This document shows positions 1 to 39,999 of a DNA stretch of 39,999 bases, one piece after another (position 1 is the stretch's first letter; each line of letters starts with the position of its first letter). This stretch comes from a virus: IMG/VR virus record IMGVR_UViG_3300009790_000001, positions 1 to 39,999 of that record. One strand, given 5' to 3'. The notes beneath the pieces were generated by a model. It made no database searches. It worked only from the letters and a program-made list of their open reading frames with translations, and was not told the origin of the DNA. A program made the translations under genes and the position numbers.

Positions 1-123
1 GCCGTAATAACACCGTTAGACGGAGCGCCAAAGCCTGCAAGTGTATGGGTTGCTAACGTGGTAGCGCCTGCCAAGATAGTAAGCGTAGCTGTGCCATAAT
101 CTGCCGCAAAGTCAGAGGCGCGA
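1..123. repeat. Terminal direct repeat, left copy
   Basis: These 123 bases are identical to the last 123 bases of the window (39877-39999). The gene that runs off the right edge continues in frame here, so the copies represent one locus on a circular or circularly permuted map. The most likely origin is assembly of a headful-packaged genome; a true short direct terminal repeat is the alternative. Confidence 0.95.
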
Positions 124-155
124 CTGTTACGCGCAGTAGTATCACCTGTTGCCAT
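1..155 (-). CDS. N-terminal part of a ~113-aa late protein, split by the window edge
   Basis: The ATG is at 155-153 and reads MATGDTTARNSRASDFAADY before crossing the circle junction. It continues in the right-hand copy down to a TAG at 39690, for about 113 residues in all. The protein is rich in Ala, Thr, Gly and Ser with alternating hydrophobics, which suggests a small beta-structured virion protein; no family is recognised. The start follows the LamG gene's TGA by four bases and has an AGGTGA site upstream, so the two are coupled. Function unknown. Confidence 0.8.
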   Translation of the reverse strand, partial: MATGDTTARNSRASDFAADYGTATLTILAGATTLATHTLAGFGAPSNGVIT

Positions 156-159
156 GTTG

Positions 160-1326
160 TCACCTATTTATGTTTGTTGATAGCCACGGCATCTCAACAT
201 TTGTTGATAAGCTTGGCATGTTAATATTTGTCTCATCATCCGCTATTATCGCAGCACTTCCACTTATTGCAACTACTGAAAATATAGGCGGGGATATCGT
301 AAACGCAACATCAGCCACAGGATTAGGCAGCGTCACAGATGCAGAGGCGTTAAACACTGGCTTGCTAATACTAAAACCAACGTCTGCCACTCTGCCATTT
401 ATAGTCACTGAAGCGTTTGCACTAAATACAGGTTCTTGCAAAGAGAAGTCAACGTCTGCGACTGGCTGAGGAAGTGAAGCGCTTGCACTTGTTGAGAATT
501 GCGGCTTGCCTATTTCGTAGCTAACATTGGCCTGAGGACTTGGGAGTGTCGCACTAGCCGATGCGCTAAACTGCGGCGATAAAACACTGAACGAAACGTC
601 AGCAGAAAAGCCAGGTTGAGTTGCGCTAGCACTGGCCGAGAATTGAGGTGCTGAAACACTAAATGAAACATCGGCATTAGGCGCTGGAATGGTGACACTT
701 GCGCTAGCTGAAAATGTTGGCGCGCTTACCGTGTACGCAACATCAGCCGTTACGCCTGTGGCATCGCTATAAAACACCCACTGACTGTTATCGGTGGGGA
801 AGTTAACCAAAGTGCCGTCGTTACTGCCAGTAGTATCTGTCAGTATTGAACCTGTGCCGTTTGAAATTGATGGGTCGTAAAAGCTTATAGCTTGGCCATT
901 GACCTCAAACTCGATATTGTATAAATCACTGGCTACCGTTGCTGTAGAAAAGTTTGCGCCTAACACGCCAAAAGTAAAAGATTGACTGCTGTTTTGTGCG
1001 GGGCCTTGCTGCTGCCCGTCATAATGCAGAGATAAGCTTCCTGCCACCCTGCGAAGTTCTATTACTCTGTCGATAGATTGGTCGGTGGCTTGTGAAAATC
1101 CGACATTACCTCCAGTTCCTCCATAAACAGTGATATTACCGTTGGCGAAATGTATTATCCTAGAGGATGAAGAGTCTACATTAGCACCACCTAAAACCCT
1201 GTGATTTCCACTAGATGTTGTCGGCCACCGCCACCTAATACTAAAGTCGTCTGTTGTGCTAATGTTGATTGTTGACGCAAGAGTCACATAATCATTAACA
1301 CCATCAAACCGCAGCAAATAGGCCAT
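160..1326 (-). CDS. LamG-like domain protein with seven 24-aa repeats, probable virion adhesin/decoration protein
   Basis: The 388-residue product begins MAYLLRFDGVNDYVTL; the FDGVNDYV signature marks laminin-G/concanavalin-A-like beta-sandwich domains, here about residues 3-180. Residues 194-353 are seven tandem 24-aa repeats beginning Ala-Asp-Val and containing a Pro-x-Phe-Ser-Ala-Ser-Ala-Ser core. The start at 1326 is chosen because it overlaps the stop of the 32-aa ORF upstream as TAATG. An in-frame TTG at 1377 gives 17 more residues but lacks a clear ribosome site. It is the second gene of the late operon. The likely role is a surface-exposed carbohydrate-binding or tail/head accessory protein; no enzymatic motif is seen. 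Confidence 0.75.
   Translation of the reverse strand: MAYLLRFDGVNDYVTLASTINISTTDDFSIRWRWPTTSSGNHRVLGGANVDSSSSRIIHFANGNITVYGGTGGNVGFSQATDQSIDRVIELRRVAGSLSLHYDGQQQGPAQNSSQSFTFGVLGANFSTATVASDLYNIEFEVNGQAISFYDPSISNGTGSILTDTTGSNDGTLVNFPTDNSQWVFYSDATGVTADVAYTVSAPTFSASASVTIPAPNADVSFSVSAPQFSASASATQPGFSADVSFSVLSPQFSASASATLPSPQANVSYEIGKPQFSTSASASLPQPVADVDFSLQEPVFSANASVTINGRVADVGFSISKPVFNASASVTLPNPVADVAFTISPPIFSVVAISGSAAIIADDETNINMPSLSTNVEMPWLSTNINR
268..747 (-). repeat. 72-bp coding repeat array (7 copies of 24 aa)
   Basis: Seven consecutive units with exactly 24-residue spacing, each starting ADV (once ANV) and following a pattern like ADVxFxVxxPxFSASASVT. Copies differ at about a third of positions and the seventh is degraded. 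Exact spacing without indels suggests stacked beta units or a rod, and expansion by unequal recombination. Confidence 0.9.
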
Positions 1327-1424
1327 TACGCAATAACACCGTAAAAGTTTTTCGCGTGCACGATAAGCACGCCACAAACGAGCGCAACGGATAGTAATAA
1401 CAATTTAGCTTTAATGAAGTGCAT
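1326..1424 (-). CDS. 32-aa single-span membrane peptide heading the late operon
   Basis: The ATG at 1424 has an AAAGG site eight bases upstream, and the product is a short basic N-terminus (MHFIKAK), a hydrophobic stretch at about residues 8-23, then HAKNFYGVIA. Its stop overlaps the ATG of the LamG gene as TAATG, so the LamG gene is probably translationally coupled to it. It could be a membrane peptide or simply a leader ORF for coupling. Inverted heptamers TAGCGTA (1424-1430) and TACGCTA (1445-1451) flank its ribosome site and could fold over it. No homologue recognised. Confidence 0.6.
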   Translation of the reverse strand: MHFIKAKLLLLSVALVCGVLIVHAKNFYGVIA

Positions 1425-1450
1425 AGCGTAAACCTTTGTTCAGTTACGCT

Positions 1451-1479
1451 AGTATACGCTTTAAGCAGGCGAAAAAAAA
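1451..1479 (-). promoter_or_regulatory. Putative late promoter
   Basis: On the minus strand a TATACT -10-like box (1456-1451) lies about 27 bases upstream of the first late ATG. The -35 position falls in the T-run of the preceding terminator and does not match consensus, so the site would be weak or activator-dependent, as expected for a late promoter. Placement between the early terminator and the first late gene supports it. Confidence 0.4.
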
Positions 1480-1498
1480 GCCCGTGGAGGACGGGCTT
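1472..1498 (-). terminator. Rho-independent terminator of the leftward early operon
   Basis: A perfect 8-bp stem AAGCCCGT/ACGGGCTT (1478-1485 with 1491-1498), a 5-nt loop, and eight T on the minus strand. It follows the last leftward early gene and precedes the first late gene, separating the two transcription units. Confidence 0.9.
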
Positions 1499-1533
1499 AA
1501 AGGGAGATTGTGAAAGTGATGTTTAGTCACGGG

Positions 1534-1716
1534 TTAATCATTACACGGCACAAGCTTAATGTCTAGTGGCAGTTTCATGTTAAGTAAATTCACACCCTCA
1601 GTTTGCTGTATGTATTGCGTAAAGCCGTTAATCGCTTCTTGTATGTTTGCTGCATTACGGTAGCGCATTGTTATCTGTCTTCCGTGTACCTGGGTTTTGC
1701 ATTGTATGGCTAGCAT
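1534..1716 (-). CDS. Hypothetical 60-aa protein, last gene of the leftward early arm
   Basis: Begins MLAIQCKTQVHGRQITMRYR and ends PLDIKLVPCND. The start overlaps the stop of the membrane ORF upstream (ATGCTAG). The pattern suggests a small alpha/beta cytoplasmic protein without membrane segments. The early terminator follows within 40 bases. No family recognised. Confidence 0.65.
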   Translation of the reverse strand: MLAIQCKTQVHGRQITMRYRNAANIQEAINGFTQYIQQTEGVNLLNMKLPLDIKLVPCND

Positions 1717-1841
1717 TTGCGTTTCCTAACCATCAACTTCAACAACTCAAAACCACCAAAAACAATGCCGCAACTTCCCACCGTTAAAAACACAAGCATT
1801 GATAAGTGATATAGCAATCCTGTTTGTATAAATCCGTACAT
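1710..1841 (-). CDS. 43-aa small membrane protein
   Basis: The product reads MYGFIQTGLLYHLSMLVFLT, then a Gly-rich hydrophobic stretch and a basic tail (LMVRKRKC). That gives one transmembrane helix at about residues 8-33 with a positive C-terminus, probably facing the cytoplasm. Its ATG overlaps the previous gene's TGA as ATGA and uses the AAGGAG site inside the repeated element at 1845-1869. It ends overlapping the next ATG. Both junctions fit a real gene in a fully coupled operon. Possible roles are membrane-level host takeover or superinfection effects; nothing specific is visible. Confidence 0.6.
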   Translation of the reverse strand: MYGFIQTGLLYHLSMLVFLTVGSCGIVFGGFELLKLMVRKRKC

Positions 1842-2350
1842 CACTCTTGCTCCTTGCGTAGTTGTTCTACCAATTCTTTCATTTGGTCACAAGCGTTAAG
1901 CGGGAAGGCATAAATCAAAGCCTTAGCCCCCTTAATTTGATTCTCTATGGCGAATTTCCTAGCCTTGCTATTTACATCAGGATCTCTAGCAACAGCGTCT
2001 GTTATGTCAAGCAGCCTTTGAATGCTTTTTCTTGGGTCTTTCTCGTCTACTGTGAAATCCCACAAAACACATTCTTCATCTATTGCTGATTTATATCTCA
2101 ACATTCTTGCTTGGCAACTTTCGAATATCTCAAAGAGGTTTTTATACTCTTCATTAGCCTTTGCTAGTTGTGTGCGAAGTTCTTCCGCCTGACACTCAAG
2201 CCCTTCAATGTACTCATTAAGCTCTTCCATGGAGACTTCTTCATAATCTGAGGTCTCATTTAAGCTGTTATTCATCAAGGCATCGCATGCTGCGTTTAGC
2301 TCATTATTTGGGATATTTTGCGTTATTTCTTTGATGTATTTATCACTCAT
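1841..2350 (-). CDS. Acidic coiled-coil early protein (169 aa)
   Basis: The start MSDKYIKEI at 2350 is preferred because its ATG overlaps the upstream stop (ATGAGTGA) behind an AAGGAG site. The TTG start ten residues further up lies inside the neighbour's coding sequence. Residues about 40-95 (EEVSMEELNEYIEGLECQAE and following) predict a long acidic coiled coil. The C-terminus is EQLRKEQE, nearly the same as the ends of the next two genes upstream. No enzymatic motif. Likely a phage accessory protein that oligomerises through its helix. Confidence 0.7.
   Translation of the reverse strand: MSDKYIKEITQNIPNNELNAACDALMNNSLNETSDYEEVSMEELNEYIEGLECQAEELRTQLAKANEEYKNLFEIFESCQARMLRYKSAIDEECVLWDFTVDEKDPRKSIQRLLDITDAVARDPDVNSKARKFAIENQIKGAKALIYAFPLNACDQMKELVEQLRKEQE
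1845..1869 (-). repeat. Repeat copy 1: C-terminal tag plus ribosome site
   Basis: These 25 bases are identical to 2612-2636 and share 21 bases with 2353-2373. Read on the minus strand each copy encodes QLRKEQ at the end of one gene and places AAGGAG ahead of the next start codon. Confidence 0.9.
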
Positions 2351-2609
2351 TGTCTTGCTCCTTGCGTAGTTGTAGCGCATTCTCTAAATGACTAATTGCG
2401 TCATAGGCGCTTGAGTCGTCTTCGCGCTCTATCGCTTCAATGGCTTTATTAATTCCGCGCTTGTAAATTGCAACACGCTCATTAGCCTTTGCTATTAGGG
2501 CGCTAGCAAATTCATAAACATACGGATTTAAATCCATTTCACCGCTTGGCTGCTCTTTCAGTTTGAAACCATTGGATAATGCTAAATCTTTTATTTGCTT
2601 CTTATTCAC
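2343..2609 (-). CDS. Phage early protein, 88 aa
   Basis: A GTG start (2609) overlaps the HNH stop and lies behind the repeated AAGGAG element. It reads MNKKQIKDLALSNGFKLKEQ, with the stretch MDLNPYVYEFASALI and then an acidic helical C-terminus. From memory, small proteins with this KLKEQ...LNPYVYEFA pattern recur in the early regions of unrelated phages, without known function. It ends LRKEQDNE, like its neighbours. No membrane segment. Confidence 0.7.
   Translation of the reverse strand: MNKKQIKDLALSNGFKLKEQPSGEMDLNPYVYEFASALIAKANERVAIYKRGINKAIEAIEREDDSSAYDAISHLENALQLRKEQDNE
2353..2373 (-). repeat. Repeat copy 2: C-terminal tag plus ribosome site
   Basis: Twenty-one bases identical to the copies at 1845 and 2612, at the junction of the 88-aa and 169-aa genes; it encodes the end of QLRKEQ and supplies AAGGAG for the downstream ATG at 2350. 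Confidence 0.9.
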
Positions 2610-3141
2610 TGTCTTGCTCCTTGCGTAGTTGTTCTATTCTGGTTGATTTAAACCTATTTCCAGCCCAAGTTTGTTTGCCGTTAGCACACCCATAAACCGA
2701 AGAGGTCTTAAATCCCAATCTCCTGATTTGCGATGCACCAAATGCTATGTAACCAAAGCCATCCTTATAAATTTGCATTGGGCTTTTAAATCTATTGTGC
2801 TCGCCATTTTTCTTTGGCGTAAAAAGGCCGGTTTTAACTGCGTGCTTTAAGTTTTCAGACCTGCTAACCCACTCCAAGTTTGATAGCGAGTTATTAGTTT
2901 TTACTCCGTCTATGTGATTTACTTGAATATCTTCTGAATCTGGCTCACCAATGAAGTTTTCAGCTACCAACCTATGAACCCTGTGGTTTCTCTGCTTCCC
3001 GTTTTTGCATAGGCATAACTGTAAATAACCACTCCCATTCAAAAAGCTTTTCAGGATTCCGCCGCCAACCCTTCTAACATCGCCATTTTTGGATACCATG
3101 TATAAGCCTTCGTACCCTTTTACATCAGACCACTCTTTCAT
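2602..3141 (-). CDS. HNH homing endonuclease with NUMOD4 domain
   Basis: The N-terminus (KEWSDVKGYEGLYMVSKNG) matches the NUMOD4 DNA-binding motif. The centre carries the HNH signature VNHIDGVKTNNSLSNLEWVS, about residues 98-117. The C-terminal third (about 140-170) looks like a further DNA-contact segment. At 179 aa it is a usual size for free-standing phage HNH enzymes, which nick or cut a specific site and spread by repair. It starts with ATG 3141 behind AGGTGA. It ends in RIEQLRKEQDSE, the same tag as the two genes downstream, which suggests its insertion or capture involved that repeat. It is the first gene behind a promoter and a structured leader. Confidence 0.85.
   Translation of the reverse strand: MKEWSDVKGYEGLYMVSKNGDVRRVGGGILKSFLNGSGYLQLCLCKNGKQRNHRVHRLVAENFIGEPDSEDIQVNHIDGVKTNNSLSNLEWVSRSENLKHAVKTGLFTPKKNGEHNRFKSPMQIYKDGFGYIAFGASQIRRLGFKTSSVYGCANGKQTWAGNRFKSTRIEQLRKEQDSE
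2612..2636 (-). repeat. Repeat copy 3: C-terminal tag plus ribosome site
   Basis: Twenty-five bases identical to 1845-1869. It forms the last codons of the HNH gene and the ribosome site of the 88-aa gene. Confidence 0.9.
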
Positions 3142-3154
3142 TTTGTTTCACCTA

Positions 3155-3255
3155 TAAAAAAACCAACGCACTTAACACTGGTGAGAATTGGCTTACAAGA
3201 TAGCCTCAGTGAAAAATGCATTGGTTGTTTTACTCTTGTTTGCTTGGCTTCTCAC
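3155..3255 (-). promoter_or_regulatory. Structured leader with terminator-type hairpin and competing upstream pairing (possible attenuator)
   Basis: In the minus-strand transcript the arm AACCAATGCA (3226-3217) pairs with TGCGTTGGTT (3170-3161) through ten base pairs including one G-U, followed by about seven U. An inner CACTG/CAGTG pair (3211-3207 with 3180-3176) continues the helix. Upstream, GTGAGAA (3255-3249) is fully complementary to TTCTCAC (3187-3181), which lies in the terminator loop. The two pairings interleave, so they form either a pseudoknot or alternatives. The element lies between a good promoter and the HNH gene. Confidence 0.6.
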
Positions 3256-3267
3256 GGCCATAGGTTA

Positions 3268-3295
3268 ATTATACACGAACCAAGCCATCTATCAA
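3268..3295 (-). promoter_or_regulatory. Sigma70-type promoter for the HNH operon
   Basis: TTGATA (3295-3290) and a perfect TATAAT (3273-3268) are separated by 16 bases on the minus strand, giving a leader of about 120 nt before the HNH start codon. Confidence 0.75.
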
Positions 3296-3317
3296 TGATA
3301 CTTACTCGCTTTCTGGC

Positions 3318-3551
3318 TCATCGACAACTCTGACCAGCCAGTCGCGTTTTGACGTACAACTCGTACTTATCGCCATTCTTTAAAATCACATGGCTTGAAT
3401 TGCCCAGCTGCGCGTGTTTACGTATCGTAATTCTATGTACGTTTAACGCCTTAGCCATGGCGCTTTTGTCATTGCCGAATTTGGGTAGCAACTCACTTAT
3501 GCTGTAAGTTACCTTTTGTGGCGCTGGGTTTGTTATTTGGTGTCCGAACAT
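3318..3551 (-). CDS. Small helix-turn-helix protein (77 aa)
   Basis: Residues about 24-45, GNDKSAMAKALNVHRITIRK, have the spacing of a helix-turn-helix of the Fis/NinH type (alternate hydrophobics, A-x-x-L-x-V, then a basic recognition helix). A short beta-like C-terminus follows (KNGDKYELYVKTR). It is probably a DNA-binding regulator acting in the early arm; its operator is unknown. The ATG overlaps the previous stop as TAATG. Its final codons include CTGGTCAGAGTTGT, also present in the leader at 4215-4283. Confidence 0.6.
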   Translation of the reverse strand: MFGHQITNPAPQKVTYSISELLPKFGNDKSAMAKALNVHRITIRKHAQLGNSSHVILKNGDKYELYVKTRLAGQSCR

Positions 3552-3802
3552 TACAACCCCGCCTCATGCTCTAGTTTTGTTCTGTATGCTTCGCGTAGTT
3601 CATAACGCGCAATCTCGTTGAACTTTTCTTCAAACATTTCTTTTGTGTCGCTCCCACCTAAGTGAGCAGAAAGCAAGATATGAATAAAAGAGTAATTACC
3701 CCTCATTGCTCTCAGTATGCTGTCATCGCTCAACCCCATAACCTGCTCACCCTCACGCAGACGCTCAACCGCCTCGGCTAGTTCTTGTTCGTTTATTTGC
3801 AT
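3551..3802 (-). CDS. Hypothetical helical protein (83 aa)
   Basis: The start at 3802 (MQINEQELAEAVERLREGEQ) is preferred because a strong GGAGG sits eight bases upstream; an in-frame ATG five codons earlier overlaps that site. The product is mostly helical with a hydrophobic stretch SFIHILLSAHL and a charged C-terminus. It overlaps the upstream gene by 10 bases. No family recognised. Confidence 0.65.
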   Translation of the reverse strand: MQINEQELAEAVERLREGEQVMGLSDDSILRAMRGNYSFIHILLSAHLGGSDTKEMFEEKFNEIARYELREAYRTKLEHEAGL

Positions 3803-3987
3803 TGCATAGCCCTCCATGCTTTGTAAAACGCTGTTGCCTGCTCGTCGTAAAATACGCCTACTACTTCGCCACGCATTAGAAGCACTACGCCATAGTTTTG
3901 CTTATCCCATGACGTAAAATTAATGTGCTGATTGACTGCCGGACTAAGCACGTATATGCCGTTGTAGAGTGGTACTGCTATCTTCAT
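3793..3987 (-). CDS. Hypothetical 64-aa protein
   Basis: It begins MKIAVPLYNGIYVLSPAVNQ and has alternating hydrophobic strands (YGVVLLMRGEVVGVFYDEQA), suggesting a small beta-rich fold. Its ATG overlaps the upstream TGA (ATGA), and its end overlaps the next gene. Function unknown. Confidence 0.6.
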   Translation of the reverse strand: MKIAVPLYNGIYVLSPAVNQHINFTSWDKQNYGVVLLMRGEVVGVFYDEQATAFYKAWRAMQCK

Positions 3988-4214
3988 TTATCCAACTCCT
4001 CAAGCAATGCATCAGCCGCTTTAACAGACATTACTGAAATCCAATCAATAGCGCCATCATCTGTCGTGCTTATCATTGAGCTGTTGGATAAAATACCCTG
4101 CATCGCCATTACTGCAAAATGTTCGCGCTTGGTTAAGCCGTCTATTGCGCTGTGTTTTTCAAATGGCGCAGCTTCGTTTGGTAGTGGGTAAGCTGGTAAA
4201 TCTTTATTTTTCAT
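3984..4214 (-). CDS. Phage early protein with GLTKREHFAVMAMQG motif (76 aa)
   Basis: It contains GLTKREHFAVMAMQGILSNS at about residues 26-45 and ends with the helix VKAADALLEELDK. This GLTKREYFA-A-MAMQG pattern recurs, from memory, in small early proteins of many tailed phages; no function is established that I know of. A GGGAGATAGAG ribosome site precedes the ATG. It is first after a 60-bp leader resembling one in the rightward arm. Confidence 0.75.
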   Translation of the reverse strand: MKNKDLPAYPLPNEAAPFEKHSAIDGLTKREHFAVMAMQGILSNSSMISTTDDGAIDWISVMSVKAADALLEELDK

Positions 4215-4283
4215 CTCTATCTCCCGTTTAAATTACGCCAACCTTACATGCTGATGGGCGCGTGTACAACTCTGACCAGTTAG
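4215..4283 (-). promoter_or_regulatory. Leader element shared with 15476-15545
   Basis: The element starts at a stop codon with CTAACTGGTC, runs about 70 bases and ends in AACGGGAGATA before the start codon; the segment at 15476-15545 has the same beginning and end and scattered identities between. A weak TTGTAC/TAAGGT pair with 17-base spacing could be a promoter. The half CTGGTCAGAGTTGT recurs near 3330-3345. Confidence 0.5.
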
Positions 4284-4930
4284 GTTAATTCACTATCAAA
4301 CTTACTCATGTATTCATCAAACTCAGCAGGGTCAATGTTGAAGTGACTAGCCATATTTGCGCATGCGTCATACTGTTTCGCTGCCAGCTTTGGCTTGATG
4401 GGTTTTAGGTCTTCAGGCTCGATTAACTGGTACTCTTCAAAGTCATTAAGTACAACTACGCACCCATTAAAGTCAGTCTTTGTCTGAATTATTTTGCACT
4501 TCATCTCGCCTTGATTGTAAGTATGCGTCCATTTCTTGCCTTCTTCGAATTCAACAAAATCACCCTGCGCGTCTTTTGCTATCTTCTCTAGGTTTTCGCG
4601 TGTGGCTTTGAAGTGTGGTTTCTCTTTCTCTTTCACATAAGCTTCGAATTCGGCACGGGTGCAGACTAAATAACTATCTTGCCAGTTATCGCTATCAGTT
4701 TCGCCCGAAGCGAAAAACATCTTTCCATCTTTGCCGCAGCGGATGTGCGTCCATTGTCCAGCCACAAATGTTTTGCCGTAATACTCCACCGCATCCGCAA
4801 CGGTTTTTGGTTGTGTGTGACCATTGTTTGTCAAATGCTCAAAAAAAGCATGTATAGCCAAATCATTTTCAAGCGCCCAATCATTATAAGCAGACACCGC
4901 CGCCTTTGCGTTATCATTCCAATCAATCAT
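4280..4930 (-). CDS. Hypothetical 216-aa early protein
   Basis: A soluble protein starting MIDWNDNAKAAVSAYNDWAL. A Trp/Cys-rich middle (QWTHIRCGKDGKMFFASGET) and a second segment (KWTHTYNQGEMKCKIIQT) look like two related WTH-containing beta modules at about residues 58 and 132. A helical C-terminus ends EYMSKFDSELT. The internal similarity suggests a duplicated domain. It is coupled to the coiled-coil gene upstream by ATGA. No family recognised. Confidence 0.65.
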   Translation of the reverse strand: MIDWNDNAKAAVSAYNDWALENDLAIHAFFEHLTNNGHTQPKTVADAVEYYGKTFVAGQWTHIRCGKDGKMFFASGETDSDNWQDSYLVCTRAEFEAYVKEKEKPHFKATRENLEKIAKDAQGDFVEFEEGKKWTHTYNQGEMKCKIIQTKTDFNGCVVVLNDFEEYQLIEPEDLKPIKPKLAAKQYDACANMASHFNIDPAEFDEYMSKFDSELT

Positions 4931-5115
4931 TTGTTTTGTTCTCCCGCGTATCTGCTATTAATCATCTTTCTCACCTTCTCCCTAAGCCTGTGCCCGTTAA
5001 TTACTCCAGTTAACCGCTCATTCTCTTCTTTCAACCTCTCATTCTCATCACTCACCCGCTTATACTCCTGGAACAACTCCTCACGCGTTGGCGCTGTTGC
5101 TTTGATTTCTTTCAT
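4927..5115 (-). CDS. Short coiled-coil protein (62 aa)
   Basis: Residues about 12-40 (EELFQEYKRVSDENERLKEE) form an uninterrupted charged heptad helix; the basic C-terminus is LREKVRKMINSRYAGEQNK. It probably dimerises. It is coupled at both ends by ATGA overlaps. Function unknown. Confidence 0.65.
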   Translation of the reverse strand: MKEIKATAPTREELFQEYKRVSDENERLKEENERLTGVINGHRLREKVRKMINSRYAGEQNK

Positions 5116-5295
5116 TTGCTCACCTTCTTGGCCGCTTTAATCGCATTAACAATCATATCGGCTACCTTGCCCTTATAGCGCCCTTTGCTGTAATTCTCAC
5201 TCGCTACCATTGCAGCATTTCGGGCTTGCGTTTGACTAACACCCTCTTTCAGGCATCCGTTAAGAACTTGCTTGTATACAAAGTCAGAGGTCATA
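5112..5295 (-). CDS. Hypothetical 60-aa helical protein
   Basis: The start MTSDFVYKQVLNGCLKEG at 5295 is preferred because its ATG overlaps the upstream TGA; an in-frame ATG four codons earlier is possible. The helical, Ala- and Lys-rich C-terminus (DMIVNAIKAAKKVSK) and the SQTQARNAAMVA stretch suggest a small nucleic-acid or partner-binding protein. No family recognised. Confidence 0.6.
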
Positions 5296-5515
5296 ACGAC
5301 ACCCATTTCATTTCGTTGTTGTAAAAGCCCCTCATGCCGTTAAGTGTGAAAGGTAATGTGCCACTGGTCATAAGGCAAAGTATGTGGCCGTCAAGTGCAC
5401 CACCGATGCACAAGTGTTTGGCTTTCTTTCTACCTATTCGCTGCCTTGCACGTTGAGTAACAAGATTTGGCGCTCGACTTAGGTTTGCTGGTTTTCTTCT
5501 GGTTACTTTTGCCAC
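5291..5515 (-). CDS. Basic hypothetical protein (74 aa)
   Basis: A GTG start lies behind a strong AGGAGATTGAGAA site. The N-terminal 30 residues are very basic (VTRRKPANLSRAPNLVTQRA, then RIGRKKAKH), followed by a compact beta-like half (DGHILCLMTSGTLPFTLNG). It could be nucleic-acid binding. It is first after a good promoter at 5544-5571. Confidence 0.6.
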   Translation of the reverse strand: MAKVTRRKPANLSRAPNLVTQRARQRIGRKKAKHLCIGGALDGHILCLMTSGTLPFTLNGMRGFYNNEMKWVSL

Positions 5516-5543
5516 TTCTCAATCTCCTCTTGTTTGTTGGTTG

Positions 5544-5571
5544 ACTATACCACCTAAAGAGGCGGTGTCAC
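5544..5571 (-). promoter_or_regulatory. Early leftward promoter
   Basis: GTGACA (5571-5566) and TATAGT (5549-5544) with a 16-base spacer on the minus strand, about 30 bases before the GTG of the basic protein. The flanking GGTATAGTnAAC also occurs at the -10 of the promoter near 6172, and TTAGGTG before the -10 is shared with 15504-15510. Confidence 0.65.
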
Positions 5572-5585
5572 GGTTGTTCGTCGCA

Positions 5586-6143
5586 TTATCCCCACTGTTG
5601 AGCCATTCCGTCAGCAATACCCTGGTAGGTCTCACTTCTCAACTTACCCCTGTCCTTGCTAGGCGGAATTTTATGAATCCGATTTTCTCGACCCTCGACG
5701 ACATCCGTTGAGGTTAATAGAGGCAAGCCTTTTAGCCATAAACATGTAGCTTTAGTTTCACCATGCCCAAACTGCCAAGGCTGAATAATCTTGTCTGGCT
5801 TTCTGTAAAGCGTTGACATAACACAAACTGGGTTTTCTATCGCAGTCATTGGAATGTGTTTAGAGCGCCTTATCAGCTTCATGAAAAAAGACGCGCCTTG
5901 ATACTGCCTCCCATCCATTTTTTTAGCCGCAAAATGACGAGAGCCGCTAACACTAAGATGAGTGCATGGCGGGTGCGCTATCATCAAATCAAACGGGTAA
6001 TCAATGATGTCGAAAACACTACCCTCGTAATGAGGACCAGGCGCGTCAGTCGGCAACAGGTCGCAACTAATCGCATCGTGGCCTCTTGCTATAAACGCAT
6101 CTCTCACTCTGCCGCTGTACTCACATGCTACTAATACTTTCAC
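5586..6143 (-). CDS. Cytosine-C5 DNA methyltransferase-like protein (185 aa)
   Basis: It has a motif-I-like start (KVLVACEYSGRVRDAF), an acidic CDLLPTD segment (SAM binding), the motif IV loop HPPCTHLSVSG with catalytic-type PC at about residues 59-60, an ENP motif VI at 103-105 and a motif-X-like YQGIADGMA end. It is much shorter than cellular Dcm enzymes (over 300 aa), like a compact phage family. The GTG at 6143 is chosen for its AGGGAGG site; upstream codons lie in promoter sequence. It probably modifies phage DNA against restriction. The usual motif VIII and target-recognition region are not evident, so an altered activity is possible. Confidence 0.75.
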   Translation of the reverse strand: MKVLVACEYSGRVRDAFIARGHDAISCDLLPTDAPGPHYEGSVFDIIDYPFDLMIAHPPCTHLSVSGSRHFAAKKMDGRQYQGASFFMKLIRRSKHIPMTAIENPVCVMSTLYRKPDKIIQPWQFGHGETKATCLWLKGLPLLTSTDVVEGRENRIHKIPPSKDRGKLRSETYQGIADGMAQQWG

Positions 6144-6171
6144 TTTATCCCTCCCTTGTTGTAATTCGTTA

Positions 6172-6199
6172 ACTATACCAACCCATCGATAAAAACAAA
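6172..6199 (-). promoter_or_regulatory. Promoter for the leftward early arm
   Basis: TATAGT at 6177-6172 on the minus strand, inside GGTATAGTTAAC as at the promoter near 5544, with a weak T-rich -35 (TTTGTT, 16-base spacing). It lies about 30 bases upstream of the methyltransferase GTG. Confidence 0.55.
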
Positions 6200-6267
6200 T
6201 GCAACTCACCGCATCTACAATCAAAATTTCTTATCGTAACCATAAATTTCTTTAATGGGTAAGCATA

Positions 6268-6281
6268 TTTTGTATACAAAA
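6268..6281. promoter_or_regulatory. Perfect 14-bp palindrome, candidate operator
   Basis: TTTTGTATACAAAA reads identically on both strands. It lies upstream of the methyltransferase promoter, near regulator genes, and suits a dimeric helix-turn-helix protein. Confidence 0.5.
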
Positions 6282-6581
6282 GGACAAATCACCAACCAAA
6301 AAGGAAGGAAAAAGGATTCTGTTTGCCCACGCTACAGCCCTTGCAGTTACTGGTTTTATTGCCAAAAAAAGGATGTTGGGATATTACCAGTACACCCCCT
6401 CTATATCTAAAAATAAAATACACCCCTATTACATATAAATATAATAGTAAGTAAGTAAAGTAATCTATCTATCTATCCTATTTCCTTATTTAGGCACAAA
6501 ACCCTTTAAATACGTGACCTGTAGCGTGGGCAGAAAATGCCCTTTTACATCCTTAAATGGGCAGAAAAATCCTTTTATTTC

Positions 6582-6596
6582 TTATTTTCAAAATAA
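6582..6596. promoter_or_regulatory. Palindrome next to the rightward promoter, candidate operator
   Basis: TTATTTT-C-AAAATAA, a 7-bp half-site palindrome around one base, ends four bases before the -35 box at 6600. It could bind one of the two small helix-turn-helix proteins downstream. Confidence 0.45.
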
Positions 6597-6599
6597 CTA

Positions 6600-6628
6600 T
6601 TGAAATAATGGTAACGCATGTTTACTAT
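6600..6628 (+). promoter_or_regulatory. Early rightward promoter
   Basis: TTGAAA (6600-6605), an exact 17-base spacer, then TACTAT (6623-6628), about 28 bases before the ATG of the first rightward gene. The spacer contains GTAACG, also found in the similar site at 9714-9742. Confidence 0.75.
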
Positions 6629-6656
6629 TAAAACACCTTAAACAAAAGGAGCAACC

Positions 6657-6905
6657 ATGAATAAGTGGGCTACAAAAATTGACATTCATAGAGCAAGAGT
6701 TGCAACAAACTTTGTATTTGCTCGATTCGGTAATCACATGGGCAATGTTGCAAAGGCTGCTGGAGTTTCTCGTGAGACTGCAAAGAAGTGGTACAAGCAA
6801 GGTTTTATATCTCAAACGAGTGTGCAGAAGTTACTTGATTCACCGGAAGTAAATAACGCAATCAAAAAGAAAGATTGCAGACCTGATATTGAAAGCTGGA
6901 ACTAG
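6657..6905 (+). CDS. Small helix-turn-helix regulator A (82 aa)
   Basis: MGNVAKAAGVSRETAKKWYK at about residues 28-47 is a helix-turn-helix: helix 2, Gly turn, recognition helix ending KKWY. The remainder, ending RPDIESWN, matches the next gene's plan (ending RPDVNEWFGV), so the two are tandem paralogues. A strong AAAGGAG site precedes the ATG. As first gene of the rightward operon it probably has a Cro-like role, binding the nearby palindromes; that is inference from position and motif. Confidence 0.7.
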   Translation: MNKWATKIDIHRARVATNFVFARFGNHMGNVAKAAGVSRETAKKWYKQGFISQTSVQKLLDSPEVNNAIKKKDCRPDIESWN

Positions 6906-6915
6906 GATAAGATAA

Positions 6916-7161
6916 ATGTATTCACCAGAAATAAAAGAGCAACACAGAAAAGCATTAGGCATAGTTTGGAGATGTTTTGATTTTAACAAAACAAGAATGG
7001 CTAAAGCTTGCGGTGTTAATAGGCAAACTGTTTACCAATGGTTCCGTAGAGGTAAAATCAGTGCAACTGCAGCAATCAAGTTAGAGAATCACGAGAAAGT
7101 AAAAGGAGTAATCACAAAAGAGCAAATGCGCCCTGATGTGAATGAATGGTTCGGAGTGTAA
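6916..7161 (+). CDS. Small helix-turn-helix regulator B (81 aa), paralogue of A
   Basis: TRMAKACGVNRQTVYQWFRR at about residues 26-45 is a clear helix-turn-helix, followed by GKISATAAIKLENHEKVKG and RPDVNEW. The order and spacing of N-terminal helix, helix-turn-helix, IS-x-x-A/S-x-x-KL and RPD-W end match regulator A. It lies 10 bases after A and just overlaps the region ahead of the ATPase gene. Two paralogues with diverged recognition helices could bind different operators or form heterodimers. Confidence 0.7.
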   Translation: MYSPEIKEQHRKALGIVWRCFDFNKTRMAKACGVNRQTVYQWFRRGKISATAAIKLENHEKVKGVITKEQMRPDVNEWFGV

Positions 7162-7163
7162 TC

Positions 7164-8723
7164 ATGTACCAAAACAACGCACCGATAATGGATGATGTGC
7201 TTGACTATGCTGCAGCGAATAACGTTCCTAATCACATTGCCGCTGTTCATGTTGGTAGCGCTCACATCAACAAGCCTTCGCTATGGCCTGAGCCTAAAGA
7301 CGCAAGCGAAGCCAAAAAGATAGAATCACCCGATATTTGTGTTAGCCAGCGTGGTGATTTAATGACTGAGTTGGCAAAAGGCATTGAGGGATATTTGCAA
7401 TTCCCATCATCAACAATATTTCTGCATGGCCTTGGCTGTGTCGCTTCAGCTATGACGAAATCATTCAGTATTGAATACGGCTTTTCAGAACTGCCGGTTT
7501 GCCTTTACGTCATAACCGCTCAACCACCAAGTACCGGTAAGTCAGAAGTTAACCGTCGATTATTCACGCCGATACTGAAAGCGTACAAATCTTTAAATGA
7601 AGTTCACGAGAAAGAGCGCGGACAATTAGAGCGTGAAGTTAAAAGGTTAGAAAGACAACTTGATGGCCTTGGTAAAGGGAAAGATAAATACGATGAGGAT
7701 GAGATAGTAGACCAAATTGAGCAGAAGATGATTCGACTCAATGAAATACCTAAATTGTCGCCTGCAGTAACCAACTCAACCATTGAAGCAATTGATGCGG
7801 GTTTAGATAAAAACGATGGAATGTTTAATATCGTATCTGCAGAAGCCGAAGCGGTTAACGTGGTTGTGGGTAGCGTTTACGGTGATGGTCAAAACAAGTC
7901 TAACGTTGAGTTACTGCTAAAGGCTTGGGATGGTGAGTGGTACGCATCTGACCGGGTAAGTCGTAATGGGTACACCGGTGAGGTTCGCGCATCAATTAGC
8001 GTAATAGCCCAGGATGATACCATTGACACATTGCTTGCGGCCGGCGCCAGTGGTCGAGGTTTAACAGAGCGTTTTTTGATGCTGTCAGAAAAGTCAAACT
8101 TAGGTAGTCGCGACCATTACCGCAAATATAGTTTTGATAATTCGATGTATGAGCGTTATGTGCAGCTTGTGTCTAACATCGTAAACGAAAAGAAAGTGAC
8201 ACTAAATTTCAGCCAAGCAGCGGAAAGCGTATTGCGTGACTACAAGCAACGCTTAGAGCCAACAATGCGCGACGATGGCGAAAACAGCCACAACCTAACA
8301 ACCGGTTTTATCGGTAAAGCTGATAAGCAGGTTAGAAAGTTGTCTGCAGTTCTACATACTATTGACCAGTGGCAAGATGGGGCAGACCGCAACAAAACAA
8401 TATCAGACGATTACGTTTATTGGGCTATGAGCATATTTGATGAACTGGCTAAGACGTTTATCAATAGCGCTGATTATATGGGTTACGTTGGCTCAAACTC
8501 AGAGGTCAATAAAATGATTGAGGTTATTCAAGGCATGTCATCGCGTGGCAAGACGAAAACAACAGTTGGTGCTATTCGCGATTTGGTCAAAAACAAAAAA
8601 CCGTTCAAAGGTTCGCGAAACATGACCAGAAAAATAAAAGAGGAGGTTATCCCGAAGTTAGAGCAACTTAATTACTGTGTGTTAGATGGTCAAACCGTTT
8701 TTATTAATCCGAGGTTAAAGTGA
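7164..8723 (+). CDS. DUF3987-type P-loop ATPase/helicase, replication protein (519 aa)
   Basis: The P-loop AQPPSTGKSEVNRRLF is at about residues 119-134, followed by a charged coiled coil (about 150-200) and conserved-looking segments TNSTIEAI, SAEAEAVNVVVG, DGEWYASDRVSR and GASGRGLTERFL. This arrangement matches phage and plasmid DUF3987 proteins, thought to act as replicative helicase or primase-helicase parts. The ATG at 7164 is chosen for the GGAG eight bases upstream; an earlier in-frame GTG overlaps regulator B. It precedes a CHC2 primase fragment, supporting a joint role at the fork. Confidence 0.75.
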   Translation: MYQNNAPIMDDVLDYAAANNVPNHIAAVHVGSAHINKPSLWPEPKDASEAKKIESPDICVSQRGDLMTELAKGIEGYLQFPSSTIFLHGLGCVASAMTKSFSIEYGFSELPVCLYVITAQPPSTGKSEVNRRLFTPILKAYKSLNEVHEKERGQLEREVKRLERQLDGLGKGKDKYDEDEIVDQIEQKMIRLNEIPKLSPAVTNSTIEAIDAGLDKNDGMFNIVSAEAEAVNVVVGSVYGDGQNKSNVELLLKAWDGEWYASDRVSRNGYTGEVRASISVIAQDDTIDTLLAAGASGRGLTERFLMLSEKSNLGSRDHYRKYSFDNSMYERYVQLVSNIVNEKKVTLNFSQAAESVLRDYKQRLEPTMRDDGENSHNLTTGFIGKADKQVRKLSAVLHTIDQWQDGADRNKTISDDYVYWAMSIFDELAKTFINSADYMGYVGSNSEVNKMIEVIQGMSSRGKTKTTVGAIRDLVKNKKPFKGSRNMTRKIKEEVIPKLEQLNYCVLDGQTVFINPRLK

Positions 8724-8920
8724 TGATTGAACAATATGATGTGCTAGTTGAAAGCAGTGGTGATTTTGCAGGTTGGATTTATTTGGGTAAGTGCTCATTT
8801 GGTGAGATTGAAAAGATTGCTAACCAAAGCGTGAAAGGATGCAAGATTTATCACGCTGCAGTTACAGGCTCACTTAGCAAAGAAGAAAAGCGCGAAATAG
8901 CATCGCGTCACGGTATCTAA
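8723..8920 (+). CDS. Hypothetical 65-aa protein
   Basis: The ATG overlaps the ATPase stop as TGATG (a GTG one codon earlier is possible). It starts MIEQYDVLVESSGDFAGWIY and ends KEEKREIASRHGI, a small alpha/beta protein without known motif. It lies between ATPase and primase, so a replication accessory role is possible but unsupported. Confidence 0.6.
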   Translation: MIEQYDVLVESSGDFAGWIYLGKCSFGEIEKIANQSVKGCKIYHAAVTGSLSKEEKREIASRHGI

Positions 8921-8922
8921 CT

Positions 8923-9717
8923 ATGGATAAGCACGATATAGACAAACTTAAACGCCAGGTAAACATAGTTGATGTTATTGACAGCTATGTGCGACTAAAA
9001 AAGAATGGCAAAAACTACACGGCTTGCTGCCCATTCCACAGTGAGAAAACACCATCTTTTACCGTTAGCGAAGATAAGCAATTTTATTATTGCTTTGGTT
9101 GCGTCGCCAAAGGTGATGTTATTGACTGGTTGACGGAATATGCACAAATGGACTTTGTTGACGCTATCAAGTCGCTAGGTGGTGAAATTGAAATGACTTC
9201 ACCAGAAAAAATAGCGAGAAACGAAAAGCGAGCACCAAGAGCAAGACAGTTAGACGACCATTGCGAAGAGCCAGAAATGTGTAATCAGATATTGGCTAAT
9301 TGCGATCCAATTGATGATTACTACAAGTCAAAAAGCGGAAAAGTTTATTTGCCGTTGATGACTGCGGATGGTGAATTAAAAAACCTTGTTCACTTTGAGC
9401 CATACGACAAAGAAACGCCTATTTTTGTTGCTGGTGGTATTTCTTACGATTGTTTCTACCGAATCGCAAAGAATAACGGTGATAAATGGGCCGCTGTGAC
9501 GACTTTGAGAGATGGGTACGCCATTGCATCAAGATTCAATTTAAACGTTGCTGTGTGCTTTACAGGCGTTGTTTTGAAATACGTATGCAAATGGAATAAT
9601 GGAGACTTAAAAATAAAACCAGTCATTACCCCCTCAGATGATGACTGGCTGTGTTATGAAATGAACCATCTTTTATGGGATGGCAAACAACTACAAAAGC
9701 GAGACAGATTAATTTGA
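8923..9717 (+). CDS. DnaG-type CHC2 zinc-finger primase protein, short (264 aa)
   Basis: Residues 1-90 match the DnaG zinc-binding domain: IVDVIDSYVRLKKNGKNYTA, then CCPFHSEKTPSF and FYYCFGCVAKGDVIDW, with ligands Cys36, His39, Cys57 and Cys60. The rest resembles a reduced TOPRIM-like region (KVYLPLMTADGELKNLVHFE; GISYDCFYRIAKNNGDKW), but no clear E...DxD triad is seen, so it may recognise templates and rely on the adjacent ATPase, or be a divergent primase. Bacterial DnaG has about 580 residues. It is followed closely by a zinc-ribbon ORF and an HNH gene, which could have interrupted a longer primase. Confidence 0.8.
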   Translation: MDKHDIDKLKRQVNIVDVIDSYVRLKKNGKNYTACCPFHSEKTPSFTVSEDKQFYYCFGCVAKGDVIDWLTEYAQMDFVDAIKSLGGEIEMTSPEKIARNEKRAPRARQLDDHCEEPEMCNQILANCDPIDDYYKSKSGKVYLPLMTADGELKNLVHFEPYDKETPIFVAGGISYDCFYRIAKNNGDKWAAVTTLRDGYAIASRFNLNVAVCFTGVVLKYVCKWNNGDLKIKPVITPSDDDWLCYEMNHLLWDGKQLQKRDRLI

Positions 9718-9742
9718 TTATGTAACGATACTGCGTTACTAT
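9714..9742 (+). promoter_or_regulatory. Promoter-like site resembling the early rightward promoter
   Basis: TTGATT, an exact 17-base spacer, then TACTAT, overlapping the end of the primase gene. Like the site at 6600 it has GTAACG in the spacer and GTT/TTT before TACTAT. The predicted start would fall at about 9749, after the ribosome site of the next ORF, so it may be a regulator-binding site instead of a working promoter. Confidence 0.35.
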
Positions 9743-9751
9743 GGAGATATT

Positions 9752-9892
9752 ATGATTACTGAAAAAAAATGTGAAAACTGCAATGAAAAATTCCACGGAA
9801 CAAAAAGGGCTAGATTCTGTAGTACCAAGTGCAGAGTTGCCAATTATAGGCGGGAAAATGTGCAGCAAGTGCAAGAAAATAAAACCTCTTAA
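9752..9892 (+). CDS. 46-aa zinc-ribbon protein
   Basis: It reads MITEKKCENCNEKFHGTKRA followed by RFCSTKCRVANYRRENV. Two Cys pairs (CENC, CSTKC) 15 residues apart make a treble-clef/zinc-ribbon. A good GGAG site lies six bases before the ATG. The HNH gene starts inside its last 35 bases in another frame. Such mini zinc proteins occur near HNH genes in phages and may bind DNA or RNA; function unknown. It is a real gene by ribosome site and motif despite its length. Confidence 0.65.
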   Translation: MITEKKCENCNEKFHGTKRARFCSTKCRVANYRRENVQQVQENKTS

Positions 9893-10487
9893 CAATGATT
9901 TCTTTTTTACTTGCAATAACCCTAGAAATAAATACCCATTTAAATCAATGTGCAAGGATTGTTACGGCATCAAAGGTAAAAGAAAAAACCACCTTGGTAA
10001 CGGATTTAAAATATGCTCAAAGTGCGGAGTTAAAAAACCAGCAAGCAAAGAGTATTTTAACGCGCAGAGTAACAAAGTAGACGGATTAAGACCAGATTGT
10101 AAAGAGTGCACAAGGGAGGTAGGCAGAAAAATATACCACGCCCTACCAAGCGAGGAAAAGCTAGAGTACAGGAAGAGGTATTACTCAAAAAACAAAGAGA
10201 AAATTAAAATTTCTCAAAAGCAATGGAATAATGAAAACAAAGGGAAGGTTAGACATTACAAATCAAAGAGGAAATCAAGAGTAAAGAGAGCTACACCATC
10301 TTGGTTTGAAAAAGATTTAGTTGAAAAGGTTTATCAAGAGGCGTGCTCTAGAGGGTGGGAAGTTGACCACATAGTGCCAATAAAAAGCGAAATAGTTTGC
10401 GGCCTTCACTGCCACGACAATCTACAAATTTTAGAAAAAGAACTAAACGGAAGTAAAAGCAACAGTTACTGGCCTGATATGCCATAG
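9858..10487 (+). CDS. HNH endonuclease with zinc ribbons (209 aa)
   Basis: Two CxxC knuckle sets near the N-terminus (MCSKCKKIKP...CKDC; ICSKCGVKKP...CKEC), a lysine-rich helical linker (about 105-150), and the C-terminal HNH core WEVDHIVPIKSEIVCGLHCH followed by DNLQILEKELN. The start MCSKCKK at 9858 is preferred; a longer reading from 9771 lies within the zinc-ribbon gene and shows no domain. DHIVPI...GLHC.DNLQ is typical of HNH nucleases in mobile or packaging contexts. Between primase and helicase genes it is most likely a homing endonuclease. Confidence 0.8.
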   Translation: MCSKCKKIKPLNNDFFFTCNNPRNKYPFKSMCKDCYGIKGKRKNHLGNGFKICSKCGVKKPASKEYFNAQSNKVDGLRPDCKECTREVGRKIYHALPSEEKLEYRKRYYSKNKEKIKISQKQWNNENKGKVRHYKSKRKSRVKRATPSWFEKDLVEKVYQEACSRGWEVDHIVPIKSEIVCGLHCHDNLQILEKELNGSKSNSYWPDMP

Positions 10488-10496
10488 GAGATTATT

Positions 10497-12329
10497 TTGA
10501 TTAAATTAAGATATTACCAACAAGATGCGCATGAGGCGACGATAAGCCACTGCAGGAAGTCTGTCGAACCAGCAATGCATAACATGAGCGTGGGAGCCGG
10601 GAAAACCCTGAGTATAGCTTTCGACACTAAGCACGTAGTAGAGAAAGGGGGCAAGGTTCTAGTTCTCGCTAGGCAAGGTGAGCTTATTGAGCAAAATTCA
10701 CAAGACTATAGGCTTATAGGTGGCAAGTGTTCAATATTTAGCGCTTCGCTTAATCGAGCCTCTACTTTTTACCCTGCAGTGTTTGGCACCGAAGGCTCAG
10801 TGTGTAGAGCATTACAAGAGCATTTTAATTACCGCGTTGACTTTTTGGCCATTGATGAAGCCCACATGGTTAACTGGAAAGATGTTTTGTTGTGCCGTGA
10901 AGAGCATCAAAAAGGTTTCGACATATACGAAAACAAGGACGAAAACGGTAAAACTAAATACAGCCAATTTGCAATAATCATCACCCACTTTTATTCACTC
11001 AATCCAAAGCTGAGAATAATCGGTTACACCGGCTCACCATTTAGAGGCAGCGAAACCGTATACGGTGATTTTTGGAAACATGAGTTGAGCAACGTTTCAA
11101 CATACCAATTAATCAGTGAGGGATTCCTAGTTAATCCTGTTTTCGGGTTTGGCGATGAAAACCACCATTACGACTTAAAAGAGTTTGATAAAACCGAAGA
11201 AGGTGCCGGCGATTACACGCAAAAAGAGCTGCAAGCGATGGGTCGCAAGATAACCAAAGACAAGGATATGACACGCTCAATAATGGAAGAGGTTGTTTAC
11301 CGCACCAAGGACAGGCTAGGCGTCATGATTACATGCGCCAGTAAAAAACATTGTGAGCAGGTGGCGGAGTGCTTGCCCGATGGAGCATGGGGAATAGTTA
11401 CCGATTCTACCAGCACTAAAGAGCGCAGAAGAATATTAAATGACGCGAAAAGTGGCGATATAAAATACTTAATACAAATAGGCTGCTTGACGACTGGAAT
11501 CAATATCCCTCGCTTAGATACCAGCGTCATACTGAGGAAAATTGGCAGCTTAACGCTTGTAGTTCAGTTGCTTGGTCGCGTACTTAGAACTTTAAAGCCT
11601 GAGCAAATCGACGAAGGACTTGAAAAGCATGAAGCGCTCATTCTTGATTACACAGATACCCTGGAGATTATGGGCAACATATACGACGACCCGATAATTG
11701 ACAAAGCAACTGCAGCGAAAGCGAAGCAAAAGGGTGAGCCGATACCATGCCCTAAGTGCAACACAGAGAATAGTGAGTATGCAGTGCGCTGTATAGGGCA
11801 AGACAGTAATTCAATGGATGGCCGCTGTGAACACTTCTTTAAATCGACAATGTGCCTAAGCTGCGAAACGGAAAACGCACCAACCGCTCAAAATTGCCGA
11901 AACTGTGGCAAAGTTATGATTGACCCGAACAGCAAGTTAGTAAGAAAGGCTTACACTGATGCTGATTACAAGCCAGTTAGAAAAATGCACTACACAGAAA
12001 CCGGCGCCGGTAAGTTGTGCGTTTCGTATGAGTTAGAAAGCACTTACAAAAAGAATGGCATGGAATACCCCGAAGTGGCTAAAGAGTATTTTGATGTATG
12101 CAATGACGATAGAGTGCAACGTGCGCGTTGGTACAAGTTTATTGAACAACATATTCAAGGTAGGAATTTTAGAAACGGAATGGCACGAACAAGGACGGTT
12201 GCCGACGTAATAAGAAATAAGGCAATGTTTGATACGCCGGTTGAAATTACGCACCGGGTAAACGATAAAGGATTTAGCATCATAAACCGTAAAAAGTTTA
12301 GAACAGGAAGAGAAGAAAAAGCATCTTGA
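10497..12329 (+). CDS. SF2 DEAH-box helicase with C-terminal zinc ribbons (610 aa)
   Basis: Motif I is SVGAGKT (31-37), motif II DEAH (120-123), motif III-like GYTGSPFRG, and the C-terminal lobe carries QLLGRVLRTL (motif VI region). Two Cys4 ribbons follow (CPKC...C about 20 residues on; CLSC...CRNC). It likely unwinds or remodels DNA or RNA in replication or recombination, like the DEAD/DEAH proteins in many phage replication modules. A TTG start follows AGGAG by six bases. Its stop codon lies within a terminator hairpin, so transcription may pause before the recombination genes. Confidence 0.85.
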   Translation: MIKLRYYQQDAHEATISHCRKSVEPAMHNMSVGAGKTLSIAFDTKHVVEKGGKVLVLARQGELIEQNSQDYRLIGGKCSIFSASLNRASTFYPAVFGTEGSVCRALQEHFNYRVDFLAIDEAHMVNWKDVLLCREEHQKGFDIYENKDENGKTKYSQFAIIITHFYSLNPKLRIIGYTGSPFRGSETVYGDFWKHELSNVSTYQLISEGFLVNPVFGFGDENHHYDLKEFDKTEEGAGDYTQKELQAMGRKITKDKDMTRSIMEEVVYRTKDRLGVMITCASKKHCEQVAECLPDGAWGIVTDSTSTKERRRILNDAKSGDIKYLIQIGCLTTGINIPRLDTSVILRKIGSLTLVVQLLGRVLRTLKPEQIDEGLEKHEALILDYTDTLEIMGNIYDDPIIDKATAAKAKQKGEPIPCPKCNTENSEYAVRCIGQDSNSMDGRCEHFFKSTMCLSCETENAPTAQNCRNCGKVMIDPNSKLVRKAYTDADYKPVRKMHYTETGAGKLCVSYELESTYKKNGMEYPEVAKEYFDVCNDDRVQRARWYKFIEQHIQGRNFRNGMARTRTVADVIRNKAMFDTPVEITHRVNDKGFSIINRKKFRTGREEKAS

Positions 12330-12343
12330 CGGGTGCTTTTTTA
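12317..12343 (+). terminator. Terminator after the helicase gene
   Basis: Stem 12317-12325 with 12332-12340 (AAAAGCATC with GGTGCTTTT, one G-T pair), 6-nt loop, then further T. It overlaps the helicase stop codon and precedes the exonuclease leader. Probably partial, dividing replication from recombination genes. Confidence 0.75.
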
Positions 12344-12388
12344 TTGATTAAGATGGTTACACTTAATTAAAAGTGATGGAGATTGAAA

Positions 12389-13222
12389 GTGAAAAATCAA
12401 AAGTTGTTCATCAGCAACGACGAATACAGAAAAATGGAAGGCGTAGCAAACTCTGATTTGCTAATGGTTAAGAAAAACCCGTCTGATTACCCTTGGTCAA
12501 AAGTGGCACCGGTTGACAACTCAAAGGTTGCAACAAAGGACTTTGGCACCGCATTGCACACGGCACTGTTGGAGCCAGAGAAATTTGATGATGATGTTTT
12601 TGTTAGTAGCGTTGCAGGCAGAACAACAAAGACATTTATTAAAGAGGTTAACGACAACCCCGGCAAAGTTGTGCTAACAGAGGTTGAAGCTGAACAAATC
12701 AGAATCATGCAAGCCAGTGCACTTTGTCACCCTGCAATGAATTTATTTTTAACTGCAGAAGGCGATCGCGAATCATCAATATTTGTTTACGATGATGAGT
12801 TTGAAATCTGGCTTAAATGCCGACCTGATGTTGACGCATTTGAAAAGCATGGGTTTATCGGAGATTTAAAAAGCACCGCATCAATTAGCGACTGGCGCGA
12901 GCCGGTAGAGTGGAAAAACCCGTTATTTAAATTCGATTACGGGCATACTGCAGCGTTTTACCTTTACGCCATGTCAAAGTTTTACGGTAAACCTGTTGAT
13001 ACCTACAAATTTGGACTAAGCCAAAAAACAATAGAGCTTGGTAAGTATCCGCAAAGCGTATTCACAATAACACGCGGCGAATTAGAAACACTAGGTTTTT
13101 GGGGTGACATGCTTAATAACCTTGGTGAGTATTCGAGAAGATTAAAATCAAATGATTGGGTGTATGAAGAAGTTTTCCCAATTTTTGGCCGTGACGATAT
13201 GGAGGTAACATTCGATGACTAA
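12389..13222 (+). CDS. PD-(D/E)XK exonuclease, RecE/ExoVIII-like (277 aa)
   Basis: The conserved FGTALHTALLEP at about residues 52-63 is the family's helix motif. RPDVD (145-149) with GDLKST (158-163) gives the catalytic Asp...Asp-x-Lys, and YGHTAAFYLYAM follows as the C-terminal motif. It should degrade one strand from double-strand ends to make single-stranded DNA for annealing. The GTG at 12389 is chosen over the TTG at 12383 because GGAG lies seven bases before it. It overlaps the next gene by 8 bases; with resolvase and SSB downstream it forms a recombination module. No obvious Bet-type annealing protein is seen. Confidence 0.8.
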   Translation: MKNQKLFISNDEYRKMEGVANSDLLMVKKNPSDYPWSKVAPVDNSKVATKDFGTALHTALLEPEKFDDDVFVSSVAGRTTKTFIKEVNDNPGKVVLTEVEAEQIRIMQASALCHPAMNLFLTAEGDRESSIFVYDDEFEIWLKCRPDVDAFEKHGFIGDLKSTASISDWREPVEWKNPLFKFDYGHTAAFYLYAMSKFYGKPVDTYKFGLSQKTIELGKYPQSVFTITRGELETLGFWGDMLNNLGEYSRRLKSNDWVYEEVFPIFGRDDMEVTFDD

Positions 13223-13841
13223 CGATATTTCAAACCTTTCTGATACTGTGGTGCCAGAATCAGACCGCCTTAACGGTGACGATTTATTGCACGGTGAAAA
13301 GTTGATAACCATCACCGGTGTAGTTCGCTACCTTGACCCAAAAAGAAACCCTGCTTTCTATCTTAATTATGAAGGTGACAGTGGTAGACCGTTTAAGCCA
13401 TGCAAAACGCAAAGGCGCATTATCACTCAGTTATGGGGTGAAGATGGAAACCTATACATTGGTCGTCAATTGCGCTTATACAACGAAATGACAGTTGTTT
13501 ATGCGGGTAAAGAAACTGGAGGCTTACGTATTAACGGTATGACGGACATTCAAGGCACCGCGACCATTAAAGTGTCTGAGGCCCGCGGCAAGAAGAAAAC
13601 CTACACCGTAGAGAAGCTGGAAAAGCAGCAAAAACCACCTTACCCGGTTGAAAAGTTTAACGCGGCATTAGGTGCGATGGAGGAAAGCATTAAATCTGGC
13701 AAGTTCACGCCAGAGCAAGTTATTACTCGATGTGAGCAGACTGGCACCTTAACCGATAATCAACGTGAAACTATCAGGTCATTTGGCGAAGCTGATGAAC
13801 CGGCACCGCAAAACTCTGCAGAGGATTTTTTAGATGATTAA
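13215..13841 (+). CDS. Conserved-type recombination-module protein (208 aa)
   Basis: A beta-rich N-terminal half (LITITGVVRYLDPKRNPAFY, GRPFKPCKTQRRIITQLWG, LYIGRQLRLYNEMTVVYAGK, GGLRINGMTDI), then a charged linker and a C-terminal helical region (FTPEQVITRCEQTGTLTDNQ). From memory, proteins with the FEGD-G-PFKP-K...WG...YVGR-L pattern sit beside exonuclease genes in phages without assigned function. The beta half could be OB-like, consistent with single-strand binding or annealing; that is inference. It overlaps both neighbours. Confidence 0.65.
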   Translation: MTNDISNLSDTVVPESDRLNGDDLLHGEKLITITGVVRYLDPKRNPAFYLNYEGDSGRPFKPCKTQRRIITQLWGEDGNLYIGRQLRLYNEMTVVYAGKETGGLRINGMTDIQGTATIKVSEARGKKKTYTVEKLEKQQKPPYPVEKFNAALGAMEESIKSGKFTPEQVITRCEQTGTLTDNQRETIRSFGEADEPAPQNSAEDFLDD

Positions 13842-14283
13842 AATAATCGGCATCGACCCGGATATGAGAAAGCCGGGCATTTGTTTTTTTGATGAAGATG
13901 GTTTTGAGTTTGCAGCATGGGAAACATGCTGTCTGCTCAATGAAGTCGAAAGCCTTTCTGGCAGCCATATTTTCGCACTAGAAAACGTCAACGCAATAAA
14001 AACCATTTACGCCAAAAATCGCAAAGGCGGTCAAGCTGTGCAATCGCGCATAGCGCAAAATGTAGGAATGGTTAAAGCTGCGGCCACTATCATTCAAGAT
14101 TACATTGAACACCACGGCGGCAAGGTGATACTTGTGCCGCCTGGTATCGGCAAACAAACCAAGAATAACGCAAAGCTATTCGCAGAATTAACGGGCTACA
14201 CAGGACGCACAAACGAAGATACGCGAGACGCTTACTGGATAGCAAAATACGCATACAACCAAGTAAAAAACGGAGAAAAGTAA
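13834..14283 (+). CDS. RuvC-like Holliday junction resolvase (149 aa)
   Basis: It begins MIKIIGIDPDMRKPGICFFD: the IGIDPD strand with Asp8 is the RuvC signature. Glu50 in FALENVNAI and Asp132 in TRDAYWIAKYA give the other acidic metal ligands of the RNase H fold. Length is close to E. coli RuvC (173 aa). It should resolve branched DNA formed during phage recombination and before packaging. It overlaps the preceding gene by 8 bases and is two bases from SSB. Confidence 0.85.
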   Translation: MIKIIGIDPDMRKPGICFFDEDGFEFAAWETCCLLNEVESLSGSHIFALENVNAIKTIYAKNRKGGQAVQSRIAQNVGMVKAAATIIQDYIEHHGGKVILVPPGIGKQTKNNAKLFAELTGYTGRTNEDTRDAYWIAKYAYNQVKNGEK

Positions 14284-14284
14284 A

Positions 14285-14758
14285 ATGAATAACGCAACAT
14301 TTGCGGGCAATATCGGTCAAGATTGCAGAGTTAACAGCGTTAACGGTAATCAAGGCCAGATAACGGTGGTTAATTTCTCTCTTGCAGTAGATAAGAAAAA
14401 GAAAGACCAAAACGGCAACAAAGAAACTTTATGGGTTGATTGCGCTGTATGGGGTAAGCAGGCAGAGGCACTTCAGCAATACCTAGTTAAAGGGCAGAAG
14501 GTTTCTGTTAGCGGTTCGGTTGATGTTGATACCTTTACCAAAAATGACGGTCAAATAATCCCTAAGCTAAACCTAATGGTTAGGGATTTAACCTTGCAGG
14601 GTAGCGCAAGCCAGTCTCAAAACGGGAATTACCAGCAACAACAACAAGCGCAGGCAAGCCAGCAGCAGCCGCAAGCACAAGGGCAAAACGTTGCGCAAGG
14701 TTCAATGCAGCAACCACAACAAGGTCAAGCTAATTATAGCGACGATATACCTTTTTGA
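14285..14758 (+). CDS. ssb: Single-stranded DNA-binding protein
   Basis: An OB-fold core at residues 1-105 (NNATFAGNIGQDCRVNSVNG, VVNFSLAVDKKKK, LWVDCAVWGKQAEALQQYLV, KVSVSGSVDV). Then a Gln/Ala-rich disordered linker and the acidic tip DDIPF that recruits partner proteins in bacterial SSBs. The 157-aa size is normal. It protects single strands made by the helicase and exonuclease upstream. The linker DNA is a low-complexity CAA/CAG stretch (about 14630-14720). Confidence 0.92.
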   Translation: MNNATFAGNIGQDCRVNSVNGNQGQITVVNFSLAVDKKKKDQNGNKETLWVDCAVWGKQAEALQQYLVKGQKVSVSGSVDVDTFTKNDGQIIPKLNLMVRDLTLQGSASQSQNGNYQQQQQAQASQQQPQAQGQNVAQGSMQQPQQGQANYSDDIPF

Positions 14759-14773
14759 TTAATTAACTTAACA

Positions 14774-14790
14774 GGGCGCACCACGCGCCC
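14774..14790 (+). promoter_or_regulatory. GC-rich hairpin between SSB and the next gene
   Basis: GGGCGC/GCGCCC with a 5-nt loop, 12 bases before the next ATG and without a U-run. It may stabilise the SSB message end or slow the polymerase; a complete terminator is not seen. Confidence 0.5.
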
Positions 14791-14802
14791 AAGTGAGGGA
14801 AG

Positions 14803-15147
14803 ATGAAAAGAGTAACAGCATCAACAAAAGAGAAAGTGCTCAACTGGATGTTTGAGTGTGAAGACACTGGGATGAGCAGTGAGGCGCTTGCTTATTTCTT
14901 GGCAACCGGAGATAAAACTAGGCACGGACTATCTTACCCTAGAGACCCATCAGATTTTAATCGCTGCATGATTATGCTTGAATGGGTTCCTGAGCTAAAG
15001 GAAAGGCTGCCCCTTATAGCCAAAGAATGCCCTGTTTGGGCTGAGCTTGTGAAAAATTGGGAGTGGTTAGAGATTACTGTAAAAGCCGAATTTGAGACAG
15101 GTAGAGCGCCTATATCTTACAAGGCAATGAAGGCAATGGGGTGTTAA
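14803..15147 (+). CDS. Hypothetical 114-aa protein
   Basis: A helical soluble protein starting MKRVTASTKEKVLNWMFECE. It has a Trp-rich middle (SDFNRCMIMLEWVPELKERL, then VWAELVKNWEWLEITVKAEF) and ends SYKAMKAMGC. The PSDFNRC-x-x-LE pattern recurs, from memory, in small phage proteins of unknown role. A GAGGGAAG ribosome site precedes it, and it abuts the next gene. Confidence 0.65.
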   Translation: MKRVTASTKEKVLNWMFECEDTGMSSEALAYFLATGDKTRHGLSYPRDPSDFNRCMIMLEWVPELKERLPLIAKECPVWAELVKNWEWLEITVKAEFETGRAPISYKAMKAMGC

Positions 15148-15366
15148 ATGAAATACGAACTAACACGCGAGCAGCTAGAAGAAATGGTGCAGTGCATTGT
15201 TATAAATCACCTAGACGTAGATGAGGCTATGGAGTACGCCTTGTCAGTTTGCAGCGCTTTCACCTGTGACGATGCAGAGGTTGTATGGCCAGAAAAATCA
15301 GGCGATAACATGGAGTTTACGCACTTGACAGGCGAGGCGGTTAAAGCGGGGGTGTATGAGTCGTGA
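15148..15366 (+). CDS. Hypothetical 72-aa protein
   Basis: Acidic, helical, beginning MKYELTREQLEEMVQCIVIN, with clustered Cys (CIV, VCSAFTCDD). No membrane segment and no recognised family. It starts directly after the previous stop and overlaps a possible 38-aa ORF at its end. Confidence 0.6.
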   Translation: MKYELTREQLEEMVQCIVINHLDVDEAMEYALSVCSAFTCDDAEVVWPEKSGDNMEFTHLTGEAVKAGVYES

Positions 15367-15479
15367 AAATCCACAACTTAGCATTTATCATGGTTATGCA
15401 AGCGCTTTGTGTGCAGTGTAATTTCGTCTGTACGTATCGAATAACAAAGTCGTTTTACTGTTATCCGGCTGCAAACTAA
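15363..15479 (+). CDS. Possible 38-aa peptide
   Basis: A GTG overlapping the previous stop (GTGA) opens 38 codons starting MKIHNLAFIMVMQALCVQCN, slightly hydrophobic and Cys-rich, ending at a TAA followed by CTGGTC. Coupling favours a real gene, but codon evidence is thin. Confidence 0.3.
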   Translation: MKIHNLAFIMVMQALCVQCNFVCTYRITKSFYCYPAAN

Positions 15480-15545
15480 CTGGTCTAATCTGTCACACCC
15501 GCATTAGGTGTTACATTAGCAGCATAAATCAACGGGAGATAAGAA
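15476..15545 (+). promoter_or_regulatory. Promoter and leader for the small-gene block, related to the leader at 4215-4283
   Basis: A -35-like CTGTCA (15490-15495), 16-base spacer and TACATT (15512-15517) preceded by TGT, an extended -10. The element opens CTAACTGGTC and ends AACGGGAGATA as at 4215-4283 on the opposite strand. ACACCCGCATTA is repeated in the hairpin at 15809-15841. Confidence 0.55.
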
Positions 15546-15800
15546 ATGCAAGCAATTACACTTTCTGAATACGCCAAAAAGATTGGCGCAAAACTAAAGC
15601 CAACTACCTTGGCTGATATGCCTGTTCTTGATATTCAGGAGAATGACCAACCTGAAAACTTCCATGTAGGCATGGATAGCATAAAAACATGGCTTGAAGT
15701 TAGAGACCCTTCTGGAGGTGTTAACGGTAAAGGTTACTGGCCTTTTTATGTTCTTGATTGCGCGGATGGTGGGTTAAGAATCGCGTCAGGCGGTTACTAA
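15546..15800 (+). CDS. Hypothetical 84-aa protein
   Basis: Begins MQAITLSEYAKKIGAKLKPT, then a Gly-rich beta-like half (VNGKGYWPFYVLDCADGGLR) ending IASGGY. It follows a GGGAGAT site and a probable promoter. No family recognised. Confidence 0.6.
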   Translation: MQAITLSEYAKKIGAKLKPTTLADMPVLDIQENDQPENFHVGMDSIKTWLEVRDPSGGVNGKGYWPFYVLDCADGGLRIASGGY

Positions 15801-15808
15801 TAAGGCTA

Positions 15809-15841
15809 AACACCCGCATTATGTTGTATTGTGCGGGTGTT
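15809..15841 (+). promoter_or_regulatory. Perfect 10-bp hairpin, terminator-like or regulatory
   Basis: AACACCCGCA pairs with TGCGGGTGTT around a 13-nt loop. No U-run follows (GATTGATT), so it is a poor intrinsic terminator. The left arm and start of the loop resemble the promoter element at 15497-15515, suggesting duplication of a regulatory sequence. Confidence 0.55.
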
Positions 15842-15865
15842 GATTGATTGAAACGGAGATTGAGA

Positions 15866-16018
15866 ATGAAAATTTATTACGGTTTTTTCGAAGCTACATG
15901 GTTTAACAAGTATGGCAAACATGTTCGCGTAGAGGCATCAAGCAAAGCTGAGGCGCGCAAAAAGATGATGGCTATGGGTTGCGCCCAAGGCAGTCTAATG
16001 TTTATTACTGAGGCTTAG
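15866..16018 (+). CDS. Hypothetical 50-aa protein
   Basis: Reads MKIYYGFFEATWFNKYGKHV, then a helix RVEASSKAEARKKMMAMG and a short end. GGAGATTGAGA precedes the ATG, the recurring ribosome-site motif of this genome. A small alpha/beta protein of unknown function; the next gene starts two bases after its stop. Confidence 0.6.
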   Translation: MKIYYGFFEATWFNKYGKHVRVEASSKAEARKKMMAMGCAQGSLMFITEA

Positions 16019-16020
16019 TA

Positions 16021-16377
16021 ATGAACCAAAAACCAACCCGCCTAAAGCAGTTGTGTGAGGAAAGTCCGGCGCTTGGTAAAAAGCTAGCTGAGATTTTCCT
16101 AGCTGGCACAATTGGCGCTTACGACAGAAATAACGGCACCCCAATATTTCAAGGACAGATAAACGCGCATTACCACTGCAAGGATAAATACCTTACTCCG
16201 CATGAGCTAATGCGGGAAATGGCTAAAAGCGGTTTAGGTAACTGTGGCGTATCGGTTTCAATAGGCGATGTTCGCGGCTTGCTCTTTAGGGAGTGGAATC
16301 ACGGGCGAATGGAAAGAAAGCGACTTGATTGCAGCGTATCAGACAGAATGATGTGGGCTTACAAGTCAATTAAATAA
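16021..16377 (+). CDS. Hypothetical 118-aa protein
   Basis: Basic soluble protein beginning MNQKPTRLKQLCEESPALGK, with a helical N-terminal part, a mid region TPHELMREMAKSGLGNCGVS that could be a small helix-turn-helix-like unit, and RLDCSVSDRMMWAYKSIK at the end. No firm family; DNA binding is a guess. Confidence 0.6.
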   Translation: MNQKPTRLKQLCEESPALGKKLAEIFLAGTIGAYDRNNGTPIFQGQINAHYHCKDKYLTPHELMREMAKSGLGNCGVSVSIGDVRGLLFREWNHGRMERKRLDCSVSDRMMWAYKSIK

Positions 16378-16416
16378 ACGAGCAGCCTCGCAGTAGCTTA
16401 AAACGGAGAGTGAAAT

Positions 16417-16509
16417 ATGAGAAGCACAGACATTAACAGAAAGGCGCAACTCAAAACTGTACTGATTGCGGGTGCTACAATAGCGATACTGATGTATTGC
16501 GGGTATTAG
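16417..16509 (+). CDS. 30-aa single-span membrane peptide
   Basis: Reads MRSTDINRKAQLKTVLIAGA then TIAILMYCGY: a basic N-terminus and one hydrophobic helix at about residues 13-28. A GGAGAGTGAAAT ribosome site supports translation. Likely a small inner-membrane peptide of unknown role. Confidence 0.5.
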   Translation: MRSTDINRKAQLKTVLIAGATIAILMYCGY

Positions 16510-16515
16510 TTTCAC

Positions 16516-16590
16516 ACCGCCTAGAATTACAGACAATCCTGTCATAATCGGTTTGTTTAACATGGTCTTTGTCTAGGCGGTTTCTTTTTA
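16516..16590 (+). ncRNA. Structured element 1 closed by a 10-bp stem and U-rich tail
   Basis: ACCGCCTAGA (16516-16525) is perfectly complementary to TCTAGGCGGT (16572-16581), followed by TTCTTTTTA. The 46-nt interior holds a small GACA/TGTC hairpin (16532-16543). No ORF covers it. It could be a terminator with an elaborate loop or a small RNA ending at that terminator. Confidence 0.5.
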
Positions 16591-16591
16591 C

Positions 16592-16725
16592 ACTGGTTGC
16601 GGATTTCATTAACCAATAATCAAGCCCAATAGTCGCTTGATGATTAGCGCAACTCGTCAACGTTGTATGATTATGCGAATCGAAGTTATGCGTTGACCTT
16701 AACCGCAACCAGTTTTTTTATTTTT
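16592..16725 (+). ncRNA. Structured element 2: branched fold closed by an 11-bp stem and long U-run
   Basis: ACTGGTTGCGG (16592-16602) pairs perfectly with CCGCAACCAGT (16703-16713), followed by a run of T broken by one A. Inside are ATCAAGC/GCTTGAT (16619-16625 with 16635-16641) and GTCAACG/CGTTGAC (16656-16662 with 16691-16697), making a three-way junction of about 122 nt. It does not fit a tRNA. Together with element 1 it fills the only long gap in this operon. Confidence 0.55.
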
Positions 16726-16735
16726 GGAGATTGAT

Positions 16736-16939
16736 ATGTTAGCTGTAATCGGTTTTTTAGTTTGGATTTTATTTAACATTTGGCCCACATTGATGTGTGT
16801 CGCGATGGTTTTTATTCCTGTTAATGTTGGAGGGAGAAAGCTTGATTTTGGCGAGATTGTAGCATTTGTTCTCGCGTCTGCACTTTGCGGATTTGGTTGG
16901 TATTACTCACTTAATTCTGTAACCGTTAGCGTGGTATAG
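16736..16939 (+). CDS. 67-aa membrane protein
   Basis: The start MLAVIGFLVWILFNIWPTLM at 16736 is chosen because GGAGATTG lies just upstream; the ribosome site directly follows the U-run of element 2. Two transmembrane helices, about residues 2-27 and 39-55, are separated by a basic loop (VNVGGRKLDFGE). Early or middle membrane protein; role unknown. Confidence 0.6.
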   Translation: MLAVIGFLVWILFNIWPTLMCVAMVFIPVNVGGRKLDFGEIVAFVLASALCGFGWYYSLNSVTVSVV

Positions 16940-16948
16940 GAGAATAGC

Positions 16949-17083
16949 ATGCACTCAATAGTGACACGTTTCAGGTTTGGCGATAGCGTACAAGATATAG
17001 CGCAAGTGTTAAAGATAACCGTAGAGCAAGTTGTGGCGGTTTTACGTGAGAACAGCAAACAATGGGATGGGGTGAATAGATGA
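16949..17083 (+). CDS. 44-aa helix-turn-helix-like protein
   Basis: Reads MHSIVTRFRFGDSVQDIAQV followed by LKITVEQVVAVLRENSK. DSVQDIAQVLKITVEQVVAVLR has helix-turn-helix spacing (I-A-x-x-L-x-I-T-x-x-x-V). AGGAGAAT precedes the ATG and the stop overlaps the next start as ATGA. A minimal DNA-binding protein is likely. Confidence 0.5.
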   Translation: MHSIVTRFRFGDSVQDIAQVLKITVEQVVAVLRENSKQWDGVNR

Positions 17084-17505
17084 AATTCGTAAATGTAAAA
17101 GTTGGCGATACAGTTTACACAAAAACACTAACAACTATCGGTGGCTGGAATATGACAGGTAAAGTTTTCTTTATTCCTAGAAGGGTCACAAAAGTAACGC
17201 CTAAACAATTTGAAGTTGAAGGTCTGAGAACAAAGTTAAGAAAAGAAGATGGTAGCCCAGTTGGTGATGGTAGCTGGGTTTATATTGAAGGTGAGGATAT
17301 TAATCAATTTTATGGGTCAAAAGCCGAAACAGTAAAAGATGAGAGCAAAGAAGCTAACGATTACAGCAATTTGGTTAAAAAATATAACTCAGTATCAAGA
17401 ATGGCTAGAGAATTAAATCTTAAAGGTAATGAGTTAGATAAATATTCTGAGCAGATAAATTCAGCGTTTGAGGCGCTTGAAGCTATGACAAAGCCCCGCA
17501 AATAG
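17080..17505 (+). CDS. Hypothetical 141-aa protein, last gene of the rightward arm
   Basis: N-terminal beta-rich half (MKFVNVKVGDTVYTKTLTTI; VFFIPRRVTKVTPKQFEVEG) resembling a small SH3/KOW-like barrel. A helical half follows (NDYSNLVKKYNSVSRMAREL). Ends at the convergent terminator, with the stop codon in its stem. Function unknown. Confidence 0.65.
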   Translation: MKFVNVKVGDTVYTKTLTTIGGWNMTGKVFFIPRRVTKVTPKQFEVEGLRTKLRKEDGSPVGDGSWVYIEGEDINQFYGSKAETVKDESKEANDYSNLVKKYNSVSRMARELNLKGNELDKYSEQINSAFEALEAMTKPRK

Positions 17506-17512
17506 CGGGGTT
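17491..17512. terminator. Bidirectional terminator between converging early and late arms
   Basis: CCCCGC/GCGGGG (17494-17499 with 17505-17510), extended by G-T and A-T pairs, 5-nt loop, T-rich on the plus side. It lies exactly between the ends of the two convergent operons. Confidence 0.8.
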
Positions 17513-17514
17513 AT

Positions 17515-17928
17515 TTATTGCGCCCCGTTACTCTTAACATTCGCATAGTTAACGCCAAAGCTAGCCGTAACGATAACGCCAAATAAAGAGGTAATAGGCA
17601 CAAACAAGTCTGCAACTTTACCAGTAGTAGCCGATATAGCCACCATAGCACCATCTAAGACCAATTCAGTGTTAAGACCAACCAAGTTAACTATAAACTC
17701 TAAAAATAACAGAACAAGAACGCTCACGACGTATATTTTGTATAATTGCGTAACATCACGGCTTAACTGCCTACGCATAGCGCCGTTGGGGTCTAGCGCC
17801 TTAATCATTACCGTTTTAGCTTCGGCTTTTTCTAAGTCGGTCTCAATCCACTCTGTAGCGATACTTTCAACGGTTTGCATCGTGCCACCGCTAGTAAAAA
17901 ACTTTGCGATACCTGTTAGCCAACTCAT
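17515..17928 (-). CDS. Holin-like membrane protein, 3TM-holin type (137 aa)
   Basis: Amphipathic N-terminus (MSWLTGIAKFFTSGGTMQTV), a helical acidic segment, then two strong hydrophobic spans at about 65-85 and 108-128, with a possible weaker one between. Layout and length fit the 3TM phage holin group (GTA-holin-like). It directly follows the endolysin gene, whose end abuts its ATG. It would perforate the inner membrane to release or activate endolysin; alternatively a pinholin or antiholin partner of the 100-aa membrane protein. Confidence 0.7.
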   Translation of the reverse strand: MSWLTGIAKFFTSGGTMQTVESIATEWIETDLEKAEAKTVMIKALDPNGAMRRQLSRDVTQLYKIYVVSVLVLLFLEFIVNLVGLNTELVLDGAMVAISATTGKVADLFVPITSLFGVIVTASFGVNYANVKSNGAQ

Positions 17929-18320
17929 TACTTAACCCTCTCAAAATGCGGCATATCAATAAAGCTCTTGAAGTGACCACCCCACCTCAAATTAACATCA
18001 AGCCTAATCGCCGCCTCTAACATCGCACAAGCGACTTGTGACAAGTGTCCAGGTTGCCAGCTATCTTTACCGTCAACATAAGCGTATACGTCTACTGCGT
18101 TGCCTGTTTGGTGATATGATTTGTTGTCGTAACCGTCAGCTTTAGATTTGCCATCTAGGAAAAGTTTATGCTGTGTTTCTGCGGTGCGATAACCGCCTGT
18201 TGAAGGTATGCCGAAATCTACTTTGGTGATTTGAATTGCCAGTTTGACGACATCCACTAATTCAGGATGAACGCCATCGAGGTTTCTTAGGGAGGATTTA
18301 CTCAGGCGGTAATTGCTCAT
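17928..18320 (-). CDS. Endolysin, M15-type zinc peptidase (130 aa)
   Basis: The core GYRTAETQHKLFLDGKSKAD leads to SYHQTGNAVDVYAY, with zinc ligands His70 and Asp77, and DMPHFE with His125: the M15 (VanY / L-Ala-D-Glu peptidase) signature. Length is typical of phage M15 endolysins such as T5 Lys (137 aa). It should cleave peptidoglycan stem peptides at lysis. No signal peptide, so export depends on a holin. The start overlaps the end of the upstream holin-like gene. Confidence 0.88.
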   Translation of the reverse strand: MSNYRLSKSSLRNLDGVHPELVDVVKLAIQITKVDFGIPSTGGYRTAETQHKLFLDGKSKADGYDNKSYHQTGNAVDVYAYVDGKDSWQPGHLSQVACAMLEAAIRLDVNLRWGGHFKSFIDMPHFERVK

Positions 18321-18600
18321 TTATCTTATCCTTCCTATCCCAATATGCTTTAGTCCATGAAAGCACAATGTCAGACAGGTTTTTAATTGCCAGTATAACA
18401 CCAGCTATCAACGTAATTATCCCGCCGTATTCTAAAGCGAAAGCGGCCCATTTATTTACTTCGGTTGTTTCGATAACCTTACTTGCAGCATAAGAAGCTG
18501 TGCCGCCACCAATCCCAACATAGACACCGAAGTGGTGAATAGCTTTGCTTAATGCAGCATCGCCGTAATCACTTATCTTTAGTATCCATTCGACTAGCAT
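18298..18600 (-). CDS. Putative class II holin (100 aa)
   Basis: The start MLVEWILKISDYGDAALSKA at 18600 is preferred: its ATG overlaps the upstream stop (ATGCTAG) and an AAAGGAC site lies upstream. Two hydrophobic helices at about 22-42 (Gly-rich) and 56-74, and a charged C-terminus (WDRKDKINEQLPPE), are typical of class II holins. It is next to the endolysin. Confidence 0.65.
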   Translation of the reverse strand: MLVEWILKISDYGDAALSKAIHHFGVYVGIGGGTASYAASKVIETTEVNKWAAFALEYGGIITLIAGVILAIKNLSDIVLSWTKAYWDRKDKINEQLPPE

Positions 18601-19073
18601 TGGCTTTTTTGTCCTTTTTTGCGTTTCGAAGCTCTGAAAGTTTGTATGTAATGACGACATAAATTAATAATCCAACTATTGCCCAACTGAGCAGTTTTAC
18701 TGTAATCGTAATTATGGTGGTCATAACATAAGGCAACCATTATACAAAAGTATAAGGCGCTTGAATAATAAGCGAAATTTGATATAAAAAAATCGCTGCT
18801 ATCAAAAACCCCGTACTCGATTGACGTAAAAAAATGCAGAAGCGCGAATGCTAACACGCTAAAGAAAACAGCGGAAGTAGTGACAAGTATTAGGGCAGGG
18901 ATGAATGCGAGGGTAACGACTATATGATTAATCCATGCAGGGTGCGTTTCCCATATCTGCATATTAGAATACAGCACGGTAGCACCTGCACAGATAGTGA
19001 TAATTAGGCTGTCTCTCGTCTTTATTTCACCCATAATAACTACAAGTAGAGACAGTATAATTATGTCTAGCAT
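18594..19073 (-). CDS. Polytopic membrane protein in the lysis cassette (159 aa)
   Basis: At least four hydrophobic spans (about 2-16, 23-38, 48-80, 98-115) and a very basic C-terminus (RASKRKKGQKSQC). A GTG one codon earlier is an alternative start. Position suggests a lysis regulator, antiholin or superinfection-exclusion protein; no family is recognised. Coupled on both sides by overlapping start and stop codons. Confidence 0.6.
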   Translation of the reverse strand: MLDIIILSLLVVIMGEIKTRDSLIITICAGATVLYSNMQIWETHPAWINHIVVTLAFIPALILVTTSAVFFSVLAFALLHFFTSIEYGVFDSSDFFISNFAYYSSALYFCIMVALCYDHHNYDYSKTAQLGNSWIINLCRHYIQTFRASKRKKGQKSQC

Positions 19074-19129
19074 CACTTGCTCTTGGGTGTTCCTGAACCT
19101 TTTTTGCGACCTTTCGTCTTGGTTGTCAT
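19073..19129 (-). CDS. 18-aa basic peptide ORF
   Basis: MTTKTKGRKKGSGTPKSK, half lysine/arginine, with GAGGG eight bases upstream and a stop overlapping the next ATG as TGATG. It could be a leader peptide for the membrane protein. It resembles the basic peptide at 33388-33474 (both begin MTT and carry a GxKKG-like stretch). Confidence 0.4.
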   Translation of the reverse strand: MTTKTKGRKKGSGTPKSK

Positions 19130-19173
19130 TACCTTGCCCTCATTGTCATAAAAGTCACTAAATGCTAACACAA

Positions 19174-19194
19174 TAAAAATCCCCTGTTAAGGGG
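19174..19194 (-). terminator. Terminator after the tailspike gene
   Basis: On the minus strand CCCCT-TAAC-AGGGG is followed by ATTTTTATT (stem 19181-19185 with 19190-19194), 10 bases after the tailspike stop. It separates structural from lysis genes. Confidence 0.75.
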
Positions 19195-19203
19195 CTTGTT
19201 GTC

Positions 19204-22200
19204 TTACACTAGGTTTCCGCTTATATCTTTGGTCACTGCGCCAGATAAATCCTCTATTTTTGTTCCGCAGTTTGACGTGGTTAATATATTGCCCTGCACA
19301 ATTAAATTGTCAGAGCCGCTTATTAGTTGAAGGCATGTTCCATCCGCCTGACTCCCATAATGCTTATTATTTGTATAAGATAACCCGTTAGCCAAGATTC
19401 TAACATCCCTCGTAGTTGCAGTGCCTGAATCATTAGCTAGCTGGATAAAGCAATCTGATATTGTTAGCCCCTCTATTGGGTTAGTAGGTGCTAAGTTTAG
19501 CGTAACCGTTGAGGCTTTCCTAAACCTTGTTCCACCAACAAAAGCCAGATTCTTGACGGTTGATGCCGCACCGGTGAAAACGCAATTGAAGGCTGGCTCT
19601 CTGAATTGGCAGTTATTGAAAGTTATATCTTCAAACTGTGAGGCGGTTCCAACTATATTCAGGTTGTGCTCAAAGCATTTATCAAAGTAACAAGAGTCAG
19701 CCCATAGTCCGATAAAGAAATCACCGCTAGCCGCCCCCGGGCTTAATGTCAAACAGTTGTCAACGTTAAACACATGACATCCGTCCATCCATATTCCATC
19801 TGAGCTGTCAAAAAAGAATCCGTTAGCATAACCGCTAAATCCTGATACGCCCCTGGTCTCAATATCAACGTTATTTAAGAAAATAGACGTAGCTTTACCG
19901 CCGTTTACAATTGCATCCGTTGAGTATCCGACTCTCACGGCGTTGCCACCTTTTACAGTTCTAGCGCCGCTAAATACGGTTAAGTTGTCAACATTTACGT
20001 TTGAACAGCCTGATATATTTAATCCTGAGTAAGCCTTCCTTAGCTCAACATTATTAACCTGTACGTCACCAGCATTCACAAAAGCAAGTGAGTAGCCGCT
20101 TGTTGCTGTTTCTATCCTCTCAATCGTCATATCTCTGACTGAGAAATTTATCAATCCGGCGCCAGAATCAAACTCTAAGCAGTTGCCAGAAGTATTTAGA
20201 AAATTAATCCTAGTGCCAAGTTTACCAGCACCTATAAAGTGGAAGTTGCTTAACGATACATTTAATGTTGATGATAAAGCAAACTCCCCAATAGCCATAA
20301 CGTAGTTACTTCTTGTAAATGCGTTTTTGAACGCTGTGTCAGAAGTTTCAGTCAAGCTATTAATCGCGCCAAACCACTTGACGTTAGCCCACCCGTCAAT
20401 AACTATCGCCCAAACACGCCCATTAGCCGCTGTAATATCGCCAGCTTGCGCAACGTAACCCGCCGCCGCCAATTCAAGTGGAGCATCAGCCCTATCAGAG
20501 CAAGTAACGCGTCTACCTGTTAGCGCGGGTGACATGCTGGTTAACTCAGTAAGCGTATAAGACTGTACGGTCTTTTGTAATTCCTCAGTGGTCATTACAT
20601 GATTTTCAGTCTTAGCGCCTGCAACCACGTTACCGATGAATACGCTAAAAGCGCTACTCATGTTTGTGAATGTTGGCCCTACAAGTACCGATGAAGCCGC
20701 ACCAAGCAAAGAATTATCAAGAGCGCTAGCGTATAGCTTGTTGCCATCAACACTGAAAAAGATATAACCATCAACAACATCAATTTTTACTCTGTACTTC
20801 GTTGCATCTGTAATTGTTAAAGTTGCACCTGGCAATGGAACAACCGGAGCCGCACCAAAACCGCCTTGATTGTAAGTGGCTCTTAGTTGCGTTGCACCGC
20901 CTACCGTCTGAATAATGCCCACGCTATAACCTGCACCACCTGCTGCATTAATAGAGGCAATCGTTACCTGTTGTGTCGTGCCTGTGGCAACGTCCACGCT
21001 AGGCATGTAGAAGTCAAACTCTAAAACAGGTGTTGCACCTACCGCTGCATTTTGGCGAATATAAGGCGCTGTGTTATCGGCTAACACATCAAACTGCACC
21101 GCGTCACCACTGCCCCACGGAGCGCTAACAACAGTCGGCGTACCTGTACCCAGTTGAGTCCATGCGCCTAAACCGCCGCTAAAATCTTCATCAATTAACG
21201 GGTCGTCTTCGGTGTAAACCACATCGCGAGTTGCAAATGATTGGTCGTACTTGCTGTATAAAGCAGGCTGATTGTTTTCGTTATCAATCAGTTTATTTCG
21301 CTGCAACACTTCTTCTGGATTGTAGAAGTTACCCGCGCCACCATTCATCCATTCAGCCCATATATTCGCAAACACTTTGCGCGTTTCTGGTGTGCTAGGG
21401 TGAACATCATCAGGTAGGTAGGTTACATGGTCGCGATAAGTTAGGCGTAAAGCGTTAGCGACATCAAAGAATGATAACTCCCACTTGTCCGCAATTGCTT
21501 TAATGGAGCGGTTAACCGACCAAATAGCATGGTCGCGGTCTACGTCATTGGTGAAGTAGCTAGGCGCACCGCAAAGAATAATTTTGCCCTCTGCGTTGCC
21601 GTAGCGAATAAACATGTTTTTGGTGTAAGCGATAAGGAAATCAAACGCACCATCCACGGTGTTACGGTCAACGAATTTAAATTCACCGCTTGTGAATGTG
21701 CCAGCCATGCCGCTTGAATCGATAGCAACCGTTACCTGTGAGCCGCTAATACCTGTGATACGCCCGGCTGCATAATCTAATTCACCGATACCCTCAACAC
21801 GCACATAACAACCATCTCCCTCAAACAAGCCGCCTACGTCATCAAGTGTGAATGTAGTGCTAGTGCCTTTAACAACTGCATTAATCGTCTTGTCGTTTGC
21901 TGTGTAGCCTGCAATGTTTTTGCGGTCATTGTGGTTATGGTCTAACACCACGCAATCAATCGCACCGCTTTCAAATTGGCGCTTAATGCGGTACTCAGTG
22001 GTCATCTGCGAGGCTTTAGTGACAATATCAAAACTATCGTCGTAAGCGCTTGATGAGCCGTATGTTGCCAATCCTGCTAACCTGTCAGCCTCGGTCATTG
22101 ACAAGGCGCGAACAGTGCCAGAGTCGAACGCATCACCATTAATATCATAAAACGCATGGGAACCAGACCATGCCCAGTTTTGAACTGTGAAGTTTAGTTT

Positions 22201-23361
22201 TTCTGCTAGTCGCTCAGGATAACCGTCAACACCCACCGCCTGATGTGGAATAGACGTGCCAAGCCACAATACGTTTAAGCCAGTCCAGTCAACGATAGGC
22301 GATTTGCTTTCGCTAAGTTGCACCTCAGATTCAAGGAAAGGCGCAAACGTCTGTACGTTGGTCTCACCATTAAGGCTGTTAGTTACGACTAGTTTACCGT
22401 TGAATACCTTTGATTGCAGAATCTCACGACCTGCGCCGTTGTCAGTGCTAAGGCTAGTGCATGGCCATGTTTTACCTTCTAAATCTAGGTAATCGGCTTT
22501 CGTGTCGTATGCGCGGAAAACTAAACCGTTGTCTGCGCCTTCATCGCCGCCGATAGATGAGATATACACCGTACCGCTGTGCTGTAATGACCACACCGCA
22601 CCCAATGCATCAGTACATTGCAGGTCTAAACGCTCACTTGGTAGCTTTGAAGCGGGTCCAGTTGTCGCTTGTTTAACCCAGTATGAATACTTGCCACCCG
22701 TAGCCGCGCTAAATGATTTAACATGCGCCTTTGTGCCTACCGCGTAGTTAACTTTATTCAGTGACAGGCCGCCGCTTAAATATTCAAACTCTGCCAACGT
22801 GGTTAGTTTGCGCCAATTATTAGACGTAGCGGGGCTATTACCTTGATTGGCGGTAATCGTAGAGATATACAGTTGCCCACCAAACTTAACCGCATCATCA
22901 ATCTGATATGAATTGTTAGCGTTGTAGGTGTAAATGAAATCTATCTTTTCCCAATACTCAGACGATGGGCTTGGGGTGTTGCCAGCGTTACCGTTTTGAA
23001 TAGAGCGGTAGTATAAACCATCAGCCGTTTTTACTACGTCATTCAGTGAATAGGTAGCATCTGACACATAAAGGGGCGGTAAGCCAGATAAATCTTCGGG
23101 GCCAACATCGTCAATGTCAAAAATCTGTGTACCTGTTGCGTTTTGCAGCACGACACGCGCCAAACCAGAATAAAAGATATTACTCACTGAGCCGTTAGCA
23201 TTAAGCGTTACCGGATTGGTCGCTGGTATTGTCTGGTCAATGTCAGTAAATACCGTTTTTAAATCGTTAGTTCCTGCATCGTAGAAAAACAACTTGCCAC
23301 CCGCTAAAGGCTTGCCCGCTGCGTCGAAGTATTGCAAATATGGTGTTTGGTATCGTGACAT
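19204..23361 (-). CDS. Tailspike: head-binding domain, SGNH esterase, LamG-like and beta-helix domains (1385 aa)
   Basis: Residues 1-95 (SRYQTPYLQYFDAAGKPLAG, FFYDAGT...) match the podoviral tailspike attachment domain. Two similar aromatic modules follow (about 98-187; DADGLYYRS-like and GGQLYISTITANQGNSP), resembling carbohydrate-binding ChiC-type units. At about 360-665 lies an SGNH hydrolase: VLWLGTS with the nucleophile Ser near 369, and DDVHPS with Asp/His near 650. A LamG-like beta-sandwich covers about 720-920. From about 990 to the end is a right-handed beta-helix of pectate-lyase/tailspike type. It probably deacetylates and cleaves host surface polysaccharide. P22 tailspike has 667 residues, so this is a double-sized, multi-enzyme spike. 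Confidence 0.85.
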   Translation of the reverse strand: MSRYQTPYLQYFDAAGKPLAGGKLFFYDAGTNDLKTVFTDIDQTIPATNPVTLNANGSVSNIFYSGLARVVLQNATGTQIFDIDDVGPEDLSGLPPLYVSDATYSLNDVVKTADGLYYRSIQNGNAGNTPSPSSEYWEKIDFIYTYNANNSYQIDDAVKFGGQLYISTITANQGNSPATSNNWRKLTTLAEFEYLSGGLSLNKVNYAVGTKAHVKSFSAATGGKYSYWVKQATTGPASKLPSERLDLQCTDALGAVWSLQHSGTVYISSIGGDEGADNGLVFRAYDTKADYLDLEGKTWPCTSLSTDNGAGREILQSKVFNGKLVVTNSLNGETNVQTFAPFLESEVQLSESKSPIVDWTGLNVLWLGTSIPHQAVGVDGYPERLAEKLNFTVQNWAWSGSHAFYDINGDAFDSGTVRALSMTEADRLAGLATYGSSSAYDDSFDIVTKASQMTTEYRIKRQFESGAIDCVVLDHNHNDRKNIAGYTANDKTINAVVKGTSTTFTLDDVGGLFEGDGCYVRVEGIGELDYAAGRITGISGSQVTVAIDSSGMAGTFTSGEFKFVDRNTVDGAFDFLIAYTKNMFIRYGNAEGKIILCGAPSYFTNDVDRDHAIWSVNRSIKAIADKWELSFFDVANALRLTYRDHVTYLPDDVHPSTPETRKVFANIWAEWMNGGAGNFYNPEEVLQRNKLIDNENNQPALYSKYDQSFATRDVVYTEDDPLIDEDFSGGLGAWTQLGTGTPTVVSAPWGSGDAVQFDVLADNTAPYIRQNAAVGATPVLEFDFYMPSVDVATGTTQQVTIASINAAGGAGYSVGIIQTVGGATQLRATYNQGGFGAAPVVPLPGATLTITDATKYRVKIDVVDGYIFFSVDGNKLYASALDNSLLGAASSVLVGPTFTNMSSAFSVFIGNVVAGAKTENHVMTTEELQKTVQSYTLTELTSMSPALTGRRVTCSDRADAPLELAAAGYVAQAGDITAANGRVWAIVIDGWANVKWFGAINSLTETSDTAFKNAFTRSNYVMAIGEFALSSTLNVSLSNFHFIGAGKLGTRINFLNTSGNCLEFDSGAGLINFSVRDMTIERIETATSGYSLAFVNAGDVQVNNVELRKAYSGLNISGCSNVNVDNLTVFSGARTVKGGNAVRVGYSTDAIVNGGKATSIFLNNVDIETRGVSGFSGYANGFFFDSSDGIWMDGCHVFNVDNCLTLSPGAASGDFFIGLWADSCYFDKCFEHNLNIVGTASQFEDITFNNCQFREPAFNCVFTGAASTVKNLAFVGGTRFRKASTVTLNLAPTNPIEGLTISDCFIQLANDSGTATTRDVRILANGLSYTNNKHYGSQADGTCLQLISGSDNLIVQGNILTTSNCGTKIEDLSGAVTKDISGNLV

Positions 23362-23363
23362 TA

Positions 23364-25373
23364 TTACTGTCCTTCCTCGTTACCTTGTTGAAGTGCCGCT
23401 GATGTAGCCGCCAATCCTGCCGCCCCTGCCGCTTCATTTAGTCTAGGCATTGGTTTAATAATTACGTCAGGCGATGACTTAATTGCTAGTCTACCATTTA
23501 CGTCTGTAATGTCGCTAATAAAAGCGCCTGCAAGCGGCACTGTACGCACATATTCTTCAAGCTTACTAATTGCCTGTGCCGATGGACCTCTACCTTGCGC
23601 CGTACCTCTGACGGGTTCACGCAATGCAGTAACTTGTTTAAGGTCACGAAGAAACTTTAATTCCTCTGGCGTAAAAATCTCTTTGAGTTTTGGCGTACCG
23701 ATTTTGTCTAGCGCCCTTTCCAAACCTGCTCGGCTTATAGCCTGATTACCTTGATTATCAACTGGACCTGTAAAAGCATCATCTTTAATGCGCTGCAAAA
23801 CCTCAGCGCGGTAGTCATTCCACGCCTTAGCACCTTCACCATCGCCGATAGTAAAATCACGAAGTTGCGCAATATCCTCAGCCCGCCATTTCTTTTTAAA
23901 AGCGGTGTCAGGCACAAGACTGTCAGCATCAATTTTATTTTCGATAACATCACGAACAATATTCTGCTTTCTCGCGTCAAACTTGCTTACCTTGGCGCGA
24001 CGCATCTGCTTTTCAAATTCAGCCTTTGCACTCCTGGCTTGTGCGTAAATATCGCCGCCAGCATTGCGCAATACATCCTCATCTAGCGCATCTTTTAATT
24101 CGCGAATCTTCATGCGCCCAAAGTCATTAGTGGAGTTGTAAAACTGGTTTACTGTCTTGCGTATATCCTCAGCCGTTGAAACATCAATAACACCTTGACG
24201 CTTAAAGCCTTTACTAATAACGCCGCGCTGTTGCAAGTCACCGCGAATAGCTTTAATTAAGCCGCCCGTTAATTCGTTTTGTGGCGCTGCATTTCTCAGC
24301 GTTTCAACAAAGTTATTAAGCTTAACGTTTTGCGTATCTGGCGCAGCCTCTCTTGCCGCTTGGTATAACTTACCAATTTCTTCATCGCGCAACGTTTGAC
24401 GGTTGATAATGGTATCAACTACGCTATTACCCTCTTGCGCAACTTGACCGCCTGTGCCTGCGCCGTAATCATCAAATAACTTGGCAATCTGCCCCTCTTG
24501 GGCTTCTAATGCGTCGCGAATACGGCCAGAAGTTTTTGCCGCCTCTTGCTGAGTTTGGAAGTCTGCTGCGTTGCGTGTTATCTGTGCGCGTGTAGGCTCT
24601 AAGCCCATTTCTCTAAACTTAACCGCTCTTAGCGCTTGGATTGGGTCTGCATTTTCTGGCAGAGCTTCAAGCATAGCAATTGCGTCATCGCTAAAGTCTT
24701 CTGGGCCCAAACCCATATCACGCATTGCCGCTTCCATACCTTCACGGCTTAACACCATCTGTGGAGATTTGTTAACTAACCTACGGTAAATTTTACTGAT
24801 ACCGCGACCAACGCTAGGCAAGACAGCTTCCATAGTACCAGCAACAGTGCCGCCCACACCTGCACCAGCAAGCGTTTGCCCCAAGTTTTCACCTTTACCA
24901 TATTGAGATGCCGCCCCTTCAATTGCGCCAACGCCTGCCGCGCCTGCTATTCTACCACCTGCCGTCTTCAAAGCGCCCGCACCAAAACCAGCAGGTAAGA
25001 ATGGTAATGTTTCGCCTACCACCTCACCAACCGCAGTTGATACTGGATGCTCTTCTCCCAAGTCAGCCATAGCGCGTTTAACGGTTTCGTCTTCCATTTC
25101 AATGCCTGGAATGTCCAAGCCTGTCAATCGCTCAAAAGCTGAACCCACCGTATTTAATCCGCGTCCTACTGAGATTATACCAGCCTCTAACGGATTCGTT
25201 TCACTAGCCAATTGCTGTGTAGCCGTTTTTGTGTCTGCAAAATCAGTAGGCGCAGGCGCGAAGTCTTGTTCTGTTGCCATTCCAGACGCAATGGCTTTAG
25301 CTTGAATTTCTTCTTTGGTCGTGCCTTCCGGTACGCCTCTAATTACTTTGCCGTTTGGTAATTTAACATCCAT
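23364..25373 (-). CDS. Ejection (internal virion) protein, gp16-like position (669 aa)
   Basis: The N-terminus MDVKLPNGKVIRGVPEGTTK matches the short LPDG...I-GVP-GTT-E module seen at the front of phage ejection proteins. A Gly/Ala-rich hydrophobic segment at about 115-190 (VGETLPFLPAGFGAGALKTA) could insert in membranes. The remainder is long helical and charged. By position (third ejection gene, before the tailspike) it corresponds to P22 gp16, which helps DNA across the inner membrane; sequence identity to gp16 is not claimed. A muramidase motif is not seen. Confidence 0.75.
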   Translation of the reverse strand: MDVKLPNGKVIRGVPEGTTKEEIQAKAIASGMATEQDFAPAPTDFADTKTATQQLASETNPLEAGIISVGRGLNTVGSAFERLTGLDIPGIEMEDETVKRAMADLGEEHPVSTAVGEVVGETLPFLPAGFGAGALKTAGGRIAGAAGVGAIEGAASQYGKGENLGQTLAGAGVGGTVAGTMEAVLPSVGRGISKIYRRLVNKSPQMVLSREGMEAAMRDMGLGPEDFSDDAIAMLEALPENADPIQALRAVKFREMGLEPTRAQITRNAADFQTQQEAAKTSGRIRDALEAQEGQIAKLFDDYGAGTGGQVAQEGNSVVDTIINRQTLRDEEIGKLYQAAREAAPDTQNVKLNNFVETLRNAAPQNELTGGLIKAIRGDLQQRGVISKGFKRQGVIDVSTAEDIRKTVNQFYNSTNDFGRMKIRELKDALDEDVLRNAGGDIYAQARSAKAEFEKQMRRAKVSKFDARKQNIVRDVIENKIDADSLVPDTAFKKKWRAEDIAQLRDFTIGDGEGAKAWNDYRAEVLQRIKDDAFTGPVDNQGNQAISRAGLERALDKIGTPKLKEIFTPEELKFLRDLKQVTALREPVRGTAQGRGPSAQAISKLEEYVRTVPLAGAFISDITDVNGRLAIKSSPDVIIKPMPRLNEAAGAAGLAATSAALQQGNEEGQ

Positions 25374-26458
25374 TATAGGTCTGCCCAGTTAACTTCGCCT
25401 GATGATTGTGGCGCTGCCTGCCTTTGAGGTGCAACGCTACCCTCTATCTTATCAGCTATTTCAGTTAATCGCTTTTTCACCGCTGATTCACTACCCTTGA
25501 TACCACTATCAGTAATGTTTAAACCAGAGGCAACGCGAGTAAGGAACGCAATATCCCTATCTGTCAAAACGCCGGACATTAATTTTAAGTTATCAACAGT
25601 GAGTAGACTTTCTAGCCTTTGCGCCTTGTTTATAACATCTTGCGTTGACTCTCTGACGGTTGGTAGCCATGTGTCAACAGTGCCTACCGCTTGGTTTAGG
25701 TTAGGGTCATTCGCTAACTCTCTAGCAATTACCGCCGCTTCGTTAGCCATATCGATAGATGCTTGACGCTTCTCCTCTTCGCTCTCTGCCGCTAAAACTT
25801 TTAGTTGCGCCTCGTTTTCTGCTTTCTTAATGTCTGCGGTCTTTTTGGCTAATTCAGCCTGCTCTTTCTTGCTTTGCGGTATTGGGTACTTCCTTACTAC
25901 TTGACCTGTTGCAGAATCGATAATAGCAAGCTCATCACCCATTCTTTCTCGCACATACCGACCTGTTTTTGGCTCTGATTTAGGTTGAAACGCATTAACC
26001 GTTTCATCTAACTGAGATATAGCCGCTTGCGGGTCTTGGTCGTATTGCTGCGCCCATGACAGGATTTCATTATCAAACCCTGTGCCTTGGTACTTTTGCA
26101 ACATTGTTCCCAAAGTCTGCCCAAGCATAGGCGAACCGCTTTTAGCAAGGCTTTGCACAATGCTCAAGTCATCACCAAGCGCTTTCATGTCTGGTAACGC
26201 TGGCTGCTGACTTTGCTGAAACTGCTGAACCTGAGACGCTCTTGCAGGGTCAATCGCGGCTAGTTGCTGCAAAGCTTTAGGGTCTCCAGATAAAGCCGCC
26301 TGTGAAAGCGACTGAATCTGTTGCACCTGTTGCGCTTGTTGCTGCATTTGGTTTTTACGCATGTCAAGCGCTTGTTGCTGCGCCTGTCCTGCGTTGTATT
26401 GATTTAACCCTCTATAATAAGCACCTAAATCAACTGTATCGACGTTAAAGTTGAACAT
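25373..26458 (-). CDS. Ejection protein, gp20-like position (361 aa)
   Basis: Begins MFNFNVDTVDLGAYYRGLNQ, then a Gln/Ala-rich helical region (QAQQQALDMRKNQMQQQAQQ) and long coiled-coil segments (about 190-245) to a C-terminal NWADL. Gln-rich, helical, no enzymatic motif: typical for podoviral DNA-transfer proteins carried in the head. It overlaps both neighbours by start/stop sharing, making the three ejection genes one unit. Confidence 0.7.
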   Translation of the reverse strand: MFNFNVDTVDLGAYYRGLNQYNAGQAQQQALDMRKNQMQQQAQQVQQIQSLSQAALSGDPKALQQLAAIDPARASQVQQFQQSQQPALPDMKALGDDLSIVQSLAKSGSPMLGQTLGTMLQKYQGTGFDNEILSWAQQYDQDPQAAISQLDETVNAFQPKSEPKTGRYVRERMGDELAIIDSATGQVVRKYPIPQSKKEQAELAKKTADIKKAENEAQLKVLAAESEEEKRQASIDMANEAAVIARELANDPNLNQAVGTVDTWLPTVRESTQDVINKAQRLESLLTVDNLKLMSGVLTDRDIAFLTRVASGLNITDSGIKGSESAVKKRLTEIADKIEGSVAPQRQAAPQSSGEVNWADL

Positions 26459-27695
26459 TTAACACCTCGCCATAGTTAACCGCGTCAAAGCCGTTATCCT
26501 GCCTAATTACCGCGCTAGGCATTACCGCCTTAACTTCATCAGCAATTACGCCGTATGCCTCACCTGCTAATCCTAATAAGCCATTCCATGTCCATTTATA
26601 CCAGTTTAGACCATTAGGTAATTCACCGACTTTCTCAATGTCCTTTTTGAGCCTGCGGTCTGAGAATCCTAGTAAGTTAGCAAATCCGCCAGCCTGACCA
26701 CCTGCGCCCATTAATCCGCTAAGTAGATTACCAATCGCACTAGCCTGCCCTGTTGTTCCTGCTGCGTTAGATGCGCCAATCTGAGACTGCAATCCTGCAA
26801 GTTGCGAGCCTTGACCTGTTGCTAAGTTGGCAAGGATTGATGCCAGATTCATCTGGTTTCCGCCCAGTGAGCTACCAGTCTGTGACATTAGGTTTGCAAT
26901 AGCCGAAGCGTTGCCGCCTAGAATATCTGAAAGCGTTGTGCCTTGCTGGTTTTGCAGGTTAGCCAATCCGGATGTTGTATTGCCGACATTGCTCGATAGT
27001 TGCTGCCCTACGCCTAAACGGGTATTAGCTAGATTCTGACCTGTACCATATTGATAGCCTGCGCCTTGTGACATTAGGTTTGCGCCTTGGCCAGCCAAAG
27101 CAGACATAATATTTGCCTGATTGCCTGCCGCGCTCATGCCTTGCCCTGATAGCGTGTTTAATTGGCTAATCTGGTTGTTTAGGTCTTGACTTGCTAATCC
27201 TTGGTTAAACTGTGATAGCTCTTTTAATAAGTTACCGCCTACGTTTTGACCTGTTGCCGCTGCTGCATTAACCGTTTGCTGCGTACCTTGGTCACGCAAA
27301 AACTGTGTCGCTGGAGACTCTTGGAAATTCTGAAACGCTTGCGCCTGTGCTTGTGGCCCTAATGCGCCACTGTAAGCCGCTTGCAATTGGTTGGCTTGGT
27401 TGCCTGTGCCAGCGTACTGATTAAATAAGCCCGATGCCTCATTACCTACACCCGCCAACATTCTAATGGCGTTTGATAGCGTACCCTGCGCCTGCCCTAA
27501 ACCTTGTTGCGCTGCGCTCTCATAGCCTGATAAGCCGTATTGTTGCGTTGGCTGTTGAGTTGGCAATGCGCCCGCTGCTGCCATTTGTGTACTAGGCATT
27601 GCAGTAGGCTGAATATCAGAGCGAACCGGAGCCATGCCGTTAGTAACAGGTAATGTGCTTACCATGCCAAATTTTGGGTTGGTTAGTGCTACCAT
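26445..27695 (-). CDS. Ejection protein with C-terminal S74-like chaperone domain (416 aa)
   Basis: Residues 1-340 are low-complexity, Gln/Asn/Gly/Ala-rich repeats (for example LSGQGMSAAGNQANIMSALA). Residues about 345-416 (SDRRLKKDIEKVGELPNGLN through GVIADEVKAVMPSAV to GFDAVNYGEV) match the intramolecular chaperone (peptidase S74) motif that usually ends tail fibres and cuts itself off after trimerisation. Here it ends an apparent ejection protein, so it may aid oligomerisation or be a maturation cleavage site. The gene lies between two other ejection genes. Confidence 0.75.
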   Translation of the reverse strand: MVALTNPKFGMVSTLPVTNGMAPVRSDIQPTAMPSTQMAAAGALPTQQPTQQYGLSGYESAAQQGLGQAQGTLSNAIRMLAGVGNEASGLFNQYAGTGNQANQLQAAYSGALGPQAQAQAFQNFQESPATQFLRDQGTQQTVNAAAATGQNVGGNLLKELSQFNQGLASQDLNNQISQLNTLSGQGMSAAGNQANIMSALAGQGANLMSQGAGYQYGTGQNLANTRLGVGQQLSSNVGNTTSGLANLQNQQGTTLSDILGGNASAIANLMSQTGSSLGGNQMNLASILANLATGQGSQLAGLQSQIGASNAAGTTGQASAIGNLLSGLMGAGGQAGGFANLLGFSDRRLKKDIEKVGELPNGLNWYKWTWNGLLGLAGEAYGVIADEVKAVMPSAVIRQDNGFDAVNYGEVLNVQL

Positions 27696-28207
27696 TATTT
27701 AGCCCTCATAAGTTGCGCAACTTGCACCATCTTGTTGAACGGGCTACCGCCTCCACCTAAAGCATTCATAATAGCCTGTGTGTCTACTTGCTGCTGTGGC
27801 TGTGTCGTTGCTTGTTGTTCTTGCTGCACCATACCAAATTGCGGCATAGAGTAGTTAAACTGTGGCAAAGCTTGTTGTTGAGCCTGTAAGCCTGAATAAT
27901 CGATTGCATTACCTAGCAAGGCGTTTTGCATCTGTGGCAATCCAGCAAGTAAAGCTTGTTGCGCATTAACGTTGCCTTGTTGCGCTAACTGCATTTGCTG
28001 TGGAGCGGTTTGGTTAAACACATCCATTGCGCCCGTAGAGCCTGCAAGGATATTCTCTTGCGCCATAGGGAAGAGGTTCATTACATCACCACGCGCTTGC
28101 TCTATACCCTCGCGTGTGATTGCTTGCGCCTCTTCTAGCGCCCTTGTTTGCTGCTTGGCAGCATCTTTTGCAGCACCGCCAAATACATTATCAGATACCC
28201 AGCTCAT
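27695..28207 (-). CDS. Ejection protein, gp7-like position (170 aa)
   Basis: Helical N-terminus (MSWVSDNVFGGAAKDAAKQQ) then Gln/Met-rich segments (QQALPQFNYSMPQFGMVQQE) and the C-terminal FNKMVQVAQLMRAK. Composition and place match the smallest podoviral DNA-ejection protein (P22 gp7, 229 aa). Start overlaps the preceding gene by 17 bases; stop overlaps the next ATG as TAATG. Confidence 0.65.
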   Translation of the reverse strand: MSWVSDNVFGGAAKDAAKQQTRALEEAQAITREGIEQARGDVMNLFPMAQENILAGSTGAMDVFNQTAPQQMQLAQQGNVNAQQALLAGLPQMQNALLGNAIDYSGLQAQQQALPQFNYSMPQFGMVQQEQQATTQPQQQVDTQAIMNALGGGGSPFNKMVQVAQLMRAK

Positions 28208-28676
28208 TTTTTACCTCGTCGCGTGTTATGCCTAAGTGCCATTTGTCAAATATTTCACCGCCTTTGCGATAGCTTTGACGGTTTACGCCTTCAATCTGCA
28301 AGCCAACGGCTAAGCAAAAATCTTTTACGTTTGGATATTTAAAGGGCACTTGCGCAGTAAGTTTTTGGAAACGGTCGGGCGCATGGTCGTGAAACCACTT
28401 TAATATCGCTCTCCCGCTTGCCAAGGCGTGTTTCTTGCGATGTTCTGGCAGTATCTGAGCGTGTATATCTAGCTCACAACTGTTAACAACGCGAAAGGCA
28501 TAGAAACCAATTAGCCCGCCATCCACATAAACGCCCATATAAATTTCACGTTCAAGGTCTGGCAGAAACGATTCGGGCTGTTGGTTATCTTCTGCGATTG
28601 TAGCCCATATCTCAGGTCGCGTAAATACAGAGCGGATTTCAACAGGGTCAAAACTTCTTTCTATACTAATATCCAT
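28191..28676 (-). CDS. GNAT-like acyltransferase-fold protein of virion modules (161 aa)
   Basis: YMGVYVDGGLIGFYAFRVVN followed by ELDIHAQILPEHRKKHALAS has the beta4-beta5 and pyrophosphate-loop layout of GNAT folds. A similar DUF2824-type protein lies in the assembly region of several P22-like phages. It may modify a virion protein or be structural; the acetyl-CoA loop (Q/R-x-x-G-x-G/A) is not intact (EHRKKHA), so catalytic activity is uncertain. Overlaps neighbours on both sides. Confidence 0.65.
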   Translation of the reverse strand: MDISIERSFDPVEIRSVFTRPEIWATIAEDNQQPESFLPDLEREIYMGVYVDGGLIGFYAFRVVNSCELDIHAQILPEHRKKHALASGRAILKWFHDHAPDRFQKLTAQVPFKYPNVKDFCLAVGLQIEGVNRQSYRKGGEIFDKWHLGITRDEVKNELGI

Positions 28677-28921
28677 CCTAGTGCTCTATCGCCCCCTATT
28701 GATTGCTGTTGTTTGACGTACAAGACATTGCCCGTCGTGCCTGTGCTATCCATGTATAAAGCGCCTTGGTCAGCCTCAACAACTGATTCCGGAGTTCCTT
28801 CACCGATAACCATGGCGCGATTGGTTAATACACCAAAGTAACTACGCGCCTCTTGCGTTAACACGCCGCGACTGTCAACAATCGGGCGTGTAACGGGTAA
28901 GCCTGTGATTTTAGTTGCCAA
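28661..28921 (-). CDS. Small virion-type protein (86 aa)
   Basis: A TTG start at 28921 (MATKITGLPVTRPIVDSRG) follows GGGAGG at normal spacing and overlaps the gp10-like stop; a longer reading from 28966 lies in the neighbour. The C-terminal half, ESVVEADQGALYMDSTGTTG then VLYVKQQ...GW, matches a short beta motif common on phage tail proteins (V-EA-G-LY-...-G-LYVK...GW). It sits where P22 keeps tail-needle genes but is far shorter than gp26. Possibly a tail-tip or needle substitute. Confidence 0.6.
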   Translation of the reverse strand: MATKITGLPVTRPIVDSRGVLTQEARSYFGVLTNRAMVIGEGTPESVVEADQGALYMDSTGTTGNVLYVKQQQSIGGDRALGWILV

Positions 28922-30398
28922 TCTGCCTGCCTCCCTTAACGTTAGCCTCAAAAGTATAGAAAGCACGTTTAACAGGGTCGCTCATGCTGATTTCAGCCAC
29001 TGCCATGCGACTAAACCTGCCAAGTTGTCGCCATATTTGACGCTTACTGTATTCGCCTTCTTTACCCACTTTGCGAGACAATGAGAAGTTATACACCTTA
29101 CCATCTTTCGACATTCTTAGTCTGACTTCGGGGTCGGGCTTGTCGTCATTACCAACACCGGATTCCATGAATAACTCAGCCTGTGTAATGCTAAAACTTG
29201 TGCCTTGGTTATAAAACGGCGCAAGGCTAAACGTAGCTGTAAATGGCTCTGTGTATTCCTTGTAATATTCACGGTCTAATTGGCCAATGCGACCGCTCAC
29301 TGAGTCACCGACAAAGATACGCCCGTATGCCTGCACAACTGAGTTGTATCGACACCGCGTAACCACATCAACGCCAAGCTCATTGGTGAATCGGCTTTCC
29401 CTTTCGTGCCATCTGCCCGTTACTGAGTCGTATACAATGGTGAGTGATTGGAATGTGAAGCCGATAAAGTAGTTGCCATCCTGACCATAAGACCATGCGA
29501 AGGCGTTGGGCAATTCATCGGGGTTAAGTCGCGCTATAATTGCATCAATGGCAACGGTAGATATTTTCTGTGCACCTGAGCCGCTAGAAGCCCATATACC
29601 AACGTCACTCGACTTCTCTGCGCCTAGCCAGTAGAAAGCATTATTGTCGCTGGTAATGGCGTACTGTGACGCTAAACCTACGTCATACACCAAGCCGTTA
29701 ATGCGTCTGAATGTGAAGCCTGCAACGCCGATATTCTCAAATACTTCAAAGGTTTCTTTGCCACCTACGAATATCTGATTACGGAACACAAACGGCGCTA
29801 TGATATCATCAGGGTCAACCACTGCCGCACCAAAGTCCAAAGCATTCCAACTTGTACCGTCACCGCTTGCGCTTTGTATAATCCGCTTTTCGTCGGTCGT
29901 GGCAACAAAGAATGAATCGATAAACACCACCGCTTGTGGGTTTCCGTGCGCGTAGAAGTCAGAGTCTGTTATCTCTTGCACTACGGGGAATTGTGTTTCG
30001 TCTACGATGTAACCTTTGCTTGGTGTGCCGGGTACTAGAATCATCAACTGCTTACCGTTATCAGCAAAGTGACAACGATTAGAACCTTCGATAACACCTA
30101 AGAATGTTTCGTTTAACACCTCTTCGCCAAACGTCACGGTTCGGTCAAGGCGAAATAAGCGAGTGCCGTTAACGAAATACGGTACGCCATCTTTAACCCA
30201 TGCGCCGCGATTGGTATGTACCGATGGAATGCCAGTATCAGTAATGTATCGAATACCAGGTGTGCCGAATAAAGAATCCTGCGAGATAGCCTGCGACTGT
30301 GGCAAGTTTGGATAGAGGTTTACACACCGCTGATTACTTAACGGTAGTGAGTTAGATTGGTAGAAGCCGTTACCGACATTTACAGAAACGCGTGGCAT
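28911..30398 (-). CDS. Packaged-DNA stabilisation / tail accessory factor, P22 gp10 family (495 aa)
   Basis: The opening NVGNGFYQSNSLPLSNQRCV and following NLYPNLPQSQ...SLFGTPGI are the hallmark of P22 gp10-type hub proteins. Residues 100-400 alternate beta strands with WNALDFGAAVVDPDDI and YWLGAEKSSDVGIW, consistent with a beta-propeller-like fold. Length is close to P22 gp10 (472). It joins gp4-type portal extension to tail needle and spikes, sealing DNA in the head. Preceded by GGAGGCCGAA. Confidence 0.85.
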   Translation of the reverse strand: MPRVSVNVGNGFYQSNSLPLSNQRCVNLYPNLPQSQAISQDSLFGTPGIRYITDTGIPSVHTNRGAWVKDGVPYFVNGTRLFRLDRTVTFGEEVLNETFLGVIEGSNRCHFADNGKQLMILVPGTPSKGYIVDETQFPVVQEITDSDFYAHGNPQAVVFIDSFFVATTDEKRIIQSASGDGTSWNALDFGAAVVDPDDIIAPFVFRNQIFVGGKETFEVFENIGVAGFTFRRINGLVYDVGLASQYAITSDNNAFYWLGAEKSSDVGIWASSGSGAQKISTVAIDAIIARLNPDELPNAFAWSYGQDGNYFIGFTFQSLTIVYDSVTGRWHERESRFTNELGVDVVTRCRYNSVVQAYGRIFVGDSVSGRIGQLDREYYKEYTEPFTATFSLAPFYNQGTSFSITQAELFMESGVGNDDKPDPEVRLRMSKDGKVYNFSLSRKVGKEGEYSKRQIWRQLGRFSRMAVAEISMSDPVKRAFYTFEANVKGGRQIGN

Positions 30399-30407
30399 TT
30401 CGGCCTC

Positions 30408-30854
30408 CTAATATTTGCTGTTGTAATCTTCGCCGTAGTCGGGGAAAAAGTGGCGGTCATTATCCAGCCAGTTTTCGTTACCACTACCAATGGGTAGCGA
30501 AGATGGGAATTTTTGCTTACCTACTTTAACGCCTAGCTTCAACATAACCTCATAGCCCTTGGCTGCTGCATCTGCGAGTGTAGCTGAAACTTGTACGTCA
30601 TATTGATTGGCTACACGCATGGCAACGTTGGTGATAATTCCGTTAATAGCTCCCGCAGGAGCGAATACCTTATCCGCTGGATTGACTAATTCTACCCAAG
30701 GAATACGCACACCATCAGCATTGATTTCTGCCATATAGCGGTTTAAGTAGCGTAAGCATGTTTGAAATTCAATGTCAGGCACGTCTTGCTCATTAGCCTG
30801 CACATAAATCTCACGTAGAATATCACTTACTAGACTTTCTGCTGTTTCTGCCAT
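30408..30854 (-). CDS. Tail accessory factor / head completion, P22 gp4 family (148 aa)
   Basis: AESLVSDILREIYVQANEQD then CLRYLNRYMAEINADGVRIP match the helical gp4 core that forms a ring under the portal (P22 gp4, 166 aa). The C-terminal NENWLDNDRHFFPDYGEDYN is characteristic in my memory of the family. No lytic motif seen. The start lies inside the preceding 45-aa gene (32-base overlap). Confidence 0.8.
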   Translation of the reverse strand: MAETAESLVSDILREIYVQANEQDVPDIEFQTCLRYLNRYMAEINADGVRIPWVELVNPADKVFAPAGAINGIITNVAMRVANQYDVQVSATLADAAAKGYEVMLKLGVKVGKQKFPSSLPIGSGNENWLDNDRHFFPDYGEDYNSKY

Positions 30855-30960
30855 TAGTAGCCGCCTTTTTAACTGGTTTCCAGCCTAATGATAGCGCGTA
30901 TTCCAGTGACTTGTCATTGACTTTAACAATAGTGCCGTTTGGCTTTTCTAGTTCCGTCAT
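30823..30960 (-). CDS. 45-aa head-module protein
   Basis: Reads MTELEKPNGTIVKVNDKSLE, then YALSLGWKPVKKAATNGRNS: an acidic/beta first half (KP-GT-V-VND-S) and a GWK turn before a basic tail. AAGGAG lies eight bases upstream of the ATG. From memory, small KPDGT-VN-SLxYA-SLGWK proteins occur just after coat genes in many podo- and siphoviruses, function unclear. It overlaps the gp4-like gene by 32 bases. Confidence 0.7.
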   Translation of the reverse strand: MTELEKPNGTIVKVNDKSLEYALSLGWKPVKKAATNGRNSRKSSK

Positions 30961-30979
30961 TTTTAGTTCTCCTTATACG

Positions 30980-31003
30980 AAAAAAGGGCAGCCGAAGCCG
31001 CCC
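30980..31003 (-). terminator. Strong terminator behind the coat gene
   Basis: On the minus strand GGGCGGC-TTCG-GCTGCCC, a 7-bp stem with one G-U pair and a stable UUCG tetraloop, then six T. It ends 13 bases after the coat stop, so it likely protects and limits the coat message relative to the tail genes downstream. Confidence 0.88.
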
Positions 31004-31015
31004 TTTTATTGATGA

Positions 31016-32284
31016 TTATGAACGGCCGCCTGAGTGACCAGCAAAGAACTGGTTCAATGCAGCGTAAGCAGGGCGCAAGTCGAAACGTACAATCTGCTTG
31101 TTCTTGTCACCGTCTGCGTACTTAGATACGCGGATTTGCAAACCGTCCTCAGTAGTAGCAATGGTATCGGTGCTGTAAAGCTTCTTAATTGGTACAGAGC
31201 CAATTGAGAACGCTTGCTTGTGCCAGAACAGGTTAGGCTGATAAAGCGTAGAGGCCGAACCTAGTAGCGTTACCACGTCACCAGATACTGGTGCGCTATC
31301 AACAGTGTTGTATGCGCCATCAGCTTCATAGATAGCTGGGCCAGTAACAGTGATATTACCTGTACCTGTACCGCTTAGCGTTACATCTTGTGTCACCGTA
31401 CCAGTGTAAAGAATCGCTGCGCCTGTCTCGTCAATCATTGGTTGACGGGTAGAAAGGTTAAGACGATTACGACCAGCAATCTGCACCTTCTCACCCGCTT
31501 TGATTTCAAGGTTAGCCTGGAAGCCAGATACCGCTAGAGTCTGCACCATGCTGTCTTTGTGCGCTACATAAGTAACAACGGGGTTACTTGCCAACTTACC
31601 AGCACGGTCAGCACCTGCACCAGTTACGAAAGTTGGTAGCGTGGTTGCTGTCATAACCTTCATGCCTGCGAACATATCGGTAATAACCGCACGTTGGTTA
31701 GCAGACATTGAACCAGTCTCTCCACCTAGTGAACGTTGATTGCTAGCAAGTTTGCGCTGTGTGAAGGGGTTAGCGAAGTAACACCAGTCATCATCCATCG
31801 GTACACCAGACGCTTGCAGTACTGCACCAGCTTCTGCAACGTGATCCCAAGTTGATACAGCAACGCCAAATTCACCAGCCATTTGACCACTGTTTGTCAT
31901 TGCGAAACGCGCAAAGTCCAATTCAAGGTCAGTTACAATACGCTTAGCCGCTGGGCGAAGCAACTGGTCAAGCTGATCCATTTTAAGTGCTTCGTCTGCC
32001 TCATCGAAGTCAACGTCTACTGTGAAGTAATCTTGTACTTCACCAGTCGCTTTACCTGTAATGATGTCAGAGCGGTTTAGAGATGAAATATCACCAGTTG
32101 CCGTGCGCTTTGACTTGTAATCAGTAGGACGCTTGAAGTCAACCTTGTCACCAGTATCCGGTGCAAACTTGCCATCTAGCAACTGAGTGTTTACGTTTTT
32201 AGAGATTACGCGGTTGGTCTCAAATTCATTCAAGAATACTTTTGCGAGTTTGCGCGTAAAGTTGCTATCAAAGTTATTAGCCAT
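31016..32284 (-). CDS. Major coat protein, P22 gp5 family (422 aa)
   Basis: ANNFDSNFTRKLAKVFLNEF, the early strand GDKVDFKRPTDYKS and VDVDFDEADEALKMDQLDQL are P22 coat signatures (HK97 fold). An inserted beta domain with TGTVTQDVTLSGTGTGNITV (about 295-315) suits the telokin/Ig-like insertion. Length matches P22 gp5 (430). It assembles around scaffold into a T=7-type shell. Codon choice is highly regular and a strong ribosome site is present, as expected for the most abundant protein. Confidence 0.9.
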   Translation of the reverse strand: MANNFDSNFTRKLAKVFLNEFETNRVISKNVNTQLLDGKFAPDTGDKVDFKRPTDYKSKRTATGDISSLNRSDIITGKATGEVQDYFTVDVDFDEADEALKMDQLDQLLRPAAKRIVTDLELDFARFAMTNSGQMAGEFGVAVSTWDHVAEAGAVLQASGVPMDDDWCYFANPFTQRKLASNQRSLGGETGSMSANQRAVITDMFAGMKVMTATTLPTFVTGAGADRAGKLASNPVVTYVAHKDSMVQTLAVSGFQANLEIKAGEKVQIAGRNRLNLSTRQPMIDETGAAILYTGTVTQDVTLSGTGTGNITVTGPAIYEADGAYNTVDSAPVSGDVVTLLGSASTLYQPNLFWHKQAFSIGSVPIKKLYSTDTIATTEDGLQIRVSKYADGDKNKQIVRFDLRPAYAALNQFFAGHSGGRS

Positions 32285-32294
32285 GAGTTGTTAC

Positions 32295-33113
32295 CTATTC
32301 AAATTTCGCACCGCCTAGGTGCTTATATTTACCTAACTCCGCATCGCCCACCGTTGGTTTAGGTCGTGTGGTTGGCTTTGGAGCATTCGATTGTTTAGGC
32401 TTTAGACCGCTGAGTTTAGGTCGCACTTTACGCTCTAGGTGTAACACCGCTTTTGCGATTGGCATTTGTGCTAATTCGTATGCCTCAACAGGGTTAGCCG
32501 CCAAATGCTTAGTGAATAATGGGCCATCTTCATCACCCAAAATCTCTATCGCTAATTCATCGCTTAAACCTGCTTGAGCAACTTGGTTAGCTGCCGTTTG
32601 TAGCTCTTCCGGTGTAATGCCGTAAGACTTCGCCCGTTCCGCGTATGTCGTAGCCTGTTGCTGTAATTGCTGCAACTGCTCTTGCTGTCTTGCCTGTTGC
32701 GCTTGTTGTTTCTGTGTCTGCGCGTTGCGTTGCTCATACTCCCACTGTGCGCGTTTTTGAATGGCTTCATCGCGCTCCTTAACCTTGGTTTCATAGTCAT
32801 CGTCAAACGCATCCGGCAAAGGTGGAATCTCTGGCGCCTTCTCTTGTTGCTGCGAATTATACTGTGCCAACTGCGCTTCAAGTTTTGCCGCCCTTTCTTC
32901 TGCCTCTTTCCATCTGCGGTGTTTCTCGTTGATGACCTGGTTAACCTTTTCCTGATTAATTCGGCGTTCGTCATCCTCGGTATTTTCTTCGTGTTCCGCT
33001 TCACTATCCGGTGCTAACTCGGACGGTTCATCTTGTTCAGACTCAACCTCTTCGACCTCTTCAACTTGGTCTTCCATAACTTCGTTTTCGATTTCGTTTT
33101 CTAGCTCACTCAT
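32295..33113 (-). CDS. Scaffolding protein (272 aa)
   Basis: Highly acidic N-terminus (ELENEIENEVMEDQVEEVEE), a Gln-rich coiled coil (about 75-165, for example QAQQARQQEQLQQLQQQATT), and a basic C-terminus (PKLSGLKPKQSNAPKPTTRP) that probably forms the coat-binding helix. This layout and the place between portal and coat match P22 gp8 (303 aa). It guides procapsid assembly and leaves before packaging. Confidence 0.85.
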   Translation of the reverse strand: MSELENEIENEVMEDQVEEVEEVESEQDEPSELAPDSEAEHEENTEDDERRINQEKVNQVINEKHRRWKEAEERAAKLEAQLAQYNSQQQEKAPEIPPLPDAFDDDYETKVKERDEAIQKRAQWEYEQRNAQTQKQQAQQARQQEQLQQLQQQATTYAERAKSYGITPEELQTAANQVAQAGLSDELAIEILGDEDGPLFTKHLAANPVEAYELAQMPIAKAVLHLERKVRPKLSGLKPKQSNAPKPTTRPKPTVGDAELGKYKHLGGAKFE

Positions 33114-33164
33114 GTTTTAACCCCATTACGGTATGCAAACCCGCGAAAAATGTCGCGTACATTA

Positions 33165-33193
33165 TTGACATTGTAGCGAGATAGGTTTATTAA
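33165..33193 (+). promoter_or_regulatory. Strong sigma70-type promoter of the antisense cassette
   Basis: A perfect TTGACA (33165-33170), 17-base spacer and TATTAA (33188-33193), facing rightward between scaffold and cassette. An AATGTC/GACATT inverted pair covers the -35, possibly an operator. Confidence 0.8.
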
Positions 33194-33229
33194 TGGTGTA
33201 TGCATAATTTACAGATGAAAGGATTGCGC

Positions 33230-33391
33230 ATGAGCAAACCAAACAAACACACGCAAAAGATTCACGCCAAAGGCTACAAGGTGCAGGATTTTTTAGACTA
33301 TTGGGGCATTACACGTCGCACATACGACAACTACTGTGCAAATGAAAAGCTGCACGACAAGTTACATAAGATGATTGAGGGGATGAAATGA
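33230..33391 (+). CDS. Antisense cassette gene 1: 53-aa helix-turn-helix-like protein
   Basis: The start MSKPNKHTQKIHAKGYKVQD at 33230 is chosen for the AAAGGA site six bases upstream and because the ATG at 33200 coincides with the predicted transcript start. VQDFLDYWGITRRTYDNYCA has helix-turn-helix spacing with a basic recognition helix. It may regulate the cassette or the neighbouring late genes. Start of a chain of six overlapping plus-strand genes. Confidence 0.65.
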   Translation: MSKPNKHTQKIHAKGYKVQDFLDYWGITRRTYDNYCANEKLHDKLHKMIEGMK

Positions 33392-33474
33392 CAACTAGCA
33401 AAAAGAAAGGCGGAAAGAAGAAAGGTAACAAGGAAGGCTTTGAAGGCTATTTACGTAAAAGATTTGGGGAATGA
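33388..33474 (+). CDS. Antisense cassette gene 2: 28-aa basic peptide
   Basis: MTTSKKKGGKKKGNKEG plus a short aromatic tail FEGYLRKRFGE; the ATG overlaps the previous stop (ATGA). Lysine-rich, possibly nucleic-acid binding. Its 3' end overlaps gene 3 in another frame, so either could be the expressed product. Confidence 0.45.
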   Translation: MTTSKKKGGKKKGNKEGFEGYLRKRFGE

Positions 33475-33631
33475 AATTAACGAACAAACACTAAAGCAAG
33501 AGAAGAAAAAGCACGAGCGCGTGTGTAAGATTCGCGATGCAGCCACAAGAGTAAAGGCCGATACATTAGCAGAGAAACGCGCCGCTGCTGAGTTTAACAA
33601 GTTGATGAAAGATTATGGGGTGGTGTTGTGA
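33440..33631 (+). CDS. Antisense cassette gene 3: 63-aa charged helical protein
   Basis: A TTG start behind AGGAAGG (five bases) reads MKAIYVKDLGNEINEQTLKQ, then a charged helix EKKKHERVCKIRDAATRVKA. No ATG is available in frame. Predicted coiled coil. It overlaps gene 2 by 35 bases and gene 4 by GTGA. Confidence 0.5.
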   Translation: MKAIYVKDLGNEINEQTLKQEKKKHERVCKIRDAATRVKADTLAEKRAAAEFNKLMKDYGVVL

Positions 33632-33891
33632 GTAACTTAGAGCATAACGCAATCAAGATGATTGAAAAGCAATTAGAGGCATCCATAAAGGACGCGATAA
33701 TAAAAGAGCTGGAAAATAAGCTAGTCGATGAATTTAGAAAGAAGGCAAGAGAAGAAATTGTCAAGGCGGCGGAAAGCGTCACACTCAAAGGGGTTGAATC
33801 AATGACTGACTTTCTAAGGTATCGCGATGAACTTGTTGTTTACTTGCGCGTCAATGACGAAATAAATCAGATTTCTAAGGATGCGAAATGA
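33628..33891 (+). CDS. Antisense cassette gene 4: 87-aa helical protein
   Basis: GTG start overlapping the previous TGA. Acidic/basic amphipathic helices (MIEKQLEASIKDAIIKELEN; EFRKKAREEIVKAAESVTLK) and a C-terminal domain MTDFLRYRDELVVYLRVNDE. Possibly a membrane-surface or oligomeric adaptor protein; no family recognised. Confidence 0.6.
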   Translation: MSNLEHNAIKMIEKQLEASIKDAIIKELENKLVDEFRKKAREEIVKAAESVTLKGVESMTDFLRYRDELVVYLRVNDEINQISKDAK

Positions 33892-34118
33892 AAAAATCTA
33901 AACTAACCACCGCCGTAAAATGCAGGCAACTAGATATTGCGGCGATAAAAGAGAATCTAGTAAACAACACCGTTGACCTGTCTAAGCAAGTGTTAGCCGC
34001 AATGGAAGGCAGAGATGAGGATAAACTTGTTGAGTTAGTGGAGCGCTGTGGGCACGACACTATACAAGGTGTTATTAATGAGTTGGTTGAAATTGGATTG
34101 TTGAAGGTGAAGAAATGA
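33888..34118 (+). CDS. Antisense cassette gene 5: 76-aa hypothetical protein
   Basis: Begins MKKSKLTTAVKCRQLDIAAI and continues as acidic helices (MEGRDEDKLVELVERCGHDT; VINELVEIGLLKVKK). The ATG overlaps the previous stop as ATGA. It looks like a compact all-helical domain; function unknown. Confidence 0.6.
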   Translation: MKKSKLTTAVKCRQLDIAAIKENLVNNTVDLSKQVLAAMEGRDEDKLVELVERCGHDTIQGVINELVEIGLLKVKK

Positions 34119-34423
34119 AGCCGCATGTTAAAGTAGTCAAAGGAAAATATCTTTGGCTAACCATAGGAAAGGGAGGTTATCGCATGCCACTTGAGGAATA
34201 CTATTTCAGAAAGTCAAGAGTTTTTAAAAACAGTCCTTTGGGGCGTAGATATTCCTTTAACGTAAATATGAATGAGGAAGGCAATATACACGGCTTAGTT
34301 CCGAATATAACTACAACTCCTGATAATAACGAAAGTTGGCAGCTAAACCGCTCATTGATAACCTTAGCGTTTGGTGTTGGAATTATTATTGGTCATTTCG
34401 GCATGAAGTGGATAGGGGCTTAA
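34115..34423 (+). CDS. Antisense cassette gene 6: tail-anchored membrane protein (102 aa)
   Basis: A soluble basic domain (MKPHVKVVKGKYLWLTIGKG; FRKSRVFKNSPLGRRYSFNV) precedes one C-terminal membrane helix at about 80-97 (LITLAFGVGIIIGHFG). The ATG overlaps gene 5's TGA. Its stop lies in the hairpin shared with the portal stop. A C-tail anchor fits an exclusion or membrane-targeting role; that is inference. Confidence 0.6.
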   Translation: MKPHVKVVKGKYLWLTIGKGGYRMPLEEYYFRKSRVFKNSPLGRRYSFNVNMNEEGNIHGLVPNITTTPDNNESWQLNRSLITLAFGVGIIIGHFGMKWIGA

Positions 34424-34432
34424 CTAGCCCCT
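34414..34432. terminator. Bidirectional hairpin over two convergent stop codons
   Basis: AGGGGCT-TAACT-AGCCCCT, a perfect 7-bp stem holding the stop codons of both the antisense cassette and the portal gene. U-runs are weak on both sides, so readthrough of the late transcript into scaffold is possible. Confidence 0.65.
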
Positions 34433-36588
34433 GTTATATCCTGTGCGGTTTCGTCGTAAGCTTTAGCCGCGTTATCATTTACCACAACATCAGCGCCCAT
34501 CGCATCCTTAATCGACTTCAATGCACTTGCTAATTGCGCCACTTCCTGTGCCTGCGCTTTCTGCTGTTCTAGCATCATGCGCATTAGTTCCATTTGTTGT
34601 GCTGCCTCGGTCTTAGCTGCATCTTGGTCAAGTTTCTGCTGCCCTTGGTTGACCTTGGCAAGGTTTAGCGCTGTCTCAGATTGCAGTTTCTCATTCTGGC
34701 TTGCGTACTTGCCCTGAATGTCTGCCGCTCTTAGTTGTAACTCTGATTGCTTGTTCTGCTGCGCTAACATATCAGCTTGTGCTTTCATCATTTCAGCTTG
34801 TGCAAGTACCATGTTAGGGTCTGGTTGCTGTTGATTAGCCTGTGCCGCTGCTTGTGCCGCCGCTAATTCTTCCTCACTCATCTGGTCTTGCGGGATAAGT
34901 CCGGCATTAAGCATCTGTGCTCGTGCTCGGTCTGCTAGTGCATCGAAGCCAGGTGCGTCGATATTCCTAAACCACGTGTCGCGCCCTAGCTCCATAACAG
35001 TAGGGTCAATAGCTGCTATTCGTGCAAATTCTTCTGCTGCTTGTTCTCGCTTGCTTCGGTAGTTCGCACCAATCTCGCACACAACATCATACTCACCCAC
35101 TGATAAATCATTAAGCGTTACAAGTTGCCCTGTCTGACTGTCTAACACTTGACGGTTTATATCCGTCATTGTGCTCTCACCATCTTCGCCAAGTATACGA
35201 ACTTGCCTTGTGCTGTCATACACACGAGGAATGGCGTTAACGGTTACACGTCCGGCATAAAGCAACATCGCTTCGATAGCCTCAAACCACTTGTCTATGC
35301 CATTGGTGCTTTGGTCAACTTGCTTCTCAATTGCTACGCCTGATTGCAGATTAGCGTTATTGCCTAGCGATGCGGCGAATAGCCCTGCTGCTTGGTTAAT
35401 GCCTCCATTGGTCTGCTCTATTAGTGTTTGCAGTTGCGGGTTAAGTATTGCGCCGCCTTGGTATGTTGGTGGTGGCTGACTCTGAACAAAGTTATAGAAT
35501 TGAACAGGGTCAAGGTTGGTGTTCATGCCCTGCAATTGTCGCTCATTACCTTTGGCTTGCTCTCGCGTCATCCAGTATTTAGGTCGAGGCGCTAATGCTG
35601 TTTCAATAACCTGCTGGCTAAACGCATAGTTATGTACGCGCTGAATGTCCATTAGTTTCTCAACGACACCACGCCAAATGCGTTTACCCTCTGATACATG
35701 GTAGTTGCCATAGCCTACACAGATAGGTAGAAAATCAAACGGGGTTTCCTCTGGCTCTGTTATGTAACCGTCATTATCAAAGTAACGCATATAGAAACGT
35801 GATGATTTGCGCACACGCCTATCTACCTCGACAATTTTAGCCCTAGCCAACTCATCAGCGACCATCTGAAAATCTTCGTTATTCTCGTACACCTTACCAT
35901 CAGACATTTTGATAATTTCAATGTCTTTAGTCTTACGGTAGTAACAACGACCAACGGTAACAAAGTCGGGCTTCTGTACGTAAACACTATCTAGCCGATT
36001 ACTATCAAGTGATACTGGCGTTTTTTCGTCGTTACCGCGTAAACGGTCGTACTCTTTACGGCTAATGTATTCAAATACTACACCCCAATCTGCATCGCTA
36101 TGGTCTCGCTCATAACTTGCCGGGTCAATCCAAACGCGGTCTACTGCATCGTGTATAGGCTTCCAAAATATATCTTGGTCAAACGCATCGCCGTCAACGT
36201 AATCCGTCACAATCTCAAACGCACCGATACCACCCTCAACGATAGAGCGCCCGATGCTTTTTAAGCTGCTATTGAATCGGCTGATATTCCTGATGTTGCG
36301 TAACATGCCGTCAAGTGTCTTGGCCACTTCTTTTGTTGAGTCACCACCAGCGGGCTTAGCCACTAATGCAAAGTCGCGGTTATTAATCTCACCGCATATC
36401 TGGTCTACGATGGGGTTAACGCGGTCATCGGTATAACGCGGTCTACCTTTCATCCGTGAGATAATTTCAGGCTCCCACTGTCCATCGCGCTTGTGAACAA
36501 AGTGCGTCGCTTCTCGTGAATGTTCGCGCTGGTCTTCGTCTGCGTCTTGAGCTTTCTTTAAATCGGTTTTTATATCTTTAAAATCCAT
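34420..36588 (-). CDS. Portal protein, P22 gp1 family (722 aa)
   Basis: The ATG at 36588 (MDFKDIKTDLKKAQDADEDQ) is preferred over a TTG five codons upstream overlapping terminase. RPRYTDDRVNPIVDQICGEI, RSIVEGGIGAFEIVTDYV and DRVWIDPASYERDHSDADWG are P22-type portal features; length equals P22 gp1 (725). The C-terminal 150 residues are a Gln/Ala-rich helical barrel (QAEMMKAQADMLAQQNKQSE). Twelve copies form the DNA entry ring bound by terminase and the gp4-like protein. Confidence 0.9.
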   Translation of the reverse strand: MDFKDIKTDLKKAQDADEDQREHSREATHFVHKRDGQWEPEIISRMKGRPRYTDDRVNPIVDQICGEINNRDFALVAKPAGGDSTKEVAKTLDGMLRNIRNISRFNSSLKSIGRSIVEGGIGAFEIVTDYVDGDAFDQDIFWKPIHDAVDRVWIDPASYERDHSDADWGVVFEYISRKEYDRLRGNDEKTPVSLDSNRLDSVYVQKPDFVTVGRCYYRKTKDIEIIKMSDGKVYENNEDFQMVADELARAKIVEVDRRVRKSSRFYMRYFDNDGYITEPEETPFDFLPICVGYGNYHVSEGKRIWRGVVEKLMDIQRVHNYAFSQQVIETALAPRPKYWMTREQAKGNERQLQGMNTNLDPVQFYNFVQSQPPPTYQGGAILNPQLQTLIEQTNGGINQAAGLFAASLGNNANLQSGVAIEKQVDQSTNGIDKWFEAIEAMLLYAGRVTVNAIPRVYDSTRQVRILGEDGESTMTDINRQVLDSQTGQLVTLNDLSVGEYDVVCEIGANYRSKREQAAEEFARIAAIDPTVMELGRDTWFRNIDAPGFDALADRARAQMLNAGLIPQDQMSEEELAAAQAAAQANQQQPDPNMVLAQAEMMKAQADMLAQQNKQSELQLRAADIQGKYASQNEKLQSETALNLAKVNQGQQKLDQDAAKTEAAQQMELMRMMLEQQKAQAQEVAQLASALKSIKDAMGADVVVNDNAAKAYDETAQDITGAS

Positions 36589-36593
36589 CGCTA

Positions 36594-38045
36594 CTAATCC
36601 CAAAGTGATTCAAATTCGAATGGTGTAGATTCGGTTGTCATTGCTGGCATTTCTTCGCCCATTGCTAAACAGTCAGCCATGCCGGGCGATTCAATGTCGT
36701 AACGGTCTTTCATTTCTTTCTTAGACATTAACTGAATCTTACCTGTCGGGTTCTGCTTGCGCGGTATGCGGCAACACTCTGACCGCAGTTTATCAAGTAA
36801 TGGTATGTCGCTACAAATGCTTATTAATTCGTCGGGATGTATATACTCGCCCTTCTCAACGGCTCTGTATGTCTTTTCAAAACGGTCTGCTAATCTCATG
36901 TAGTATTGCGCTCGCTTATTGTAGAAGGTCTCGCCATTAGTCTTAGGCTGGTCTTTATTGCCTAGCATGTACAGACCATCATACAACGCATCTTTATCAT
37001 CAACGGCATTACTCCCACGGTACATGCGTAAATCACACTTAATACCTGTGAAAGACTCACTCACTTGTCTGCGTAATAGCGCACCCATTCCGTCACCATC
37101 CCACACAAACAAATCAGAGTTGTTATTAATCGCAACCTCTGTTGCTTTATCGCAAGCCTCGTTTCCGTCTTTTGCATCTATCTCGCCTACATAGTGATAG
37201 ACCATGCCTTTTCGCACAGCAATACCTTTACTATCCTCGCCCTCGTCTGCGGGGTCAAAGCTGGTCACTACTGCGCCGCTAGGTTTAAAGCCAAGCTTCT
37301 TGTGTGCATCTATCGCGGCATCAAACCACGCTTTCTTGATGATTGCATTATCCACGGTTTCGTTGTACTCCCCACCCCATATATGGTCGTATTCTTCACG
37401 GCTTAGGTTTTCGAGGTCATCAAGGCGCTCTTGCTCTAGCTCGATAGGAAACCACGGATTATCCGTATAATTAACCTCAACCACCATTACAAGGTCATCT
37501 TCATAATAGCCTGTTTCAGCCAGTTTAGTTTCAGCACGTTTCAGATACTTCTTAGCGATAGCATCTTGGCGACTGTTACGGTTCATCGTAATCCATATCT
37601 CAGGTGGGGTTTCTGATTGCACTGCTCCACTACGGACAGACGGTGTTAATACTTTAAGGCTTTTCTCTGACACGCTTTCGCCTTCCTCAATCCATAAACG
37701 GTTAACGCCTGCCAATGATTTAAGTGAAGTGATATTACGAGCTAAGCCTTTGTAGAATATCTCACCGCCCGTAGATGAATTGATATTGTTGTTAGTCACA
37801 GACATGCCGCCAACATTTAGGCGGTCAATCTCTTGTTTTAGCGTTTCGTGTACCGAGTCATCAATTGAATTCTGAAACTCACGTGTACAGCATATGCGCT
37901 CACCATGGTCACACAGCATGAGCATGATATCACCTACACCCATAGACTTGCCGGAGCCGCGCCCACCTACTGCGATTTTTATTCGCTTAGGCTTGGACAA
38001 TAGCCAAGCTATCTTGTCGGGTATGCGTAGCTGAATATCACTCAT
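36594..38045 (-). CDS. Terminase large subunit, PBSX/Terminase_3 type (483 aa)
   Basis: Walker A GGRGSGKS (27-34), Walker B LWIEEGE (117-123), coupling segment WITMNRNS. The C-terminal nuclease has acidic residues in SFDPADEG (Asp264) and FVWDGDG (Asp316, Asp318). The length is typical. It pumps DNA into the procapsid and cuts the concatemer; its type and the circular genome favour headful packaging. It overlaps the small subunit by 8 bases (ATGAGTGA). Confidence 0.92.
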   Translation of the reverse strand: MSDIQLRIPDKIAWLLSKPKRIKIAVGGRGSGKSMGVGDIMLMLCDHGERICCTREFQNSIDDSVHETLKQEIDRLNVGGMSVTNNNINSSTGGEIFYKGLARNITSLKSLAGVNRLWIEEGESVSEKSLKVLTPSVRSGAVQSETPPEIWITMNRNSRQDAIAKKYLKRAETKLAETGYYEDDLVMVVEVNYTDNPWFPIELEQERLDDLENLSREEYDHIWGGEYNETVDNAIIKKAWFDAAIDAHKKLGFKPSGAVVTSFDPADEGEDSKGIAVRKGMVYHYVGEIDAKDGNEACDKATEVAINNNSDLFVWDGDGMGALLRRQVSESFTGIKCDLRMYRGSNAVDDKDALYDGLYMLGNKDQPKTNGETFYNKRAQYYMRLADRFEKTYRAVEKGEYIHPDELISICSDIPLLDKLRSECCRIPRKQNPTGKIQLMSKKEMKDRYDIESPGMADCLAMGEEMPAMTTESTPFEFESLWD

Positions 38046-38475
38046 CTTTAGCCGTTGTTACTGGTAAGATTGACCATTGGTTGATTTGGTTTCCTGCGCT
38101 CGTATGGTCTAGGCTTTGCTTATCTTCATAGCCAAAGTTAGCTTTAAGTATATGCCATTGACCGGGCGAGTAAGTATCTTTGTTAACTACCTTCTTGTTA
38201 AGCCACGCCTCAATAAACAATGTCGCTCTATTAGCTTCATGTTTATATTCGGGGTCTTTCCTGTAATCAAATATCGACTGCTTAGAAGAAAAGCCCAAAT
38301 GAAAAGCAAGTCCGGCAATACTAGGCGCTTCATCTTGTGCCTTACACTCGTCGAAGTATTCTTCTGATTTCTTTTTAAACTGCTCTGGCGTTAGCATCTT
38401 TTTTCTGCCTCGTCTCTTGCCGTTATGGGTAACTTCAACTGTGCCAACACGACAAGTTTTTGTTCCCGATTTCAT
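38038..38475 (-). CDS. Terminase small subunit (145 aa)
   Basis: A basic N-terminus (TVEVTHNGKRRGRKKMLTPE) and a helix-turn-helix-like segment SIAGLAFHLGFSSKQSIFDY, then YKHEANRATLFIEAWLNKKV and HILKANFGYEDKQSLDHTSA, familiar ends of phage packaging proteins. It recognises pac DNA and recruits the large subunit. The pac site is often within this gene, as in P22, but none is identified here. Confidence 0.82.
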   Translation of the reverse strand: MKSGTKTCRVGTVEVTHNGKRRGRKKMLTPEQFKKKSEEYFDECKAQDEAPSIAGLAFHLGFSSKQSIFDYRKDPEYKHEANRATLFIEAWLNKKVVNKDTYSPGQWHILKANFGYEDKQSLDHTSAGNQINQWSILPVTTAKDE

Positions 38476-39176
38476 CAGCCGCCCTTATGCACTCTAGCAA
38501 TTACTAGTGTAGCGTTATACAAAGTTATATTACCATTTTCAGCGGAAACGCGTATTAATCCGCCGTTAGCGACAAAATCCGGGTAAGAGTAAACAGGCAC
38601 ATTGACAGTGTATATCCGCTCACTGCCAGAGCCTGATAACATCCTTACTGGGCAAGATGCGACAACATTCGACCCGTCACCCGCCGCACTTATGTCAATG
38701 TCAATAGTAAAGCCGCCGTTATTAATTGACGCAGAGCCGCGAAAGCTGACCCTAATATCATAAAAGTCACCAACCAAGTCCGGTGTGATTCGTGTGCCGT
38801 TATACAAACTATCAACGCCTTCAGGTAAGTGAGTTGTGATATTGCTTATGCCGTTGATTGGCATTGCTACTGTGCTGCCTTGGCTAACAACTAGTGGCGA
38901 GCCTTGCGTATATTGCGTGTCTTGATATTGCGCCCAGCCTGTACCCTGCACATCGTTTCTGATTGCCGTCGCTGTCGGCTTGTCATACTTAACAGGCGCG
39001 AAACCATCAGACGCATACACATCAATAATATTAACTTCAGCATCATCAAACACACTAGCAGGAAAATAACCAGGCGATAATACGTCTTGGATAACATCAT
39101 TCGTATTGTAGGCGTAAACATTTATCGCGCTTGCATCGCCCCTTATAATGCGCTCTAACTTTTCCAGTTGAAACAT
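38475..39176 (-). CDS. Virion decoration-type protein (233 aa)
   Basis: INVYAYNTNDVIQDVLSPGY, VIDVYASDGFAPVKYDKP and the Asn/Gly beta-strands following match a phage structural motif (YAYNTNDT-...SGYF...GD-I-V-ASDG). The C-terminal half (DFYDIRVSFRGSASINNGGF, ...NGNITLYNATLVIARVHKGG) looks like a jelly-roll. GGGAG lies eight bases ahead of the ATG. Being just before terminase, it may be a head decoration or fibre protein; I cannot decide which. Confidence 0.65.
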   Translation of the reverse strand: MFQLEKLERIIRGDASAINVYAYNTNDVIQDVLSPGYFPASVFDDAEVNIIDVYASDGFAPVKYDKPTATAIRNDVQGTGWAQYQDTQYTQGSPLVVSQGSTVAMPINGISNITTHLPEGVDSLYNGTRITPDLVGDFYDIRVSFRGSASINNGGFTIDIDISAAGDGSNVVASCPVRMLSGSGSERIYTVNVPVYSYPDFVANGGLIRVSAENGNITLYNATLVIARVHKGG

Positions 39177-39410
39177 CGCTTAACTCCCAATGTTCGACCA
39201 TGCCCTTAGACTGATATATGAATGCAGTAACGCCATCCTCAAACAAGTCTTCTATAAATTGCCGTATGTGGTTGGCTTTAAGCTTATCAGTTAACCCAAT
39301 AGCAAAAGCCCACTTACCAAAGTAAAAACATACGTGATTGCATCGTACTTCTTAACACCATTCTCGATGCGCTCACCGAACCTGTACGGCTCGAAAGCGC
39401 CCTCTTTCAT
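39097..39410 (-). pseudogene. Probable frameshifted late gene (39-aa ORF plus continuation in another frame)
   Basis: ATG 39410 (TAATG coupled to the 90-aa gene) opens MKEGAFEPYRFGERIENGVK KYDAITYVF, then hits a stop at 39291 giving 39 aa. Reading on from the T5 run at 39328-39324 as if it held six T continues as YFGKWAFAIGLTDKLKANHI and RQFIEDLFEDGVTAFIYQSK, ending at 39097 (104 aa in all). The second half is well-formed protein-like sequence without its own start. Either one T was lost in the homopolymer (error or real decay) or translation shifts frame. The 80-base overlap with the next gene is unusually long, so this remains open. Confidence 0.5.
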
Positions 39411-39682
39411 TAGCAATCCACCACTCTAACTTGTGTTGTAAAACAGCCGGAGCGACCACCGCTAATCTCATAACTCCAATGCACATCGTGAATGCCTTGC
39501 GCCAAACCAGTTAACGTTACCTGCATTATGGGGCCGCTAATAGCCGTTAAACCAACAGTTGCGCCATTACACGTTACATTGACTGACGTTATCTCATCGC
39601 CAGCAATCCACGCAGGGTCTTCGGTAAACTGGTAATACCCCGTTTTGCCAACTGGGAGCGGTCTTTCCGCTAGCGTTTTCAT
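39410..39682 (-). CDS. Small beta-rich late protein (90 aa)
   Basis: Begins MKTLAERPLPVGKTGYYQFT, then alternating strands (WIAGDEITSVNVTCNGATVG; GPIMQVTLTGLAQGIHDVHW) and SGGRSGCFTTQVRVVDC. The Ig-like strand pattern and GRS-C end resemble small virion accessory proteins found beside decoration genes. AGGTGAGG precedes the ATG; the stop overlaps the next ATG as TAATG. Confidence 0.65.
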   Translation of the reverse strand: MKTLAERPLPVGKTGYYQFTEDPAWIAGDEITSVNVTCNGATVGLTAISGPIMQVTLTGLAQGIHDVHWSYEISGGRSGCFTTQVRVVDC

Positions 39683-39689
39683 GCCTCAC

Positions 39690-39999
39690 CTATGCGGGGA
39701 AAGTTACAGTCATGGAATTGATTGTAGACGTTTCGCCGCTAATGTAATTGGTAGTTGATACCACTACGTCAGTACCACTTGTGCCCAGCGTTAGCGTGTA
39801 AGTACCCGCCGTATCTGACAGAGTTGCGCTGTCTGCTGTACCGCTTGCCGCAATAGTTGCATCTGCAATAGCGTTAGCCGTAATAACACCGTTAGACGGA
39901 GCGCCAAAGCCTGCAAGTGTATGGGTTGCTAACGTGGTAGCGCCTGCCAAGATAGTAAGCGTAGCTGTGCCATAATCTGCCGCAAAGTCAGAGGCGCGA
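39690..39999 (-). CDS. C-terminal part of the ~113-aa late protein, split by the window edge
   Basis: Continuation of the gene starting at 155 on the left copy. The reading frame is open to the window edge; the internal TTG at 39950 is not the real start. The protein ends ETSTINSMTVTFPA. Thr/Ser/Ala-rich beta strands (TYTLTLGTSGTDVVVSTTNY) suggest a small structural protein beside the LamG-repeat protein. Confidence 0.8.
   Translation of the reverse strand, partial: RASDFAADYGTATLTILAGATTLATHTLAGFGAPSNGVITANAIADATIAASGTADSATLSDTAGTYTLTLGTSGTDVVVSTTNYISGETSTINSMTVTFPA
39877..39999. repeat. Terminal direct repeat, right copy
   Basis: Identical to bases 1-123; see the left copy. Removing one copy gives a unit of about 39,876 bp. 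Confidence 0.95.

Follow-up and report, generated by a model that had tools for sequence, protein, structure and literature searches.

The antisense cassette and its surroundings

The window analysed here is a stretch of 39,999 bases of a virus record, in which the late genes are encoded on the minus strand (39176 to 17515) and the early and replication genes on the plus strand (7146 to 17505). A strong two-way terminator-like hairpin (17492-17512) lies between these two converging blocks. In the late operon, a P22-like portal gene (34420-36603, minus strand), whose product is 88% identical to the portal of Pseudoalteromonas phage H6/1 and 27% to Sf6 gene 3, is followed by the scaffold gene (32295-33113, minus strand; 79% to the H6/1 scaffold, gp09). 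The 1.3 kb between the two genes are occupied by six plus-strand open reading frames, g1 to g6, which an earlier sequence-only reading had taken for a cassette of six small genes. Chained reading frames cover 1188 of the 1231 bases of this gap on the plus strand, versus 597 on the minus strand, and not one of 2000 dinucleotide shuffles of the gap (mean coverage 244, maximum 804) matched the observed value.

Further support for genuine genes comes from the pattern of substitutions. The codon decay in relatives that would have spoken against these frames was looked for and not found; instead, the Nei-Gojobori dN/dS values all fall between 0.03 and 0.22 (0.03-0.22 for g1 among four phages, 0.08 for g3 against gp05 of H6/1 and 0.10-0.15 for g5 against the relatives L001 and L002), the portal giving 0.05-0.07 for comparison. 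This set comprises g1, g3 and g5, since g2, g4 and g6 are without a full-length homologue, and some of the dS values are near saturation. Judged from these alignments, g1, g3 and g5 are under purifying selection, and the possibility that the six frames are spurious was discarded on the basis of the shuffle coverage and the dN/dS ratios. The GC content drops to 0.405 across the cassette versus 0.470 and 0.480 in its flanks, and both skews change sign over it.

The proposed chaining of the genes through ATGA and GTGA overlaps is found at four of the five junctions (ATGA at g1/g2, g4/g5 and g5/g6, GTGA at g3/g4) and breaks down at g2/g3, where the ATG at 33472 lies in the wrong frame and opens only the peptide MKLTNKH*. 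Because of this, and because the ATG that starts the homologous gp05 of H6/1 is an ATT at 33476 in the window, with a GGGG a few bases upstream, g3 would start either at this rare ATT or at the TTG at 33464. Despite the changed start, the gene is otherwise intact and under selection. A scan of the locus with Rfam gave nothing above threshold, and no tRNA was found.

The products of the cassette

The first gene, g1 (33230-33391, plus strand), encodes a 53-aa protein of helix-turn-helix (HTH) type, with homologues in L001, L002, L012, L036, L037 and several Vibrio phages; an alternative ATG at 33200 is not conserved. The AlphaFold2 model (pLDDT 86) has four helices, two of which (residues 18-25 and 29-37) are predicted to form the HTH. 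Most Foldseek matches were HTH regulators (HipB, EnrR, SinR, XRE-type), none of them significant, so the fold class rests on the type of match and not on its score. The best viral match was a 50-aa unnamed protein (TM 0.77-0.81), and the L002 copy of g1 touches the Pfam family HTH_7 with a weak match. Altogether, these models and matches lend weak support to an HTH fold. A sequence search of the PDB with g1 and g5 returned chance matches only, and scans of bacterial genome contigs confirmed no relative of g1.

The remaining genes, all on the plus strand, encode equally small proteins. A lysine-rich peptide of 28 aa with a net charge of +7 is encoded by g2 (33388-33474), which overlaps g1 and has no homologue that we could find, followed by g3 (33476-33631, or from the TTG at 33464), which would yield a charged helical protein of about 51 aa, 75-76% identical to gp05 of H6/1. 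An 87-aa protein without homologue or family above cut-off corresponds to g4 (33628-33891), and a 76-aa protein, modelled as all-helical (three helices; AlphaFold2 pLDDT 85) and 57% identical to its counterparts in L001 and L002, to g5 (33888-34118). The last gene, g6 (34115-34423), encodes a basic protein of 102 aa with a C-terminal hydrophobic segment (Kyte-Doolittle maximum 1.55 at residue 82), and its N-terminal MKPHVKVVKG block recurs in the last reading frame of the L012 cassette (shuffle p 0.0005). In line with the sequence-only reading, which recognised none of the products, none of the cassette proteins reached a family of known function in Pfam, PHROGs, NCBIfam or PADLOC.

Promoter, scaffold leader and end hairpin

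Upstream of g1 there is a sigma70-type promoter sequence, TTGACA-17-TATTAA (33165-33193, plus strand), which agrees with the near-consensus promoter described in the sequence-only reading. The window holds two sites with at most two mismatches from TTGACA-N17-TATAAT, this one included, where 5.2 are expected by chance. Because the motif alone is not above chance, its weight lies in its conservation in L001, L002 and L012: the TTGACA and the -10 are retained in both L001 and L002, and the promoter block TTGACATTGTAGNGANANNGGNTTAT is carried, among viral contigs, by L012 as the sole other case. The H6/1 cassette is devoid of a TTGACA promoter. On these sequence grounds, the cassette of the window appears to have a promoter of its own. 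An inverted-repeat operator at this promoter was not significant (p 0.54), and of the nine regions tested for operator palindromes, that of L002 alone yielded a significant case, which has 11-bp arms, was reached in 3 of 1000 shuffles and extends from the -35/-10 spacer to the start of g1.

The 5′ boundary of the cassette is the leader of the scaffold gene (33114-33162, minus strand), which contains a small CGCGA..TCGCG hairpin and is common to the window, H6/1, L001 and L002. Most pairs of these four phages are 94-95% identical by blastn over 65-68 bases of leader, and the window and L001 are 81% identical over a longer stretch; the leader was not found in L012. It is more conserved than the scaffold protein itself. 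The stability of its hairpin is not above that of shuffled sequences. The leader is probably a cis element, acting as a late promoter or in translational control. Its role as a recurring late-promoter motif was considered and rejected, as its 20-mer occurs once in the window.

At the other boundary, a hairpin AGGGGC-TTAACTA-GCCCCT (34414-34432, plus strand; z -3.0 on both strands) holds in its loop, at TTAA, the overlapping stop codons of g6 and the portal gene, so that the hairpin that had been described as shared with the portal stop is indeed there. It is a stable structure, and since no strong T-run follows it, it may be a weak terminator. Together with the leader of about 65 bases, this GGGGC..GCCCC hairpin forms a conserved pair of edges in the close phages. 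In L002 it stays with the cassette, though the end of the portal gene has been replaced.

Occupied and empty junctions among relatives

Comparison of the portal/scaffold junction among related phages reveals antisense cassettes in the three closest ones: H6/1 (portal 88%), L001 (79%) and L002 (78%). The contents differ among the window, H6/1 (gp05-gp08), L001 and L002 in a mosaic way, the parts in common with the window being g1 and g5 in both L001 and L002, and g3 in H6/1. The latter phage keeps a cassette and has no g1, and its gp07 looks, by eye, like another small HTH protein. In L002 (1833-2546), the C-terminus of the portal is replaced, and a sense gene of 237 aa is added between portal and cassette.

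Portal and scaffold are adjacent, with no insert, in seven more distant relatives (portal identity 26-39%): the closed junctions measure about 115 bases in the Vibrio phages 234P9 and 340E47.2, about 93 in FGH, about 83 in Shewanella phage ZP9, about 39 in Vibrio phage 1.211.A and about 14 in Sf6 and phiSG1. In ctkAd229, Sortsne, PAE2, L015, L016 and L019, sense genes are found at this position instead. The presence of antisense, empty and sense-gene junctions among relatives therefore indicates that the portal/scaffold site accepts inserts often.

Two copies of g1, in L002 (2796-2945) and in L043, are divergent at the N-terminus and identical or near-identical in the C-terminal KMIEGMK block and the downstream overlap. 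These two sequences suggest that recombination may join a following gene to the cassette at the end of g1. L043 was rejected as an independent case of the cassette, which lies there at a contig end beside an inverted scaffold fragment, probably an assembly fold.

Cassettes of the g1 family in unlike head lineages

A similar arrangement occurs in phages with very different heads. In L012, whose portal is 24% identical to that of the window and whose scaffold is not alignable with it, the sequence TTGACATTGTAGTGATAACGGCTTATAAC (window counterpart TTGACATTGTAGCGAGATAGGTTTATTAA) lies antisense between portal and scaffold. Its g1 is 89% identical to g1 of the window in amino acids and 84% in nucleotides, other small genes accompany it, and a GGGGC-TTAAC-GCCCC hairpin sits at the portal stop, in the same place as in the window. 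In the annotated phages that come closest to L012 by portal (50% and 48.5%), the junction holds no insert. These data show an exchange between phages of distant lineages; the dS of g1 between the window and L012 is about 1.6, and therefore the exchange is not recent.

In a further lineage (C), L036 and L037 carry g1 and a Zn-ribbon gene antisense downstream of the portal. Their heads have a portal similar to a “head to tail connecting protein” and a head operon of the GroES type, and two distant relatives of these phages have no such cassette. The Zn-ribbon protein adjoining g1 in L036 resembles Lar, with a weak match (E 0.04).

A further insertion is found in Vibrio breoganii phage 1.131.O, with a portal of phrog_145, where an antisense unit lies between the portal and the head-morphogenesis genes. 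It is composed of a gene of 269 aa (NVP1131O_04, phrog_5931) and an unannotated g1 homologue, 37% identical to g1 of the window and 58% to the homologue of 13VT501A. The exact empty site is present in its siblings 1.165.O, 1.148.O and 1.082.O (portal 97-99%; 97% for the first two), in which the flanking genes are one or two bases apart, so that the insert of 1.131.O is clean and measures about 1.15 kb. Among the early genes of 1.165.O there is a sense copy of the same unit, including its upstream region (77.6% nucleotide identity). In L029 (3687-4496), the phrog_5931 protein shows a weak match to DndB and a DGQHRL motif, and this partner of g1 is found at different places in V. breoganii phages.

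Genes of the g1 family also occur in sense accessory runs in L038-L040, 1.054.O, 13VT501A, 1.052.A and 1.122.A, and for this reason the apparent tie of g1 to the antisense site, as drawn from the phages found here, is a repeated and not an exclusive one. In 13VT501A, a Lar-family gene comes shortly after the g1 homologue.

A probable multi-gene antisense moron and its alternatives

The host phage is a marine, P22-like phage, apparently a virulent one. Of the two roles put forward in the sequence-only reading, that of a moron-type cassette is well supported by the closed junctions, the conserved promoter, the low GC content, the mosaic contents, the purifying selection and the sister empty site in Vibrio. 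The functions proposed for it in that reading, superinfection exclusion or host defence, are candidate ones. How such a moron would operate is a matter of conjecture, for which we infer early timing, autorepression by g1 and an anti-defence role. Once the DNA enters the cell, the sigma70 RNA polymerase of the host would start at 33165-33193 and produce one short mRNA, whose coupled translation would yield six small, fast-swapping proteins. These proteins could be directed at the host and most probably at its defences, a role suggested by the type of locus and by two weak links to Lar-type antirestriction (13VT501A and L036). Repression would then fall to the protein g1, which would bind to the promoter of the cassette and silence it, and the burst would be finished before the late polymerases traverse the cassette head-on, and the hairpin at the portal stop would limit read-through into the portal gene. 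We consider it rather probable that the cassette is such a sigma70-driven early anti-host burst with g1 as its self-shut-off, inserted antisense in the portal/scaffold junction of a P22-like phage.

A different role for g1 could be played within the same moron. If g1 were an effector binding host DNA or a host regulator, the cassette would be a constitutive host-takeover unit active throughout infection. Most cassette promoters are indeed without an operator palindrome, the H6/1 cassette does without g1, and the gene is the first of the cassette in the window and L037 and the second in L001, L012, L036 and 1.131.O. However, the small HTH proteins of such morons, the Aca families, repress wherever they have been tested (PMC9410906), and continuous transcription running head-on into the late operon would be a burden on it, which makes this reading a credible one that we nevertheless judge unlikely. 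The second of the roles originally put forward, an antisense regulator whose rightward transcript or polymerase traffic would tune the portal to scaffold ratio or delay late expression, is quite improbable. In its favour, the position and the antisense orientation recur in several lineages, and the ant moron of P22 alters the number of late polymerases that reach the tailspike gene (PMC2629481). Polymerase collision with late transcription is possible. Nonetheless, the transcript (about 33200 to about 34435) could pair with the spacer in the late mRNA and, of the portal gene, with the stop codon only, starting some 85 bases from the scaffold start codon (33113), and it is because it covers no coding sequence of portal or scaffold that this role is disfavoured. 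The purifying selection on the proteins, the wide variation in contents and length of the cassettes and the many relatives devoid of them also argue against it.

The strong, constitutive-looking promoter and the hydrophobic C-terminal segment of g6 would suit a superinfection-exclusion or toxin-antitoxin unit expressed from the prophage of a temperate phage. This is very improbable, as the integrase search, which covered tyrosine integrases, found none in the genomes of the window, L001, L012 and H6/1, the proteins scanned include no lysogeny genes, and the bacterial genomes yielded no confirmed g1 relative. Finally, the location of g1-g6 in the head operon might suggest late accessory genes that aid head assembly and are merely inverted. 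This idea is barely credible: the late transcript of the minus strand cannot encode g1-g6, the promoter resembles an ordinary sigma70 one, and a g1 unit of the same kind is found among the early genes of Vibrio phage 1.165.O.

For the preferred reading, that of an early multi-gene moron, the arrangement poses the question of an early-type operon tolerated head-on inside a late operon. In a broader and tentative extension of it, which we would place on the unlikely side, g1 would mark an undescribed class of exchangeable antisense cassettes located directly downstream of the portal in unrelated heads, each of them with an HTH switch of its own that would permit an early anti-defence operon to persist head-on within a late one. 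If true, g1 would be an Aca-like marker leading to new anti-defence genes; in any case, the g1 sequence can be used to collect such cassettes, whose other genes encode plausible anti-defence proteins.

Comparison with known systems

The proposed mechanism is modelled on two precedents. In anti-CRISPR (acr-aca) operons, inverted repeats within the core promoter are the binding sites of Aca proteins, which act as repressors (PMC9410906), and in Mu-like Pseudomonas phages genes of this kind are gathered in accessory regions where a single accessory ORF recurs (PMC4378225). The cassette resembles these morons in its small variable genes accompanied by a recurring small gene of putative HTH type, with their own promoter and a lower GC content, as an accessory region inside a phage core genome (PMC4378225, PMC9410906). 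In contrast, the window is without an operator palindrome, the cassette runs opposite to the head operon, and no homologue of a known acr or aca gene was detected in it with NCBIfam, PADLOC or Pfam. Since the palindrome test is negative for the window and positive for L002 only, we do not claim membership in the acr-aca family. By analogy, the cassette could work like an acr-aca operon, through self-repression by its HTH protein, a likeness to which we would give slightly less than even credit.

Among the phages compared, the P22-like head operon of Shewanella phage ZP9 likewise encloses a series of small antisense genes, together with a terminator; unlike in the window, the series is placed after a gp4-like gene and not at the portal, and no g1 homologue was found. 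In ZP9 (L020, 11113-12687), the run comprises five small antisense genes and ends with GCCCCGATTAAGGGGC plus a T-run, a terminator core that is the same as that of the 1.131.O cassette. The unit of 1.131.O shares with that of the window a g1-family gene, the antisense orientation and the position directly downstream of the portal, in a clean insertion with a known empty site, whereas its head genes are unrelated (phrog_145 portal), its partner gene is the 269-aa phrog_5931 and its terminator is a good one.

Morons as such are not new, and P22-like phages carry one within their late operon: the ant moron, in which the mnt, arc, ant, sar and sieA region lies between genes 16 and 9 (PMC2629481). 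Both this region and the cassette are multi-gene, fast-varying units within a late operon that late polymerases have to cross, and the independent expression and small repressors of the ant moron (PMC2629481) would have their counterparts in the promoter and the putative HTH protein of the cassette. They differ in that the cassette lies at the portal/scaffold junction instead of between genes 16 and 9, and is wholly antisense; its proteins have no Pfam or PHROGs match to mnt, arc, ant or sieA. The literature search found no account of an antisense insert at the portal/scaffold junction. The novelty lies in a second moron site, in an insert that is multi-gene and antisense throughout, and in one and the same small gene of HTH type that recurs at the corresponding position in phages whose heads are very different or unrelated. 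The report on phage epsilon34 described no moron at any other place in the morphogenetic cluster and raised the question of whether the site between genes 16 and 9 alone tolerates insertion (PMC2629481); the portal/scaffold junction is a second moron site in the P22-like morphogenetic cluster.
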